Positions 1 to 64,000 of a stretch of 64,000 bases of DNA are shown piece by piece. The translations under genes were made by a program, and so were the position numbers. The notes under the pieces are model-generated. The model made no database searches and was not told the origin of the DNA. It was given only the letters and a program-made list of their open reading frames with translations. Origin of the DNA: Bryopsis sp. KO-2023 (lineage: Eukaryota; Chlorophyta; Ulvophyceae; Bryopsidales; Bryopsidaceae); assembly GCA_030272585.1 (NCBI GenBank), contig BSYQ01000011.1, forward strand, positions 186,001-250,000, given 5' to 3'. The stretch's first letter is position 1. Each line of letters begins with the position of its first letter.

Positions 1-1610
1 ACAGCAGTGGTGGCAGACATGAGCCCCACAGTGTTGATGGCAACCAGATCCAACTCCTGCAAAAGAAAATTTTCCACGATTGCTTTTTTAGGATGGTTTC
101 TTCCCCCTCAGGGGTTGCCTTCATACCATGCACTTCAATTGAGGTCATTTTATTATGGCTAATTTGGGCAAGCTCGGTTGTGAACATCTATCTCGATGGG
201 GTTATATTTCTGTGTTGCTCTGACCTTGGAGAAGTTATCTCCACGCATCTTGGCTTCGTAGGCCAGACTCGTTCCCATTGCCAAGCATTGTTCAAGAATC
301 ATTTTTTGGCAAAAAGCAGGGTCCGCCATCAGACGACCGACAAGGGCACGGGAGAGCTATCAAAAGGACACACCCACAGATTCAACTTCCATCTCCTTCT
401 TTGAATTACCCCTGACCAAGTCTCAGCTGTGCCAAAACCCATAGGTTTCACATTGTTGCAGACGACGGTTCTCATATTTCAAAAAAAAACTATTATTCAA
501 AAATAGCTCAAAACTCACCTGAGGAGACATCTTTCTGGACATCATTCTGGTTACATTTGGCCTGACGTCCATGGAGCAAAATCGGACCAACTGTGCAGAG
601 CTGAAAAGCCCCATCTCAACCGCCCTTCTCAAAATCCTTGGAAGATCATTCACAGTCCTGACATTCCCCCCAAAACCAACCCATCAGCACATGATAAAAC
701 AAAAACCCATCAGCGGTAGATACAACTGTAGATCTCCTACCTGTACCACTCGGACAAGACGGCCGAAATGGAGAGCTTGTCGTAGAGCTGGGGCATGACT
801 TTCCTGAAGAAACCATCGCCATCCCCCTCTCCCTCGCCCTCTCCGTCTCCGAATGAGTAATCATCGTCGTCCCCTCCATCTCCTTCACCACCACCTCCAT
901 TGGAAATGGACTTACCATTGTCGCCACCACCACCGGCATCGTCAGTGTGTGGAGTAACATTAGTCACCTTTGATTGAAAAAGGAGCAGAAAACCGTTGAA
1001 AAAAAACATTTGTAGGAGGAAGGCTGGGCGATACGATTGATCCGTTTGGGGTCGTTCCTTTCCGAGGGAATGAGTGGTTTTCAAAAAGGAGGGATAGTGT
1101 GAGTTACCTCTTGTTTCAGGCTGAGTTTTGACCTAGACAGCGTAGCAGCACCACCAGACGACCCCAAGCCTTTTCCAGCCATAGACGTCGTAGGGACGGA
1201 GAGATTGCCAGGCAACATCTGATCGGAGTGCTCCGACATCTCCTGTGAAATCACCAGGTCAACCGAAAAAGAGTGAGTCCACAATAACCATATCAAACAA
1301 TCCCCATGGAATTCGTGGAGTGTATTGGGAAAGCTTCTGGTGAGTTTTTGTTCGAAACAGATGGCTATTTGTGAAGGAAACCCACCTCCCCTGGGTGGAA
1401 CACCCCAGCCGAAGCCACGGTGGTCTGTCGTCTGGTGTAGGAGCTGAGGACAGTCCTTTTGCTGCCGAACTGGGCGACAGGGTTTCGGTGCTGAGCTCGC
1501 ACCACCAACAGCCGCGAACCATCGGTTGCCTGGCCGCAGCGGTGGCTGGAACGAATCTCCATTGCCGTCGAGCAAGATGCACCCCCAAGGTTAAATCGCG
1601 CAGAACGCAT
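1..1610 (-). CDS. RETICULATA-related (DUF3411) plastid protein, 3' end off the window
   Basis: This is a multi-exon host gene read leftwards. Phase-consistent GT-AG exons lie at 1242-1108, 967-741, 657-519, 356-225 and 56-1 (continuing beyond the edge). A tentative first exon at 1610-1386 starts at ATG and ends in phase 0. The second exon carries a Gly/Asp/Glu-rich linker. The spliced product then contains LPRILRRAVEMGLFSSAQL, GRLMADPAFCQKM and a hydrophobic start VAINTVGLMSATT. These resemble, from memory, the RETICULATA/RETICULATA-RELATED family of chloroplast envelope proteins. That family affects leaf and plastid development; its biochemical activity is not settled. The N-terminus would carry plastid-targeting sequence, but I see no clear signal peptide, so the first exon is uncertain. 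Introns are 51-162 bp. The family call rests on motif memory, not a search. Confidence 0.58.
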
Positions 1611-3604
1611 GGTTTTTATCGCTTAAGACTGCGTCAGACAAAAAAAACAAACGAGGAGTTAGACTGGAGCAATGGCGAGGTTGGAAAAAGGAACCGAACT
1701 CTCGACAGCGCGTCGCTCACTGAGCTGAAACCCCCACCCCTCCCTAGCGGCACAAAAACACAAAAAAACCTACAAGGCCAATCGCGTCTTAACTGGCGAG
1801 TATGCAAACCGGCCAATGGGAACACACGAAACCCTTGGCGACGAGTTTTGGGGCTTTTTTGTACGGCACTGCAACACAGGGACAAGTGCGTTGAAACAGA
1901 AAGAAAGACATTCCCGTGTCAGCAGGCTCGTCGCTGGTACAACGTCCCGCGTAATGGTCAGTAGACTTTTCCGGCCATCGGGAATCGGTGTCGCAGGGAA
2001 GTACAGGCGTGATATTCGCGACACGAGAGCGAAGGTTTTTAGCTATGCGATGGGGTGGAAAGCGAAGGTGCTCCGACAAGGCTCCACTGTCCGACTCATG
2101 CATGGCGTGAAGGTATGCAGTTGCAGGATGCCCTTCAATGCTCACAAAATACAGACGAGCGATCGAGTGCGGAAAGCACCAGCTTGGTACCGACAGGATT
2201 GCGAGCGCGACAGCAAAACCGTTTTCGAATGTGGCAACAAACGTCAATCAAGCCCCAGCAACACAACTCCCGCGCTACTTTTGAAATTATCCGTCCGCGA
2301 CACCAGGAGTTGTCGCGCACTGACGCGGATTCCGAGTTCTAAAAACGCGAAAAGATGAAACCCTTCAACTGAGCTCACCTGAAAACAACAAGCAAAAGTT
2401 TTTCTTCTTGTGGCGACTCGACGAAACAAGCGCGAAGCGGAATTTCTCTCGTCCGAAGAAAGAGAATCTCTAACTTCTTTTCGAGGGAAAAAACGAAAGC
2501 CACGGGTTTCGATAGAGAGAATGGCTCTTCTCGAAGACTCGCGGCAAGAGGGTGGAATAGAGCAATTTGCCGGGGATAAGCGATCCAGGAATCGTGCGGC
2601 CGTCAGCAAATCTCATCCCCAGCGTACGACATTTCTCACCGATCAAATGCTGCGTCACGAACAGCTGGAGTAGGTCTGTCTGGTGGTTTGCTTGCCAGGC
2701 CATTGCCAGGAGCCAATGTGCGTGAGCTTGGGAGAGTTGTTCAGACGGTTAATACCTGCGTGGTTGTGCTGTATTGGTTTTTCACCAGCCTATTTTTCTA
2801 CCTACTCTTTTGCACTAATGCTCTATCATTGTGCAGAACATTATTTCGATACCAATCAGCACTGCCGATTTGCCTGTCAGTGTCTTTTCCAGTGTGTTTG
2901 CGGGAGTACAAACTGTTGCTTATTTCCAGTCGAATTTTGTTTAATTTTGTTTCCAACATATCTCCAGAGGAAAACACATTTCCTGCTCCAACGCTCAACA
3001 AACCCTGCTGACATCCCTCTCCATAATGTTGGCTGAAACTACAAAAACGAAACGAGAGTCGACAAATTTTCATTGATGGATAGTCATGCGTAGAAGACTG
3101 GGATTTAGAAAAAGAGTAGGAAAAGAGACAGACAGGCAACAATTATTCCTTGTGTCATACTGGGCACTCCCTGCTCAACAACACTCCCCAGGAAACACCG
3201 AGGCATTGCGAAACATTCGTTACAGTAAATGTCACCTCTCAGAGTTTCCCACCGCTGGAGTAGAAACCCCAACCAATCCACACAGACCGGTCCGCATTTT
3301 CCCCCCACTAATTACATATTTGTTACAAGTAAAAGGCACATCAAAAAGAAAAAAAAAGGAACCAAGAAAGACATTCGCCTTTTAAACACTCACTTTCCAC
3401 CTTCTCCACGGCTCGTTCAGAAAGAAAAAGCCGAGAAGACGGGGGGAACAGCGAGAACAGAAAGATCGAAAAGAGTCAAAACTCTCCCATACTACATATA
3501 TTTTGTGCTGATAGCATTCGTTGTCGACCTAGCGTCGGTGGGGCCAAAATTTTTTCGTCAATAATTGGTAAGCCATGGAAACTCCACCACCACACAGTTC
3601 GTAT
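1611..3604. other. No gene recognised
   Basis: Several open frames of 60-180 codons occur on both strands, but none shows a recognisable domain or a consistent exon chain. The stretch may hold the promoter and 5' exons of the RETICULATA-like gene. A purine-rich, splice-like motif lies near 2376-2395. A/T-rich tracts increase after 2750. Confidence 0.4.
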
Positions 3605-4285
3605 CTATCTGTGGCCTTCCAGAGAAGACAAGCGGATTGTGAATTTCCTCTCGCCCGTCAGCTCATCCCCTGCCCAGTTCAAAAAAAAGAAGTAAAACAA
3701 TGACATAAATTCATCAACTCCAGTGGGATGATTTCTGACGTTCTGGAATGGAGTGGCGGTTGCAGTCAAGAAAAAGCCCCCAGCAACACAATGGTTGGAC
3801 AGAAATTTATGCCAGATTGTAAGGGAAAAGGCACCTTGTGCTGCACCGCCCGATGAACAGTGAATCTGAAAAAATTCTTCAGAAAAACTGGGGGGAAAGT
3901 TGTCGATATAGATCCACTCCACATGAATATAAGACTGGATATTCTATTCTTAGAAAAAGGTCAACAGCAAAAAAAAACACAAAAGAAATACCCACTTCTC
4001 CAAGACTACAAGACTTCTAATGCCTATTTCTTGAATAATAGTATATTGTCTTGCGTGATGCTGGACGTACCCACGATTTTACGCTTTGCACCTTCAAGAG
4101 GCGACTGCCCTGTCTCCCAAGAGTAACAGAAACCGAAGGCGAAAGATGCAGGAAAGGCCACCCTCACCACGTACCAGTGGTGGTCCAACAAAAACTGAGA
4201 AAATCTGCTCCAGAGCATCTTTCCAAAAAGTTCGTGTGTGAAACAGCACGCTGGATAAGAGCAACTGGCCACGGAGATCACCCGC
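3605..4285 (-). CDS. Unrecognised host gene, 3' exons
   Basis: Exon-like segments read leftwards. The first, 4285-4168, is bounded by an acceptor after a pyrimidine tract and a GTGAGG donor; its product includes GQLLLSSVLFHTRTFW. A segment at 3865-3719 (49 codons, phase 0) follows a strong TTTTTTCAG acceptor. The last, 3661-3605, ends in a stop and gives LTGERKFTIRLSSLEGHR. The last two join in phase with a 57-bp intron. Further short exons probably lie between 4168 and 3865 and upstream towards 5000, where there is a clear GTGAGT donor near 4996. I do not recognise the protein. The exon chain is inferred from splice signals and open frame only. Confidence 0.33.
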
Positions 4286-5557
4286 CTCAGGAAAAGAAAA
4301 AAGACCTGGGTGCAGGGCTTGGGGGCTCACTTCCTTTCCTCGTCCGGCCAGCTGGGCGTCGTGTCAGAGACACGCTGGTTTCTGTCACCTACAGCGCAAG
4401 GTACGAATCATACTGAGCTCCATGCAAGAAAGCCTCTCCCCACTTGTGGAATTTGTTTTGTCAGCAAGAAAAAGATGGAACCTTGTTCCTTTGGCTTCTT
4501 GGCGACCCCGCTGCAAACAAAACCCCACATTGTGTAGTCACCGAGCAACCCATTGAACCGTGCAAAATGGTTGAATCGTCTGGTGGTCTGACAAAACTGC
4601 AAGTGGTATGTGATTATTCTGTGCTTCGGCCTTTTTTTTTGAGACGAAGTCCAGACAAGCTGCAACACAATGCAAAACTCCAAAGCATCTGTCCAATGAT
4701 GAAATCATGTTCTGTGAACGATTGGCTTTCTTTCTTGGGTAGAATGTCTTGATTTTTCGAAACACACACGAAGAGTGTGGTTTGATGTTACAAATCATCC
4801 CCTGCAAGTTCAAGCATCCCCGCAGATATTCTTCCACTAAAAAACACCCAGCAGCTTGAACCCAAATCGCAGTTTCCAGCAATGGCAAAAAAAAAGGATC
4901 AGAAAGTATCCTTAATAAACACCCTTTATCCCTTCTGGTCAAAAAAAAAAAAAAAAAAAGATAAAGATAAAATAAAAATGCACAATCGGAACTCACATGT
5001 GAAACAAAAGTCATCATGGGCTCCTACTCAACACCCCTGGCATTAGATAGTAGCATTGCGAATGTGCAGTTTTTCTCCATGGAGAAGAACAAATAAAAAA
5101 TAAAGAATGGTCTTTGCAGCTAACCCCCCCTTGAGTTTGCTTTAAAAAAAAAAAAAACATCGGAAAAACGCACACAGGCACATTTATGCAGAAAGTTGCC
5201 ATATGGTAATCCAAAATAGAAAATGGTAAATCCTTTTTCTCGTTGAACTCCCATTTGGTCATAATTGATAAATCGAGAGAGTCATTTTCAAGACTTCTCA
5301 AAGGGAGAAGCTTCTGAATAACTGAAAAAAAATCTCAGTCAAAAATCCACAGGACAGTTGCTGTCGATTTGAAAAGAGATTTGCTTTTCAACTCGTTTTT
5401 TTTTTCTTTTTTTTTTTTGGGGGGGGGGATTGATGATTGTAACAGGTAGCAGCTTTCTGACTGACTCTGCAATCAATCAAAGGGGTACCATCAAATTGTC
5501 AAGATTGCTTGTTTCAAAGTTTCACTAAACAGTACGTATTTCTCAGTTCAAATTGGG
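4286..5557. other. Mostly non-coding, A/T-rich; possible 5' exons
   Basis: Contains homopolymer runs (for example A tracts near 4945 and 5145, and a T tract followed by G near 5400-5430). Isolated minus-strand splice-like signals may belong to the gene at 3605-4285. No domain was recognised. Confidence 0.35.
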
Positions 5558-6538
5558 TCATTCATTCATTTGGGTCGTTTTCTGATTTGTTTTATATTTA
5601 GCTTCTGTGTGGAGGACCTCCACATCCATGTCGCTGTCGTGCACGTCCAGTTGCTCTCCGCTGCAATGAAATTCCACGCCCCCCTTCGCCGCCACTTTGA
5701 GTAGATATTGGCTCGCTCGATATTTCTTGTTCAGGATGAAATATTCCAATAATTTCGTCACTCGGTTGTAGCCGGAGTCGGTTTTATCGCTGGGGTTTAA
5801 ATGGACGTATGCCAGATTCATGACCTGTAAACGAACGATCAAATCAATTTTTGAAACACACATGAGTAAGATTAGCACTGTCCTTCGCGGTTCGTTTTGA
5901 TTCACAATACCGAATGGTGGAAGTATCTCGACCATGCAACGCACGACAGCTCTGGGTCGACGAATCCAGGTCCACGTTGATGTTGCAACAGAAGCTTTGT
6001 TCGCAGAAAGAGATCCATCAACTGAGAGTGGGTGCATTGAAAATCCTCAGCTGCGTCGACATGGAAAAGTGAAAACAGCAGCAATCAAGCTGCATACCTC
6101 ATCCGTAACGGTCGCTGGAAGAACCAGCAGGCAAACCCCAGGGCTCAGCCCCGCACCATCTTTAGTTTCGACGCATAAGTCTACAGGTCCGACGACACCA
6201 CCAGAGACCGAGATCCTGGCGAAAACGACGGCATGGCTGCTTCAATTCCAGGATTGCGATTTCTATCGCAGACGGAGGGAAAACTGGACAGACTCGCTGA
6301 ACATCACCTCTCGCTCTCGTGTGGCGTGTCCTTTCCACTTACCCAAAATCACCCCTCGACGAGGCCATGCGCGCACTCCCAATAATGATTTCTCCGGCGT
6401 CGTTCCATTGGCGCGCAACGATCTCGTGTGTTTTGCATTGGTCGGCGGCGTTTTTATTTTCCACTGTGACGACAACGACATCCGCGAATTCCTCCGAAAT
6501 CACTGGGGGGCTCACCATTAAAATATACACTGGACTTT
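5558..6538 (-). CDS. Unrecognised four-exon host protein (C-terminal part)
   Basis: Four exons read leftwards join without phase conflict: 6538-6343, 6236-6098, 6045-5911 and 5824-5558, ending in TGA. Introns are 106, 52 and 86 bp with GT and AG ends. The spliced part is about 240 residues. An N-terminal beta-rich stretch includes EFADVVVVTVENKNAADQ and ends near CLLVLPATVTDE. A helical stretch follows, including MDLFLRTKLLLQHQRG and RVTKLLEYFILNKKYRASQY. The tail is acidic, then polar. Two acceptors sit just after a tandem AG (CAG then CTGAG), which could allow alternative acceptor use. I do not recognise the family. The 5' end is not resolved; a coding-looking frame at 6787-6600 could be an upstream exon. 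Confidence 0.5.
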
Positions 6539-8338
6539 CTGCGACCGAAACACCGACCGCTTATCATTTGAATCATTACACGCAGCGCAAGCAAGATCGC
6601 AGGGTGTGGAGGGAAGCAGTTGCGTGGTGCGGCTTGATATCCGTTTTGAATGTTGACATTTCCGTTTCAGATCGGGAGAGGTTTTCTGGAAGAGTTCTGG
6701 GCCTTTTTTCAACCTTCTACCTCTCGTTTCTTCATCCATTTCCCGTTCGTTTAACAAGTTCGTTCTTTCTGCAGGGGGAGCCGTCACTCATCCTCAACAC
6801 TATGGTTTCAACAAGATAGCAATCAAACGTTCCGAAGCGGGGGCGGGGGGTGGACAGCGTTTGATTCTGGAAGCGTGGCTTTCGAAAAACGTCGCAAAAA
6901 AAAGCACTTGCTTGAGAAAAAAACGCTGAACGTTATGACCTGCAGTAGCCAATCTCCCCCACGCAAAAAGACGCTGGCGGCCTCTGGAGATCGGCTTTTT
7001 TGGGGACGAACACTGAGAACAGCCATACTAAATCCTCAGGGCTGGAAAGTGTGAAGTGAATCGTCGGTCGGACGATTCTGAGGGGTCGGACACGTTTTTT
7101 TTCCAGGTTCAGACCCAGGTTCTTCAATCAATCAATAATTGCAACCCACAGCAAACGAGAGCCATCAGACGCCCTTGATGGTGGAATATATCCAACAACT
7201 GTTCTGTGAAGTTCGCCTTGTCTGCTGAGCCGTGGAGTCGATGGTCGATGGAGATGCTAGCCGGGGGGGGCTAGCAGCCTGGGTGCGGCTATGCCCCCGA
7301 GTTTGCACACGTCTATGTACTACATAGTCTTAGTAAGACTGTTGGCCTCTTACAAGCCTTGAAACGGATAGTCTTCGTACAGCGACAGCCCCTTAAGTCC
7401 TATTCCAGTTTCTGGCACGACTAATATAATCAGTCGATCCTCATTAAAAAAAAAAACAACAAAAAACAAGTTTTTTAGTAATGTAAACCTAAAGACCGAA
7501 TGAAGCCATATCTCGCCACACTAAAGCCGACTGGTGCAACCCGACTGAGGAGATGCTTAGGAGCAGCTCAGGTTTTTCTTCTTCTTTTTCTTGTTGAAAT
7601 CATGGAAGACATACCCTCATTGAATTGTCATGTATGGATATTTCGAAGCAAATTTAAGGAATCCTAAAGATAATACAAATCTTAATTGCTTGTGTAGGAA
7701 TAGTTTCGTATGAAACTATTTCTCATAAGAATCAGTCGTTATACAATGTACATGTCACTCAAGGGGGAAATAGTTTTTTGGAATATTTTATTCCTATTAC
7801 TTTATCATTGCTCAAAGATGGAGATTTGTATCATTTCATAATAAGGGATGCGTGGCACTTTCACTTCCAACCCTAATTGGGTAGTCAAATCGATCATAAG
7901 CTACAAGTTCCTCTACTGTGCCGAGCATTTGTTCCCGTTGAGGAATCCATTGAAAATGTTTCCCACAACACAACGAAAGATATATATATATATGATATAT
8001 ATTTCATCAAGTCTGAACGAACGACATTTTCTTACATCGAAGAAATTGGTTCAATCAATTAAGACAAAATTTAGAGTATCAAAACAAAATAATAAGCAAA
8101 AATGAAGTCGAAATCAAATATTCTCCATTCGAAGTTGGAAGGCAAGACGGGGCTGACGCTTGCCTCAGTATTTCCACCTCCTCCTCACCACCTGCCAGAG
8201 GAAAACCACCAAACAGAACAAACTCTCAGTCAGAAGTTACTCCCACTTGACTTCCACATCAAAAATTCCCCATTTCCTATTCAACCCTTTATTCAACCAA
8301 CAGTGGTTACGGCTGCTGCTTACGAAGCCCACCTACTT
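6539..8338. other. No gene recognised; hairpin cluster inside
   Basis: Mixed sequence up to 7130, then A/T-rich DNA with poly-A at 7446-7470 and a TA run near 7980-8000. A cluster of three short hairpins lies at 7255-7340 and is listed separately. The open frame at 8102-8680 on the plus strand is antisense to the lectin gene and is not credible. Confidence 0.4.
7255..7340. repeat. Three closely spaced short hairpins
   Basis: TGCTAGCC/GGCTAGCA (7255-7276) encloses a run of G. It is followed by CTATGTA/TACATAG (7313-7327) and then AGTCTT/AAGACT (7326-7340), which overlaps the second by two bases. Each is a perfect inverted repeat. The surrounding 7240-7440 has no long open frame. It could be part of a degenerate LTR or a structured RNA; neither is shown. 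Confidence 0.4.
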
Positions 8339-9284
8339 TCAGATGAGCATTCTGTAGGTCTGGGCGGAGGCAGCGACCTTGGCGTAGACCTGGACCTCGC
8401 AGAGAGTCAAGTACTCCGTGTCCCAGATCTTGATGCTCACGTAACGACCAACCATAGGGCACGAGTAACTCCTGGTCTCACCCCGACCCATCTTCAGTCC
8501 TCTGGCGCACCACTCATTCCGGTTGGAGCCGTTCGCGCTACCGATATTGATCTCGAAGTTGTGGAGGCGTTCCGAGCAGCAGTCGCCACGGTTGGTGATG
8601 ACGACTTTCGTGATCTGGTAGGTGGCGCCCAGGTCGACTTGCCACCACGGGTTCTTCTGCTTCTTCGTGTGAGTGCATGATGCCGAGGAGTAGCTCGAAT
8701 CCGTATTGCCATCCACTGCCCGCTGTGGCCTACCCGAGAAGTCGATCGAAGACTGCCGGACCGACTTGCCCTGGCTCACCAACTTCTCGACTGCTACGGA
8801 AGGGGAGCATACTCCACCGTTCTGGAGAGCATACTCTTCGCCACCACAGCAACCCACCACATTCTTGTGATACCCGCTGTAGGCTGCATCGCCGTTGTAG
8901 CCTGCCGCGCGGTTCTTTTTCAAACAGCCACTGAAACCAGATCCATTTGGACCGAAAGAGAACCCATCGCAACCCTTGTTTGCCAGACACTCTGCCTTTG
9001 CTTGCTCCAAGCTTCCCCACTGGGTGCACTTGATATTGCCAAGCTTTCCATTGGAGGCTTCAAGGTAGCCCTTTGGGATCTTGAAGAAGTCGCACGTTGG
9101 CAGGTCAGCCGCACCTGGAAGGCACCGTATTCACACGAAACTATGGGTTCCAAAAAACGACGCTCGCATATCAAGCGAACGGTCTAACCACTCTATCGAA
9201 AAAAAATCCTGCCGCAGCCCCGCCATTGCTCTCACCAGTACAGATGGCGAGCGCAGCCAAAATGCAGATGACGGTAGGAGTCAT
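8339..9284 (-). CDS. Secreted F-type lectin (fucolectin) with N-terminal PAN-like region
   Basis: Complete two-exon gene. Exon 1 (9284-9236) encodes a signal peptide, MTPTVICILAALAICTG. A 121-bp intron with GTGAGA donor and CCAG acceptor leads to exon 2 (9114-8339), for a product of about 274 residues. After cleavage comes a Cys-rich PAN/apple-like region (roughly residues 22-105). The C-terminal F-type lectin domain (roughly 125-262) shows the fucose-binding signature HX(26)RXDX(4)R exactly. The His is in SCTHT, then 26 residues, then RGD, then CCSE, then R, with the usual adjacent Cys pair. The domain ends with EYLTLCEVQVY, typical of the family. F-type lectins bind L-fucose in a calcium-stabilised beta-sandwich. 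The protein should be exported and may bind algal, bacterial or own-wall glycans. This start is chosen because it gives the signal peptide in phase. Confidence 0.85.
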
Positions 9285-9359
9285 TGTGGAAATCGACGTG
9301 GATGGAATGCTCAGTACAGAAGGTGCAGGGATGGATGATTAGTTGTGCACGGAGCGTCT

Positions 9360-9367
9360 TATTTATA
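9360..9367 (-). promoter_or_regulatory. TATA box of the lectin gene
   Basis: TATAAATA on the minus strand, about 76 bp upstream of the lectin ATG at 9284. The spacing leaves room for a start site and a short 5' leader. Confidence 0.5.
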
Positions 9368-10696
9368 CCTACAAAGTGCAGTCAGAATCTCCCGTCCCGC
9401 ATCAATTCGTTTGTGCAACCGACCGACATACCACCACTTTTTAACAGCTCGCCTTTGTCACCAGCCCTGCTGGATTCTATTCGTGAGCGTTACTATTTTG
9501 GTTCTCAATGTGCATTGGATGGGAGTGTGCAATGGTGTTTTCTTTTCCTTTCTGTGAAACTTTTGAGTTAGGTTGGGGGTGATGGCCTCCTTGCGCAAAA
9601 CTATTTTTCAGGTGGCGGTGTTGGTGTGTGTATATCCGTTTTAAACACAAATCGAAGGTATATTCATAAGCAAAACAATCCGTGGCCACAGCTAGGTGCC
9701 TAAGTTCTGAATGAATCCATCTAAAGTAGCATCCGAAAATGTCAGTGCGATGAGAAACTCCAATGTTACAAAACCCTTGTTGGAACTTTCAATGGACTTC
9801 AGAACACACACATGCACCCCCCCTCACTCAACTGCATTGTACTACAACGAATAGACGACCCCTTTCAAAGTTTGAAAATTCAAACCCCTGGATTTCACTG
9901 ATTTTCCGTTCGGAATGAACCACTTTCAAGAAACCACCCAAACAGGCAGTACAAAAAGAGACTGAGATTTCCCTACACCAACTCAGGTGGTGGGGAAAAA
10001 CAATATGGGCAGAACACACACTGAATGAAACACAAAGGTTGCCCGAAAGTAACTTACAAGCTAGATTGTTCACCCTTCACCATCCACATGAACATTCCCA
10101 TACTGCCAACCTGTTCTGAAGAACTGCCTCATTCCAGTCTTACAAAACCGCTCAAATAAAACAGAAACTCTCCAAATTTCCTCCCACTCTCCAAAACCCC
10201 TCCTTCCCTATACCCCCCAAAAAAGCCCATTTTTCCACAACCAAATCGATTGTTTCCTTCCCTTCCTTTTTTTTCCCCAAACCAAGCATCAGAAGGTACC
10301 CGAAAGATGGGAGTACGCCTTCTAAAATTTCAAAACAATGTCGTCTTTTCTTTCAACCTTTTTTTTGGGGGGGGTCCTCTTCTTTTTTTCCCTCCTTACC
10401 TATTTCCCCAGAATTGTCGTTTTTTTCCTTACAATTTCTTTGACAATAATGGCACCTGAAACTCTACTCTAACCTTCACAAAACAAACGAAGGCCCCACA
10501 TAACACAGGGCTGCTGGAGGCCGTTAACCCCAAACTCACCACAGCACCCAGAGTCTTCCTTTCCTCCTCAATCCCCTCGGATTTTTGTGTCATTGCCTTC
10601 TCTCCAAACTGGGGGAAAAACCAACTGATCTTCTCAACAAGACCGCTTCCATTTACTATTTATAACTCTAACCCTTCTCTTTTCCCCATTCTTCTT
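9368..10696. other. Intergenic, nothing recognised
   Basis: Upstream of the lectin gene the sequence becomes A- and C-rich with short runs of C and T (10180-10440). No open frame with coding character was seen. Confidence 0.45.
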
Positions 10697-10963
10697 TGAG
10701 TTAGTTCTCTATTCGGTGCATTCTAGGTGGCTGCAGTGTATTAAAACAAGGTGAGTTTGTTCTCTATTCTGTTGTATATCAGAGGAGTTCAGAAAAGAAC
10801 TGGCAACTTTCAGTGGCGTTGGCGACCAATTGTCTTTGCCCACACTAACTCACCCTGTCCTAAGATACAGCAGCCACCTTGAATGTCTCGAATAGAGAAC
10901 AAACACACCCTGTTCTGAAACGCAGCAGTCACCTTGAATGTCCCCGAGTAGAGAACTCACGAG
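10697..10963. repeat. Foldback (inverted) repeat with about 70-bp units
   Basis: A unit containing GTTCTCTATTCG, then AAGGTGGCTGC-like sequence, then ACAAGGTGAGTTT stands in forward orientation at about 10703-10765, with the start of a second unit to 10780. Two units stand in reverse orientation at about 10848-10960. The outer edges (GAGTTAGTTCTCTATTC left, reverse complement GTGAGTTCTCTACTC right) match each other. This looks like a degenerate foldback or MITE-type element. No target duplication was identified and no coding capacity was seen. Confidence 0.5.
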
Positions 10964-11459
10964 TGCAATGTTGGGAAAAAAAACCTGTGCTGGAAAAGGT
11001 TGTGTGAGCCAGTTCAAGCGAAGGATCGAACCGCTGACGCTCGAACTCGAGCAAGCTGATGTGGCAGCTGTTCAACTCGACCAACCAACCCGATGACCGC
11101 TCAAGAGTGCGAATCGGCCATCAAGTACCGGAATCTGGCAGCTACTGAATCACGCCCATCCAATGACGCTTATGTCCCTGTGTCGACGACATGCATGTGT
11201 TACTGGCGCATCTGTTGACTTGACGACGAGTGCGTCAATCTCTTTGTGCGTCTTTGTGTTTGCGACAGAGTGTTTGTGTTTGGTCAGAGTGCGTTTGGCC
11301 GAATCGGGGAGTCCCATGGAGGGTGTTAGCAGGCTGCAATTTTGCCTGTCTTGGCAACGGGACGTCTTGAAGGTGGTTATATATGTCTGTCTGTCCGTCT
11401 CTGTGTGTGTAGATGTATGCCTGCAGTGTGCAACAGGATCACAACTTGTAAAAGTTGTT

Positions 11460-11710
11460 GTGTGGTTGAATATTGGGAATTTTTTATAATTTCTTTGTTA
11501 GTGTGATTGAAAAACAACATATCTCCAGAAATCGTTTTACACTTTTCTTCTAGTGTGGTAGAAAAACAACACACATCCAGGAATTTTTACACATGTTTTT
11601 TGGTGTGCTTCTAAAATAAATCTCCAGATTTGTAGTGTGGCTGAAAAACAACACATATCCAAGAATTTTTCCTAATTTATTTTAGTGTCCTTCAAAACAA
11701 TAAAAAATGG
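11460..11710. repeat. Degenerate tandem repeat, about 60-bp period
   Basis: The phrase 'GTGTGGTAGAAAAACAACA..ATCCAG.AATTTTTAC' recurs about four times with drift (near 11500, 11553, 11607 and 11637). The repeats lie downstream of a T/G-rich region. No gene was seen. Confidence 0.5.
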
Positions 11711-13083
11711 GAAAAGTGGTAAAAATTATTATTATTAAAATAAACCGAAATCTTTAAGATTAAAGATTTAAAAAAAAAAGAGCGTATGACTGAAAAAGAC
11801 GGATGGGGTACCACGAGCCCTTGAAAACCCTTTGTTGTTGTGGGGGGGGGGACTAAAAATTTTCTTTCTTTTTCTTATCCTTTCTCTTTTTTTTGTTTTC
11901 TTTTTTTATAAATCTCTCGTAACCTGGTTACAGGTTTGTATCCTCGTTCATATATTTCCCCCCCCCCTTCCTTTTTTTTTTTTGAACCAATATCATTCGA
12001 TATGTATAAATTTTTTCCTTTCCATCTTTTTTTTTCTATTTTTTTTTCTTAAGGGAAGCTTCCCACCCCCCCAAAAAAAAAGAAAATAAAAAAAAAAGTG
12101 GGGGAAAAAACCCGAAGCATGAAAACAAAGGCCAAACGCAGATACCCACTGCCGCATAACAAAACCATTTTTTTTCCCCTCCAGCCTCCCTAAAAAAACT
12201 GGGGAAAAGAAGGGAAAAAAAAAGAACCAAGAAAATCTGGCCATCCCATCAAAAAGAAGAAAACAAAAAAAACACCGAATGATGACCAATTTTGCACCGA
12301 CTTGCCCCCCAGCCACAATTTTTTCCCCAAGTGCATTTCCTTTCATGTGTTTTGTCTACGATATCCTTCTACCCTTTTTCTTTCTTTTTATCCACCAGCA
12401 CCTCCAGTCAAATTAGATTTCAATACCGACACACACACACTCACGTGATAAATGGAGTCACTCAAGCAAATGGAGTCTCCGAGCAAACTGCTTCTTTTTC
12501 TTCTCATTTTATATATATATATTCACCTTTTTAGCGACTGGCCACTAGCTCTGGCAGCTGATGCCCTTCTCAGGTCGCATGGTGACAAAAAAAAGAGTAA
12601 ATTTACTCTTTAGGTTTTTAAAAACTACCTCAACATATCGCATGTCAAACAGTTTTCCTGGATATGGCCACAGCATCACCATCCAAAATGTACATAAGAC
12701 TTCTAAAAAGTGTGGGAAGGGAAGCATTGCTGTGGAATTAAAAAAAACAGAGGATCACAAGTCACCACCACTGGGTAGCTATTTTCACTACAAGTTTTGG
12801 GACTGGCCATGATTGTGTCTCCTTTCCCTTACCAGACCCACAAAGGAAAAAAATAAAACGAAAGACAAATAAGTATTTTTTGCTGAACCCACCTCGTCTG
12901 CCAAAAGCAAAGAATGCCTTTGCCCTTGCTCATTTCCACACAATCACTATCAGTGGGGGTGCCTCTATCGAATTAAACGTGTCTTCTCCTGATGCTCGGA
13001 TGCACGCCATGGAACTCTTGGATTTGAAATGATGGTCGGAGATGAGTCTGCTGATCTCGGATTAGAGGAGTTGGGGGGAAAAG
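11711..13083. other. Low-complexity intergenic DNA
   Basis: Long runs of T, C and A (11830-12260), a short CA run at 12430 and a TA run at 12510. An 83-codon frame at 12561-12812 on the plus strand has no recognisable domain and is not supported as a gene. Confidence 0.4.
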
Positions 13084-13556
13084 TGTAGCGAATCAGGGTT
13101 TCTGACAGCTCTGCAGTACGTCAACAGGCTTGCTGACAATCCTGCAGTACTTTGAATAGGAGTCTGGATGCCCTGAGGCAGCATACAGTCAGTCAGAATG
13201 TGCTGGCAGTGAAGTAGTACGTGGACTACTGAGCTGGCAGCTAGAATGTTCTAGAAGGTCGTTGAGCACCATAGGAATGGCCGTGGGGCTAAGCTGGGCT
13301 CTGATTGAAAGGACTGCAAGGTCTGATGCCTTGCAGCATAGATGCAGACTGATGTTACAGCCTATGATCAGTTAGGATCAAGGCTGCTAGGGTATTCTAT
13401 AAGTTCTTGGGGTTTGAACGTTCTTGTAACCTTACTTTGGGATTGAACTCCCTTTGTCTCGCTTCCAAGTCGTCTATTCTTTCCCTTCAAGCCGTTTCAG
13501 GCTTGCAGTTCACAGCCAGCAGCCCACAATAGCGGTCTGCAGGCGGATTCACTACA
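13084..13556. mobile_element. Solo LTR (family not seen elsewhere here), 473 bp
   Basis: Begins TGTAGCGAATC and ends GATTCACTACA, an imperfect 11-bp inverted terminus with TG...CA ends. It is flanked on both sides by the 5-bp direct repeat AAAAG (13079-13083 and 13557-13561). There is no open frame. The TSD and LTR-type ends identify it as a solo LTR left after recombination of a full retrotransposon. Confidence 0.8.
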
Positions 13557-13920
13557 AAAAGGCTGTGCCCAATGGGATGAGCAAAATTCTGTCTAGTGTG
13601 TAGCACTGCTCTTGGGTGGAGCCCAAAAGTGCACAAAACCGGAGGTAGAAAGTGTCGATCAGATGGAAAAGCAAACTACATTAGAAGCCGGTTACTATTG
13701 CGTCGGCTACTGCAGCACGCCGAGTACTACAGCAGAATCGCCAGGAACGGAATTTTCAGGGGGTGGGGGTGGCCGTTTTATCAATCTGAATTTCGGGTAA
13801 TAAATGAAGGTGCTCGCGAATTTCATACGAGAATCGTCAAACGAGAGGACGCGCGGTGCAAAGGGAATGCGAAACAGTCGAACAAAATGAACGGAATACA
13901 AAATCGTCAATTTTTGTCAG

Positions 13921-14142
13921 TTTCTGGACGTCATATTTGTTGCGATGGTAGTCGAACTGGAGCGCAGAGGCTATGACAAGACGGAGGAGTACGAGAATGC
14001 CCAAGACGGCGTCATTGCGTTCCTTCGACAGCAGTTGAAGCGCCAGCCTGGCGTCGCCAGGGTACTATTAAGGAGTTTTTTAGGGGTTGATTCGACAATG
14101 GACGCGTCTGGGAATGAGGAAATGTCGGACTTTGTTTTGTAA
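13921..14142 (+). CDS. Possible terminal exon, unrecognised
   Basis: Open from a TTTTGTCAG acceptor at 13920 to a stop at 14140-14142. The product is about 73 residues, rich in charged helix-forming residues (LERRGYDKTEEYENAQDG, then FLRQQLKRQPG). The composition is more protein-like than surrounding frames. No upstream exon could be tied to it and the family is unknown. It lies just left of the large nested element stack. Confidence 0.25.
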   Translation, partial: FLDVIFVAMVVELERRGYDKTEEYENAQDGVIAFLRQQLKRQPGVARVLLRSFLGVDSTMDASGNEEMSDFVL

Positions 14143-14838
14143 ATCGGTCGCGTACTAAAGCGAAAAACCCGCCGCCCGAATGTGATTCAGTAACCGGCTT
14201 CTACCGTATTACAGACTCTACACCCCCCAACATCCCAGATCTCCAAACATGTCCTACAACGAAAAAAATTCCCCTCCAATGGGTCGAAGCAGCCTAGTAT
14301 GTAGAGGGTCACGTTGTTTATGAGAGGGAGTCAAGTCGTGTGGGAGGAGTGGTCGGAGTCACAAGCTCTATCGAGCGTCAATGTCTTACACAGGTCAAAA
14401 CACGGTCCTCGATACAATCCCAATAGCGCCCTTTATCCTAACTCCATGTCGGACACCGAGAAAGTCAACCTAGTGGCTCTAATTAACCCGATAATCAGTA
14501 ACCCGACTACATAGTACCACTTCAAACACTTTTTGAAACCAAAATGAATGTCACTTTCCCCACCCCAACTTAAAAACTACTTTTTTTAAGACCGCTCAAA
14601 ACAGACCGCTTTGCTTTTTTTTTCTAGTTTTTTTTTTAACTCTATCATTGTTTGTTTTTGTTTTTTTCAAAGGACATTTGCTATGGAATTTGTGTTGGAA
14701 CCACTGTTGGAACCTGAAAACAAACAAACATCACCACAAACTGGTTGACATACACACATAACATTCCTTTTTATAATTATGAAATGCTTAAAAATAAAAG
14801 CATGAAAGGGGAAACGTTTCACTTACCGCTTTGGCGTC
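14143..14838. other. Non-coding left flank of the nested elements
   Basis: No recognisable gene. T-rich around 14580-14670. The 5 bp directly before element C (GCGTC, 14834-14838) would be its left target duplication; the right copy is outside the window. Confidence 0.4.
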
Positions 14839-15036
14839 TGATACAAACGTTGGAACAAGATAGACTAGTCGAGTGGACTTACGTATAGAGCACGGAAACA
14901 CTTTCAACAAGGAACTTTACAACAGTCCAAGTTACAATGAGGCTGTGGTCCGGGCCGAATAAGTATTCGGCCGGGCCGACAGCGTATTCGGCCGGGCCGA
15001 CAGCCTGTCCAACCCTTTCATCCAACTCAGCGTTCT
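14839..15036 (-). repeat. Element C 3' LTR, distal part
   Basis: On the plus strand it begins TGATACAAACGTTGG and matches the partial 5' LTR at 63948. It contains the palindromes GGCCGAATAAGTATTCGGCC and GTATTCGGCCGGGCC. It is interrupted after 15036 by element D; GTTCT (15032-15036) is D's target site. The rest of this LTR is at 44397-44606. Total LTR length is about 408 bp. Confidence 0.85.
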
Positions 15037-15070
15037 TGATAAGGGGGTACAGGACCCCGAGACACAAGCA

Positions 15071-15107
<37 letters not shown>

Positions 15108-15210
15108 TCACTGGGAAGATTAATTTTTACAGGAGGGCCCCCTGCCCTATAAACCCTGTCGTACTCCCAATTGTACTACAACATCACCCTAAACCCGAGT
15201 TCGACTATCA
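15037..15210 (-). repeat. Element D 3' LTR
   Basis: Very short LTR, TGATA...TATCA, containing an AC run followed by an AG run. In sense direction it is preceded by a polypurine tract of about ten G followed by ACAAAT. Confidence 0.85.
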
Positions 15211-15421
15211 ATTTGTCCCCCCCCCCACGAGAGGGTGTCCACACCCGTCACAACCCTGGAAAGAAAGAAAGAAAAAGGTCGAACTAGAAGAAAAAGAAAC
15301 CCCAAACAAACTCACAACAAAAACCCCAACTAAACGTCAAACGAAACCCCAAACAAACCGATGAAAAATCCCAAACCAAACCCATGCTCAACCCCACAGA
15401 AAAACCCCGTTCTGTCTTGAG
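15211..15421. other. Element D 3' untranslated region
   Basis: Polypurine tract next to the LTR, then A- and C-rich sequence with loosely repeated AAACCCCAAAC-like words. Ends in GTCTTGAG, the left target duplication of the MITE at 15422. Confidence 0.55.
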
Positions 15422-16487
15422 CATACTAGGGATATGATAGGCAATGATCGGCCTGCTAAAAATAGGTCTAAACGGGGTCGGATCGGGATCGGATTTTCAC
15501 TAATGTCTATTATAGGGTGATACAAAAATAATCGGTTTTTTTTTTTTTTTTTTTTACCGATCATGATCGGTGCCGATCATCGGTGATCGGTGTCTTGATC
15601 GGACCGATTAATCGAGATCGGCGACCGATCCGATCAAAGAACGGCGTCGGCCGATCCCGATCCCGATCCGATCAAGGCGCGGAGCTGTGATCGGAATAGT
15701 CGGCCGATCAAAGTCGGCGTTTTTTTTTTGATCGGTACAATGATCGGGGAGAACCGATCATGATCGGTATGAAAGGCGCGAAGTCGGTGAATTTGGTAAA
15801 TTTCCGATCAGATCGGATCTGCCGATCACCCACCGATCTCGATCCGATCATGATCGGAAATCGGGTGACGCACAAAGTAACCCCCGCAGGGTCCCCAGAA
15901 CCCAAGGGAACCGAGTGGGATTCGAACACCATACCGCACGATGCCGAGTCATCTACACTGAGCACTAAGCCAAGTGGACCACGATGATTTCGTGGCTGTT
16001 GCGATCATATACCTTAATCTGTTTGTAATTCTGTGAAATTAGGGTATATTATTGCAACAACCACAGAATCATCGTGGTCCACTTGGCTTAGCGCTCAGTG
16101 TAGATGACTCGGCATCGTGCGGTATGGTGTTCGAATCCCACTCGGTTCCCTTGGGTTCTGGGGACCCTGCGGGGGTTACTTGGTGCGTCACCCGATTTCC
16201 GATCATGATCGGATCGGGATCGGTGGGTGATCGGCAGATCCGATCTGATCGGAAAACGCCGATCCCGATCCCGATCCGATCTGGTTTCCGAGGCAGAATT
16301 GGGTGATCGGCCGATTTTGATCGGAAAAGTCGGACCGATTTTTGTGATCGGTCCGATTTTGATCGGTGATCGGTTTGATCGGACCGATCTGATCGATGAT
16401 CGATTTGATCGGAAATCGCAGGTGCCGATCTTGATCGGAGATCGGTTTGATCGATGACCGACATGTCGGCATCGGATCCCTAGTATG
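15422..16487. mobile_element. Non-autonomous hAT element (MITE), copy 1
   Basis: Ends CATACTAGGGAT...ATCCCTAGTATG, flanked by the 8-bp repeat GTCTTGAG (15414-15421, 16488-16495), the TSD length of hAT transposons. The ends resemble those of the autonomous hAT at 23904 (CATACTATGGATCC). The body is packed with GATCGG/CCGATC. The centre (about 15865-16197) is a large palindrome: roughly 130-bp arms differing at only a few positions, around a loop of about 75 bp. Each arm contains a tRNA-like stretch with A-box-like TGGCTTAGCGCTCAG and B-box-like GTGTTCGAATCCC. The frames across it are low-complexity artefacts, so it should depend on a transposase supplied in trans. Confidence 0.88.
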
Positions 16488-16568
16488 GTCTTGAGGCTTG
16501 GTCTCTGGCTTGGACGGTAGCTTGGTCTCCGGCTTGGTCTGCTTTTCGTTGTCACTCCAGAAGCCATC

Positions 16569-18338
16569 TTAGCCGCCGGCTGGTTGTTCAGCTGGTTCGT
16601 CAGCTGGTTCATCGACTGGCTCTGCCACCAAGTCGATCGGAGGCTCGTCCTCATCCAAATCCAAAGGAGGGAAATCCTCATCCAAAGGTGGAGGAAGAGG
16701 TCCCAAAGACGAGGGCTCCGAGGATGGACTCCTGCTGGACACGGAAGGACTTTTTCCTTCGTCCTGTTTTGGGTCTTGTTCTCCTTTTGTTTCTGGTTCG
16801 GGTGTTCTCTCTTTTTCCTGCTTCTCATACTCCTCCGCCCACTTTTTCACCAACGGACCCAAGCGCTTCAGGGCAAGGCCTTTCGGAAAGCCCATGTCCC
16901 TTCTCAAGCACTGATAGCACTCGGTGAGAGTCTGGGTCGTGGGTGGAGCCTGAAGGAGGGGCTGGAAGTCTGGCTCCCGCATGTCCAAACGTAGGTCCTT
17001 CAGCTGAACCTGTGGCGGGTCGATTCGCTGTTCCTGCCACACCCCGTATAAGCGCACGAGGATGATCATGAGGTTCCAGTGGGTCCGGCACACCGTGTGG
17101 TTCGTGCATGTGGTGATCACGTAGCTATCCGCCAGCGCCGGCGGCGAATAGCACCACAAACAGATCGGTGGCTTTTCCCCACGCCTGTCCTTGAACCTCT
17201 TGGACATGTCGGTGAGCGCCTCCTCTTCCTCTCTCTCCTTCCTTTTCTTGGGCGCCGACTTTTCGTCGGTCTTTCCCCCGGTCTGTCCCCCGGTCAGGTC
17301 GCGGATTCTCCTGGGTTGTGGCTCCGAGATCATATCGTCTGCAACGTCGGGAACTTCGAAGTGCCCCGGTGCACGATTTCTGATTCTCTCGAGCGTTTTG
17401 TCCACCTGCGTATAGTCATACCCGGCTAGCCGGTGGTTAACCGGAACGTTTCCTTTGCCGTAGTAGACAGGCTCCTCTCCGTCTCTGATCGCAGCAGCAG
17501 CTCCAGCACCCTGCTCGATGATGTCGTCCATCGTCGCCCGACAAAGGTTTTCCACATAGTCCCCAAGGCGTGCGGGAACGCTGTGGAGCAACCGGCTCAT
17601 CAACCCGGACTGTGCCTCAGACGAGTACACAGCCGTTTGCCAGGCCGACCTTTCGTCTGTGGACGTCAGGTGCGGCTGCTGTTTCGTCAACTGCGATTGC
17701 AGCTTTTTCTGCGTCTGGTTCGCAGTGTCGAGTTCCTTTTGAAGCTGCCTCAGCTCCTGTTCGGCTGTTCCTCTCGCTTGTTGAGCGATTTTCAGATCGT
17801 GTTCAAGTTGGGTTACTTGATTGCAGAGTCTTTGAGCTGCACCCTCGAACTTTTTCAGGTGCTTCTCTGCTTGATCCGCCCGCGCGCGTTGTGCGTCGCG
17901 TTCTGCCCGGAGTTCCAACACATCGTCTTGTAACCGTTGACACCTAGCTTGGAGAGTAGCTGGGTCGGCGTCTCGGTCGAGTGTTTTTCCTGTTTTGGAA
18001 CTAGGTTTTTCCGGCAGTTTTTCCGGCAACTCTGTCGGTGGGCGAATCACGATCTTGGAGGTTCCTTTCAACAACGAAGTCTCGAAGTTCCGAAGTTTTG
18101 AAAGTACCGAAGGAGGTGGGAGAGTTTTCATGAGTTTCGCCTTAGGTGGGGTGATAAGTGGTTTGGGTTCCCCTCTGGGTGGGCAAGCGTCGGCGAGAGT
18201 TCCACTCTGCCCTTTTCCGCCTTTCTCGCCGCCACTGCCTTTTGTTTTTCCGCTGCCACCCAGCTGTTTTCCACTCGACTCCTTTCCCTGAACCGCTTTT
18301 TCACCACTGCGCCACATGATCGGGCTGTGCTTTGGCAT
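16569..18338 (-). CDS. Third gene of element D: coiled coil plus RING-like finger
   Basis: A 589-residue open frame downstream of pol. The N-terminal third is basic and low-complexity. A long coiled coil follows (about residues 125-230, rich in E, Q, R and L heptads). Then comes a Cys/His module with CLWC near 393-396, C-x2-H-x2-C-x2-H-W near 412-422 and CYQC near 474. The C-terminal tail is Pro/Glu/Asp-rich. The Cys/His spacing fits a RING-type cross-brace with eight ligands (C-C-C-H-C-H-C-C). The same order and near-equal spacing recur in the third genes of A/B and C. The function is unknown; DNA or RNA binding, or an E3 ubiquitin-ligase role, are options. It is not an envelope protein: no signal peptide or membrane segment is seen. 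Confidence 0.75.
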   Translation of the reverse strand: MPKHSPIMWRSGEKAVQGKESSGKQLGGSGKTKGSGGEKGGKGQSGTLADACPPRGEPKPLITPPKAKLMKTLPPPSVLSKLRNFETSLLKGTSKIVIRPPTELPEKLPEKPSSKTGKTLDRDADPATLQARCQRLQDDVLELRAERDAQRARADQAEKHLKKFEGAAQRLCNQVTQLEHDLKIAQQARGTAEQELRQLQKELDTANQTQKKLQSQLTKQQPHLTSTDERSAWQTAVYSSEAQSGLMSRLLHSVPARLGDYVENLCRATMDDIIEQGAGAAAAIRDGEEPVYYGKGNVPVNHRLAGYDYTQVDKTLERIRNRAPGHFEVPDVADDMISEPQPRRIRDLTGGQTGGKTDEKSAPKKRKEREEEEALTDMSKRFKDRRGEKPPICLWCYSPPALADSYVITTCTNHTVCRTHWNLMIILVRLYGVWQEQRIDPPQVQLKDLRLDMREPDFQPLLQAPPTTQTLTECYQCLRRDMGFPKGLALKRLGPLVKKWAEEYEKQEKERTPEPETKGEQDPKQDEGKSPSVSSRSPSSEPSSLGPLPPPLDEDFPPLDLDEDEPPIDLVAEPVDEPADEPAEQPAGG

Positions 18339-18958
18339 TCTCTTTTTCTGGCTGCGCTTAGTTCTCCGACTAGTCTCCGACTTTTCTGTCTGCGCGCCGA
18401 GAATAACCAGGACAAAATGATCGCAAGTCCGCTTTAAGATACGCTAGGCGTATTAGCTAACGTACCTCGGTAACGTGACACTCTATGGAGGTCACCGTCA
18501 CCACACGGGTTCGTGCCTATTTGATTTTACCCTAACTTGCTTATGTCAACTCAGTTTCACCTGCGGCGCAATCACGTGACCTCCAGGTCGGACATTAACC
18601 CATCACTTGATCCAATGTCCCCATCACCTGTTGTCAGTCGCTATGAGCGTGTGAGTTGTGCGTTAGGTAAACCTCCCCGGAAAGAAAACTGACCCCTAGC
18701 CCGTCCTGCGAACCGTCCACAGTTCTGTCACGGGAAAAGATAGCAACCCGTTCGCCGGAAAAGATGGAAACTTTCCCTAGGAAAAGATGGAAACTTTCCC
18801 TAGGCTTTTCCGGGAGTTCTACTTGGTGCTCTTTTCCTAAGTCTTTTTGGTATCCCATCTGGATAGCGGTCCAAATCGACTTTCTCAGCTTAATATTTTT
18901 CCCCCAGCTGGAAGGATAGTATTAAGTCGAGCGTGAACAGAGTGGTAATGATCCCTGT
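18339..18958. other. Element D spacer between pol and third gene
   Basis: No gene. Contains a near-duplicate 'GGAAAAGATGGAAACTTTCC'-type phrase twice (about 18758-18799), which could be part of the third gene's promoter or leader. Confidence 0.4.
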
Positions 18959-21900
18959 TTAGGTTCGAGTTCTGCGTTGGGCCCTAGTCTTTTTCTTAGA
19001 CTGGGTCACTTGTTTATTCTCCGGTTTGTTGGCTAAGTACTCCTTAAGCAAGTCCTGGGCATTGGCCAGGTGGCTTTCTGGCTCCCAGGTGGATTCCATC
19101 AAATCGTAGCCCTTCCAAAGGATCAGGTACTCCTTACGAGTAGTGCCCCGATCTCTGAGGATGCGCTCGACCTCGAATTCGATGGTTCCATCCACTAGCT
19201 CCCCCTCTGGAGCGTCTATCTCTCGCTGATCGTCATCAAGCCGAGAGTAAGCCTTCAATTTCGACACATGGAAAGTTGGGTGGATTTTCCAGTGGTCGGG
19301 AAGGTCAAGACGGTAGGCGACAGCCCCAATTCGGCTAGCCACCCGGAAAGGTCCAACAAATCGCCGGCGGATTTTCGGTGGGATTTTCTGAAGTGAAGCA
19401 AGGGGAATATACTTGCTTTGTACCAGCACTTCATCGCCAACCTGAAAATCCACTTTCCTTCGACGTTTGTTTGCTGAGGTGCACATGCGGTTCTGTGCCT
19501 CTGCGTATTTCGCCTTAGCGTTTCGCATTTGGTCGTCCATTCGACGTACCATCTCAGCCGCCATTTCCGATTCATCGCCCGTCCGAACTCCCTTCCTGGC
19601 AACAACTATCTGCCCCATGTTCTGGCCATACAGAAGATGGGCTGGCGCGTAGCCTGTGGAGACATTCCGTGAATTATTTGCGGCAAATTCCGCGGTCGGC
19701 AAATAATCCACCCAACGGTCTGGGTACCGTTCCACATACGGACGCAGGAAATCCTCCAGCACCCGGATGGTAACTTCCGACTGCCCATCCGTTTGAGGAT
19801 GGTATGCAGTGCTCATCCGGAGCTGGGTACCTAAAAGTTTGAAAAGGGAGGTCCAAAACAAACTTGTGAACCTTGGATCCCGATCCGAAACTATGATTTG
19901 AGGCAGCCCGTAGTGTTTGTATATGTTCTCCACGAACAGCTTTGCGTATTCTGGCGCCGTGATAGTTTTGTTACAGGGTACGAACCTCGCATACTTCGTC
20001 AATCGGTCTACAAAGACAGCGATTGCTGTAAAGCCATGGGAAGACGGTAGGTCTGTAACCAAGTCCGTCGTGATCTGTTCCCATTTCTGGTCTGGGATAG
20101 GCAACGGCTGCAAAAGACCTTTCTGTCTTTGCAAGTCCGATTTGTTTAGTTGACAAGTTGGGCACGTTTTCACGTATGCCTTTACGGCTAACCCAACGCC
20201 TTTCCACCAGTAACTGCGGGTAAGTACTTCGGTCATGCGGTCTGCTCCAACATGACCGGCACTGGGAACGTCGTGATGCTCTTCCAGAATCCGTTTCTGG
20301 AAAGAAGCAGGGACCACAAGCAAACTAGGACCTGGGTCTGTTTTGGTATAATACAAGAACCCGTCGTCCAGCTTGTATTGCGGAGAAACCCCTCGTTCCA
20401 TCCTTTCAAAGATAGGCTTGAGTTGTTCATCACTTCTCAAAGCCTCTTTCCATGCCTCCTTCTCTGCCACTTCCCAAGTGGAGAGGTTATTGAGCTGGTC
20501 TGGCGGACCAGGAAGGCTCCGGGATAACGCATCAGCCAATACATTGGCTTTCCCCTGGATATAGACGATTTTTGGACCTATGGATTGGAAAAACCCTGAG
20601 TTTAACCACCGGGTTTGGGTCCGCGACAACGTGCTCTGGTTCATGAAGTGGGTGATCGGTTTGTGGTCCGTCAACACCTTCACACCCCCATCGCATCCCT
20701 CAAGGTAGTGTCGTCACTGGGCTAAAGCATATGCTATTGCCCCCAGCCCCCGCTCATATGCGGAGTATCGCGTTTCAGCTGGTTTTAATCGTCTGGAAAG
20801 GTATGCGATTGGTTGCAAACCTTTCCCATGATCCTGGGTAAGTACCGCTCCATATGCAGTTCCAGATGCATCCGTTATTACGGTGTACTCCTTAGCCGGG
20901 TCAGGAAGGAGTAAGATCGGTGCGCGGCTAATCCGATCCTTAAGTTCGTTGTAGGCATTGCGTTGGTTCAGCCCCCATTCCCAGACAGTATCCTTCTTGG
21001 TTAGATCTGTCAAGGGACTCGCAATCCTAGCGAACTCAGGAATGAACTTACGATAGTAAGACACCATTCCCAGGAAACTTCGCACATCAGTGACCGAAGT
21101 TAACTCCTTCCATTGTTGAATAGCCTTAACCTTATCCTGCATTGGTTGAAGGCCTTTTTCCGACAAATGATACCCCAGGTAGTCCGTCTCTGCTACCCCT
21201 ACTTCGCACTTACTGGCTTTTGCGTACAACTTATGTTTCCGCAACCGTTCAAAGACCAGTTTTAGGTGCTCGACGTGCTCTTCCACCGAGTTGGAAAAGA
21301 CCAGGATGTCGTCGATAAACACCACTACAAACTCGTCAAGGAACTCCCCCAGCAAATCCTGAACCATGGTCTGGAACTGGGCTGGGCAGTTGGTCATTCC
21401 GAACGGACACACGAGAAACTCGAAATGTCCGTATCTCGTCCGGAATGCCGTCTTGGGAGTATCCTTGGGTCGAACGGGAAACTGCCAGTAGCCTGAGCGG
21501 AGGTCGATCTTCGTATAGATCTTCGCTCTGGCGAGACGGTCCATTAACTCCTCAGGAAGAGGGAGTGGATACCTATTCTTTACCGTGAACTTGTTGATCC
21601 AACGGTAATCCACACACATTCTCAACCCTCCGTCTTTCTTGGGAACAAAGAGTATGGGTGCGCCCCAGGGACTCTCGGAGGGTCGGATCTTCCTTTGCTC
21701 GAGGAGGTAATCCACCTGTGTCCTAACTTCGTCCAGCTCGGCTGGAGAGAGTTTGTACAAGGGACGGTGGATTGGGGTCATTTGTTCGTCCTCCAGGTCC
21801 ACCTTAAATTCGTGGCCTTTTCTGACTGGAGGAACGCCGGGTGGTAAGTCTTTCGGGAACACATCCTTGAAACTTGTGAGGACAGTCTTGATCCTTGGGT

Positions 21901-22084
21901 CGAGACCCGAATGCATTACCTTTTCCACATCTGGCTGGAGATAAGCCGGTGTGGTTCCAGTAGCGTTCAAACGCTCTTCTGGAATTCCCGGATATGGATA
22001 CTGCATGAGGTGTGCCATATCGTCCGGGGTGGTTGGTCGTACAACCACAAGGTATGCCTGATCAATTGCTGGACTGTTCTTCAC
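18959..22084 (-). pseudogene. Element D pol: RT, RNase H, integrase, chromodomain
   Basis: Two adjacent open frames on the minus strand. The upstream one (20714-22084) has the reverse transcriptase with the FIDD active-site motif and the start of RNase H (TDAS). The downstream one (18959-20683) has the rest of RNase H, the integrase HHCC zinc finger, the D,D-35-E core (TTDLVTDLP, SDRDPRF, SEVTIRVLE) and a C-terminal chromodomain (KEYLILWKGYD...TWEPES). The chromodomain places it in the chromovirus branch of Ty3/gypsy. It is a fossil; the reading frame is not continuous in this copy. Confidence 0.82.
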
Positions 22085-23903
22085 CAGGTGGAGGTGGAGG
22101 TGGTGGATGGCCGTACCACCCAGGTGGAGGTGGAGGTGGCGGAGGTGGAGGTGGGGGTCCTCCAGACCCTAACCAAGGCTTTGCTGCTCCGCAAGATCGC
22201 CACGGACGGATTCCGTCATCCGTTCGTATTCCTTTCCCCAAGGCCTTCTCAGGTGATGGTCAGCGATGGATCAGAGATTGGCAACTAGAAATGACGGTCT
22301 ATTGCCAGACTTTGGACATCGATGAGAGCGTATGGTTCAGGCTCTTCCGTAGTAACCTGACCGGAGCTGCTGCTCAGTGGCGAAACGTTCAGGATCTGCG
22401 TACAAGGGAAGGAAAAAGACATCCAATCACAAATTGGATTGAGTTTGTTGAGGAACTGGTCCAAGCATTTGAACCCACCAGAATGTCTGATGTAGCCAGG
22501 CGCTCCTTACGGAACCTGAAACAGACTGGGTCAGTGCATCAGTACATTGTTGCTTTCCGAGAACAGGTGCTGAGGATTCCCAACATGACAGATGAAGAAC
22601 AATACTTCTTCTTCGTGGACGGGTTAAAGTTCCATATCAAACAACAAACTGTGGCTCAAGTGCCGCACGGCATTGAGTTGGCGATCCAGACGGCGGCTCG
22701 TCTTGATGCTATTGCCTCATCCGGAGGAGGAAACTTTCGTGGCCGCGGACGGTGGCGCGGAGGTAAAGGCCGAGGCCAAAATAAAAAGCAAAACCAACCC
22801 CAGACTGATAAGGCAAACCAGATGGGTGGCCAACAGCAACCTCAGCCAGACCAGGCACAAAACATTGGCCAAGGTCGAGGTCGGGGAAGGGGTGGTGGCC
22901 GAGGTCGCGGACGAGGTGGTGGCAGGAATCAAGGACGTGGAGGTGGAGGCGCAAATCCTAAATGCTATATGTGTGGAAAAACTGGACATATTCAAAGTAA
23001 GTGTCCAGAGGGCGAAAAGTTCAAGAAATGGTTAAACGAAAAAGCCGGATGAACAGAGCCCAGACTCGTTCGGCGAAACGCAGAAGGGCACGCCGTCACA
23101 GATATAAGCAGCGCCAGAAACTTCTTAGAAAAGAAAAGTTAGCTCGAAATGCAGAAGTGAATAAAAGAGCACAAGGGGAAATAGAAAAGAATGCTACCCA
23201 AGGTGCAGAGGGATCGATTATGAGTGCTAAGTTGGAAACTCGATCCAGTAAGTGCAGCACGCTTACTAGGACAAGTTCAGAATCAAGTTCGGAACCTGTC
23301 GACTCTGTTCATGGAGACCTTGGTAGTCCTGAAGGAACTGAGAATTCGGTATCGTTCCCGCCTCAAGGAACGAAACGAAGTCCGGAAGGAAGGGAACCCG
23401 CAAGGGAATCAAATAAGCCTGCCACTCGTTCACCACCAACTGACGAGTCAGCAGCCCCTGTTCAGGGAACAGGTAGAGGACAAAAAGTGGATGAAGGTCA
23501 GTATTCACCTTCTGAGCGTATGTTACCACTAGGAGGTCCTAATCATTTGAAATTTATGGGATATGAGATCCGAGCCAGATTAGGAGGAGTACCGATCTCC
23601 GCCTATGTTGATTGTGGTGCAACGGAGAACTACATTACCAAGAAACTAGTCACGAGACTGAAACTCGAAACAACCGAGTGCAAAAAGGGAGTCACTTTGG
23701 CGGACGGAACCCTATGTTCACTTGATCGGCGATGCGAAGACTTGCAGCTCAGGATGGGTACTTATACCACAACCCTTTCCGCAGACGTCTTCCCAAACCT
23801 TTCATATGACATGATATTAGGGCTTCCTTGGTTGATGCAGACCAATCCCAAACTGGACTTTGCAACAGGTACGCTCAAAGTGCCAGTGGGTGCCCCCTGC
23901 CAC
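22081..23903 (+). pseudogene. Element D-type gag (capsid/nucleocapsid) and protease block
   Basis: Plus-strand block. A Gly-rich stretch leads into a retrotransposon gag domain (WFRLFRSNLTGAAAQW). An RGG-rich tail and a CCHC zinc knuckle follow (CYMCGKTGHIQSKC, near 22964-23005). Then comes a retropepsin-like protease with DCGA in YVDCGATENYI and the later ILGLPW motif (frame 23001-23903). It lies on the strand opposite to the rest of D and is truncated on the right by the hAT insertion. It is part of a broken fossil. The protease stretch is free of stops up to the hAT end. Confidence 0.75.
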
Positions 23904-24200
23904 CATACTATGGATCCGATCACCGATCTGATCGGTCGCCGATCAGGTCTGGCAGGGCCGATCATCGATCAAGATCGGCCGATCACCGATCTGATCGGTC
24001 GCCCTACTTGATCGGCAGTTTTTGATCGGCCTGATCGTGATCGGCCGATCAAAAACTGCCGATCAGGTGCCGACAGGGTGCGGCGCTTGATCGAGATCGT
24101 GATCGTGATCGGCGCGATCGACTATAATCGGCTTGCGCCGATCATGATCGGCGCAACACCGATCATGATCGGTGGGTCGTCTGCGTCAAGAATCGATCAT
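23904..24200. repeat. hAT left terminus and GATCGG array
   Basis: Terminal inverted repeat followed by many copies of GATCGG/CCGATC, several as the palindrome TGATCGGCCGATCA. hAT transposases such as Ac bind short repeated subterminal motifs, so these are the likely transposase-binding sites. Confidence 0.7.
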
Positions 24201-24305
24201 TGATCGCGGGTGAGATGCAGGTGAGTCACGCGGGCACATCGCATGTTCGGTTGCTGTTAATCTGGTGAGCGTTTAACTCCACGTCTTATCAGCGCCCCGT
24301 TCGAA

Positions 24306-26984
24306 ATGGGCCGGCATGGAAAAAGAAAAGCGCTCGTCACCCCTGCGAGGTCGGGGCAACGCCCACACACGTCCCAGAGGAGACCAGTTCCGACCGGATC
24401 TGGAAGCGGGGGGTTGGAACCTCGTCGCCAGGGCAGCGTTCCATCCGTGGGGCCGCAGGGGTCGGGGCAAGCATCTGACCTGACCAACAGTGCGTTACTC
24501 CCTGATCTGTTCCGCCTTGTTGTACTCTTATGGTTTTGTGGGGGGGTGAGGTGTTCCCTTGTTGGATTGTGTGAGGTGCTTGTGCTTTCTCCAGTTGTTC
24601 TGGTTCTGCTTTTATGAGGTGTTTGTCCTGTCCTGCCCTGCCCTGCAGTGAACAGAAATGGAAAGGAAGCTGATCTGCTGGAACTGGGTGCAAGCCCTCC
24701 TGTGATTCCTGTTCGGAGAAGTAACACATGGGTTGACAAGATGTATGTCAGCAGTCCAGAAGGCAAGATCCTGGTGTATAAGGATGATCGGGGCAGAAAG
24801 GTGGTGTCGTGCAGAATCTGTCATGAACAATTGTCATGGGTGAAGGGAGGCAGGATCCCCCTTTTGAATCATGCGGCCAAACACGGTATCCGGATCAGTT
24901 CCGAAATGGAAATTGCTGTCGCGGAAGGCTTTGAGGGCTGCCATTTGAAAAGGCAAACAGATCAGGACATGAAAACAGGCACACAAGGGGGTCGGATCAG
25001 TTCTTTTGGGACCCAGAAAACACTCCCGTTTGTGTCTAAATGGGGACCTACTACCCGGGAGTTCCAGTCGTACCGGCACAAGGTTATGTGCTATCTGGTC
25101 AGCGTCGGGGCCCCCTTCAGGACAGTGGAAGATCAGCACTTCCGAGACATGTGCACTCAACTGAACGCATCTGCTCCGCCTCTATCAGCGAAATCCATGT
25201 CTCACCAGGTCGGATTGTCCTCCAACAGGCTTAAAAAAAAGATGAAGGATATGGATCTGAGCAGATTCCGACCATGCTTTGTTGCTGATGGTTGGTCTCA
25301 GCAGCCCAAGCATTGGTTCGCGATGGGGGCTGTCTACATACACCGGGACCCGGAACAGGATCTGTTCGAACTCAAGCGGATCAGTCTCGGGACCTGGGAA
25401 ATGGAGGGTACCGCAACTGCTGTGGACATTTGCACAAAAATGAACGAGATCAGGGAGGACTTTGATCTGACCGGATATCAGGCCAGCATCGTTACCGATC
25501 ACGAGTCCAGAATGGGGGCAGCATGTGAAATGAACTACAGTTACGATTGGCACGGGTGCGGGACACACAGAATAAATTTGGGGGTAAAGAAGGGTCTGAA
25601 AAATGCCCCCCAAAGCGTGAACGACCTTGTGGCCAAAGTACACGATCTGTGCAGAACAGTGATGGGTGCATCCACTCATTGGGAAAAGCTGAAACAGATT
25701 CAGATCGATCGAGCCAAAAGAAAAGAAGCTGATCTGGAACGGCAACAAGCGGAGGCTGCTCCCCAAGAGTTAATTTATGTGGTCCGGTCCTCGACAGCCA
25801 CGGGTGCCTCTGGGATTGGCAACGGTGGGCTTGGTGAGAGCCCCGGTCCATCTCAAGTTGATGAGGATGAACTTCTGGAGGATGCACAAGAGGAATCTAA
25901 TCAAAACGACCATCAGAGCCAGGAACAGGACGACCCCACATCACAGGAAATATATTCAAGTGATGAAGACGCATGTCCCGATGATGGAGACGACGTGGAG
26001 GAGGCAGAAGACTGCCCAGGACCTGTCCGCAGATCTGACAAGGTTCTCAGACTGACCTTGGCGGTGGAGACTAGGTGGAACAGCATCTGGTACATGTTGC
26101 ATCGATTGTTGATTTTGAAACCCGATCTGATCCAGCTCTTTCCCCTCCTTCCCCCCCAATACAATATCAACCCCCAAGAATGGAAAGTGCTGCTAGAACT
26201 GTACCTGGTTCTGAGGCCATACAAGGAAGCAACCAAGGTACTGGAGGCAGAAAAGAAGGTGACGGGGAGTGCCGTCCTGATGCTCATGGCTCGGATCAGC
26301 GCTGCGGTAGATGCCATGAACATCGAGGAACCGGATGTGATAGACTTCAGAGATGTGCTCCGCACAGTCATGGACCATGAATTTGACGATCCCGCATGGC
26401 TCCTGGCCGTCGGGTGCATGCAGCATCTGGATCCGACCAAACTATCACTCGAAGACGCTGAGGTGAATCGGTATTTGTGGGGCACCCCAGGGCGCTTTCC
26501 TTGCTTGAGGAAGCAATTCAGCAGACCTGATCTGTGGGTTTCAGATGTGCTGCAAGAGTGCGTGACTCTGCTGAAGGAGATCCGGCTGCGATCAGATTAC
26601 AGAGGTGTTGACAATCCGGGGGAAGGCAGAGAGGGAAAAAAAAAGAAAAAGGAAAATCTCGAACGGGACTGGCTCAGTGTGTGCCCTCCTCCATCTGCTA
26701 CGGGCGGTTCTAATTCTGATGAGTGGGAGCGATATTGTGGGGTCAGGAGGGTTATTCAGAGCACTTCATCTGTTCTGGACTGGTGGAGGGTACACCAGGC
26801 GGCATACCCAACAGTTTCGATCCTGGCTGCCGAGTATCTCTGCATCCCAGCCTCCAGCGCCTCGGTTGAGCGGATGTTCAGTGTCAATGGCCACCAGCTG
26901 AACAAGCGCAGGAGGGCGATGGAGGAGAGCAAGGTCAACCAACTGACCGTGCTCCGGGACAATCTGCATCTGTTCAGGGCATGA
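24306..26984 (+). CDS. hAT transposase with BED zinc finger
   Basis: The main exon runs from 24649 to 26984, about 777 residues. A pyrimidine-rich CCTGCAG acceptor precedes it. A possible first exon starts at ATG 24306 with a phase-compatible TGT/GTGAGG donor near 24570. Without it, the first in-frame ATG is near 24741. A BED-type finger has C55, C58, H75 and H79 (numbered from 24648). The RNase H-like core shows ADGW (D214), TDHES (D284) and C304-x2-H307 in the usual CxxH place. An acidic, Ser-rich insertion spans about 400-460, followed by the RW motif (ETRWNSIWYML). The C-terminal hAT dimerisation block contains SSASVERMFSVNG (about 735-750). The catalytic Glu was not assigned. GATC occurs about 28 times in this exon by eye, against about 9 expected. 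Confidence 0.9.
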
Positions 26985-27204
26985 CCTGAACTGCTTCTGT
27001 TTGATTGTGTGGGACAATCTGCAGTCTGATTCAGAACCCTCCTGTTTCGGAGGAACTCTCCTTTTTTTGGTTTGGGGTGCCGGGTATGTTCTCTGTTTGG
27101 GGTGCTGGGTATGGATCAGACAATCTGCATCTTGACCTGGTGTGATTTGCCCCGAGTTTTGTTTGTTTTGGTATGGGTATGTAATCCAAACTTTTTTGAA
27201 TGCT

Positions 27205-27545
27205 TGGTAAAAAGTTTCAGAGGTTTCCACAGATTCCAGCACTGATTCAGCCCACACAGATAACCCTCTGTTTATGGTTCATGGTTCATTGCATGACTCA
27301 AACAAAACAAAAAGTTTCAGAGGTTCCACAGATTCCAACACTGATTCAGCCCACACAAATAACCCTCTGTTTATGGTTCATGGTTCATTACATGACTCAA
27401 ACAAAACAAAAAGTTTCAGAGGTTCCACAGATTCCAGCACTGATTCAGCCCACACAAATAACCCTCTGTTCATGGTTCATGGTTCATTACGTGAATCAAA
27501 AAACAGATAACAGATCCCAGACTGGTTCATGGTTCATTACGTGAA
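27205..27545. repeat. 100-bp tandem repeat downstream of the transposase
   Basis: Three copies of a 99-100-bp unit (starts near 27211, 27311 and 27410) containing AAAGTTTCAGAGGTTCCACAG and ending near TTCATTACATGACTC. They are followed by two copies of a shorter sub-unit with ATCAAAAAACAGATAACAGAT. It lies inside the hAT, between transposase and solo LTR. Plus-strand frames here are only repeat artefacts. Confidence 0.8.
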
Positions 27546-27569
27546 TCAAAAAACAGATAACAGATAACA

Positions 27570-27988
27570 TGATAGGAACTTTCTGAGGAAGAGAGTAAAA
27601 CGGCTAGACTTCGTCTAGAGAATCGGTGCAAGTAAACCAATGCTTTTACAAGGAAACAAAGGTACATCAATAATGTCGGCCGGGCCGAATAAGTATTCGG
27701 CCCGCACTGACAGCCTGGCCGAATATCCGCATATTCGGTCCACCTGGCCTAACACAATCATCCCCCTAATCTGTCGTAGTTCAGTCTGGGCCACGAATGT
27801 GGATAAGTCCGTCAGTGGCGATTGCCAGGCTGGCCGCGGCTTAGCCTACGGCCCAGAGTGGTCTGACTGTCAATAAAGGAATGGATCGGCCCGGCCTAGC
27901 CGATCAACTTAGTACGTACGTTTGGCCAGTGCGGTCCAAACAGCGGCCAACCACTGTGTGGTCCGACTGGGCCGAAACGTTCGTATCA
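27570..27988. mobile_element. Solo LTR related to element C, inside the hAT
   Basis: 419 bp, TGATAGGAAC...CGTTCGTATCA, flanked by the direct repeat TAACA (27565-27569, 27989-27993). It shares with the C LTR the palindrome GGCCGAATAAGTATTCGGCC, the GGCCGAAACGTTCGTATCA-type end and the length. It is clearly diverged from C, so it comes from a related family. Confidence 0.85.
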
Positions 27989-28030
27989 TAACAGATAACC
28001 CTCTGTTTATGGTGACTCAAAACAGGTTAT

Positions 28031-30850
28031 TTAATTTGGCTCCTCCTCCTCCACCAACCTCCCATCCGGTCCAACCCTGACCCGATACACACGTGTGCGG
28101 TCTTCAGGGATCGGTGCAAAGTCGACCGAGCCAGTATCCAGGTCCCTCATTACGTTTCGGTCCTCCAAACGGGTCTGATGGTGGAAGAGGCCTTCACGGA
28201 CTCTGTGGAGAGCGTAACAGTTCTGCAGATACACGTTTTGCACGAACTGATTCAGATGGGGCATGGAGGCGAAGGTTATCGGGAATTGGATGGTGAAGTC
28301 GGGGAAGAAGGCGTACTCCGTCTGCATGTTGGCTCTCTCTCGCTGGGCAGTTCTGCGCTGTTCCCTGCTCCGTTCAGACATGATCCTTCGCAAGGGGGCC
28401 TGCCTGCGCCGAGGGTACCCCTCACTGTCGTTGATGCAAGGTTGTCCATCAAAATCCATTGGCCACCTGTCCATCAATGGGGGTCTGGGGTTTGCCTGCC
28501 TCTGACCACCATGACCACCCTGGCCACCCTGACCACCCTGACCACCCTGGCCACCCTGACCACCCTGACCACCCTGACCTGCTCTGTTCCTGTTCCTGCC
28601 GCCTCCCCCGAATTCCCATCCACCAACATTCCCCCTTCCACCAGCTCCAGCAGGTCTGAACATGTTTGGGGGTGGCCCTCTTCCACCAGCTTCAGCAGCT
28701 CTGAACATGTTTGGGGGTGGCCCTCTTCCACCAGCTTCAGCAGCTCTGAACAGATTGGGGGGTGGCCCTCTTCCACCAGCTTCAGCGGGTCTGAACAGAT
28801 TGGGGGGTGGCCCTCTTCCACCAGCTTCAGCGGGTCTGAACAGATTGGGGGGTGGCCCTCTTCCACCAGCTTCAGCGGCTCTGAACAGATTGGGGGGTGG
28901 CCCTCTTCCACCAGCTCCAGCAGGTCTAAACATGTTTGGGGGGGAGCCTCTTCCACCAGGGTGAAGCACAGGTTCAGGTTCATAAACAGACTCCTCGTCC
29001 GTCATACTCCACGGGTTTTCCGGCAGCTGCTCAGAGGATCCCTCAGGTTCAGGTTCAGATTCAGGTTCATCTGCGGTTGGAAGTGTAGCTTCAGGCAAAA
29101 TCTCTTGTGCAGGATCAGGCATACTAGGGATATGATAGGCAATGATCGGCTTGCTAAAAATAGGTCTAAACGGGGTCGGATCGGGATCGGATTTTCACTA
29201 ATGTCTATTATAGGGTGATACAAAAATAATCGTTTTTTTTTTTTTTTTTTTTTTACCGATCATGATCGGTGCCGATCATCGGTGATCGGTGTCTTGATCG
29301 GACCGATTAATCGGGATCGGCGACCGATCCGATCAAAGAACGGCGTCGGCCGATCCCGATCCCGATCCGATCAAGGCGCGGAGCTGTGATCGGAATAGTC
29401 GGCCGATCAAAGTCGGCGTTTTTTTTTTGATCGGTACAATGATCGGGGAGAACCGATCATGATCGGTATGAAAGGCGCGAAGTCGGTGAATTTGATAAAT
29501 TTCCGATCAGATCGAATCTGCCGATCACCCACCGATCCCGATCCGATCATGATCGGAAATCGGGTGACGCGCAAAGTAACCCCCGCAGGGTCCCCAGAAC
29601 CCAAGGGAACCGAGTGGGATTCGAACACCGTACCGCACGGTGTCGAGTCATCTACACTGAGCGCTAAGCCAAGTGGACCACGATGATTTTGTGGCTGTTG
29701 CGATGATATACCTTAATCTGTTTGTAATTCTGTGAAATTAGGGTATATTATTGCAACAACCACAAAATCATCGTGGTCCACTTGGCTTAGCGCTCAGTGT
29801 AGATGACTCGACACCGTGCGGTACGGTGTTCGAATCCCACTCGGTTCCCTTGGGTTCTGGGGACCCTGCGGGGGTTACTTTGCGCGTCACCCGATTTCCG
29901 ATCATGATCGGATCGGGATCGGTGGGTGATCGGCAGATCCGATCTGATCGGAAAACGCCGATCCCGATCCCGATCCGATCTGGTTTCCGAGGCAGAATTG
30001 GGTGATCGGCCGATTTTGATCGGAAAAGTCGGACCGATTTTCGTGATCGGTCCGATTTTGATCGGTGATCGGTTTGATCGGACCGATCTGATCGATGATC
30101 GATTTGATCGGAAATTACGGGTGCCGATCTTGATCGGAGATCGGTTTGATCGATGACCGACAGATCGGGATCGGATCCCTAGTATGGGATCAGGTGCTGG
30201 AAGACTTGCAGCTTCGATGCTCCAGTCGAACGTTCTGCTCAGATCTAGATCAACCTCGTGCATGGTTGCAACCTCCTCTCTGAGCTGGTCCAGATGAGGC
30301 AATAGCTGGCGATCACGAAGGAGTTCTGCAAAAGACAGAATGTGAATGAGAGGGCAGAGAGAAAAACAACCTAATTTGAACCTGATGCTGGACTGCTCAC
30401 CTGTAGGCACCATGTAGGGGTATTCCATGTCCCCCAGGTTGGTGCTCCCCTTCCTGGTCAGTCCTGGAGGTGTCACATGAATGGAATCGAGTATGGGGTC
30501 GATGCGCCTTTCAGGGGGGTTGCCCGCTCGGTACGCTCGCAAGAAAAGTTCGTCTTCGCTTCCCGCAGCGCTGTCCAGGGCGGATGCAGCTTTCCAGAAA
30601 AGAGCCTAGGAAGACAAGTAACAGTAACCCTAAGTCAAAACATTCGAAACAGAAACAGCGCAGCAGATAGCAGGCAGCATACACTTACATTTTCCAGACC
30701 AAAATACGTGTTAAGCGACGTCAAATGCCGGAACACCACCTCGGCGGCATCCCGATCTACCACCGTCCCGGGCTGGAACAGGTCTGTTCGGTTTTGGAGC
30801 CTGTTCCGGAGCCTCACGACATACTGCCGTGCTTTGAGTTCCACGTACAT
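28031..30850 (-). CDS. Second gene of the hAT transposon: low-complexity PPPNLFR-repeat protein
   Basis: Spliced minus-strand gene inside the hAT. Exons 30850-30689, 30605-30401 and 30325-30187 join in phase, with GTAAGT and GTGAGC donors and CTAG and GCAG acceptors. The last exon, 29119-28031, ends in a stop. MITE copy 2 (29120-30186) sits within the coding region between the last two, so this copy is interrupted unless the MITE is removed from the RNA. The N-terminal part is helical and charged. Then follow an acidic stretch, seven copies of the 15-residue repeat GGRGPPPNLFR(A/P)AEA, a GGQ run, and a basic then acidic C-terminus including FFPDFTIQFPITFASMP. No known domain was recognised. 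It does not resemble the transposase. It could be an accessory transposition factor or a captured host gene. Confidence 0.65.
28507..28970. repeat. 45-bp tandem repeat and GGQ-coding minisatellite
   Basis: At about 28650-28970 there are seven copies of a 45-bp unit (CTGAACAGATTGGGGGGTGG-type start) encoding the PPPN(L/M)FR repeat. At about 28507-28577, short CCACCCTGA/CCACCCTGG repeats encode Gly-Gly-Gln. The repeat length is a multiple of three and the frame is kept, so it is under coding constraint or young. Confidence 0.85.
29120..30186. mobile_element. Non-autonomous hAT element (MITE), copy 2
   Basis: Same family and length (1067 bp) as copy 1, with the same CATACTAGGGAT ends, GATCGG-rich body and central palindrome. 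It is flanked by GGATCAGG (29112-29119, 30187-30194). It is inserted inside the second gene of the hAT transposon that probably mobilises it. Differences from copy 1 are few and scattered, so both moved recently. Confidence 0.9.
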
Positions 30851-30959
30851 CGCAATCGATCAGCACTGCAGGCGAGACAACAACAAGATACCACGATACA
30901 AAGGCGCACGGTGCGGTGAAGTTGAACAGGGAGCGAAGTCGATATATTCGGGACAGTAC

Positions 30960-31448
30960 GGCAGAACTGACTAACTTTGGATTTGATCGGAAGTGATGAT
31001 CGGCGCAAAAGTCGGTTTTTGATTTCTTGGACCGATCATAATCGGAATTTGAAACCAAATCCCGATCAACCGACCATGATCGGAGCTGATCGGATCAACG
31101 GCCGATTAATCGGCGTTTTACCGATCTTGATCGGCCGATTAGGCGTTTGCATGTCGCAACGCTTGATCGTGATCGGGATCGTGATCGGAGCAACCGATCA
31201 GATCGGTGATCGGCGAACCGATCACGATCACGATCAAGCTTTGATCGGCCGACCACGATCATCGATCAGGTTTTGATCGGCCGATCACGATCACGATCAT
31301 CGATCATGATCGGTAAAAAAAAAAAAAAAAAAGACCGATCATTTTCAGAATCATGTGGAACGAGATCGTATCAGGTCAGATCGATGAAACGACCTGTCCT
31401 GACATCGAAAATGGACGGCCGATCATTTCCGATCACGTCCATAGTATG
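30960..31448. repeat. hAT right terminus and GATCGG array
   Basis: Dense GATCGG/CCGATC and GATCACGATC words, a poly-A tract near 31316-31332, then the right terminal inverted repeat. It mirrors the left array. Confidence 0.7.
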
Positions 31449-31456
31449 CCTGCCAC

Positions 31457-31525
31457 AGGAGGGCCCCCTGCCCTATAAACCCTGTCGTACTCCCAATTGT
31501 ACTACAACATCACCCTAAACCCGAG
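31457..31525. repeat. Fragment of element D LTR
   Basis: About 69 bp identical to the inner part of the D LTR (AGGAGGGCCCCCTGCCC through CCCGAGTT), in the same orientation as the true LTRs. It lies between the hAT and a piece of D's gag. It is part of the internal rearrangement of D. Confidence 0.8.
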
Positions 31526-31613
31526 TTGTGGAAAGATCCCCCTCCACTTCCAGGTGGTCCTCCTCCCCCTCCGCCTCCACCCCCAGGCCCACCTCCGGGT
31601 CCCCCTCCACCAC

Positions 31614-32036
31614 TGATAGTGAAGCTTGTGGGTGACGCAATAGTGGTCGGCTGTGTTGGTTGGATTCGTGATAACTTGCTGGCTAACGCAAGTATACTTG
31701 TGGGGTTTGTTGCTTTAGACAACTCTCTAGCTAGCGCGGTTGTGAACGCTACTAGAGCACTTAGGTTGGGAAGTGATTGCGTCAGGCAAACACTTAACAC
31801 ACACACACACACAAACACACACACAAGCGGGAACACACCAATCCCACGAATCCCGAGTTCTTACAAAGTAACTAAGAGTGTCAAAACAACGAGTGGGCCT
31901 CTTAAGTACCCCTAAGTGTAGTACGCTGACGCATGCCCCAAACTCTGGGTCTAATCTGTCTTACTCGCGAACCCACATGCGTCAGCCACCCTCGGCTCTA
32001 TCCCAAACTACCTCGTAGAGCGCTAAAAGACTAACA
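31614..32036 (-). repeat. Element A 3' LTR
   Basis: 423 bp. On the plus strand it starts TGATAGTGAAGC and ends ACTAACA. It contains a CA run and four copies of TGACGCA/TGCGTCA. The adjacent GCGGGGGGGGCGTA (in sense) is the polypurine tract. Confidence 0.9.
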
Positions 32037-32231
32037 TACGCCCCCCCCGCAAAAAGTGGGCGCCCACGCACACCAAAACACAAAGAAAAACAAAAACACA
32101 AAAACACAAACACAAAACTCACCCACTCCCATACCCACACCCAACTGTCTTGGACCTGTCTCTTGCTCTGACGTCTCTGACAGCTGCTGCACGCACACAC
32201 TTGGTCGACGATAACTCCTTTTCCCTCCTCC

Positions 32232-34046
32232 TTAACGCTGTTCCTGCGCTTGCGCTTGCTGGATAGCACGCTGCTCCTGCGCATGCGCTTGCTGCACTGC
32301 ACGATACCGGACACAGGGATCAAATGCGGCAGCCACCCTCTTGGACTTAAGGAATGGCAGATCCCGTGTGATGCCGGACACCTTGAGCTGCCGCTTCACA
32401 CACATGTTGCAGTGTGGCAACTTCTCGTGCTCAGCCGGGAACGAAGGGATTTCTTCGAACGTCGAGCGTGTCAGCTTCAACATATGGGCAGGTAGAGAGA
32501 ATGGGGAGACGGTGGCGATGGACTTGTTGTCCACTTCCGCGACTTTTTGGACCGCCGTGACGATGCGCCCCAGCATCGAGTATGCCAACCAATGAGCATC
32601 ACACACGAGGTGATACCCACAAGGAAGGACGGAATACTTCTTCTGCGTCAACCGCTGAGCACTTGCCTGCATTGGGCTTCTCCCGCACCAAATGCACATG
32701 GGCAACTCGTGAAAGTGCCGGTTGCCGCGGTAATTTTGCAAGGCTCGGTCCCTGGGGTTAGTATATTGGACCTTCGGCCATTTCTCTGACGCAGTGATGG
32801 GGTTGCAAGCCTCCTCGATATCCTCCCGTGACAGGTTCACTTCGCTGGGTGCAGCATCCACTTTGTCCTGAGCAGCCGCCCTTAGTCTTCTGAGCTTAAC
32901 CTTTTCTCGGAAAGCCCGAAGTGCTGCTTCTGTTGGAGCTAACTCCAACGGTGGATGGACCGCACGCTGAACCTCTGTCACCTGGCTTGGCCCTTCATCA
33001 TTTCTGATTTCTCCGTCCTCCAGTTCAGAACTAGGACCTTCGAGCCTAGGAGGTGGACTGCCGAAGTCAATTTCTTCGTTAAAATCCAAGTCCAAAAGCT
33101 CCTCCTCTCTCATGTCGAATAAGTCCTCCCCCGGTGCTATTGCGGTAGCCTCATCTCCGGGAGTCTGAACTGTTGGTGCTGGTTGTGAGGGTGCTGGAGT
33201 CTTTAATGCGGCAGCCTTTAACTTGAGTAACAAGTTGGCTCTTGCTGCATCTCCAGGCCTACGATCCCTCGGTGGCTCACCACCTTCATCGTCACCGTCC
33301 TCTCGCCTTCTCTTTCCGTGTGGATCTTCATCCCTACACGGCGAGCTTGGGCGTTTGTTTTTCCCTTTCCCCTTGCCCTTGCTTGAGCCTCCCGCATCAT
33401 CGTCCTTGGACGGTTCCAGATCAAGTGTTGCGTTTGACAACAGAACTTGGACTTGGCGATCCAGTTCTTCGCGTACCCGTGGTGCTGGTACCGGCGGGTT
33501 CAAACGCAGCATCTTGTCCGTTGTTTCGCTCTGCACTTGAAGTTTTTCAGAGCCGTCTCTGAGGGACTCTCCCAGCAAATCGATCTGCAGCTCTTGTTCT
33601 GCCAATTCCTTCTTAAGGTTGTTGGCTGCTGCACTCCACGCGGTTGCTACAGCTCGCTGCAGCGTTTCCTCTACCGCGGTAAATCGATCCACTATTCCCC
33701 CGAGAGCTTGTTTACGGAGGTCATTCTCACGATGGTTAGCCATCATGTGAGATTGGAACCGCTGCTTCTTCAGCTTCATGGCTTCCAATTTTTCCTCCAA
33801 GACCTTAGTCTTGTCCTCCGCTTCTTTCTTTTCCGCCTCCGCCTTATCCTTGGCTTTCTCCGCTGCCTCCTTCGCAGCCTCAGCTGCTTTCGTCCGGTCA
33901 CTCAACTCTGAGAGCTGCCGGGTTAAGGCCTCATTGTTCTGCAGCACTTCCTCTGCGGTCGACGTAAAGTGCTGCAGCTCCTCTTCTTTTTGAGCTACCT
34001 CCGCTTCCAACCTCGCAATAATTGCGGCGGGTGTGTCGGCAGCCAT
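32232..34046 (-). CDS. Third gene of element A: coiled coil plus RING-like finger
   Basis: 604 codons, downstream of pol and separated from it by a leader of about 450 bp. It starts MAADTPAAIIARLEAE. A long N-terminal coiled coil (about residues 8-190) with Ala/Lys/Glu heptads is followed by a basic KGKGKNKR patch and an acidic middle. The Cys/His module has CIWC near 451-454, C-x2-H-x2-C-x2-H-W near 476-486 and CNMC near 546-549. A Gln/Ala tail follows. It is nearly identical to the B copy at 58796. No membrane segment or signal peptide is seen. The conserved open frame in two copies argues that the protein is used by the element. Confidence 0.8.
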   Translation of the reverse strand: MAADTPAAIIARLEAEVAQKEEELQHFTSTAEEVLQNNEALTRQLSELSDRTKAAEAAKEAAEKAKDKAEAEKKEAEDKTKVLEEKLEAMKLKKQRFQSHMMANHRENDLRKQALGGIVDRFTAVEETLQRAVATAWSAAANNLKKELAEQELQIDLLGESLRDGSEKLQVQSETTDKMLRLNPPVPAPRVREELDRQVQVLLSNATLDLEPSKDDDAGGSSKGKGKGKNKRPSSPCRDEDPHGKRRREDGDDEGGEPPRDRRPGDAARANLLLKLKAAALKTPAPSQPAPTVQTPGDEATAIAPGEDLFDMREEELLDLDFNEEIDFGSPPPRLEGPSSELEDGEIRNDEGPSQVTEVQRAVHPPLELAPTEAALRAFREKVKLRRLRAAAQDKVDAAPSEVNLSREDIEEACNPITASEKWPKVQYTNPRDRALQNYRGNRHFHELPMCIWCGRSPMQASAQRLTQKKYSVLPCGYHLVCDAHWLAYSMLGRIVTAVQKVAEVDNKSIATVSPFSLPAHMLKLTRSTFEEIPSFPAEHEKLPHCNMCVKRQLKVSGITRDLPFLKSKRVAAAFDPCVRYRAVQQAHAQEQRAIQQAQAQEQR

Positions 34047-34496
34047 TATGTTTATCGGAAAGAAAGAAATAACAACGGTTTGTGCGTCTTTAGACTTTTT
34101 TTTTACTCAGGAGCTCGCTCCGTTTACACAAACACTAGGGCAAAATGGTTCGAGGGCTGCGCTTATAAGGCTGGGTGACTCGTACACTTTCCTCGTTGGG
34201 TTATTGGGGTGAGACACCAACGTTTCGCTCGGTTGGAGTCTCGTCAAGACCACCTCAACACGTCACTTGATAGGGGTTTTCTCGGAACAACCACACTATC
34301 TCGAATGTGACATCGTTTGCCCGGTTTCTAAAGTACTACTGAAGCTACACTTACTGCGCCAGCCAAATAACTTAGGCACCTAACGCATTAAAGATAAAGA
34401 GTTGGTTTGGAAGTCGACAGAGTTTTTCTAAGGTATCCTTTTTCGCGCCCCCTTGCAATAAGGAGTTCCACCTTAGCCATCAAACACTCTGTTTCC

Positions 34497-37400
34497 CTAT
34501 TCTCTTCCTTTCTGCAACTCTTTTCTTTCTTTCTCTTTAAATGCGCGAAGTATATCTGGTGCGTTAACCAGATTAGCTTCAGGTTCCCAAGTAGCGTCAA
34601 GTAGATCGTATCCTTTCCACAGCACTAGGTATTCGCGATTGCGTTTACCTCTAGCCCTTAGGATATTTTCGACCTCATACTCTACTTCGCTACCAATCAA
34701 CTCTCCTTCTGGAGGTTGTATCTGCCTGCTGTTATCACTCGAAGCGTGATAACGCTTGAACTTAGAAACATGAAACACTGGGTGAATGAGCCATGTTTCC
34801 GGAAGTTGAACTCTGTAAGCCACCTTTGATATTTTCTCCACAATTTCAAAGGGACCCACAAATCGACGGCGCAGTTTGGGACTCACTTTGTTCAAAGCAG
34901 CCAACGGAATAAAACGACTTTTTATCAGGACTTTATCCCCTTTCTCAAAAGCAATATCTTTCCTCTTTTTGTTTGCACTCACACACATTCTGTGTTGTGC
35001 TCTCGAGTAATATGCTTTTGCGGTATCTAAGTCCTGTGCCATCCGTGCTACCATAGTCTTAACTGCTTCCACTTGAAATTGCGTTGCCGTCCCACCAATG
35101 TTTGGTGTTTCTGGATGGTACCCATACATCAAGTATGCAGGTGCGAACCCTGTACTCGCATTCACTGCATTGTTTGCTGCAAACTCTGCTGTAGGTAAAT
35201 ACTCAACCCACTTATGGGGATACCTCTCAGCATATGGCCTTAAGAAATTTTCCAGAGTACGTATGGTAACCTCACTCTGCCCATCCGTTTGAGGGTGGTA
35301 AGCTGTACTCATACGAATCTCTGTACCCAGAGCTTTAAAAAGCGTCTGCCAGAACTTGCTGGTAAAGCGAGGGTCTCTATCAGACACAATCACTTTAGGT
35401 AGGCCATGGTTGCGGTAAACATGTTCGATAAAAAGTTGGGCGTATCCTGCAGCGGTAATCTCTTTAGTACATGGGGCGAAATGCACAAACTTGGTAAGTC
35501 TATCGACAAAGACAGCTACAGCACTAAACCCATTGGATGCTGGTAGATCTGTCACCAAGTCAGTGGTAATTTGCTCCCACTTCCGCTCAGGTATTGGCAG
35601 GGGTTGAAGTAAGCCCATAGGCTTCTGTGTGTCAGCCTTTATTTGTTGGCACACAGGGCATTCGCGCACAAATGCCTTCAACTCATTCATCCACCCCTTC
35701 CACCAATATCGCCGCGCTAGGATTTCTCCTGTTCGCGCTGGTCCTGTATGGCCTGCTGAAGGTGTCTCATGGCACTCCTTCATAATCTTATTGCGCTGGC
35801 CTTTAGGAACCACCACTTTCTCGACTAATCCTCTCTTTGGGACCGTCCAGAGTATTCCCTCTCTGAGGAAATATCCCTCAACTTCCTCGCCACTCTCAAG
35901 CTTCCGCAATATCTTCACCAAGGAGTTATCAGCTTGGAGGGCTTGTTTCCACTCGTCTTGGCTTGCTTGATGCACTTGCCAAGTGGAAATGTTCATCGCA
36001 GTTTCCACGGGCTTAGGAACACTGCGGGAGAGAGCATCTGCTAACACATTAGCCTTGCCTTTGATATAGGAGATCTTGGGGTTGATCGAAGTCAGGTACC
36101 CCGCCTCAAGCCATCTTGCTTGGGTTCTAGAAAGGTTCCTCTGCGACAGAATATGCGTCAGAGGTTGGTGGTCAGTGAACACTGTTACTCCACCCGCACA
36201 ACCTTCTAGATAATGTCTCCACTGCACCATCGCATAACATATTGCACACAACTCTTTGTCGTATGGTGCATAGTTAAGCTCGGCAGGCTTGAATCTACGT
36301 GAGAGGTAAGCTATTGGCTGTAGCCCCTCTCCGTGATCCTGTGTTAACACGGCACCGATGGCCTCATTCGACGCATCAGTGATCACAGTGTAAGGCAGTG
36401 ACGCATCTGGAAAAATAAGGACGGGAGCTTGACTTAGACGCTTTTTCAGTTCATTGAATGCGCCACGCTCAACCTGTCCCCATCTCCAGGGATGGTCTTT
36501 TTTCACTAAGTCATGGAGTGGTCCAGCAACATGTGCAAACTGGGGAATGAATTTCCTGTAATATGAAACCATTCCAAGGAAACTACGTACATCGCTAACA
36601 CTCTGTAGTTCCTTCCACTCCTTCACTGCCTTCACTTTTTGTTCCTGTGGTTCTAACCCACTTCCGCTAATGCGGTAGCCAAGATAGTCTACTGTTGCGA
36701 CAGCCAGCTCACTTTTACTTGCCTTAGCAAAAAGCTGATATTCTGCTAGTCGCGACAGGACTTTCTCTAAGTGTTCGGCATGCTGTTCCATGTTTTCAGA
36801 GAAGATGAGTATGTCATCAATAAAGACAACAACAAAATCATCTAAAAACTCTGTGAGTAGGTCTTGCACTAGAGTTTGGAATTGCGCTGGGCAATTGGTT
36901 AGCCCAAAAGGCGCTACCAAAAACTCAAAGTGACCGTATCTCGTGCGGAACGCTGTTTTATCTGTATCAGATGGCCTTACTGGAAATTGCCAATAGCCTG
37001 ATCGCAGATCTAACTTCGAGAACACTTTGGCTTTCTAACTTCGAGAACACTTTGGCTTTGAACACTCTATCCATCAATTCTTCTGGCAGGGGTAAAGGAT
37101 ATCGGTTTTTCACCGTCACCTTATTGATCCACCTGTAATCCACACACATCCTTAAGCCTCCATCCTTTTTCGGTACAAATAGGATTGGCGCGCCCCAAGG
37201 GGACTCGGATGGTTTGATTTTCTTCTGTTCCAGAAGGTAGTCCACTTGTGCTTTCACTTCATCCAGCTCTGCTGGTGAAAGCTTGTATATTGGACGATGG
37301 ATAGGTGTTGGATCCTCCAGGTCTATCTTAAACTCATGACCTTTTCTCTTCGGAGGGATCCCTGGGGGTAAATCACGAGGGAACACACCACGGTGTGTTT

Positions 37401-38262
37401 CTACCACCTTTTTAATTTCGGCAGGGGTGTCTGAACGAATAAGTTTGCCAATCTCATCCTCAGTGTTGAATGGCTGTGTTCGCTCTATTGCGTCAGGCAA
37501 TTCATGTTGGCCTAAAGCTTTCTCTTCAGACTCTTGCACTACAACCATGAATGCTGTCTCTGTTTTGAGATGACGCATCATTCTCTTAGCTGAACACTCA
37601 GTCACTGGCACTTCTTGCAGTATCGACTGTACTTTTCGTTCAGGTTCAATACTCTCTTGGGTTGGATGACGCAACGGGAGATGAAACACTTGGCTGTTTT
37701 TGCAAACTGAAATCTCATTCTGCTGAAAGTCTATGCGGGGGTTTTCTTTCTGCAACCAAGGCATGCCCAATATTAGGTCATAACCAAGGTCTGGGAACAG
37801 ATCCGCTTTCATTTTGCACTTCAGCCCTCCTATCTTTACTCGGAGGTTGTTACAACTGCCAGCCAGTTCTTTAATATCTCCGTTTGCCAACATTGCTCTC
37901 TTTGAGCTTGGTGTAATCGACAACCCGAGATCACGCGCTACCTTATCATTGATATAGTTTGCGGTACTTCCACAATCAATGAATGCATAAAGGTCCGTGG
38001 TCTTGATCCGTGCTTTTACTTCGTACCCTCTCACAGGCACTTCTTGAATTTTTAACAGAGGGCATGTGTCACCCTTGGTTGACGAAGTTGATCGAACTTC
38101 TGACACATTAACTCGCTCTGTGGTAGACTGCTGGGTTGTTTCTGACCCACTATCGTCTACGTCTGCAGGCAGGGACTCCTGTAGACTACTCTGTGACTCC
38201 AATGAGCCCACAGATTCACTAACAGAGGGAAGAGATGCAGATGACGCATGAGGCGCGTCCAT
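34497..38262 (-). pseudogene. Element A pol: protease, RT, RNase H, integrase, chromodomain
   Basis: Minus-strand pol in two open frames (36967-38262 and 34497-37025). The domain order is the same as in B: retropepsin with DCGS, RT with FIDD, RNase H with TDAS, integrase HHCC and D,D-35-E, chromodomain ending WKGYDLLDATWEPE. It is part of a broken copy; the frame is not continuous. Confidence 0.85.
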
Positions 38263-38519
38263 CTCATCCGGTGTGCTTTCCTTCTGTTCATTTTTCCAAT
38301 CGCAGTTGTCATGTGCCGATTGGGTAGATGTGGAGAGTGTCTCTGTTCTCTCTTCACGCGGTGTACTAGTCCGCTCCTCAGGTTTTCCGCTGTGAGTACT
38401 TTTAACCTTTTTCGAGGCACCTACTTTTGATCTATGCTTCCTACGCCGCCTACGAACTCTGTTTCGCTTACGACGTTTGCGTCGGCCAGGCTCAGACGAA
38501 GCAGTTTCCTGCCTGGCGG

Positions 38520-41100
38520 TCAGTTTAACATTTTTTTTACATCGGGGAGGTTTTTCACCTCCTCCAATCTAGGACATTGCCTCACAGGGTGACCCTTCTT
38601 TCCACAAAGATAACAATTATATCCCCCTCCCCCCTGGGGGTTCTGTCTTCCCTGATTGGCTTGTCCTCTTCCACGGTTCCCACCACCGCGTCCACGTCCA
38701 CCACCACCACGTCCTCCTCCTCGTCCTTGTTGCTGTTGCTGCTGCTGTTGTACTCCTGCGGCAGCTTGTGGTGGTGCTTGGGCTGGTGGTGTAGGGTTCT
38801 GCTGCTGCTGACCCTGATTCTGGCCTTTCTTCTTTCTTCCACCACGCCAGACTCCTTTCTTTTTCTGATTGGTCTGCCCTCCTTGGCCTTGTGTTCCAAC
38901 TCCAAGGGCTTCCAATCGTTCGGCGGATATGATGGCAGCCTCGACATCTCGAGGTACCGTTGCAGCGACTAACTTCTGAACTTCACTCTTAAGTCCATCC
39001 ACGAAGAGCAAATACTGGTGATCCTCTTCGAGGTCTGGAATCCTCAAGACTAACCGCTGAAACTCTTTTACAAACTGTTTCACGGTTCCAGTCTGCTTGA
39101 GTTTGTGGAGGTCACGCCACGCTTCATCTCGATCACTAGAGAATTCGAAAGCTGTAGCTAAGCCATCCATGAAGTCCATCCAGTCACGGAAGGGTGGTCT
39201 TTCACCTCGGTGAATTTTCAACTCTTGCATCGTTAACCAATCCGAGGCAGCCCCATAAAGGTTAGTGGCCATAATCGATTGCCACTGTGCTTCATGCACT
39301 CCGCAGGTTCTCAAGTACCGCGTCATGAGCACTTGCCATTTACGGGCTTTTGGTTCTCCACTTCCGTTAAATGCGCGAGGCATTTGCAACTTGACGGTGC
39401 TAGGCAACCACTGTCCTTGCCTAGGAGGTCCTGGGCCTGCTGGTCCAGCGCCACCTCCACCTCCACCTCCACCAGGAGGTCCACCGGGAGGTCCACCGCC
39501 TCCACCATCTCCACCGCCGCCACCACCTCCTCCGCCATCAGGCGCACCTGGAATACGGGAAGGTGGGCGGTTTCGTCTGTCGCGGTAATCATCACCGCCA
39601 TCATCATCTGGGTCGTCATCACCAGGGTCTCCAACGTTACCTCGCATACGAGGAACTCGACTGGGTCCACCAGTAGACTCATATGAACCAAGTGCAGCAA
39701 AGGGATTATTTTCTACCCTTGCTCCCAATGCACTTAACCCAAGTCCCAATCTTCCAGTACGTGTGGGGATCTGCATGGGTTCTTTTCCTTTCTCTTCTCT
39801 GACCTGTGCCTTAGCACGCTCAAGGTCAATTTGATATAACACTTCTGCTGAGGAGAGAACTCTTGGGTTAGTTCGTGTGGGTCTACGTGATCCATCGGCA
39901 GAGTCGGGTTCTGAGATGCGTACTCCAGGCTGAGCTCTTGTACTTGGAGGTATCAACTGAGGGAATGTGAAATCAGCGTCTGGTGCGCTGTCCACTGCAG
40001 TGCATGGTGGTGCTTCTGCAGCAACAATTTCACCCTCCTCGACCTGTACTGCTGGAGGAGCCGGTATTGTTGAGGTTCCTGCCCCAACCATTCCTACCGC
40101 GAAGCTCTGGTCTAGTGGCGGCCATGATGCAGCCAACTGCTTTACTGATTTCTTCGGCAGCGGCATCCCAAAGGCTGAGTCCTCAGGCTCAGGAGAAGTT
40201 GATTCTTCTCGCTCTGGTGATACTGCACGAGCATCACTTCCACTTTGGGCACTCTGACTTCCGCCACTCACATCCTCCATGCTTCGTTCCAGGCCAGATA
40301 ATCTTAAGGCAACCACATCAGCTGCATCTTGCTGCTGATCCCAGGTCTTGGATGCCTTTTTCTCCAAGGCAATCAAATCTTTTTGAATTGCTACTCTTGA
40401 GCTCTGCAAACGCTTCACCTCAGCACCTTGTTTGTGCAAGGACTCCCGAAACAATTCTAGAGTCCGTTCGACTTTTTCGTTGGAATCCGCAACAGTTCCT
40501 AATAAGCCTTCAATTCTCCGCCCTTGAACAAGGGATAACTCGGAGAGTTGTTTTAACTGAAGTGCTGATGCTTCAGTTGCTTCTTTTAGGTCAGCAAAAC
40601 GAGAGTCCGCTAGAATGTCTGCGGCATCCATTCTCCTCGTTATTGCGTCCACAGAAGCTTTGATCTCGGCTCTTTCTTTTCTATGATCGATATCTTGGCG
40701 TAATAGCCTCTGCTCGTATCGACTATGTTGAGCCGCTACTGACTCCAGCTTCTCCTGTTGCGACACCACCGCATGCTGTGTGGCCTCAACCTGTTGCGCA
40801 TGCTGGTGCTGTGTTTCCAGCGCCTGCCCGATCACCTCTGATGCGCCAGCCAGTTGGTTCGACACAGAGGCCTCAGTATGGGCTAGCCTCTGCCCCAGTG
40901 TCTGGTCAACTTGCTGCAGGTGACCCCTTAGCCCGTGGGCTAAATCGTCCACACGGTCATGGACCGCATCCACATCCTCTCTTAAGGCTTCCGCATCAGC
41001 TCCCATGTCTATGTCGACAGCTGCTTGCTGGACATTGTGGATGTTCTGGACGTTTATTTGTTGGTACACCACATTGGGTGCGTCAGGCAATTCCTCATCA
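38520..41100 (-). pseudogene. Element A gag
   Basis: Coiled-coil N-terminal half, acidic/Pro-rich middle, Gly-rich hinge, gag capsid domain (WLTMQELKIHRG), Gln-rich and RGG-rich stretch, and CCHC knuckle (CYLCGKKGHPVRQC). Nearly identical to the gag of B except at its beginning. Belongs to a broken copy. Confidence 0.8.
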
Positions 41101-41258
41101 TTCCTCATCAATTGGTTTCGGAGCGAGGCAAGAACTTTAAGTTCTTGAGATCGAAACTTGTGAACGTGGCGCAACAAACGTTTTTGTTTGTTTGTTTGGT
41201 AGCGAGAAACTCCAACCGTGGTTGTTGAGTACTCCCAAATAGTGGCTCCGAAACCAAT

Positions 41259-41681
41259 TGATAGTGAAGCTTGTGGGTGACGCAATAGTGGTCGGCTGTG
41301 TTGGTTGGATTCGTGATAACTTGCTGGCTAACGCAAGTATACTTGTGGGGTTTGTTGCTTTAGACAACTCTCTAGCTAGCGCGGTTGTGAACGCTACTAG
41401 AGCACTTAGGTTGGGAAGTGATTGCGTCAGGCAAACACTTAACACACACACACACACAAACACACACACAAGCGGGAACACACCAATCCCACGAATCCCG
41501 AGTTCTTACAAAGTAACTAAGAGTGTCAAAACAACGAGTGGGCCTCTTAAGTACCCCTAAGTGTAGTACGCTGACGCATGCCCCAAACTCTGGGTCTAAT
41601 CTGTCTTACTCGCGAACCCACATGCGTCAGCCACCCTCGGCTCTATCCCAAACTACCTCGTAGAGCGCTAAAAGACTAACA
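41259..41681 (-). repeat. Element A 5' LTR with adjacent primer-binding site
   Basis: 423 bp, matching the LTR at 31614. Two bases inside it, the sense strand reads TGGTTTCGGAGCC, the primer-binding site. Confidence 0.9.
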
Positions 41682-43535
41682 ACCACCACCAGATCGATTT
41701 CCACCCTGTGGCTGGCTTGATGGAGTTGAGGGATAAGAACCCCACCCGTAATACGGGTTACTCGCGGAAGGTGCTCCGTATTGATTTACGGATTGTCCCA
41801 AACTTGGTTGGGTGCCTGGTTGGTTTCCTGGTTGGTTTCCTGGTTGGGTACCAGGTTGGGTGTTCAGAGCCGGGATTGGATAGAAGACAGACAGCGGAAC
41901 TGTCGTCAGTGGTTGTGTTAACATGGATGTCGTTGGTGGTAATACACTCGTTACAGGGGCACTAAGTATGGGTCTGGCCGTGCCAAGTTGACCCGCTTGG
42001 CCGAATGGTGCGCCCATTGCCATCGTTTGTGGCGGCGCGGGACTCCATGCAGTCCGTGTTCTTGGGGATGTAAATAATCCCCAGGAAGATGGAGAACCTC
42101 CACCCACGGAGTCTGCGACAGTTGTCGATGGGCTGCGACCACCCAATCCTCCTAACGTGGTTAGACCAGTAAAAGTACTCAGATCCGGAACAGGTGGTAC
42201 CGGAAATGGGATACTGGTAAGAGGAGTGGATGACACAAAAGGAACGCTTGTGGCTGCAGCTGTCGTGGCCGGCAAAGTGACCGTGCCAGTTCCTGTTCCC
42301 ATCATACCCACTACAACTGGGTCCTGAGCCGGGACTCGAACTTTCTCCCGTTTTTTCCACGCACTCAGTGTTTCCTTGAACTTAGAATCAACATACTTGG
42401 ATAGGTTACTTTCCAAAGTCTGCTGTTTCTCTGTCGCGTCTGATAGAAATTTCTCCATCAGTTGCATCGACCTGTGTCCTCCTGCAGTGTCATCAGAACT
42501 CACACTGCCTCGTTCCGCTCTTCTTTGTTTGCGTTGTTCTTCGGCTTGGTGTAAGTCCCGCAACACTTTTAGGCTCTGGCTTACCAGGCCTGAGAGTGTA
42601 TCTAGCTGGCCTTGGTGGTCGACTTGCTCGCACCGAGACTCATCAGTAGTCCTAGCAAGGTTATCTTGCGTTGTCTGCTGTAGGCGCATACCTTCAGCAA
42701 CTTTTGTCAGAGAGGCTTGCAGAGCCAGAATTTGTTTCTCCCTGAGCGCATTGGTCTGATCAACAGCTTCCGCTTGGGTACGGGCTGATTCCTGCATCCG
42801 ATCGAGTCGCTCTTGCAGAATAGCCTCGTTATCATACTTACCCAACAGATTTCTGTCGATCCGCTCTGTGGACTTTATATTCTGTTCCAGCAATTTGTGC
42901 TGGTGGTCTAACAATTTCTGTTGTCTTTCTATAGACTCAGTATTGTGTTTGACCAGCTTCTGGGCCTCCTTCCTGACATAGAGCACGAACTGCTCATATT
43001 CCTCTTTCAGGTCGCCTTTTAAGGTCGACTCTGCACGCTGAACCTGCTCGTGAACTTGTCCTTCCAGGTTTTGTGCGACCTCTTGCACATTCGAGGAGAC
43101 AGCGGCATACACATGCTCAGCTGTGTCCCTAAGTTGTCCCTCGTCCACACCATGAACGTGCACCTCCTGCTGGTGGACGTTTATGTGCTGGTGTTCATGG
43201 TGAAGGATGTTGGTGACCTCTATTGTCGGGACGTCCTCCATATCCTCATCATACTCCTCGTCCCCGGACTCTTCCGACTCCTGTTCAGAGTCTAAGTCTG
43301 CGTCCGGTTCCTCAACCTGGTCGGGTACATGTCTGTCCCACTGCAAATCATGTATTTGCTGCGCTGGTGGGTGCACCACATCTGGATAGACCACGGGAAT
43401 AAGTTGGTTATCCACCACCTCTTCCTCCTCAGGAGGTGGAATAGGTGGTAACTGTGGCGGCGTCTGGCCGGACATGTTTTTGTTTGAATTTCCTGGAATT
43501 TTGGCGTAGTAGGAGTGTGTCCGGAAAGTTTCCAA
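41682..43535 (-). pseudogene. Element D gag, N-terminal part
   Basis: Minus-strand frame starting near 43535. A Pro/Glu-rich start and a very acidic stretch come first. A His-rich segment (HHEHQHINVHQQ) and a long coiled coil follow, then a Pro/Thr/Gly-rich region ending at the insertion point of element A. A short Gly-rich continuation lies beyond A at 31526-31613. The acidic-then-coiled-coil layout matches the gag of A/B and C. It is part of a broken fossil. Confidence 0.65.
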
Positions 43536-44217
43536 ACTTTCTGGTGACTTGGATGCTAACTCGTTACAGTTCCGATCGCAATCCTAGTCGCTATCTTTTC
43601 TTGAACCTTACTAGGTCAGAAATAGATAGAAGTGTTACACTTGACAACGTCGGGTGTTACTTTCCCGTTTGCGTTCTGTCAGCCGACTAGGTTAGTACCT
43701 TGGCCGGTGATTCAGTCTACGACTAACTGGTTTGGTCGTGACTCAGGCGGTGCGGTAACCGATTGCGCGCTGGAAAGAGTGACAATTAGTCACCTGCCAG
43801 AACGACTGTTTTTCGTGTTACTGGCAGAAGCGTCAGTCGACGGAAGTTGGTCGTTCCGGACGACGTTCTTTCCTACGCCGGTTCGCACTTTCGGTTATTC
43901 GCCTGCGCGTTTCGGGTTTACGCCGATCGTCGCTCTCCTGGCACTGTTGTAGTGCTTTCGCCTTGTTTTCCTTTAGATCTACAGATCTGTAGGTTTCCAG
44001 AAATTCGTTCACTGGACTCCGATTCTTTTGCGACTTCGCCTGACGTTTTCGAACGACGACGCGAGCACGTCGTTCGAAGGATAGCTCTCCTCGCGACCCC
44101 TGGAACACAGAGTTCCAGATCTGTGGGATTTAGTAATCCCTAGGGTCAGATCTTTTGGGGGGGGTTCGCGAGTTCTCCTGTGGAGTGCGCCTGGCCTCGT
44201 CCAGCTCCGAAACCAAA
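43536..44217 (-). other. Element D 5' leader with primer-binding site
   Basis: Untranslated leader between LTR and gag. At the LTR border the sense strand reads TTTGGTTTCGGAGCTGG, so the primer-binding site contains TGGTTTCGGAGC as in the other elements. No gene was seen. Confidence 0.6.
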
Positions 44218-44253
44218 TGATAAGGGGGTACAGGACCCCGAGACACAAGCACA

Positions 44254-44288
<35 letters not shown>

Positions 44289-44391
44289 TCACTGGGAAGA
44301 TTAATTTTTACAGGAGGGCCCCCTGCCCTATAAACCCTGTCGTACTCCCAATTGTACTACAACATCACCCTAAACCCGAGTTCGACTATCA
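44218..44391 (-). repeat. Element D 5' LTR
   Basis: 174 bp, same as 15037-15210 apart from microsatellite phase. Followed by GTTCT, the right target duplication. Confidence 0.9.
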
Positions 44392-44396
44392 GTTCT

Positions 44397-44606
44397 AATG
44401 GCCCCTTGGCCGTGTCCTAATGGACCCTAAGCTGAATGTGAGGCTCCAGGCCGAACTGAGGGTTGCCACCTCAGAGGCGGCCTGGCCCTTTCCCTTATTG
44501 TGTGGCTATGATGATGGTGAGCTGGTTCGGTCCGACTACTGTCAGGCCGAACCACGTGTTGGGTGAGTGGGCCGAACCGCGTGTCATACGACGGACGTTC
44601 GTATCA
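44397..44606 (-). repeat. Element C 3' LTR, proximal part
   Basis: Continues the LTR interrupted at 15036. It contains several GGCCGAA words and ends CGTTCGTATCA. The next bases on the plus strand, ACCACTCCCCCCCC, are the C polypurine tract in reverse. Confidence 0.85.
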
Positions 44607-45168
44607 ACCACTCCCCCCCCACGCAAGTACGCGCCTCGCGTACCCAAGTAACCGATTTTGGGGGGTTACACTCACACATACGCATAGACACACACAAAAC
44701 GCTTTTAAGGCATCCAACAAGCCTTTAGCTCTTAAGGGAGTCAATAATGTTCAACCTTCGCTGAAATTAAAAGAGTGTTCAAAAACTCTAAGCGAATTAT
44801 CCACAAAAATCAACCAAATGATAAGGCTGCCACTTGCAGGCCGAATCATGTATTGTAAACCAGCTAACTGTTTATACAAAGCAACCTATAAGGTCCAAAA
44901 TCAGATTCCCTTATAAGTATCCAGAAAGCAGGTGATTGACCCAGCCTGGCCAATCCACTGTATAAAAACCATTATATAAAAACCACTGGGGCAGAACTCA
45001 AAACAAAATAGCCCAGTCCTGGACCTGAATGTCCCTTATCAGAAAATAACACAAGAAAAACTCAGCCCAATCCAAGGGCTCCCACCATCTCACTGTAAAA
45101 CACACCCAGACATCCCTTCACCCTTCCTCCTTTTTTTTTTTTCTCTTGCGTTCCCGATCCCTGTTCGC
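44607..45168 (-). other. Element C 3' untranslated region
   Basis: No open frame of note. Contains a short CA-rich run and A/T-rich sequence between the third gene and the 3' LTR. Confidence 0.5.
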
Positions 45169-46179
45169 CTATTTCTGCGACCTGGTCCTCGGCTCATGCC
45201 TCTTGGACGATGCTGGACTTGGTGGAGGGAGCGGAAGACGAGTCGCCGAGGAAGGTGCTGATGGTTGGTCTGGCGATGGTGGTGGGTGACTCTGCTGGCG
45301 GTGCGATCTGGCTGCCCCTGGAAGTTCCAAGCCGAGAGCCTGGAAATACTGGTCGTTCCAGGTGCCGACCTGTTCTTTAATCTTGCCCGGCCAGCGACCC
45401 TTGAGCGATGCCTTGGTACAGCTCGGACAGTCCGGGAGTGGGGCGTCGAACGGGAGGATCGGCTTGACGCCTTGGGTTCCCTCGCCGATGAGATCCTGGA
45501 TGCGCGGGAGGTAAGGTCCTCCCGACTTGTCGGCCGAGATGAGAGCTCCTGCCCTGGCTGCAATCCTAAGGCCGACATTGTGCTTCTTGCACAGAAGGTG
45601 CCCTTTTTCGCAGAGCACGCGATCCAATCCTGGACGGGGAGCTTCCCTTGGGTATGCGCAAGCTGCGCAGGCGAATGTGGCCGGAGCGGGTGCTGGAGGT
45701 GGTGGTGGAGGTAGGGACGATGCCTTCGGGGGTTCCTCGGATATCGGGTCATCCTCACTCCCCGAGAGCAACACTGGACCAGGCTTCGGCCTTGGGGGAA
45801 GAGCGTCCTCCAAATCGGCGTAGGGATCCTCCGTGTAGTCCCACAATTGCTGCTCGTCCTCCCCCTCGGCCTCCGCCTGGTCCACCTCCATCGCCTCGTC
45901 CAGTATGAACCTCCCCACCCCTCGGCCCTTGAGCTTCCTTGACCTCTTTCGTCGCGGGACCACCACCTTCAGTGGGGTTGACGATGGTCCCTCCGGTGGC
46001 CTTTCCATAACGACTTCTTCTTGTACCGAGTCCTCCACCGTCTCGGTTTCCACGTGCTCTTTTTCTTTTTCCTGGGCCGGAGGTTGGTCCATTTCCATAC
46101 GCTGCAGTCCACGATTGAGAGTGTCGATAGCCTCGGTCATGGCTGTTTTCGCCAGCCTTTCCCTTTCCTGCCCCCACAC
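45169..46179 (-). pseudogene. Third gene of element C: RING-like finger
   Basis: 336-residue minus-strand frame after pol. It has a basic patch (PRRKRSRKLKGRG), an acidic stretch and a Pro-rich linker. The Cys/His module follows: CAAC near 171-174, C-x3-H-x2-C-x2-H near 188-198 and CPSC near 250-253. The Arg/Ser/Pro tail ends TRSQK. A separate short coiled-coil frame (46832-46987) lies upstream, beyond a solo LTR, and probably belongs to the same gene. The layout matches the third genes of A/B and D despite little overall identity. It is part of a broken fossil. Confidence 0.65.
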
Positions 46180-46775
46180 TGTAACGGTTGGTTATCGCAG
46201 CACTCGAGCTGGAACTACAAGAGTAGTTGCCATGCTTCCTGCAGCTGAAAAAGGGAAGGTTGCAAGAGTGCAACGTGTAGGAGCAGCGTGCGAGAGTGCG
46301 GCGTGTAGGAGTGCAGCGTGCAGCGGTGCAGCGGTGCAGCGTGCAGCGGTGGATGCAGCGTGCAGCAGTGCAGAGGTGCAGCGGTGTAGAGGTGCAGAGA
46401 TGCAGAGGTGCAGTAGTGCGACACCCTTGGAGTCACGACTACAACCAAGCTCGATGGAGTTTGATGGATGATGATGTGGCAGCCATCAAAGTCGAGTTGT
46501 CAATTGGACGTGTGAGTTCTCGTGGAATAGGGGCACGTTCACAGTTGAGGTGGCAAGGAGATGTGTGAATTCCTAGTGAATAGTGACACGTCGACAGGAA
46601 CAAGGGTTTGATGCGCTGTGGCGCTAGGGTATAAGAGCGTGGAAGGAAAAGGTCGTTGTATCTTCTTTATAACTTTATTCTTGTAAGGAAGTTCTATCTA
46701 ACGAGACGCTTGAGGAAGGCACTCGTCCTCCTCTAGGAGGGCGAGGGGACCTTGAAAAAAAGTAGCCTCGTTTCA
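46180..46775. mobile_element. Solo LTR with internal minisatellite, inserted in element C
   Basis: TGTAACGG...GTTTCA, 596 bp, flanked by CACAC (46175-46179, 46776-46780). It contains a GTGCAGCG/GTGCAGAG minisatellite at about 46290-46420, a TATA-like GGTATAAGAG (about 46627) and T-rich sequence after it. The family cannot be named from the LTR alone. Confidence 0.75.
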
Positions 46776-47312
46776 CACACTGCTGCTTGCCGAAACGCAT
46801 CCAAGCGCTGCGTTTTCAGCTGGTCCTCCAACTAAGCAACTTTCTCCTCAGCGGCTTTTGCCCGCTTCTCCGCCTCATTGGCCCTATTTTGCCATTCGGC
46901 AAGTTCGGCCTCGAGCTTGTTCTTCTGCTCAGAGGACTGTCGCGCGTCCTGCAGAAATCGCTCCAAGTTGGCTGCTGTCAGATCCATGGCTTCCCCTTCT
47001 TTCTTTTTTTTTTTTTTTGTTTTCGGCCGTGTGGGCTCTCTCTTTTTTTTTTCTGATTCGATCGAACAAAGGCTTTCTGAAGCGCCTTCGTTACTTCTCC
47101 TTAAATTCGCCGATGAGGTACCGGTCAGACACATTGCGCAACTGAAAGGTACACTCTGATGTGACGAGGGATGGGAATTTCCTCCGAACTTCCGAGGTAC
47201 CGCCTCGTTTGAGGTACCGTCCCATTCCGGCCGAGGTTGACCTCATCAGTTCGTCATCATGACTTCCAACTCTTCCATCACCCTCGTCAGTTGCATCAGA
47301 AGCTTCCTCCAG

Positions 47313-50300
47313 TCATGCTCGGCCCGTTCGTGCAACGAACTCGGCCAGCAGATCTGAACAATGTGTCAGACTCTCCTTCGGCTCCCATGTTGCCTCATGG
47401 GGTTGGTATCCTTTCCAGCAAACCAAATAACGTTTTCCTCTCCCCTTTCCTTTCTCCCTGACAATAGCCTCCACCTCGTATTCCTCTTCTCCATCCAGCT
47501 CATCGATGAGAGCCGGGCCGGGAGGTGCATCCCGCACGAACTCCTCGGACCGCTTGTATTCCTTGAGCTTGGAGACGTGGAATGTAGGGTGAAGTCTCCA
47601 GCCTGGTGGGAGGTCGAGCCTATAGGCCACTGGTGATATTACGGCCTCAACCTTGAACGGCCCGATGAACCTTCGTCTGACCTTGGCCGGAATGTGCTTG
47701 GTTACGGCCAAAGGGAGGTGGGCACTTCGGAGGCAAACCTCTTGTCCCACTGCGAATTCCACATGTCGCCTCTTTTTGTTGGCGCTCTCACACATGGTCT
47801 CCTGGGCCGAAGCGTAGTTTGCTTTGGCCTCCTCCAGGTCTCGGTTCATTCGGCTCACCATGGCCTCGGCCGCCTCCACGTTAGTACTCGGCCGATCGGC
47901 CTCCAGGCCTCTTGGGTGTTGCCCATACATCAGGTAGAAAGGGGTGTATTTGGTGCTGGCGTTGACCGAATTGTTTGCAGCAAATTCGGCCGTGCTGAGG
48001 TATTCGCTCCATGTCTCCGGCCTTGCTTCAATGTAGGGCCGAAGGAAGTTCTCCAGTGTTCGGATTGTTACCTCGCTCTGTCCATCAGATTGCGGATGGT
48101 GAGCGGTTGACATCCTCAGATCGGTGCCCACGAGCCGAAACAACTCCTTGTAGAACTGGCTCGTAAATCTTGGGTCTCGATCAGACACGATAACTTCCGG
48201 TATCCTAGAGGTTGGGAATACCTTGGAGAGAAAGAGCTCGGCATATCCTTTCGCCGAAACCTCCTTGGTGCACGGGACGAACTTGCACATCTTCGTGAGC
48301 CGATCCACAAAGACAGCCACGGCCGTGTACCCGTTAGATTTCGGTAAATCGGTAACGAGGTCGGTCGTTAGCTGCTCCCACTTGTAGGCCGGAACTGGCA
48401 GAGGGTGTAGCAACCCTTTCTGCTTGGAATTCTCGGTCTTCATCATCTGGCAAGTGGGGCACGATTCGACATAGTGGTTCACGGCTCGGCGCCAGCCTCT
48501 CCACCAATGTCTTCGGCTCACAAGCTCGGCTGTCCGAGCTTTCCCTGGATGTCCCGCCATCGGCACATCGTGGTGGTCGTGCAATACCACCTGGCGTTTA
48601 GAAACCGGCACAACGAGTTTCGGCTCGGCTCCAACGTCCTTGGCTTGATACATGAGCAGTCCATCTGGGGTCAAGGTGTACCCCTGCACTGCTCGTCCCT
48701 CTTCAAGTTTGGTCACGATTGGTCGAAGAATAGGGTCCTCCTTAATGGCGGCTTGCCAGTCTTGTGCCTCCCCGGGCGAGATTTTTGCCCCCAAAATCGC
48801 ATTGAGCCGGAGTTGTGGCTTGCGAGAAAGCGCATCGGCCACAAAATTGGCTCGGCCCGGAAGATATAAAATCTTCGGCTTGATAGACTGGAACGATCCA
48901 GACTTCAACCAACGTGTTTGAGTCCGTGAAAGGACGCGTTGCTGTAGAAAATGGGTAGCTGGGAGGTGATCCGTATACACCGTAGTTCCACCAGGAGCTC
49001 CTTCCAGGTAGTGACGCCATTGGGCGAGAGCATAGGAGATGCCCAATAGTTCCCTTTCGTAGGCCGAATATTTCTGCTCGGCTGAGTTCAGGGAACGACT
49101 CAAAAATGCAATGGGCTGATAGCCTTCCTCCTTGCTGCCCTGCATTAAGGTAGCTCCCAATGCGAAGTCCGATGCATCAGTGGCAACAACATACGGCTTG
49201 GCCGGGTCCGGGATCAAGAGGACGGGGGCCGAAGTGAGTCGGTCCTTGAGCTCTTGAAACGCTGCTGTCTGGGCCGGACCCCATTCTTAGGCTTGGTCCT
49301 TCTTGACGAGCTTCTGTATGGGAGCAGCAATCCGGGAAAACTCCCTGATGAAGCGTTGGTAGTAGGACACCATGCCCAGAAAACTCCGCACTTCCGGCAC
49401 AGACTGTAGGGGCTTCCAATCTTGAATGGCTTGGGTCTTGCTGCGATGAGGGGAGATGCCGTCGGCCGAAATCCAATTTCCCACGAAATCCAGTTCTTTG
49501 ACGGCGATGGAACACTTGGACGCCTTCGCATAGAGCTGATGCTCGGCCAGCTTGTCCAGCACGAGCCGAAGGTGCTCCACGTGTTCCTCCTCCGTTTTAC
49601 TGTAGACGATGATGTCGTCCAGGAAGACCACCAGAAACTTGTCGTGGAAATCCCGGAAGAGGTCGTTCACCATCGCCATGAACTGCGGGGGTGCGTTCGT
49701 TAGGCCGAAGGGCACTACTTTGTATTCGTAGTGCCCATAACGGGTCCGAAATGCGGTCTTCTCCTGATCTTCGGCCCGGATGGGCATCTGCCAATACCCC
49801 GAGCGCAGGTCCAGCCGAGTAAAGATTTTGGCTCCCTGGAGGCGGTCCAATAACTCCTCAAGGAGAGGGAGTGGGTAGCGGTTCTTGACCGTTCGCTGGT
49901 TGATCCATCGGTAGTCAATACAAAAACGAAGCCCTCCATCCTTCTTGTTGGCGAAAAGGATGGGGGCGCCCCACGGGCTCTTTGAGGGCCGAATCAGCTC
50001 CCGGTCCAACATGTAGTCGAGCTGTTTTCGGACCTCCGCGAGTTCGGCTGGAGAGAGCTTGTACATAGGCCGAAAGATCGGCTTCGTTCCTTCCTCCAGT
50101 TCGTTCCTGACCGGTGGTGGTCCTTTAGGAAGGTCAGAAGCGAATACTCGCTTGTAGTCCGTTAAGAGCTGCGTGATCGCTTTTGAGAGCTCGGGCCGAA
50201 CTAACTTGCTGATATCATCCTTGGTATGTTCATCGTTTTGTTCGGCCTCGGCTTCAGTAACCACTACCATCACAACGTCTCCCTGTCCCGCACGCGCATC

Positions 50301-51134
50301 CTTCATTATCTTGGCCGCGGATGTCTGTTCCATGTCGCCCACGCTCATAGTCTCGGTGGGTCGAGGCTTGCCCGAGATGGCTAGAGGAAGAGAAATCCTC
50401 GTCTTCCCTCGCTGAACCGAGATTGTCCGTGTCCGAAAGCAGAGATCGGGGTTTTCGGCCACAAGCCACGGGATGCCCAAAATCATCTCGTATGCCATGC
50501 CGGGAAAGATATGGAAATCCGCGACAAAAGTGGCTCGGCCCGATCTAAATCGAACATGTTCGGCTCGGCCCCGGGTTGAGCCCTTGGAACCATCCGCCAT
50601 GACCAGGGTGCGGTGCTCTCCGGTTGCCTCCAATTCCAGTCGTGCTTGAGTTGCCGTTGAGATGTAGTTTTCCCAACTTCCGCTATCCACATACGCCTTC
50701 ACCGGTCGGTCTCCAACTTGAATGGCTATCTCGAAGCCAGTAAACCGCCCTTTGGAACAGGTGTTTCCCGTCCTGGCGATGTAAGAAAAATTGTCGGCCA
50801 CTGCAGAGTCGGCGCGACTGAGTGCCCCCGGCACTTGAGAAAAATTTGAACCGTCCATCCCTCGGTTGCCTTGCGGGCCGAGCTGTACAGTGGATGGTGG
50901 TTCCCCTGATGATACCCGAGGCCGTGCGTGGCCAGTATCATCCGCTCCTTCACTGAGTCCTGTTCCATGGGACTCGGCTCGCGCTGCAGTATTGGAACTA
51001 TGCGAGCTGGAGCTAGTGTCTATCCGTTTTTCATGCTCTTCCGCCTTGTCCGGCCAAGTAACTCTCTTGGTCATTTTTCTATCATCTATTCCTTCTGCTT
51101 GCTCCTCCCCAAAATCTTCCGGAACCTCGGCCCT
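47313..51134 (-). pseudogene. Element C pol: protease, RT, RNase H, integrase, chromodomain
   Basis: Two minus-strand frames. The upstream one (49287-51134) has a Ser-rich leader, a retropepsin (DSGS in YVDSGSWENYI, ILGIPW) and the reverse transcriptase with FLDD. The downstream one (47313-49217) has RNase H (TDAS), integrase HHCC and D,D-35-E (TTDLVTDLP, SDRDPRF, SEVTIRTLE), and a chromodomain (RYLVCWKGYQPHEATWEP). The words TCGGC and GCCGA are very frequent (about 40 by eye between 47.7 and 50.9 kb). The C fragment is cut on its upstream side by element B. It belongs to a broken fossil. Confidence 0.83.
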
Positions 51135-51556
51135 TGTTAATCTTTTAGCGCTATACGAGGTAGTTTGGGATAGAGCCGAGGGTGGCTGACGCATGTGGGT
51201 TCACGAGTAAGACAGATTAGACCCAGAGTTGGGGCATGCGTCAGCGTACTACACTTAGGGGTACTTAAGAGGCCCACTCGTTGTTTTGACACTCATAGTT
51301 ACTTTGTAAGAACTCGGGATTCGTGGGATTGGTGTGTTCCCGCTTGTGTGTGTGTTTGTGTGTGTGTGTGTGTTAAGTGTTTGCCTGACGCAATCACTTC
51401 CCAACCCAAGTGCTCTAGTAGCGTTCACAACCGCGCTAGCTAGAGAGTTGTCTAAAGCAACAAACCCCACAAGTATACTTGCGTTAGCCAGCAAGTTATC
51501 ACGAATCCAACCAACACAGCCGACCACTATTGCGTCACCCACAAGCTTCACTATCA
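51135..51556 (+). repeat. Element B 5' LTR with adjacent primer-binding site
   Basis: Starts TGTTAATC, ends TTCACTATCA. Exact TGACGCA/TGCGTCA words lie at 51187, 51237, 51386 and 51531. The primer-binding site TGGTTTCGGAGC follows two bases after the LTR. Confidence 0.92.
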
Positions 51557-51701
51557 ATTGGTTTCGGAGCGAGGCAAGAACTTTAAGTTCTTGAGATCGA
51601 AACTTGTGAACGTGGCGCAACAAACGTTTTTGTTTGTTTGTTTGGTAGAGAGAAACTCCAACCGTGGTTGTTGAGTACTCCCAAATAGTGGCTGAGAGAC
51701 C

Positions 51702-54350
51702 ATGGCTGACCGTGAACACGCATTGGCAGTGCGCGAGCCTCAAGTTGAAGAGCCAGGGATTGAACCTGAGTTCGATGAGGAATTGCCTGACGCACCCAAT
51801 GTGGTGTACCAACAAATAAACGTCCAGAACATCCACAATGTCCAGCAAGCAGCTGTCGACATAGACATGGGAGCTGATGCGGAAGCCTTAAGAGAGGATG
51901 TGGATGCGGTCCATGACCGTGTGGACGATTTAGCCCACGGGCTAAGGGGTCACCTGCAGCAAGTTGACCAGACACTGGGGCAGAGGCTAGCCCATACTGA
52001 GGCCTCTGTGTCGAACCAACTGGCTGGCGCATCAGAGGTGATCGGGCAGGCGCTGGAAACACAGCACCAGCATGCGCAACAGGTTGAGGCCACACAGCAT
52101 GCGGTGGTGTCGCAACAGGAGAAGCTGGAGTCAGTAGCGGCTCAACATAGTCGATACGAGCAGAGGCTATTACGCCAAGATATCGATCATAGAAAAGAAA
52201 GAGCCGAGATCAAAGCTTCTGTGGATGCAATAACGAGGAGAATGGATGCCGCAGACATTCTAGCGAACTCTCGTTTTGCTGACCTAAAAGAAACGGCTGA
52301 AGCATCAGCACTTCAGTTAAAACAACTCTCCGAGTTATCCCTTGTTCAAGGGCGGAGAATTGAAGGCTTATTAGGAACTGTTGAGGATTCCAACGAAAAA
52401 GTCGAACGGACTCTAGAATTGTTTCGGGAGTCCTTGCACAAACAAGGTGCTGAGGTGAAGCGTTTGCAGAGCTCAAGAGTAGCAATTCAAAAAGATTTGA
52501 TTGCCTTGGAGAAAAAGGCATCCAAAACCTGGGATCAGCAGCAAGATGCAGCTGATGTGGTTGCCTTAAGATTATCTGGCCTGGAACGAAGCATGGAGGA
52601 TGTGAGTGGCGGAAGTCAGAGTGCCCAAAGTGGAAGTGATGCTCGAGCAGTATCACCAGAGCGTGAAGAATCAACTTCCCCTGAGCCTGAGGACTCAGCC
52701 TTTGGGATGCCGCTGCCGAAGAAATCAGTAAAGCAGTTGGCTGCATCATGGCCGCCACTAGACCAGAGCTTCGCGGTAGGAATGGTTGGGGCAGGAACCT
52801 CAACAATACCGGCTCCTCCAGCAGTACAGGCCGAGGAGGGTGAAATTGTTGCTGCAGAAGCACCACCATGCACTGCAGTGGACAGCGCACCAGACGCTGA
52901 TTTCACATTCCCTCAATTGATACCTCCAAGTACAAGAGCTCAGCCTGGAGTACGCATCTCAGAACCCGACTCTGCCGATGGATCACGTAGACCCACACGA
53001 ACTAACCCAAGAGTTCTCTCCTCAGCAGAAGTGTTATATCAAATTGACCTTGAGCGTGCTAAGGCACAGGTCAGAGAAGAGAAAGGAAAAGAACCCATGC
53101 AGATCCCCACACGTACTGGAAGATTGGGACTTGGGTTAAGTGCTTTGGGAGCAAGGGTAGAAAATAATCCCTTTGCTGCACTTGGTTCATATGAGTCTAC
53201 TGGTGGACCCAGTCGAGTTCCTCGCATGCGAGGTAACTTTGGAGACCCTGGTGATGACGACCCAGATGATGATGGCGGTGATGATTACCGCGACAGACGA
53301 AACCGCCCACCTTCCCGTATTCCAGGTGCGCCTGATGGCGGAGGAGGTGGTGGCGGCGGTGGAGATGGTGGAGGCGGTGGACCTCCCGGTGGACCTCCTG
53401 GTGGAGGTGGAGGTGGGGGTGGCGCTGGACCAGCAGGCCCAGGACCTCCTAGGCAAGGACAGTGGTTGCCTAGCACCGTCAAGTTGCAAATGCCTCGCGC
53501 ATTTAACGGAAGTGGAGAACCAAAAGCCCGTAAATGGCAAGTGCTCATGACGCGGTATTTGAGAACCTGCGGAGTGCATGAAGCACAGTGGCAATCGATT
53601 ATGGCCACTAACCTTTATGGGGCTGCCTCGGATTGGTTAACGATGCAAGAGTTGAAAATTCACCGAGGTGAAAGACCACCCTTCCGTGACTGGATGGACT
53701 TCATGGATGGTTTAGCTACAGCTTTCGAATTCTCTAGTGATCGAGACGAAGCGTGGCGTGACCTCCACAAACTCAAGCAGACTGGAACGGTGAAACAGTT
53801 CGTCAAAGAGTTTCAGCGCTTGATCTTGAGAATTCCAGACCTCGAAGAGGATCACCAATATTTACTCTTCGTTGATGGACTCAAGAGTGAAGTTCAGAAG
53901 CTGGTCGCTGCAACGGTACCTCGAGATGTCGAGGCTGCCATCATATCCGCCGAACGATTGGAAGCCCTTGGAGTTGGAACACAAGGCCAAGGAGGGCAGA
54001 CCAATCAGAAAAAGAAAGGAGTCTGGCGTGGTGGAAGAAAGAAGAAAGGCCAGAATCAGGGTCAGCAGCAGCAGAATCCTACACCACCAGCCCAAGCACC
54101 ACCACAAGCTGCCGCAGGAGTGCAACAGCAGCAGCAACAGCAACAAGGACGAGAAGGACGTGGTGGTGGTGGACGTGGACGCGGTGGTGGTAACCGTGGA
54201 AGAGGACAAGCCAATCAGGGAAGACAAAACCCCCAGGGGGGAGGGGGATATCATTGTTATCTTTGTGGAAAGAAGGGTCACCCTGTGAGGCAATGTCCTA
54301 GATTGGAGGAGGTGAAAAACCTCCCCGATGTAAAAAAAATGTTAAACTGA
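51702..54350 (+). CDS. Element B gag
   Basis: 882 residues. A short acidic start is followed by long coiled-coil segments (about residues 40-320) and a Pro/Glu/Ser-rich, acidic middle. A Gly-rich hinge (about 545-585) leads to a retrotransposon gag capsid domain (about 590-740, with WLTMQELKIHRG and LHKLKQTGTVKQF). A Gln- and RGG-rich nucleocapsid region ends in one CCHC knuckle (CYLCGKKGHPVRQC). It is longer than usual Ty3 Gag because of the coiled-coil N-terminus, a trait shared by A, C and D. It binds element RNA and assembles particles, by family knowledge. Confidence 0.85.
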   Translation: MADREHALAVREPQVEEPGIEPEFDEELPDAPNVVYQQINVQNIHNVQQAAVDIDMGADAEALREDVDAVHDRVDDLAHGLRGHLQQVDQTLGQRLAHTEASVSNQLAGASEVIGQALETQHQHAQQVEATQHAVVSQQEKLESVAAQHSRYEQRLLRQDIDHRKERAEIKASVDAITRRMDAADILANSRFADLKETAEASALQLKQLSELSLVQGRRIEGLLGTVEDSNEKVERTLELFRESLHKQGAEVKRLQSSRVAIQKDLIALEKKASKTWDQQQDAADVVALRLSGLERSMEDVSGGSQSAQSGSDARAVSPEREESTSPEPEDSAFGMPLPKKSVKQLAASWPPLDQSFAVGMVGAGTSTIPAPPAVQAEEGEIVAAEAPPCTAVDSAPDADFTFPQLIPPSTRAQPGVRISEPDSADGSRRPTRTNPRVLSSAEVLYQIDLERAKAQVREEKGKEPMQIPTRTGRLGLGLSALGARVENNPFAALGSYESTGGPSRVPRMRGNFGDPGDDDPDDDGGDDYRDRRNRPPSRIPGAPDGGGGGGGGGDGGGGGPPGGPPGGGGGGGGAGPAGPGPPRQGQWLPSTVKLQMPRAFNGSGEPKARKWQVLMTRYLRTCGVHEAQWQSIMATNLYGAASDWLTMQELKIHRGERPPFRDWMDFMDGLATAFEFSSDRDEAWRDLHKLKQTGTVKQFVKEFQRLILRIPDLEEDHQYLLFVDGLKSEVQKLVAATVPRDVEAAIISAERLEALGVGTQGQGGQTNQKKKGVWRGGRKKKGQNQGQQQQNPTPPAQAPPQAAAGVQQQQQQQQGREGRGGGGRGRGGGNRGRGQANQGRQNPQGGGGYHCYLCGKKGHPVRQCPRLEEVKNLPDVKKMLN

Positions 54351-54604
54351 CCGCCAGGCAGGAAACTGCTTCGTCTGAGCCTGGCCGACGCAAACGTCGT
54401 AAGCGAAATAGAGTTCGTAGGCGGCGTAGGAAGCTAAGATCAAAAGTAGGTGCCTCGAAAAAGGTTTGTACTCACAGCGGAAAACCTGGGGAGCGGACTA
54501 GTACACCGCGTGAAGAGAGAACAGAGACACTCTCCACATCTACCCAATCGGCACATGACAACTGCGATTGGACAAATGAACAGAAGGAAAGCACACCGGA
54601 TGAG

Positions 54605-57600
54605 ATGGACGCGCCTCATGCGTCATCTGCATCTCTTCCCTCTGTTAGTGAATCTGTGGGCTCATTGGAGTCGCAGAGTAGTCTACAGGAGTCCCTGCCT
54701 GCAGACGTAGACGATAGTGGGTTTGAAACAACCCAGCGGTCTACCACAGAGCGAGTTAATGTGTCAGAAGTTCGATCAACTTCGTCAACCAAGGGTGACA
54801 CATGCCCTCTGTTAAAAATTCAAGAAGTGCCTGTGAGAGGGTACGAAGTAAAAGCACGGATCAAGACCACGGACCTTTATGCATTCATTGATTGTGGAAG
54901 TACCGCAAACTATATCAATGATAAGGTAGCGCGTGATCTCGGGTTGTCGATTACACCAAGCTCAAAGAGAGCAATGTTGGCAAACGGAGATATTACAGAA
55001 CTGGCTGGCAGCTGTAACAACCTCCGAGTAAAGATAGGAGGGCTGAAGTGCAAAATGAAAGCGGATCTGTTCCCAGACCTTGGTTATGACCTAATATTGG
55101 GCATGCCTTGGTTGCAGAAAGAAAACCCCCGCATAGACTTTCAGCAGAATGAGATTTCAGTTTGCAAAAACAGCCAAGTGTTTCATCTCCCGTTGCGTCA
55201 TCCAACCCAAGAGAGTATTGAACCTGAACGAAAAGTACAGTCGATACTGCAAGAAGTGCCAGTGACTGAGTGTTCAGCTAAGAGAATGATGCGTCATCTC
55301 AAAACAGAGACAGCATTCATGGTTGTAGTGCAAGAGTCTGAAGAGAAAGCTTTAGGCCAACATGAATTGCCTGACGCAATAGAGCGAACACAGCCATTCA
55401 ACACTGAGGATGAGATTGGCAAACTTATTCGTTCAGACACCCCTGCCGAAATTAAAAAGGTGGTAGAAACACACCGTGGTGTGTTCCCTCGTGATCTACC
55501 CCCAGGGATCCCTCCAAAGAGAAAAGGTCATGAGTTTAAGATAGACCTGGAGGATCCAACACCTATCCATCGTCCAATATACAAGCTTTCACCAGCAGAG
55601 CTGGATGAAGTGAAAGCACAAGTGGACTACCTTCTGGAACAGAAGAAAATCAAACCATCCGAGTCCCCTTGGGGCGCGCCAATCCTGTTTGTACCGAAAA
55701 AGGATGGAGGCTTAAGGATGTGTGTGGATTACAGGTGGATTAATAAGGTGACGGTGAAAAACCGGTATCCTTTACCCCTGCCAGAAGAATTGATGGATAG
55801 AGTGTTCAAAGCCAAAGTGTTCTCGAAGTTAGATCTGCGATCAGGCTATTGGCAATTTCCAGTAAGACCATCTGATACAGATAAAACAGCGTTCCGCACG
55901 AGATACGGTCACTTTGAGTTTTTGGTAGCGCCTTTTGGGCTAACTAATTGCCCAGCGCAATTCCAAACTCTAGTGCAAGACCTACTCACAGAGTTTTTAG
56001 ATGATTTTGTTGTTGTCTTTATTGATGACATACTCATCTTCTCTGAAAACATGGAACAGCATGCTGAACACTTAGAGAAAGTCCTGTCGCGACTAGCAGA
56101 ATATCAGCTTTTTGCTAAGGCAAGTAAAAGTGAGCTGGCTGTCGCAACAGTAGACTATCTTGGCTACCGCATTAGCGGAAGTGGGTTAGAACCACAGGAA
56201 CAAAAAGTGAAGGCAGTGAAGGAGTGGAAGGAACTACAGAGTGTTAGCGATGTACGTAGTTTCCTTGGAATGGTTTCATACTACAGGAAATTCATTCCCC
56301 AGTTTGCACATGTTGCTGGACCACTCCATGACTTAGTGAAAAGAGACCATCCCTGGAGATGGGGACAGGTGGAGCGTGGCGCATTCAATGAACTGAAAAA
56401 GCGTTTAAGTCAAGCTCCCGTCCTTATTTTTCCAGATGCGTCACTGCCTTACACTGTGATCACTGATGCGTCGAATGAGGCCATCGGTGCCGTGTTAACA
56501 CAGGATCACGGAGAGGGGCTACAGCCAATAGCTTACCTCTCACGTAGATTCAAGCCTGCCGAGCTTAACTATGCACCATACGACAAAGAGTTGTGTGCAA
56601 TATGTTATGCGATGGTGCAGTGGAGACATTATCTAGAAGGTTGTGCGGGTGGAGTAACAGTGTTCACTGACCACCAACCTCTGACGCATATTCTGTCGCA
56701 GAGGAACCTTTCTAGAACCCAAGCAAGATGGCTTGAGGCGGGGTACCTGACTTCGATCAACCCCAAGATCTCCTATATCAAAGGCAAGGCTAATGTGTTA
56801 GCCGATGCTCTCTCCCGCAGTGTTCCTAAGCCCGTGGAAACTGCGATGAACATTTCCACTTGGCAAGTGCATCAAGCAAGCCAAGACGAGTGGAAACAAG
56901 CCCTCCAAGCTGATAACTCCTTGGTGAAGATATTGCGGAAGCTTGAGAGTGGCGAGGAAGTTGAGGGATATTTCCTCAGAGAGGGAATACTTTGGACGGT
57001 CCCAAAGAGAGGATTAGTCGAGAAAGTGGTGGTTCCTAAAGGCCAGCGCAATAAGATTATGAAGGAGTGCCATGAGACACCTTCAGCCGGCCATACAGGA
57101 CCAGCGCGAACAGGAGAAATCCTAGCGCGGCGATATTGGTGGAAGGGGTGGATGAATGAGTTGAAGGCATTTGTGCGCGAATGCCCTGTGTGCCAACAAA
57201 TAAAGGCTGACACACAGAAGCCTATGGGCTTACTTCAACCCCTGCCAATACCTGAGCGGAAGTGGGAGCAAATTACCACTGACTTGGTGACAGATCTACC
57301 AGCATCCAATGGGTTTAGTGCTGTAGCTGTCTTTGTCGATAGACTTACCAAGTTTGTGCATTTCGCTCCATGTACTAAAGAGATTACCGCTGCAGGATAC
57401 GCCCAACTTTTTATCGAACATGTTTACCGCAACCATGGCCTACCTAAAGTGATTGTGTCTGATAGAGACCCTCGCTTTACCAGCAAGTTCTGGCAGACGC
57501 TTTTTAAAGCTCTGGGTACAGAGATTCGTATGAGTACAGCTTACCACCCTCAGACAGATGGGCAGAGTGAGGTTACCATACGTACTCTGGAAAATTTCCT

Positions 57601-58345
57601 GAGGCCATATGCTGAGAGGTATCCCCATAAGTGGGTTGAGTATTTACCTACAGCAGAGTTTGCAGCAAACAATGCAGTGAATGCGAGTACAGGGTTCGCA
57701 CCTGCATATTTGATGTATGGGTACCATCCAGAAACACCAAACATTGGTGGGACGGCAACGCAATTTCAAGTGGAAGCAGTTAAGACAATGGTAGCACGGA
57801 TGGCACAGGACTTAGATACCGCAAAAGCATATTACTCTAGAGCACAACACAGAATGTGTGTGAGTGCAAACAAGAAGAGGAAAGATATTGCTTTTGAGAA
57901 AGGGGATAAAGTCCTGATAAAAAGCCGTTTTATTCCGTTGGCTGCTTTGAACAAAGTGAGTCCCAAACTGCGCCGTCGATTTGTGGGTCCCTTTGAAATT
58001 GTGGAGAAAATATCAAAGGTGGCTTACAGAGTTCAACTTCCGGAAACATGGCTCATTCACCCAGTGTTTCATGTTTCTAAGTTCAAGCGTTATCACGCCT
58101 CGAGTGATAACAGCAGGCAGATACAACCTCCAGAAGGAGCGTTGATTGGTAGCGAAGTAGAGTATGAGGTCGAAAATATCCTAGGGGCTAGAGGTAAACG
58201 CAATCGTGAATACCTAGTGCTGTGGAAAGGATACGATCTACTTGACGCTACTTGGGAACCTGAAGCTAATCTGGTTAACGCACCAGATATACTTCGCGCA
58301 TTTAAAGAGAAAGAAAGAAAAGAGTTGCAGAAAGGAAGAGAATAG
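54605..58345 (+). CDS. Element B pol polyprotein
   Basis: 1246 residues from the first ATG, in one frame. Aspartic protease with DCGS near residue 96 and ILGMPW. Reverse transcriptase with FIDDIL near 472. RNase H with TDAS near 619. Integrase HHCC finger near 820-865. Integrase core with D in TTDLVTDLP (about 893), D in SDRDPRF (about 954) and E in SEVTIRTLE (about 988). GPF/GPY-like module (RRRFVGPFEIV). C-terminal chromodomain near 1184-1235 (EYLVLWKGYD, TWEPEA). Chromodomains guide integration to particular chromatin in chromoviruses. The gap after gag (54351-54604) means pol is expressed separately or by read-through, as the family is known to do. Confidence 0.88.
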   Translation: MDAPHASSASLPSVSESVGSLESQSSLQESLPADVDDSGFETTQRSTTERVNVSEVRSTSSTKGDTCPLLKIQEVPVRGYEVKARIKTTDLYAFIDCGSTANYINDKVARDLGLSITPSSKRAMLANGDITELAGSCNNLRVKIGGLKCKMKADLFPDLGYDLILGMPWLQKENPRIDFQQNEISVCKNSQVFHLPLRHPTQESIEPERKVQSILQEVPVTECSAKRMMRHLKTETAFMVVVQESEEKALGQHELPDAIERTQPFNTEDEIGKLIRSDTPAEIKKVVETHRGVFPRDLPPGIPPKRKGHEFKIDLEDPTPIHRPIYKLSPAELDEVKAQVDYLLEQKKIKPSESPWGAPILFVPKKDGGLRMCVDYRWINKVTVKNRYPLPLPEELMDRVFKAKVFSKLDLRSGYWQFPVRPSDTDKTAFRTRYGHFEFLVAPFGLTNCPAQFQTLVQDLLTEFLDDFVVVFIDDILIFSENMEQHAEHLEKVLSRLAEYQLFAKASKSELAVATVDYLGYRISGSGLEPQEQKVKAVKEWKELQSVSDVRSFLGMVSYYRKFIPQFAHVAGPLHDLVKRDHPWRWGQVERGAFNELKKRLSQAPVLIFPDASLPYTVITDASNEAIGAVLTQDHGEGLQPIAYLSRRFKPAELNYAPYDKELCAICYAMVQWRHYLEGCAGGVTVFTDHQPLTHILSQRNLSRTQARWLEAGYLTSINPKISYIKGKANVLADALSRSVPKPVETAMNISTWQVHQASQDEWKQALQADNSLVKILRKLESGEEVEGYFLREGILWTVPKRGLVEKVVVPKGQRNKIMKECHETPSAGHTGPARTGEILARRYWWKGWMNELKAFVRECPVCQQIKADTQKPMGLLQPLPIPERKWEQITTDLVTDLPASNGFSAVAVFVDRLTKFVHFAPCTKEITAAGYAQLFIEHVYRNHGLPKVIVSDRDPRFTSKFWQTLFKALGTEIRMSTAYHPQTDGQSEVTIRTLENFLRPYAERYPHKWVEYLPTAEFAANNAVNASTGFAPAYLMYGYHPETPNIGGTATQFQVEAVKTMVARMAQDLDTAKAYYSRAQHRMCVSANKKRKDIAFEKGDKVLIKSRFIPLAALNKVSPKLRRRFVGPFEIVEKISKVAYRVQLPETWLIHPVFHVSKFKRYHASSDNSRQIQPPEGALIGSEVEYEVENILGARGKRNREYLVLWKGYDLLDATWEPEANLVNAPDILRAFKEKERKELQKGRE

Positions 58346-58795
58346 GGAAACAGAGTGTTTGATGGCTAAGGTGGAACTCCTTATAGCAAGGGGGCGCGAA
58401 AAAGGATACCTTAGAAAAATTCTGTCGACTTCCAAACCAACTCTTTATCTTTAATGCGTTAGGTGCCTAAGTTATTTGGCTGGCGCAGTAAGTGTAGCTT
58501 CAGTAGTACTTTAGAAACCGGGCAAACGATGTCACATTCGAGATAGTGTGGTTGTTCCGAGAAAACCCCTATCAAGTGACGTGTTGAGGTGGTCTTGACG
58601 AGACTCCAACCGAGCGAAACGTTGGTGTCTCACCCCAATAACCCAACGAGGAAAGTGTACGAGTCACCCAGCCTTATAAGCGCAGCCCTCGAACCATTTT
58701 GCCCTAGTGTTTGTGTAAACGGAGCGAGCTCCTGAGTAAAAAAAAAGTCTAAAGACGCACAAACCGTTGTTATTTCTTTCTTTCCGATAAACATA

Positions 58796-60577
58796 ATGGC
58801 TGCCGACACACCCGCCGCAATTATTGCGAGGTTGGAAGCGGAGGTAGCTCAAAAAGAAGAGGAGCTGCAGCACTTTACGTCGACCGCAGAGGAAGTGCTG
58901 CAGAACAATGAGGCCTTAACCCGGCAGCTCTCAGAGTTGAGTGACCGGACGAAAGCAGCTGAGGCTGCGAAGGAGGCAGCGGAGAAAGCCAAGGATAAGG
59001 CGGAGGCGGAAAAGAAAGAAGCGGAGGACAAGACTAAGGTCTTGGAGGAAAAATTGGAAGCCATGAAGCTGAAGAAGCAGCGGTTCCAATCTCACATGAT
59101 GGCTAACCATCGTGAGAATGACCTCCGTAAACAAGCTCTCGGGGGAATAGTGGATCGATTTACCGCGGTAGAGGAAACGCTGCAGCGAGCTGTAGCAACC
59201 GCGTGGAGTGCAGCAGCCAACAACCTTAAGAAGGAATTGGCAGAACAAGAGCTGCAGATCGATTTGCTGGGAGAGTCCCTCAGAGACGGCTCTGAAAAAC
59301 TTCAAGTGCAGAGCGAAACAACGGACAAGATGCTGCGTTTGAACCCGGCGGTACCAGCACCACGGGTACGCGAAGAACTGGATCGCCAAGTCCAAGTTCT
59401 GTTGTCAAACGCAACACTTGATCTGGAACCGTCCAAGGACGATGATGCGGGAGGCTCAAGCAAGGGCAAGGGGAAAGGGAAAAACAAACGCCCAAGCTCG
59501 CCGTGTAGGGATGAAGATCCACACGGAAAGAGAAGGCGAGAGGACGGTGACGATGAAGGTGGTGAGCCACCGAGGGATCGTATGCCTGGAGATGCAGCAA
59601 GAGCCAACTTGTTACTCAAGTTAAAGGCTGCCGCATTAAAGACTCCAGCACCCTCACAACCAGCACCAACAGTTCAGACTCCCGGAGATGAGGCTACCGC
59701 AATAGCACCGGGGGAGGACTTATTCGACATGAGAGAGGAGGAGCTTTTGGACTTGGATTTTCACGAAGAAATTGACTTCGGCAGTCCACCTCCTAGGCTC
59801 GAAGGTCCTAGTTCTGAACTGGAGGACGGGGAAATCAGGAATGATGAAGGGCCAAGCCAGGTGACAGAGGTTCAGCGTGCGGTCCATCCACCGTTGGAGT
59901 TAGCTCCAACAGAAGCAGCACTTCGGGCTTTCCGAGAAAAGGTTAAGCTCAGGAGATTAAGGGCGGCTGCTCAGGACAAAGTGGATGCTGCACCTAGCGA
60001 AGTGAACCTGTCACGGGAGGATCTCGAGGAGGCTTGCAACCCCATCACTGCGTCAGAGAAATGGCCGAAGGTCCAATATACTAACCCCAGGGACCGAGCC
60101 TTGCAAAATTACCGCGGCAACCGGCACTTTCACGAGTTGCCCATGTGCATTTGGTGCGGGAGAAGCCCAATGCAGGCAAGTGCTCAGCGGCTGACGCAGA
60201 AGAAGTATTCCGTCCTTCCTTGTGGGTATCACCTCGTGTGTGATGCTCATTGGTTGGCATACTCGATGCTGGGGCGCATCGTCACGGCGGTCCAAAAAGT
60301 CGCGGAAGTGGACAACAAGTCCATCGCCACCGTCTCCCCATTCTCTCTACCTGCCCATATGTTGAAGCTGACACGCTCGACGTTCGAAGAAATCCCTTCG
60401 TTCCCGGCTGAGCACGAGAAGTTGCCACACTGCAACATGTGTGTGAAGCGGCAGCTCAAGGTGTCCGGCATCACAAGGGATCTGCCATTCCTTAAGTCCA
60501 AGAGGGTGGCTGCCGCATTTGATCCCTGTGTCCGGTATCGTGCAGTGCAGCAAGCGCAAGCGCAGGAACAGCGTTAA
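58796..60577 (+). CDS. Third gene of element B: coiled coil plus RING-like finger
   Basis: 593 residues, starting MAADTPAAIIARLEAE, about 450 bp after pol, so it needs its own mRNA (spliced or from an internal promoter). Coiled coil at about 8-190, then a basic KGKGKNKRP patch (nuclear-localisation-like), an acidic middle, and a Cys/His module: CIWC near 451-454, C-x2-H-x2-C-x2-H-W near 476-486, CNMC near 546-549. The spacing fits a RING-type eight-ligand cross-brace with His at ligands 4 and 6. There is no signal peptide, no membrane segment and no envelope-like feature. Two nearly identical copies (A and B) keep it open. The role is unknown; a DNA- or chromatin-acting accessory protein is one idea, a ubiquitin ligase another. 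Confidence 0.82.
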   Translation: MAADTPAAIIARLEAEVAQKEEELQHFTSTAEEVLQNNEALTRQLSELSDRTKAAEAAKEAAEKAKDKAEAEKKEAEDKTKVLEEKLEAMKLKKQRFQSHMMANHRENDLRKQALGGIVDRFTAVEETLQRAVATAWSAAANNLKKELAEQELQIDLLGESLRDGSEKLQVQSETTDKMLRLNPAVPAPRVREELDRQVQVLLSNATLDLEPSKDDDAGGSSKGKGKGKNKRPSSPCRDEDPHGKRRREDGDDEGGEPPRDRMPGDAARANLLLKLKAAALKTPAPSQPAPTVQTPGDEATAIAPGEDLFDMREEELLDLDFHEEIDFGSPPPRLEGPSSELEDGEIRNDEGPSQVTEVQRAVHPPLELAPTEAALRAFREKVKLRRLRAAAQDKVDAAPSEVNLSREDLEEACNPITASEKWPKVQYTNPRDRALQNYRGNRHFHELPMCIWCGRSPMQASAQRLTQKKYSVLPCGYHLVCDAHWLAYSMLGRIVTAVQKVAEVDNKSIATVSPFSLPAHMLKLTRSTFEEIPSFPAEHEKLPHCNMCVKRQLKVSGITRDLPFLKSKRVAAAFDPCVRYRAVQQAQAQEQR

Positions 60578-60772
60578 GGAGGCGGGAAAAGGAGTTATCG
60601 TCGACCAAGTGTGTGCGTGCAGCAGCTGTCAGAGACGTCAGAGCAAGAGACAGGTCCAAGACAGTTGGGTGTGGGTATGGGAGTGGGTGAATTTTGTGTT
60701 TGTGTTTTTGTGTTTTTGTTTTTCTGTGTGTTTTGGTGTGCGTGGGCGCCCACTTTTTGCGGGGGGGGCGTA
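60578..60772 (+). other. Element B 3' untranslated region and polypurine tract
   Basis: G/T-rich sequence ending in GCGGGGGGGGCGTA, the polypurine tract directly before the 3' LTR. Confidence 0.7.
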
Positions 60773-61191
60773 TGTTAATCTTTTAGCGCTATACGAGGTA
60801 GTTTGGGATAGAGCCGAGGGTGGCTGACGCATGTGGGTTCACGAGTAAGACAGATTAGACCCAGAGTTGGGGCATGCGTCAGCGTACTACACTTAGGGGT
60901 ACTTAAGAGGCCCACTCGTTTTGACACTCATAGTTACTTTGTAAGAACTCGGGATTCGTGGGATTGGTGTGTTCCCGCTTGTGTGTGTGTTTGTGTGTGT
61001 GTGTGTGTTAAGTGTTTGCCTGACGCAATCACTTCCCAACCCAAGTGCTCTAGTAGCGTTCACAACCGCGCTAGCTAGAGAGTTGTCTAAAGCAACAAAC
61101 CCCACAAGTATACTTGCGTTAGCCAGCAAGTTATCACGAATCCAACCAACACAGCCGACCACTATTGCGTCACCCACAAGCTTCACTATCA
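60773..61191 (+). repeat. Element B 3' LTR
   Basis: 419 bp, same as the 5' LTR apart from one 3-bp indel. Followed by GCCCT, the right target duplication. Confidence 0.92.
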
Positions 61192-61246
61192 GCCCTGGTA
61201 CCACCCGCATTTGTGTCCAGGGTAGGTGGCCTCGCGCCCCGGACCT

Positions 61247-63902
61247 TTAGTTTATCGAACGCTTTGCGGCCGAGAGCTTGGGACAATTTCTGATCCCATG
61301 ATCTCCTCCGCACAAGTAGCATGATATTCCACCCCGGCCTCCTCTTCCACTTGGTGTGGTAGATCGGCCTCCACCTCCTCGTCCTCCAAATCTTCCCCCA
61401 CTGCGGCCACGGCCTCGGCCTCGGCCTCGGCTTGAACCTCCCCGGCCGCGGTTTCCACCAATGTAGTTGAGACGATCATCTCCGGCTTTGTCGCCAATAC
61501 TGTTAACTCTCGATCTTCGATTCCAACGCTGATGACCTCCTCCACCACGGCCTCCACTCGAGTTATGAAGTCCACGGATACCATCGAGCCGTTCGGCCAT
61601 TTCGATAGCGGCTTGCACGTCGTCACGAATGAAGCCAACAACTTGACTTCGGATCGGTTCACGCAAGCCTGCGGTGAATGCGCTATATGCCTCCGCTTCA
61701 CTCATATCCGGGATCCTGAAACAAACGCTGTTATAGCGCTTGATGTAGTCCTTCACTGAGGTCGTCTGCCTCAGGGTTCGTAACTCGACTCGGGCGTGTT
61801 CAGAGGTTGTCGTCGGTTGGAACAGTTTTCGAGCCTCCTCGGCCCACGAGCGCCAATCGGCAAATGGCTGTCTTCGGCCCTCCATTACTTTGAGCTCGGT
61901 CAAATTCATCCATTCGGCTGCAGGGCCCTCCGTGTTGGCACAGATGACCTGAAGCCATAGCTCTTCTGGAATGGCCTGGGCGCGAAACCATCGGCCCATG
62001 CGCATCAGCCAGTCTGTGACATTCGCGGTGCCGTTGAAAGCTCGTGGCATTGGTATCTTGACTTGTCTCAACCCATTGCCTCCGGGTGCTGCTGGTGGCC
62101 CTCCGGGTAATTGTGGTCCAAATGGTCCTCCCGGTCCGCCAGGTCCTCCGGGACCTCCAGGTCCGTTCGGCCCGCCGCCAGGCCCATTTGGTCCTCCTCC
62201 CGGTCCATTCGGCCCACCAGGTCCATTCGGCCCGCCAGATCCTCCTGGTCCATTCGGCCCGCCACCTCCATCACCATCGTCCCCGCCTCCTCCTCCTGGC
62301 CGCCGTCTTCTTGGAGCGTCTCGGAATCCGGAGTTGGGGTCTTGCTGTCCAACTCAGGCATAGGAACCCAGGCCCGCAAACGGGTCCGTTCCCGAATTGA
62401 ATCCGACAGCTCCAACTCCCTGTGGTTGACTGGGTCCAGGGGGTGGTTCTTGACGTGGTGCCATAGGAGGTCCTTGGCCGGATGGCGGTGTAGGATTGGT
62501 GGCTTGGTTCTGGCCGCTGGGTCTCTTCGGCTCGGCCTCGGCCCGCCCGTCGGTGCAGAACCGGGCTCTCGAATGACAGGTCCTGGTGGTGGTCCGGCTC
62601 GCCGTTGGCTAGGCACTCCACTGGGTGGCACGAGAATCGGTACCGCGGGTGCGTTGCTGACGATAGGAGAAACAAGGGGCACGTCTTGAAAACTGGAAGA
62701 CGGGGGTGGTCCGGGTGGCGCTTGTGTAGTTTGGGTCACAGTTTGGGTTCCGGCCCAGGCCATGTACACAGGAATGACTTGGGGCTGCGCGGGAACTTGC
62801 TTTGACCATAGCTTCACGAGCTCGTCCACGGATGGGTAGTCTTCCCGTAGACACTTTGTTTCGACCCCGAGCGTCTCGACAGCGGCCCGCTGGTCTGCCA
62901 CTTGTAATGTGAGCCTTTCGGTCCGGGCTCCAAGGTCTTGGAAATCTTGAGCCGCCTTGGCGGCCGCACGTTCTTGGGCCAGGTGCATACGTTCTTCCAT
63001 TTCGGCCACGAGGTGCCCGTTCTCGGCTTTGAGGTGCTCGAGCCGTCGGATGAACTCCTCTTCCAGCCGAACGCGGTCCTCCCAGTGATGGTCCTCCAGT
63101 TCGGCTCTCTGGTTCTCGAGGGCCGTGTTCATAGCTTCGGCTTGTTCGTTGGCCACTTGCCATTGTCGAGCTTCGGCTTCCTCGCGGGTGTGATGGAGTT
63201 CTCCTCGAACTTCGTTGAGTGCTTGGTACAGTTCGGCTTGGGTGCGTCCTGCCCATTCTTCGGTGTTGGCCGCTAGCTGGGCCACAGTGATAGAGGTTTC
63301 GTCCTGGTTCACCTCCACGTGGTGCACGTTCTGCACATTGTGCTGGATGTTGTTCTGCACAAATACGCCTTGCACCGGAGGGGGATCTTCTTCGGTCCCC
63401 AGGCTCATGCTGTCCCCAGCGCTCATCTCCTCCACTCCGTCGGGATAGGCGATGGCTTCGGCTGGCTCGTACGGTATGAGGTCCATGGTTGGACTCCGTG
63501 TGCGAGCCGTGGGTCCCGCTTGCGAAGAGGTTCCTCGGCCGAGTTTGCCCGCTGGTTGCGTAGGTGCTCCTGGACTTCAGCGTAGAAACGCAGAAACTCC
63601 GGGTCGTTCCTTTCCTCCTCGGTGAAGCAGGAGTCACAGCTTCCGACACTTTCTGTGTCGTCGTTGTCGTTCGGCCCGGTAGGTGGTGGTACGGGACTCG
63701 GCCTTCGAATAGGTGGTCCCTCAAGTCCGGGAGGTACGCCCTCGATAACGCTTGGGCCGCCGTAGCAAAAGGCCAGTTGGTCGATATAAAACCTTCTCCA
63801 ATGTGGTGCGACCAGCTCCTCTGGCACCGTGAGATAACGGGAAGTCGGGTGTTCGTGTGTGCCGGCGGAGGACTGGGGCGAGGTAGGGTGGCTGTTCGAC
63901 AT
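61247..63902 (-). pseudogene. Element C gag
   Basis: Minus-strand gag in more than one frame. An N-terminal piece (63423-63902) starts MSNSHPTSPQ. A coiled-coil region follows (62068-63486, with RAELEDHHWEDRVRLEEEF), then a Gly/Pro-rich hinge. The last piece (61247-62071) has a gag capsid domain (WLMRMGRWFRAQAIPEE, ELRTLRQTTSVKDYI), an RGG-rich tail and a CCHC knuckle (CYLCGGDHGIRNC). The general layout matches the gag of A/B and D. It is part of a broken fossil. Confidence 0.72.
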
Positions 63903-63947
63903 ACGGGTGGTATTGGTCTTGGTTCCGGCTTCGGCTCCGAAACCAGT

Positions 63948-64000
63948 TGATACAAACGTTGGAACAAGATAGACTAGTCGAGTGGACTTACGTCTAGAGC
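63948..64000 (-). repeat. Element C 5' LTR, first 53 bp in the window
   Basis: TGATACAAACGTTGG onwards matches 14839-14891 with one difference. Inside it the sense strand reads ACTGGTTTCGGAGCC, the primer-binding site. The rest of the LTR is beyond the right edge. Confidence 0.85.

Follow-up and report, generated by a model that had tools for sequence, protein, structure and literature searches.

A third gene with a RING-like Cys/His module in Ty3/gypsy chromoviruses of the green alga Bryopsis

When an LTR retrotransposon has an extra gene downstream of pol, the gene is usually either labelled env-like or given no explanation. In plant elements, sense additional ORFs lying between pol and the 3′ LTR (aORF-3S) have been discussed as env-like (PMC7264820). 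An aORF protein present in many copies of the sunflower chromovirus Tekay was suggested to modulate RNA silencing and likened to DRBM proteins; in the same work, aORF proteins carry nuclear localisation signals and chromoviruses serve as an example of 5′ aORFs (PMC11728184). The Selaginella element SM1-Galahad, a chromodomain-type Ty3/gypsy, carries additional short ORFs 3′ of its main frame, the 113-aa ORF3 being a separated chromodomain (PMC3350952). An orchid Ty3/gypsy element carries an ORF for a 2-ODD (m6A demethylase), which was kept through several replication rounds and proposed to affect element control (PMC9289625).

Here, we describe a sense gene, ORF3, found between pol and the 3′ LTR of the chromodomain Ty3/gypsy elements of the coenocytic green alga Bryopsis sp. 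KO-2023. ORF3 resembles aORF-3S in its position, its orientation, its presence in most copies and the lack of an assigned role; however, it encodes a zinc-type module, has no membrane segment and belongs to green-alga chromoviruses, while the main text of the aORF-3S review does not contain the terms “zinc finger”, “coiled-coil” or “RING” (PMC7264820). Like the Tekay aORF, it is a chromovirus gene conserved in many copies, but it carries a zinc module instead of a DRBM-like protein and is located at the 3′ rather than the 5′ side (PMC11728184). SM1-Galahad shares the type of element and the downstream position of the extra ORFs but differs in the nature of its ORF3, and the available part of that report mentions no zinc module (PMC3350952). 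The orchid 2-ODD ORF is likewise an extra gene retained by its element; however, it encodes an enzyme domain with clear host relatives and was recently acquired, whereas the Bryopsis module is common to diverged families and no relative of it was found (PMC9289625). A literature search, conducted mostly outside subscription journals, yielded neither a description of such a gene nor a paper on the Bryopsis KO-2023 nuclear genome, which agrees with the preliminary description, where the genes were taken for a group not yet described.

The window, that is the whole analysed stretch of 64,000 nucleotides, comes from contig C11 of an assembly of 91 Mb in 28 contigs. Elements A (31614-41681, minus strand) and B (51135-61191, plus strand) belong to the same family and are ~98% identical across 9.5 kb. 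Their LTRs have TG..CA ends and 5-bp target duplications, which were tested for these two elements. The 5′ LTR (51135..51556, +; target duplication GCCCT) and 3′ LTR (60773..61191, +) of B align without a mismatch over 419 positions, with 3 gap positions, while the 3′ LTR (31614..32036, −) and 5′ LTR (41259..41681, −; target duplication ACCAC) of A show 0 differences in 423. The LTRs of each pair are nearly identical, and both elements are young. Element B is composed of three separate ATG frames in the order gag, pol and ORF3. Its gag (51702..54350, +) matches Pfam Retrotrans_gag and Ty3_capsid above the cut-off; the zinc knuckle remains below it, with a CxxCx4Hx4C motif visible in the translation, while the CCHC knuckle of D gag is above the Pfam cut-off. 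The pol of B (54605..58345, +) contains PR, RT, RNaseH, IN and a chromodomain by Pfam. The pol of C (47313..51194, −; Pfam and translation) occupies two frames with one in-frame stop in the window copy, and the RT-to-chromodomain part of D pol (18959..22084, −; Pfam) also lies in two frames. Pfam detects RT, RNaseH, integrase and a C-terminal chromodomain in B, C and D, which identifies them as Ty3/gypsy chromoviruses; in all three, the Chromo domain lies in the integrase half of the pol upstream of ORF3, and pol identity among them is 48-68%.

Several features of these elements are worth recording. The minus-strand pol frame of C extends into the 5′ LTR of B at 51134-51194; thus, B seems to have been inserted into C. 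In A, pol (34497-38262, −) is divided between two overlapping frames, as compared to a single frame in B, and therefore looks broken despite the identical LTRs. The 5′ untranslated segment of A (41107-41256) is inverted relative to that of B (51553-51702), with an inverted copy of the primer-binding-site sequence at its far end.

All four third-gene frames indicated in the preliminary description were present at the coordinates and on the strands given there. ORF3 is an open ATG frame of 593 aa in B (P0001; 58796..60577, +), 604 aa in A (P0002; 32232..34046, −) and 589 aa in D (P0003; 16569..18338, −). In C, the C-terminal part containing the module is an open frame of 336 aa (P0004; 45169..46179, −), while the N-terminal coil, previously noted as detached, is translated from its ATG up to an insertion (46778..46987, −) with one stop codon. 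The detachment is accounted for by a solo-LTR-like repeat of ~598 nt (46180..46777, −; the bounds are the limits of the reading frame), which interrupts the C frame. This repeat has 40 scored matches in the genome, several of them paired kilobases apart, and is flanked by a 5-bp duplication, GTGTG, identified by eye. It looks like the solo LTR of another element.

The feature common to the ORF3 proteins is a Cys/His module near the C terminus. A six-frame scan of the window found the pattern CxxC-x(14-21)-C-x(2,3)-H-xx-C-xx-H-x(50-60)-CxxC four times and no more, each time in ORF3; 60,000 shuffled versions of the three ORF3 proteins did not contain it once. From C1 to C8, the pattern scan places the module at 60146-60442 (+) in B, 32400-32696 (−) in A, 16908-17162 (−) in D and 45418-45669 (−) in C. 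The spacing is C2C-21-C2H2C2H-60-C2C in A/B, C2C-14-C2H2C2H-53-C2C in D and C2C-15-C3H2C2H-50-C2C in C. Thus, the shared pattern proposed earlier holds for all four genes, except that the first spacing ranges over 14-21 and not 15-21 residues. P0001-P0004, P0009, P0011 and L061-L076 show eight Cys/His ligands arranged as in a RING, a CxxC standing at either end, and each complete module has His as ligand 6. The first CxxC varies (CAAC, CTAC, CIAC, CPCC, CVAC, CPAC, CMGC, CIWC, CLWC, CYYC, and CLVC only in L075/P0011), and the C families end in CPxC. With this arrangement of ligands, the module would be expected to bind zinc.

A search with gag revealed a further family, E, with 57% gag identity. 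One E copy (L081) has an ORF3 that apparently ends before any module, and we considered that E might be a module-less family. This was rejected, as L081 is a short copy: other E copies mostly have longer ORF3 frames, many of 640-670 aa as compared to 535 aa. A stretch of 261 nt from a second copy, chosen from the frame lengths and ending before the last CxxC (ligands 7 and 8), reads CYYC-x13-C-x2-H-x2-C-x2-H-W and thus contains the first six ligands, followed by residues that resemble D. Thus, judging from this stretch, the module probably extends to family E.

The preliminary description had proposed one third gene shared across diverged chromovirus families. Between families, the modules are only 14-26% identical. 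We found that an hhalign comparison of A/B, D and E with 11 C-type modules gave an E value of 1.8e-6 (score 34.4, 118 columns), while ligand-preserving column shuffles scored 6.9 on average and 29.5 at maximum, with 0 of 100 reaching 34.4. An earlier comparison without E had given P 4.5e-5. A basic residue two positions after C8 and the general shape of the tail beyond it are also common to the families. We take this as showing common descent of the modules and a relationship that goes beyond the Cys/His spacing, which answers the concern that they might fall into unrelated folds. The N-terminal parts of E, D and A/B aligned with scores within the range of shuffles, showing no significant alignment between families, and the view that ORF3 is one gene therefore rests on the module, the position and the architecture.

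ORF3 is present genome-wide in copies of A/B, C and D. For A/B, all 74 scored matches (from 299 first-look candidates) were full length, without stops and 98-100% identical. ORF3 of D had 76 matches, of which 47 span residue 1 to at least 579, the others being pieces; 43 of these 47 lacked stops. The module pattern was found in 59 of 60 retrieved A/B and D copies, L054 being the exception. ORF3 of C had 105 matches, ranging from 100% down to ~30% identity; the best 28 are free of stops, begin at query residue 1 or 2 and end at 336, and 27 of them (the window copy aside) have open frames of 404-491 aa. Because the C-type pol search scored 70 of 1954 first-look candidates, it covers only a part of these copies. 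An ORF3 match was located 525-1137 nt downstream on the same strand in 56 of the 70, a few of them covering the N-terminal part only, and 4 of the other 14 gained a module match in a search with P0011. Thus, most scored C-type copies (60/70) carry the additional sense 3′ ORF. The module read from one of those four (L076) has all eight ligands, as do the 15 C-related stretches L061-L075, giving 16 of 16. A complete module is absent from stretches L077, L080 and L082. No ORF3 match was found downstream of the C-type pol matches at C1:9037352, C11:2739556 and C6:6297582 (3/70), while those at C14:1976433 and C8:1833948, also without an ORF3 match, bear other deletions.

A separate set of five short module genes of the P0011 type was found only on contig C2 (1320365, 1465228, 1727148, 5176118 and 5770442), one of them annotated as BSKO_02527. 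This contig also holds many decayed ORF3 pieces, and the five copies could be relics or a domesticated set.

We then asked whether the frame evolves neutrally. In A/B, pN/pS was 0.096 for ORF3 and 0.038 for the module (residues 440-560), as compared to 1.4 and 2.9 in the other two frames. In D, the values were 0.172 for ORF3, 0.11 for the module and 1.8 and 2.1 for the other frames. For A/B, the 30 best-scoring of 74 copies were used, and for D, the top 30 of 76, a choice that favours intact copies; however, the pol part in the same A/B pieces, which played no part in choosing the copies, gave the same value of 0.096. The pol of D gave 0.37; poor alignment at the flanks has probably raised this value, and D pol did not serve as a reference. 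Among C modules, dN/dS was 0 to 0.146 in 12 of 14 pairs, the other two having saturated dS. Thus, ORF3 is not neutral in these copies, and in A/B it is under purifying selection as strong as that on pol.

Divergence of ORF3 is far above that of pol. Two pairs picked for contrasting identities were compared, with z based on average synonymous sites per codon: between C and C10:788k, pS was 0.333 in the last 200 pol codons and 0.671 in the downstream module (z 5.0), and for C against C5:1149k, pol gave 0.054 and the first 235 ORF3 codons 0.211 (z 3.9). ORF3 thus appears older than the pol adjoining it. This suggests that ORF3 has been exchanged between elements, which template switching would explain; different local constraint on the two regions is an alternative source of the contrast.

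The module has also been lost. A sub-family at 82% pol identity comprises seven pol matches with 1358-aa frames and without an ORF3 match. One deletion junction that removes the module is common to five copies with an open 1358-aa pol and was read directly in L077, demonstrating that a lineage with open pol and without the module has multiplied. Since these five copies share the deletion, ORF3 seems not to be needed in cis. It follows that ORF3 either acts in trans or is dispensable, and the deletion-bearing copies could mean that it is plainly dispensable and not supplied in trans.

Regarding the rest of the protein, heptad-like windows in the N-terminal part numbered 85 in A/B (shuffled mean 5.4, maximum 41), 61 in D (mean 0.5, maximum 11) and 21 in the C relative P0009 (mean 0.1, maximum 4), while the 23 in the partial E sequence were within the range of shuffles (mean 12, maximum 41). 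The N-terminal coiled coil noted earlier for A/B and D is thus borne out. Basic clusters were found in all four ORF3 sequences tested, a weak sign of nuclear entry. No transmembrane segment was detected: in four sequences, two of them partial, the maximum 19-residue hydropathy was 1.01, below the transmembrane threshold of 1.6 on this scale, in line with the lack of membrane features in the preliminary description. Together, the heptad-like coil of A/B, D and C, the basic clusters and the lack of a membrane-like stretch suggest an oligomer that might enter the nucleus.

The module had been described as a RING-like zinc fold with eight ligands and His at ligands 4 and 6. The layout and the order of the ligands agree with this. 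In a RING, one strand precedes C3, another links H4 to C5, and a helix follows H6. The AlphaFold2 model of the C module (pLDDT 93.3, pTM 0.88) shows the same order, with a strand ending just ahead of C3, a second one in the H4-C5 interval and a helix directly after H6; the A/B module was modelled with low confidence. However, the RING consensus has Cys as ligand 6, with ligands 6 and 7 separated by 4-48 residues, and E2-binding RINGs have Ile, Leu or Val before C2. The Bryopsis modules depart from this, with His as ligand 6, a loop of 47-60 residues (the value of 47 being confined to L062 and L063), and Ala, Cys, Gly, Trp or Tyr before C2; a hydrophobic E2-contact residue, Val, stands there only in the L075/P0011 type. 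Foldseek found no significant match of the C model in PDB or BFVD, with HOIP-RBR appearing only at E 6.5. None of 16 rows and none of 8 sequences scored above the curated cut-off of Pfam RING models (best bits shown, 14.9 versus 27). Below the threshold, zf-RING_5 and Prok-RING_4 matched 3 of 16 rows each, as did Zn_ribbon_8, and UBZ and other zinc models also appeared; one of 10 ligand-preserving shuffles also matched a RING model. Compared with solved structures, the module sequence gave one chance-like match, to thioredoxin reductase (E 0.71). Thus, the module can be called RING-like in layout, while a RING fold is unproven.

RING finger proteins with long coils, for example of the Bre1 type, combine an N-terminal coil with a C-terminal eight-ligand module and CPxC. 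ORF3 shares these traits but differs in its His ligand 6, its mostly longer loop between ligands 6 and 7 and the lack of a significant match to RING profiles or folds. Lentiviral accessory proteins and the zinc/coil silencing suppressors of plant viruses are trans-acting, fast-diverging accessory proteins with Cys/His motifs, and the likeness of ORF3 to them is by analogy only.

ORF3 is strongly selected, diverges at the level of families, seems to have been exchanged and can be lost, which together give the profile of an accessory factor that acts on the host, such as a counter to silencing. We place at about even the chance that ORF3 is an ancestral trans-acting accessory gene of Bryopsis chromoviruses, the product of which oligomerises and acts, probably in the nucleus, on a host partner. 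The protein would consist of an N-terminal coiled coil, a basic linker resembling a nuclear signal and a C-terminal eight-ligand zinc module. It would be no envelope and would stand outside the catalytic core; most likely, it would act in trans on a nuclear host partner and so keep the element expressed or aid its cDNA or integrase. Oligomerisation, nuclear site, trans action and host target are all inferred. Docking to the ubiquitin machinery through a RING-like fold is the foremost candidate mechanism, though we hold it to be rather unlikely.

A rival explanation is that ORF3 is a RING E3 ubiquitin ligase: a host silencing factor would be selected or clustered by the coil and degraded after the module has recruited an E2. 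The eight ligands in RING-like order, the terminal CPxC of the C families, the predicted order of strands and helix in the C model and the sub-threshold zf-RING_5 and Prok-RING_4 matches all point this way. We consider it unlikely, as every complete module has His at ligand 6, the residue before C2 is mostly unlike that of E2-binding RINGs, Foldseek found no significant match to a solved RING, and the RING signal is equalled by Zn_ribbon_8 and reproduced by a shuffle. Outside an accessory role, the main rival is that ORF3 belongs to the particle, where it would have a structural or nucleic-acid-binding task as a second nucleocapsid-like or assembly protein and would be required to package the cDNA or bring it into the nucleus. 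A coil, basic linkers and a zinc module would suit RNA or DNA binding, and selection in A/B equals that on pol; however, gag already has a CCHC knuckle, the divergence far exceeding that of pol is unusual for a core particle part, and the multiplication of module-less copies with open pol is compatible with this role only if the part is supplied in trans. On balance, we regard a particle component as rather improbable.

The remaining explanations carry far less weight. ORF3 lies in sense orientation between pol and the 3′ LTR, where plant env-like genes sit (PMC7264820), and might be taken for a decayed or highly diverged envelope-like gene; yet the low hydropathy of the four sequences, the conserved zinc-type module and the long coil with basic clusters make this very improbable. 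That the pattern arose by chance in unrelated frames, as the low identity between families might be taken to imply, has a negligible probability and was ruled out by the pattern shuffles, the hhalign control and the codon-position pattern of selection.

Relatives of ORF3 outside Bryopsis were not found in annotated protein records, unannotated algal genomes lying outside this search. With 7960 candidates scored, the protein search returned 3 proteins, two from Bryopsis and one from a record labelled Parasphingorhabdus; earlier protein searches had scored only the 8000 candidates sharing most words. A host-captured gene was also considered and rejected, since no host relative was found and the annotated Bryopsis proteins with module or ORF3 parts look like element pieces. 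The labelled record, P0009, is a 1153-nt sequence of Parasphingorhabdus sp. that is 92% identical to C-family ORF3. Parasphingorhabdus is a genus in the bacterial community of the Bryopsis culture (PMC12509668), and P0009 is probably algal DNA in a bacterial bin from that culture. As the only query, it gave no match in phage records or viral contigs.

One module can thus be traced within a single genome through A/B, several sub-families of C, D and probably E. A further proposal, tentative and in our view doubtful, is that the module is a new zinc fold and the hallmark of a family of accessory proteins encoded by retrotransposons. Chromoviruses with no need to leave the cell would then carry a counter-silencing factor that is diffusible and exchangeable and possibly works through ubiquitin. 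Elements would trade it as a cassette, much like the accessory or env genes of retroviruses, and module-less copies would parasitise those that make the module. The natural module-less copies, the signs of exchange and the pol-level selection in A/B make the accessory-gene role testable in a culturable alga, which bears on the accessory genes of elements with no need to leave the cell.

Additional peculiarities of the window concern mainly element D. A gag piece inside D (22012-23052, +) lies on the strand opposite to its pol and ORF3, while another copy has gag and ORF3 on one strand (e.g., C2:3149922 and C2:3143463). Tandem 90-nt units at 28631-28959, within an ORF at 28031-29122 (−), encode a repeated GGRGPPPNxF-type peptide, and this ORF has no Pfam match at 0.001. 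A hAT transposase frame of 778 aa with Dimer_Tnp_hAT is nested in D (24648-26984, +). The likely LTRs of D (15421-16488 and 29119-30187) have 26 differences in 1068, and each holds a 218-bp inverted repeat that is 96-98% complementary with a 19-nt loop.
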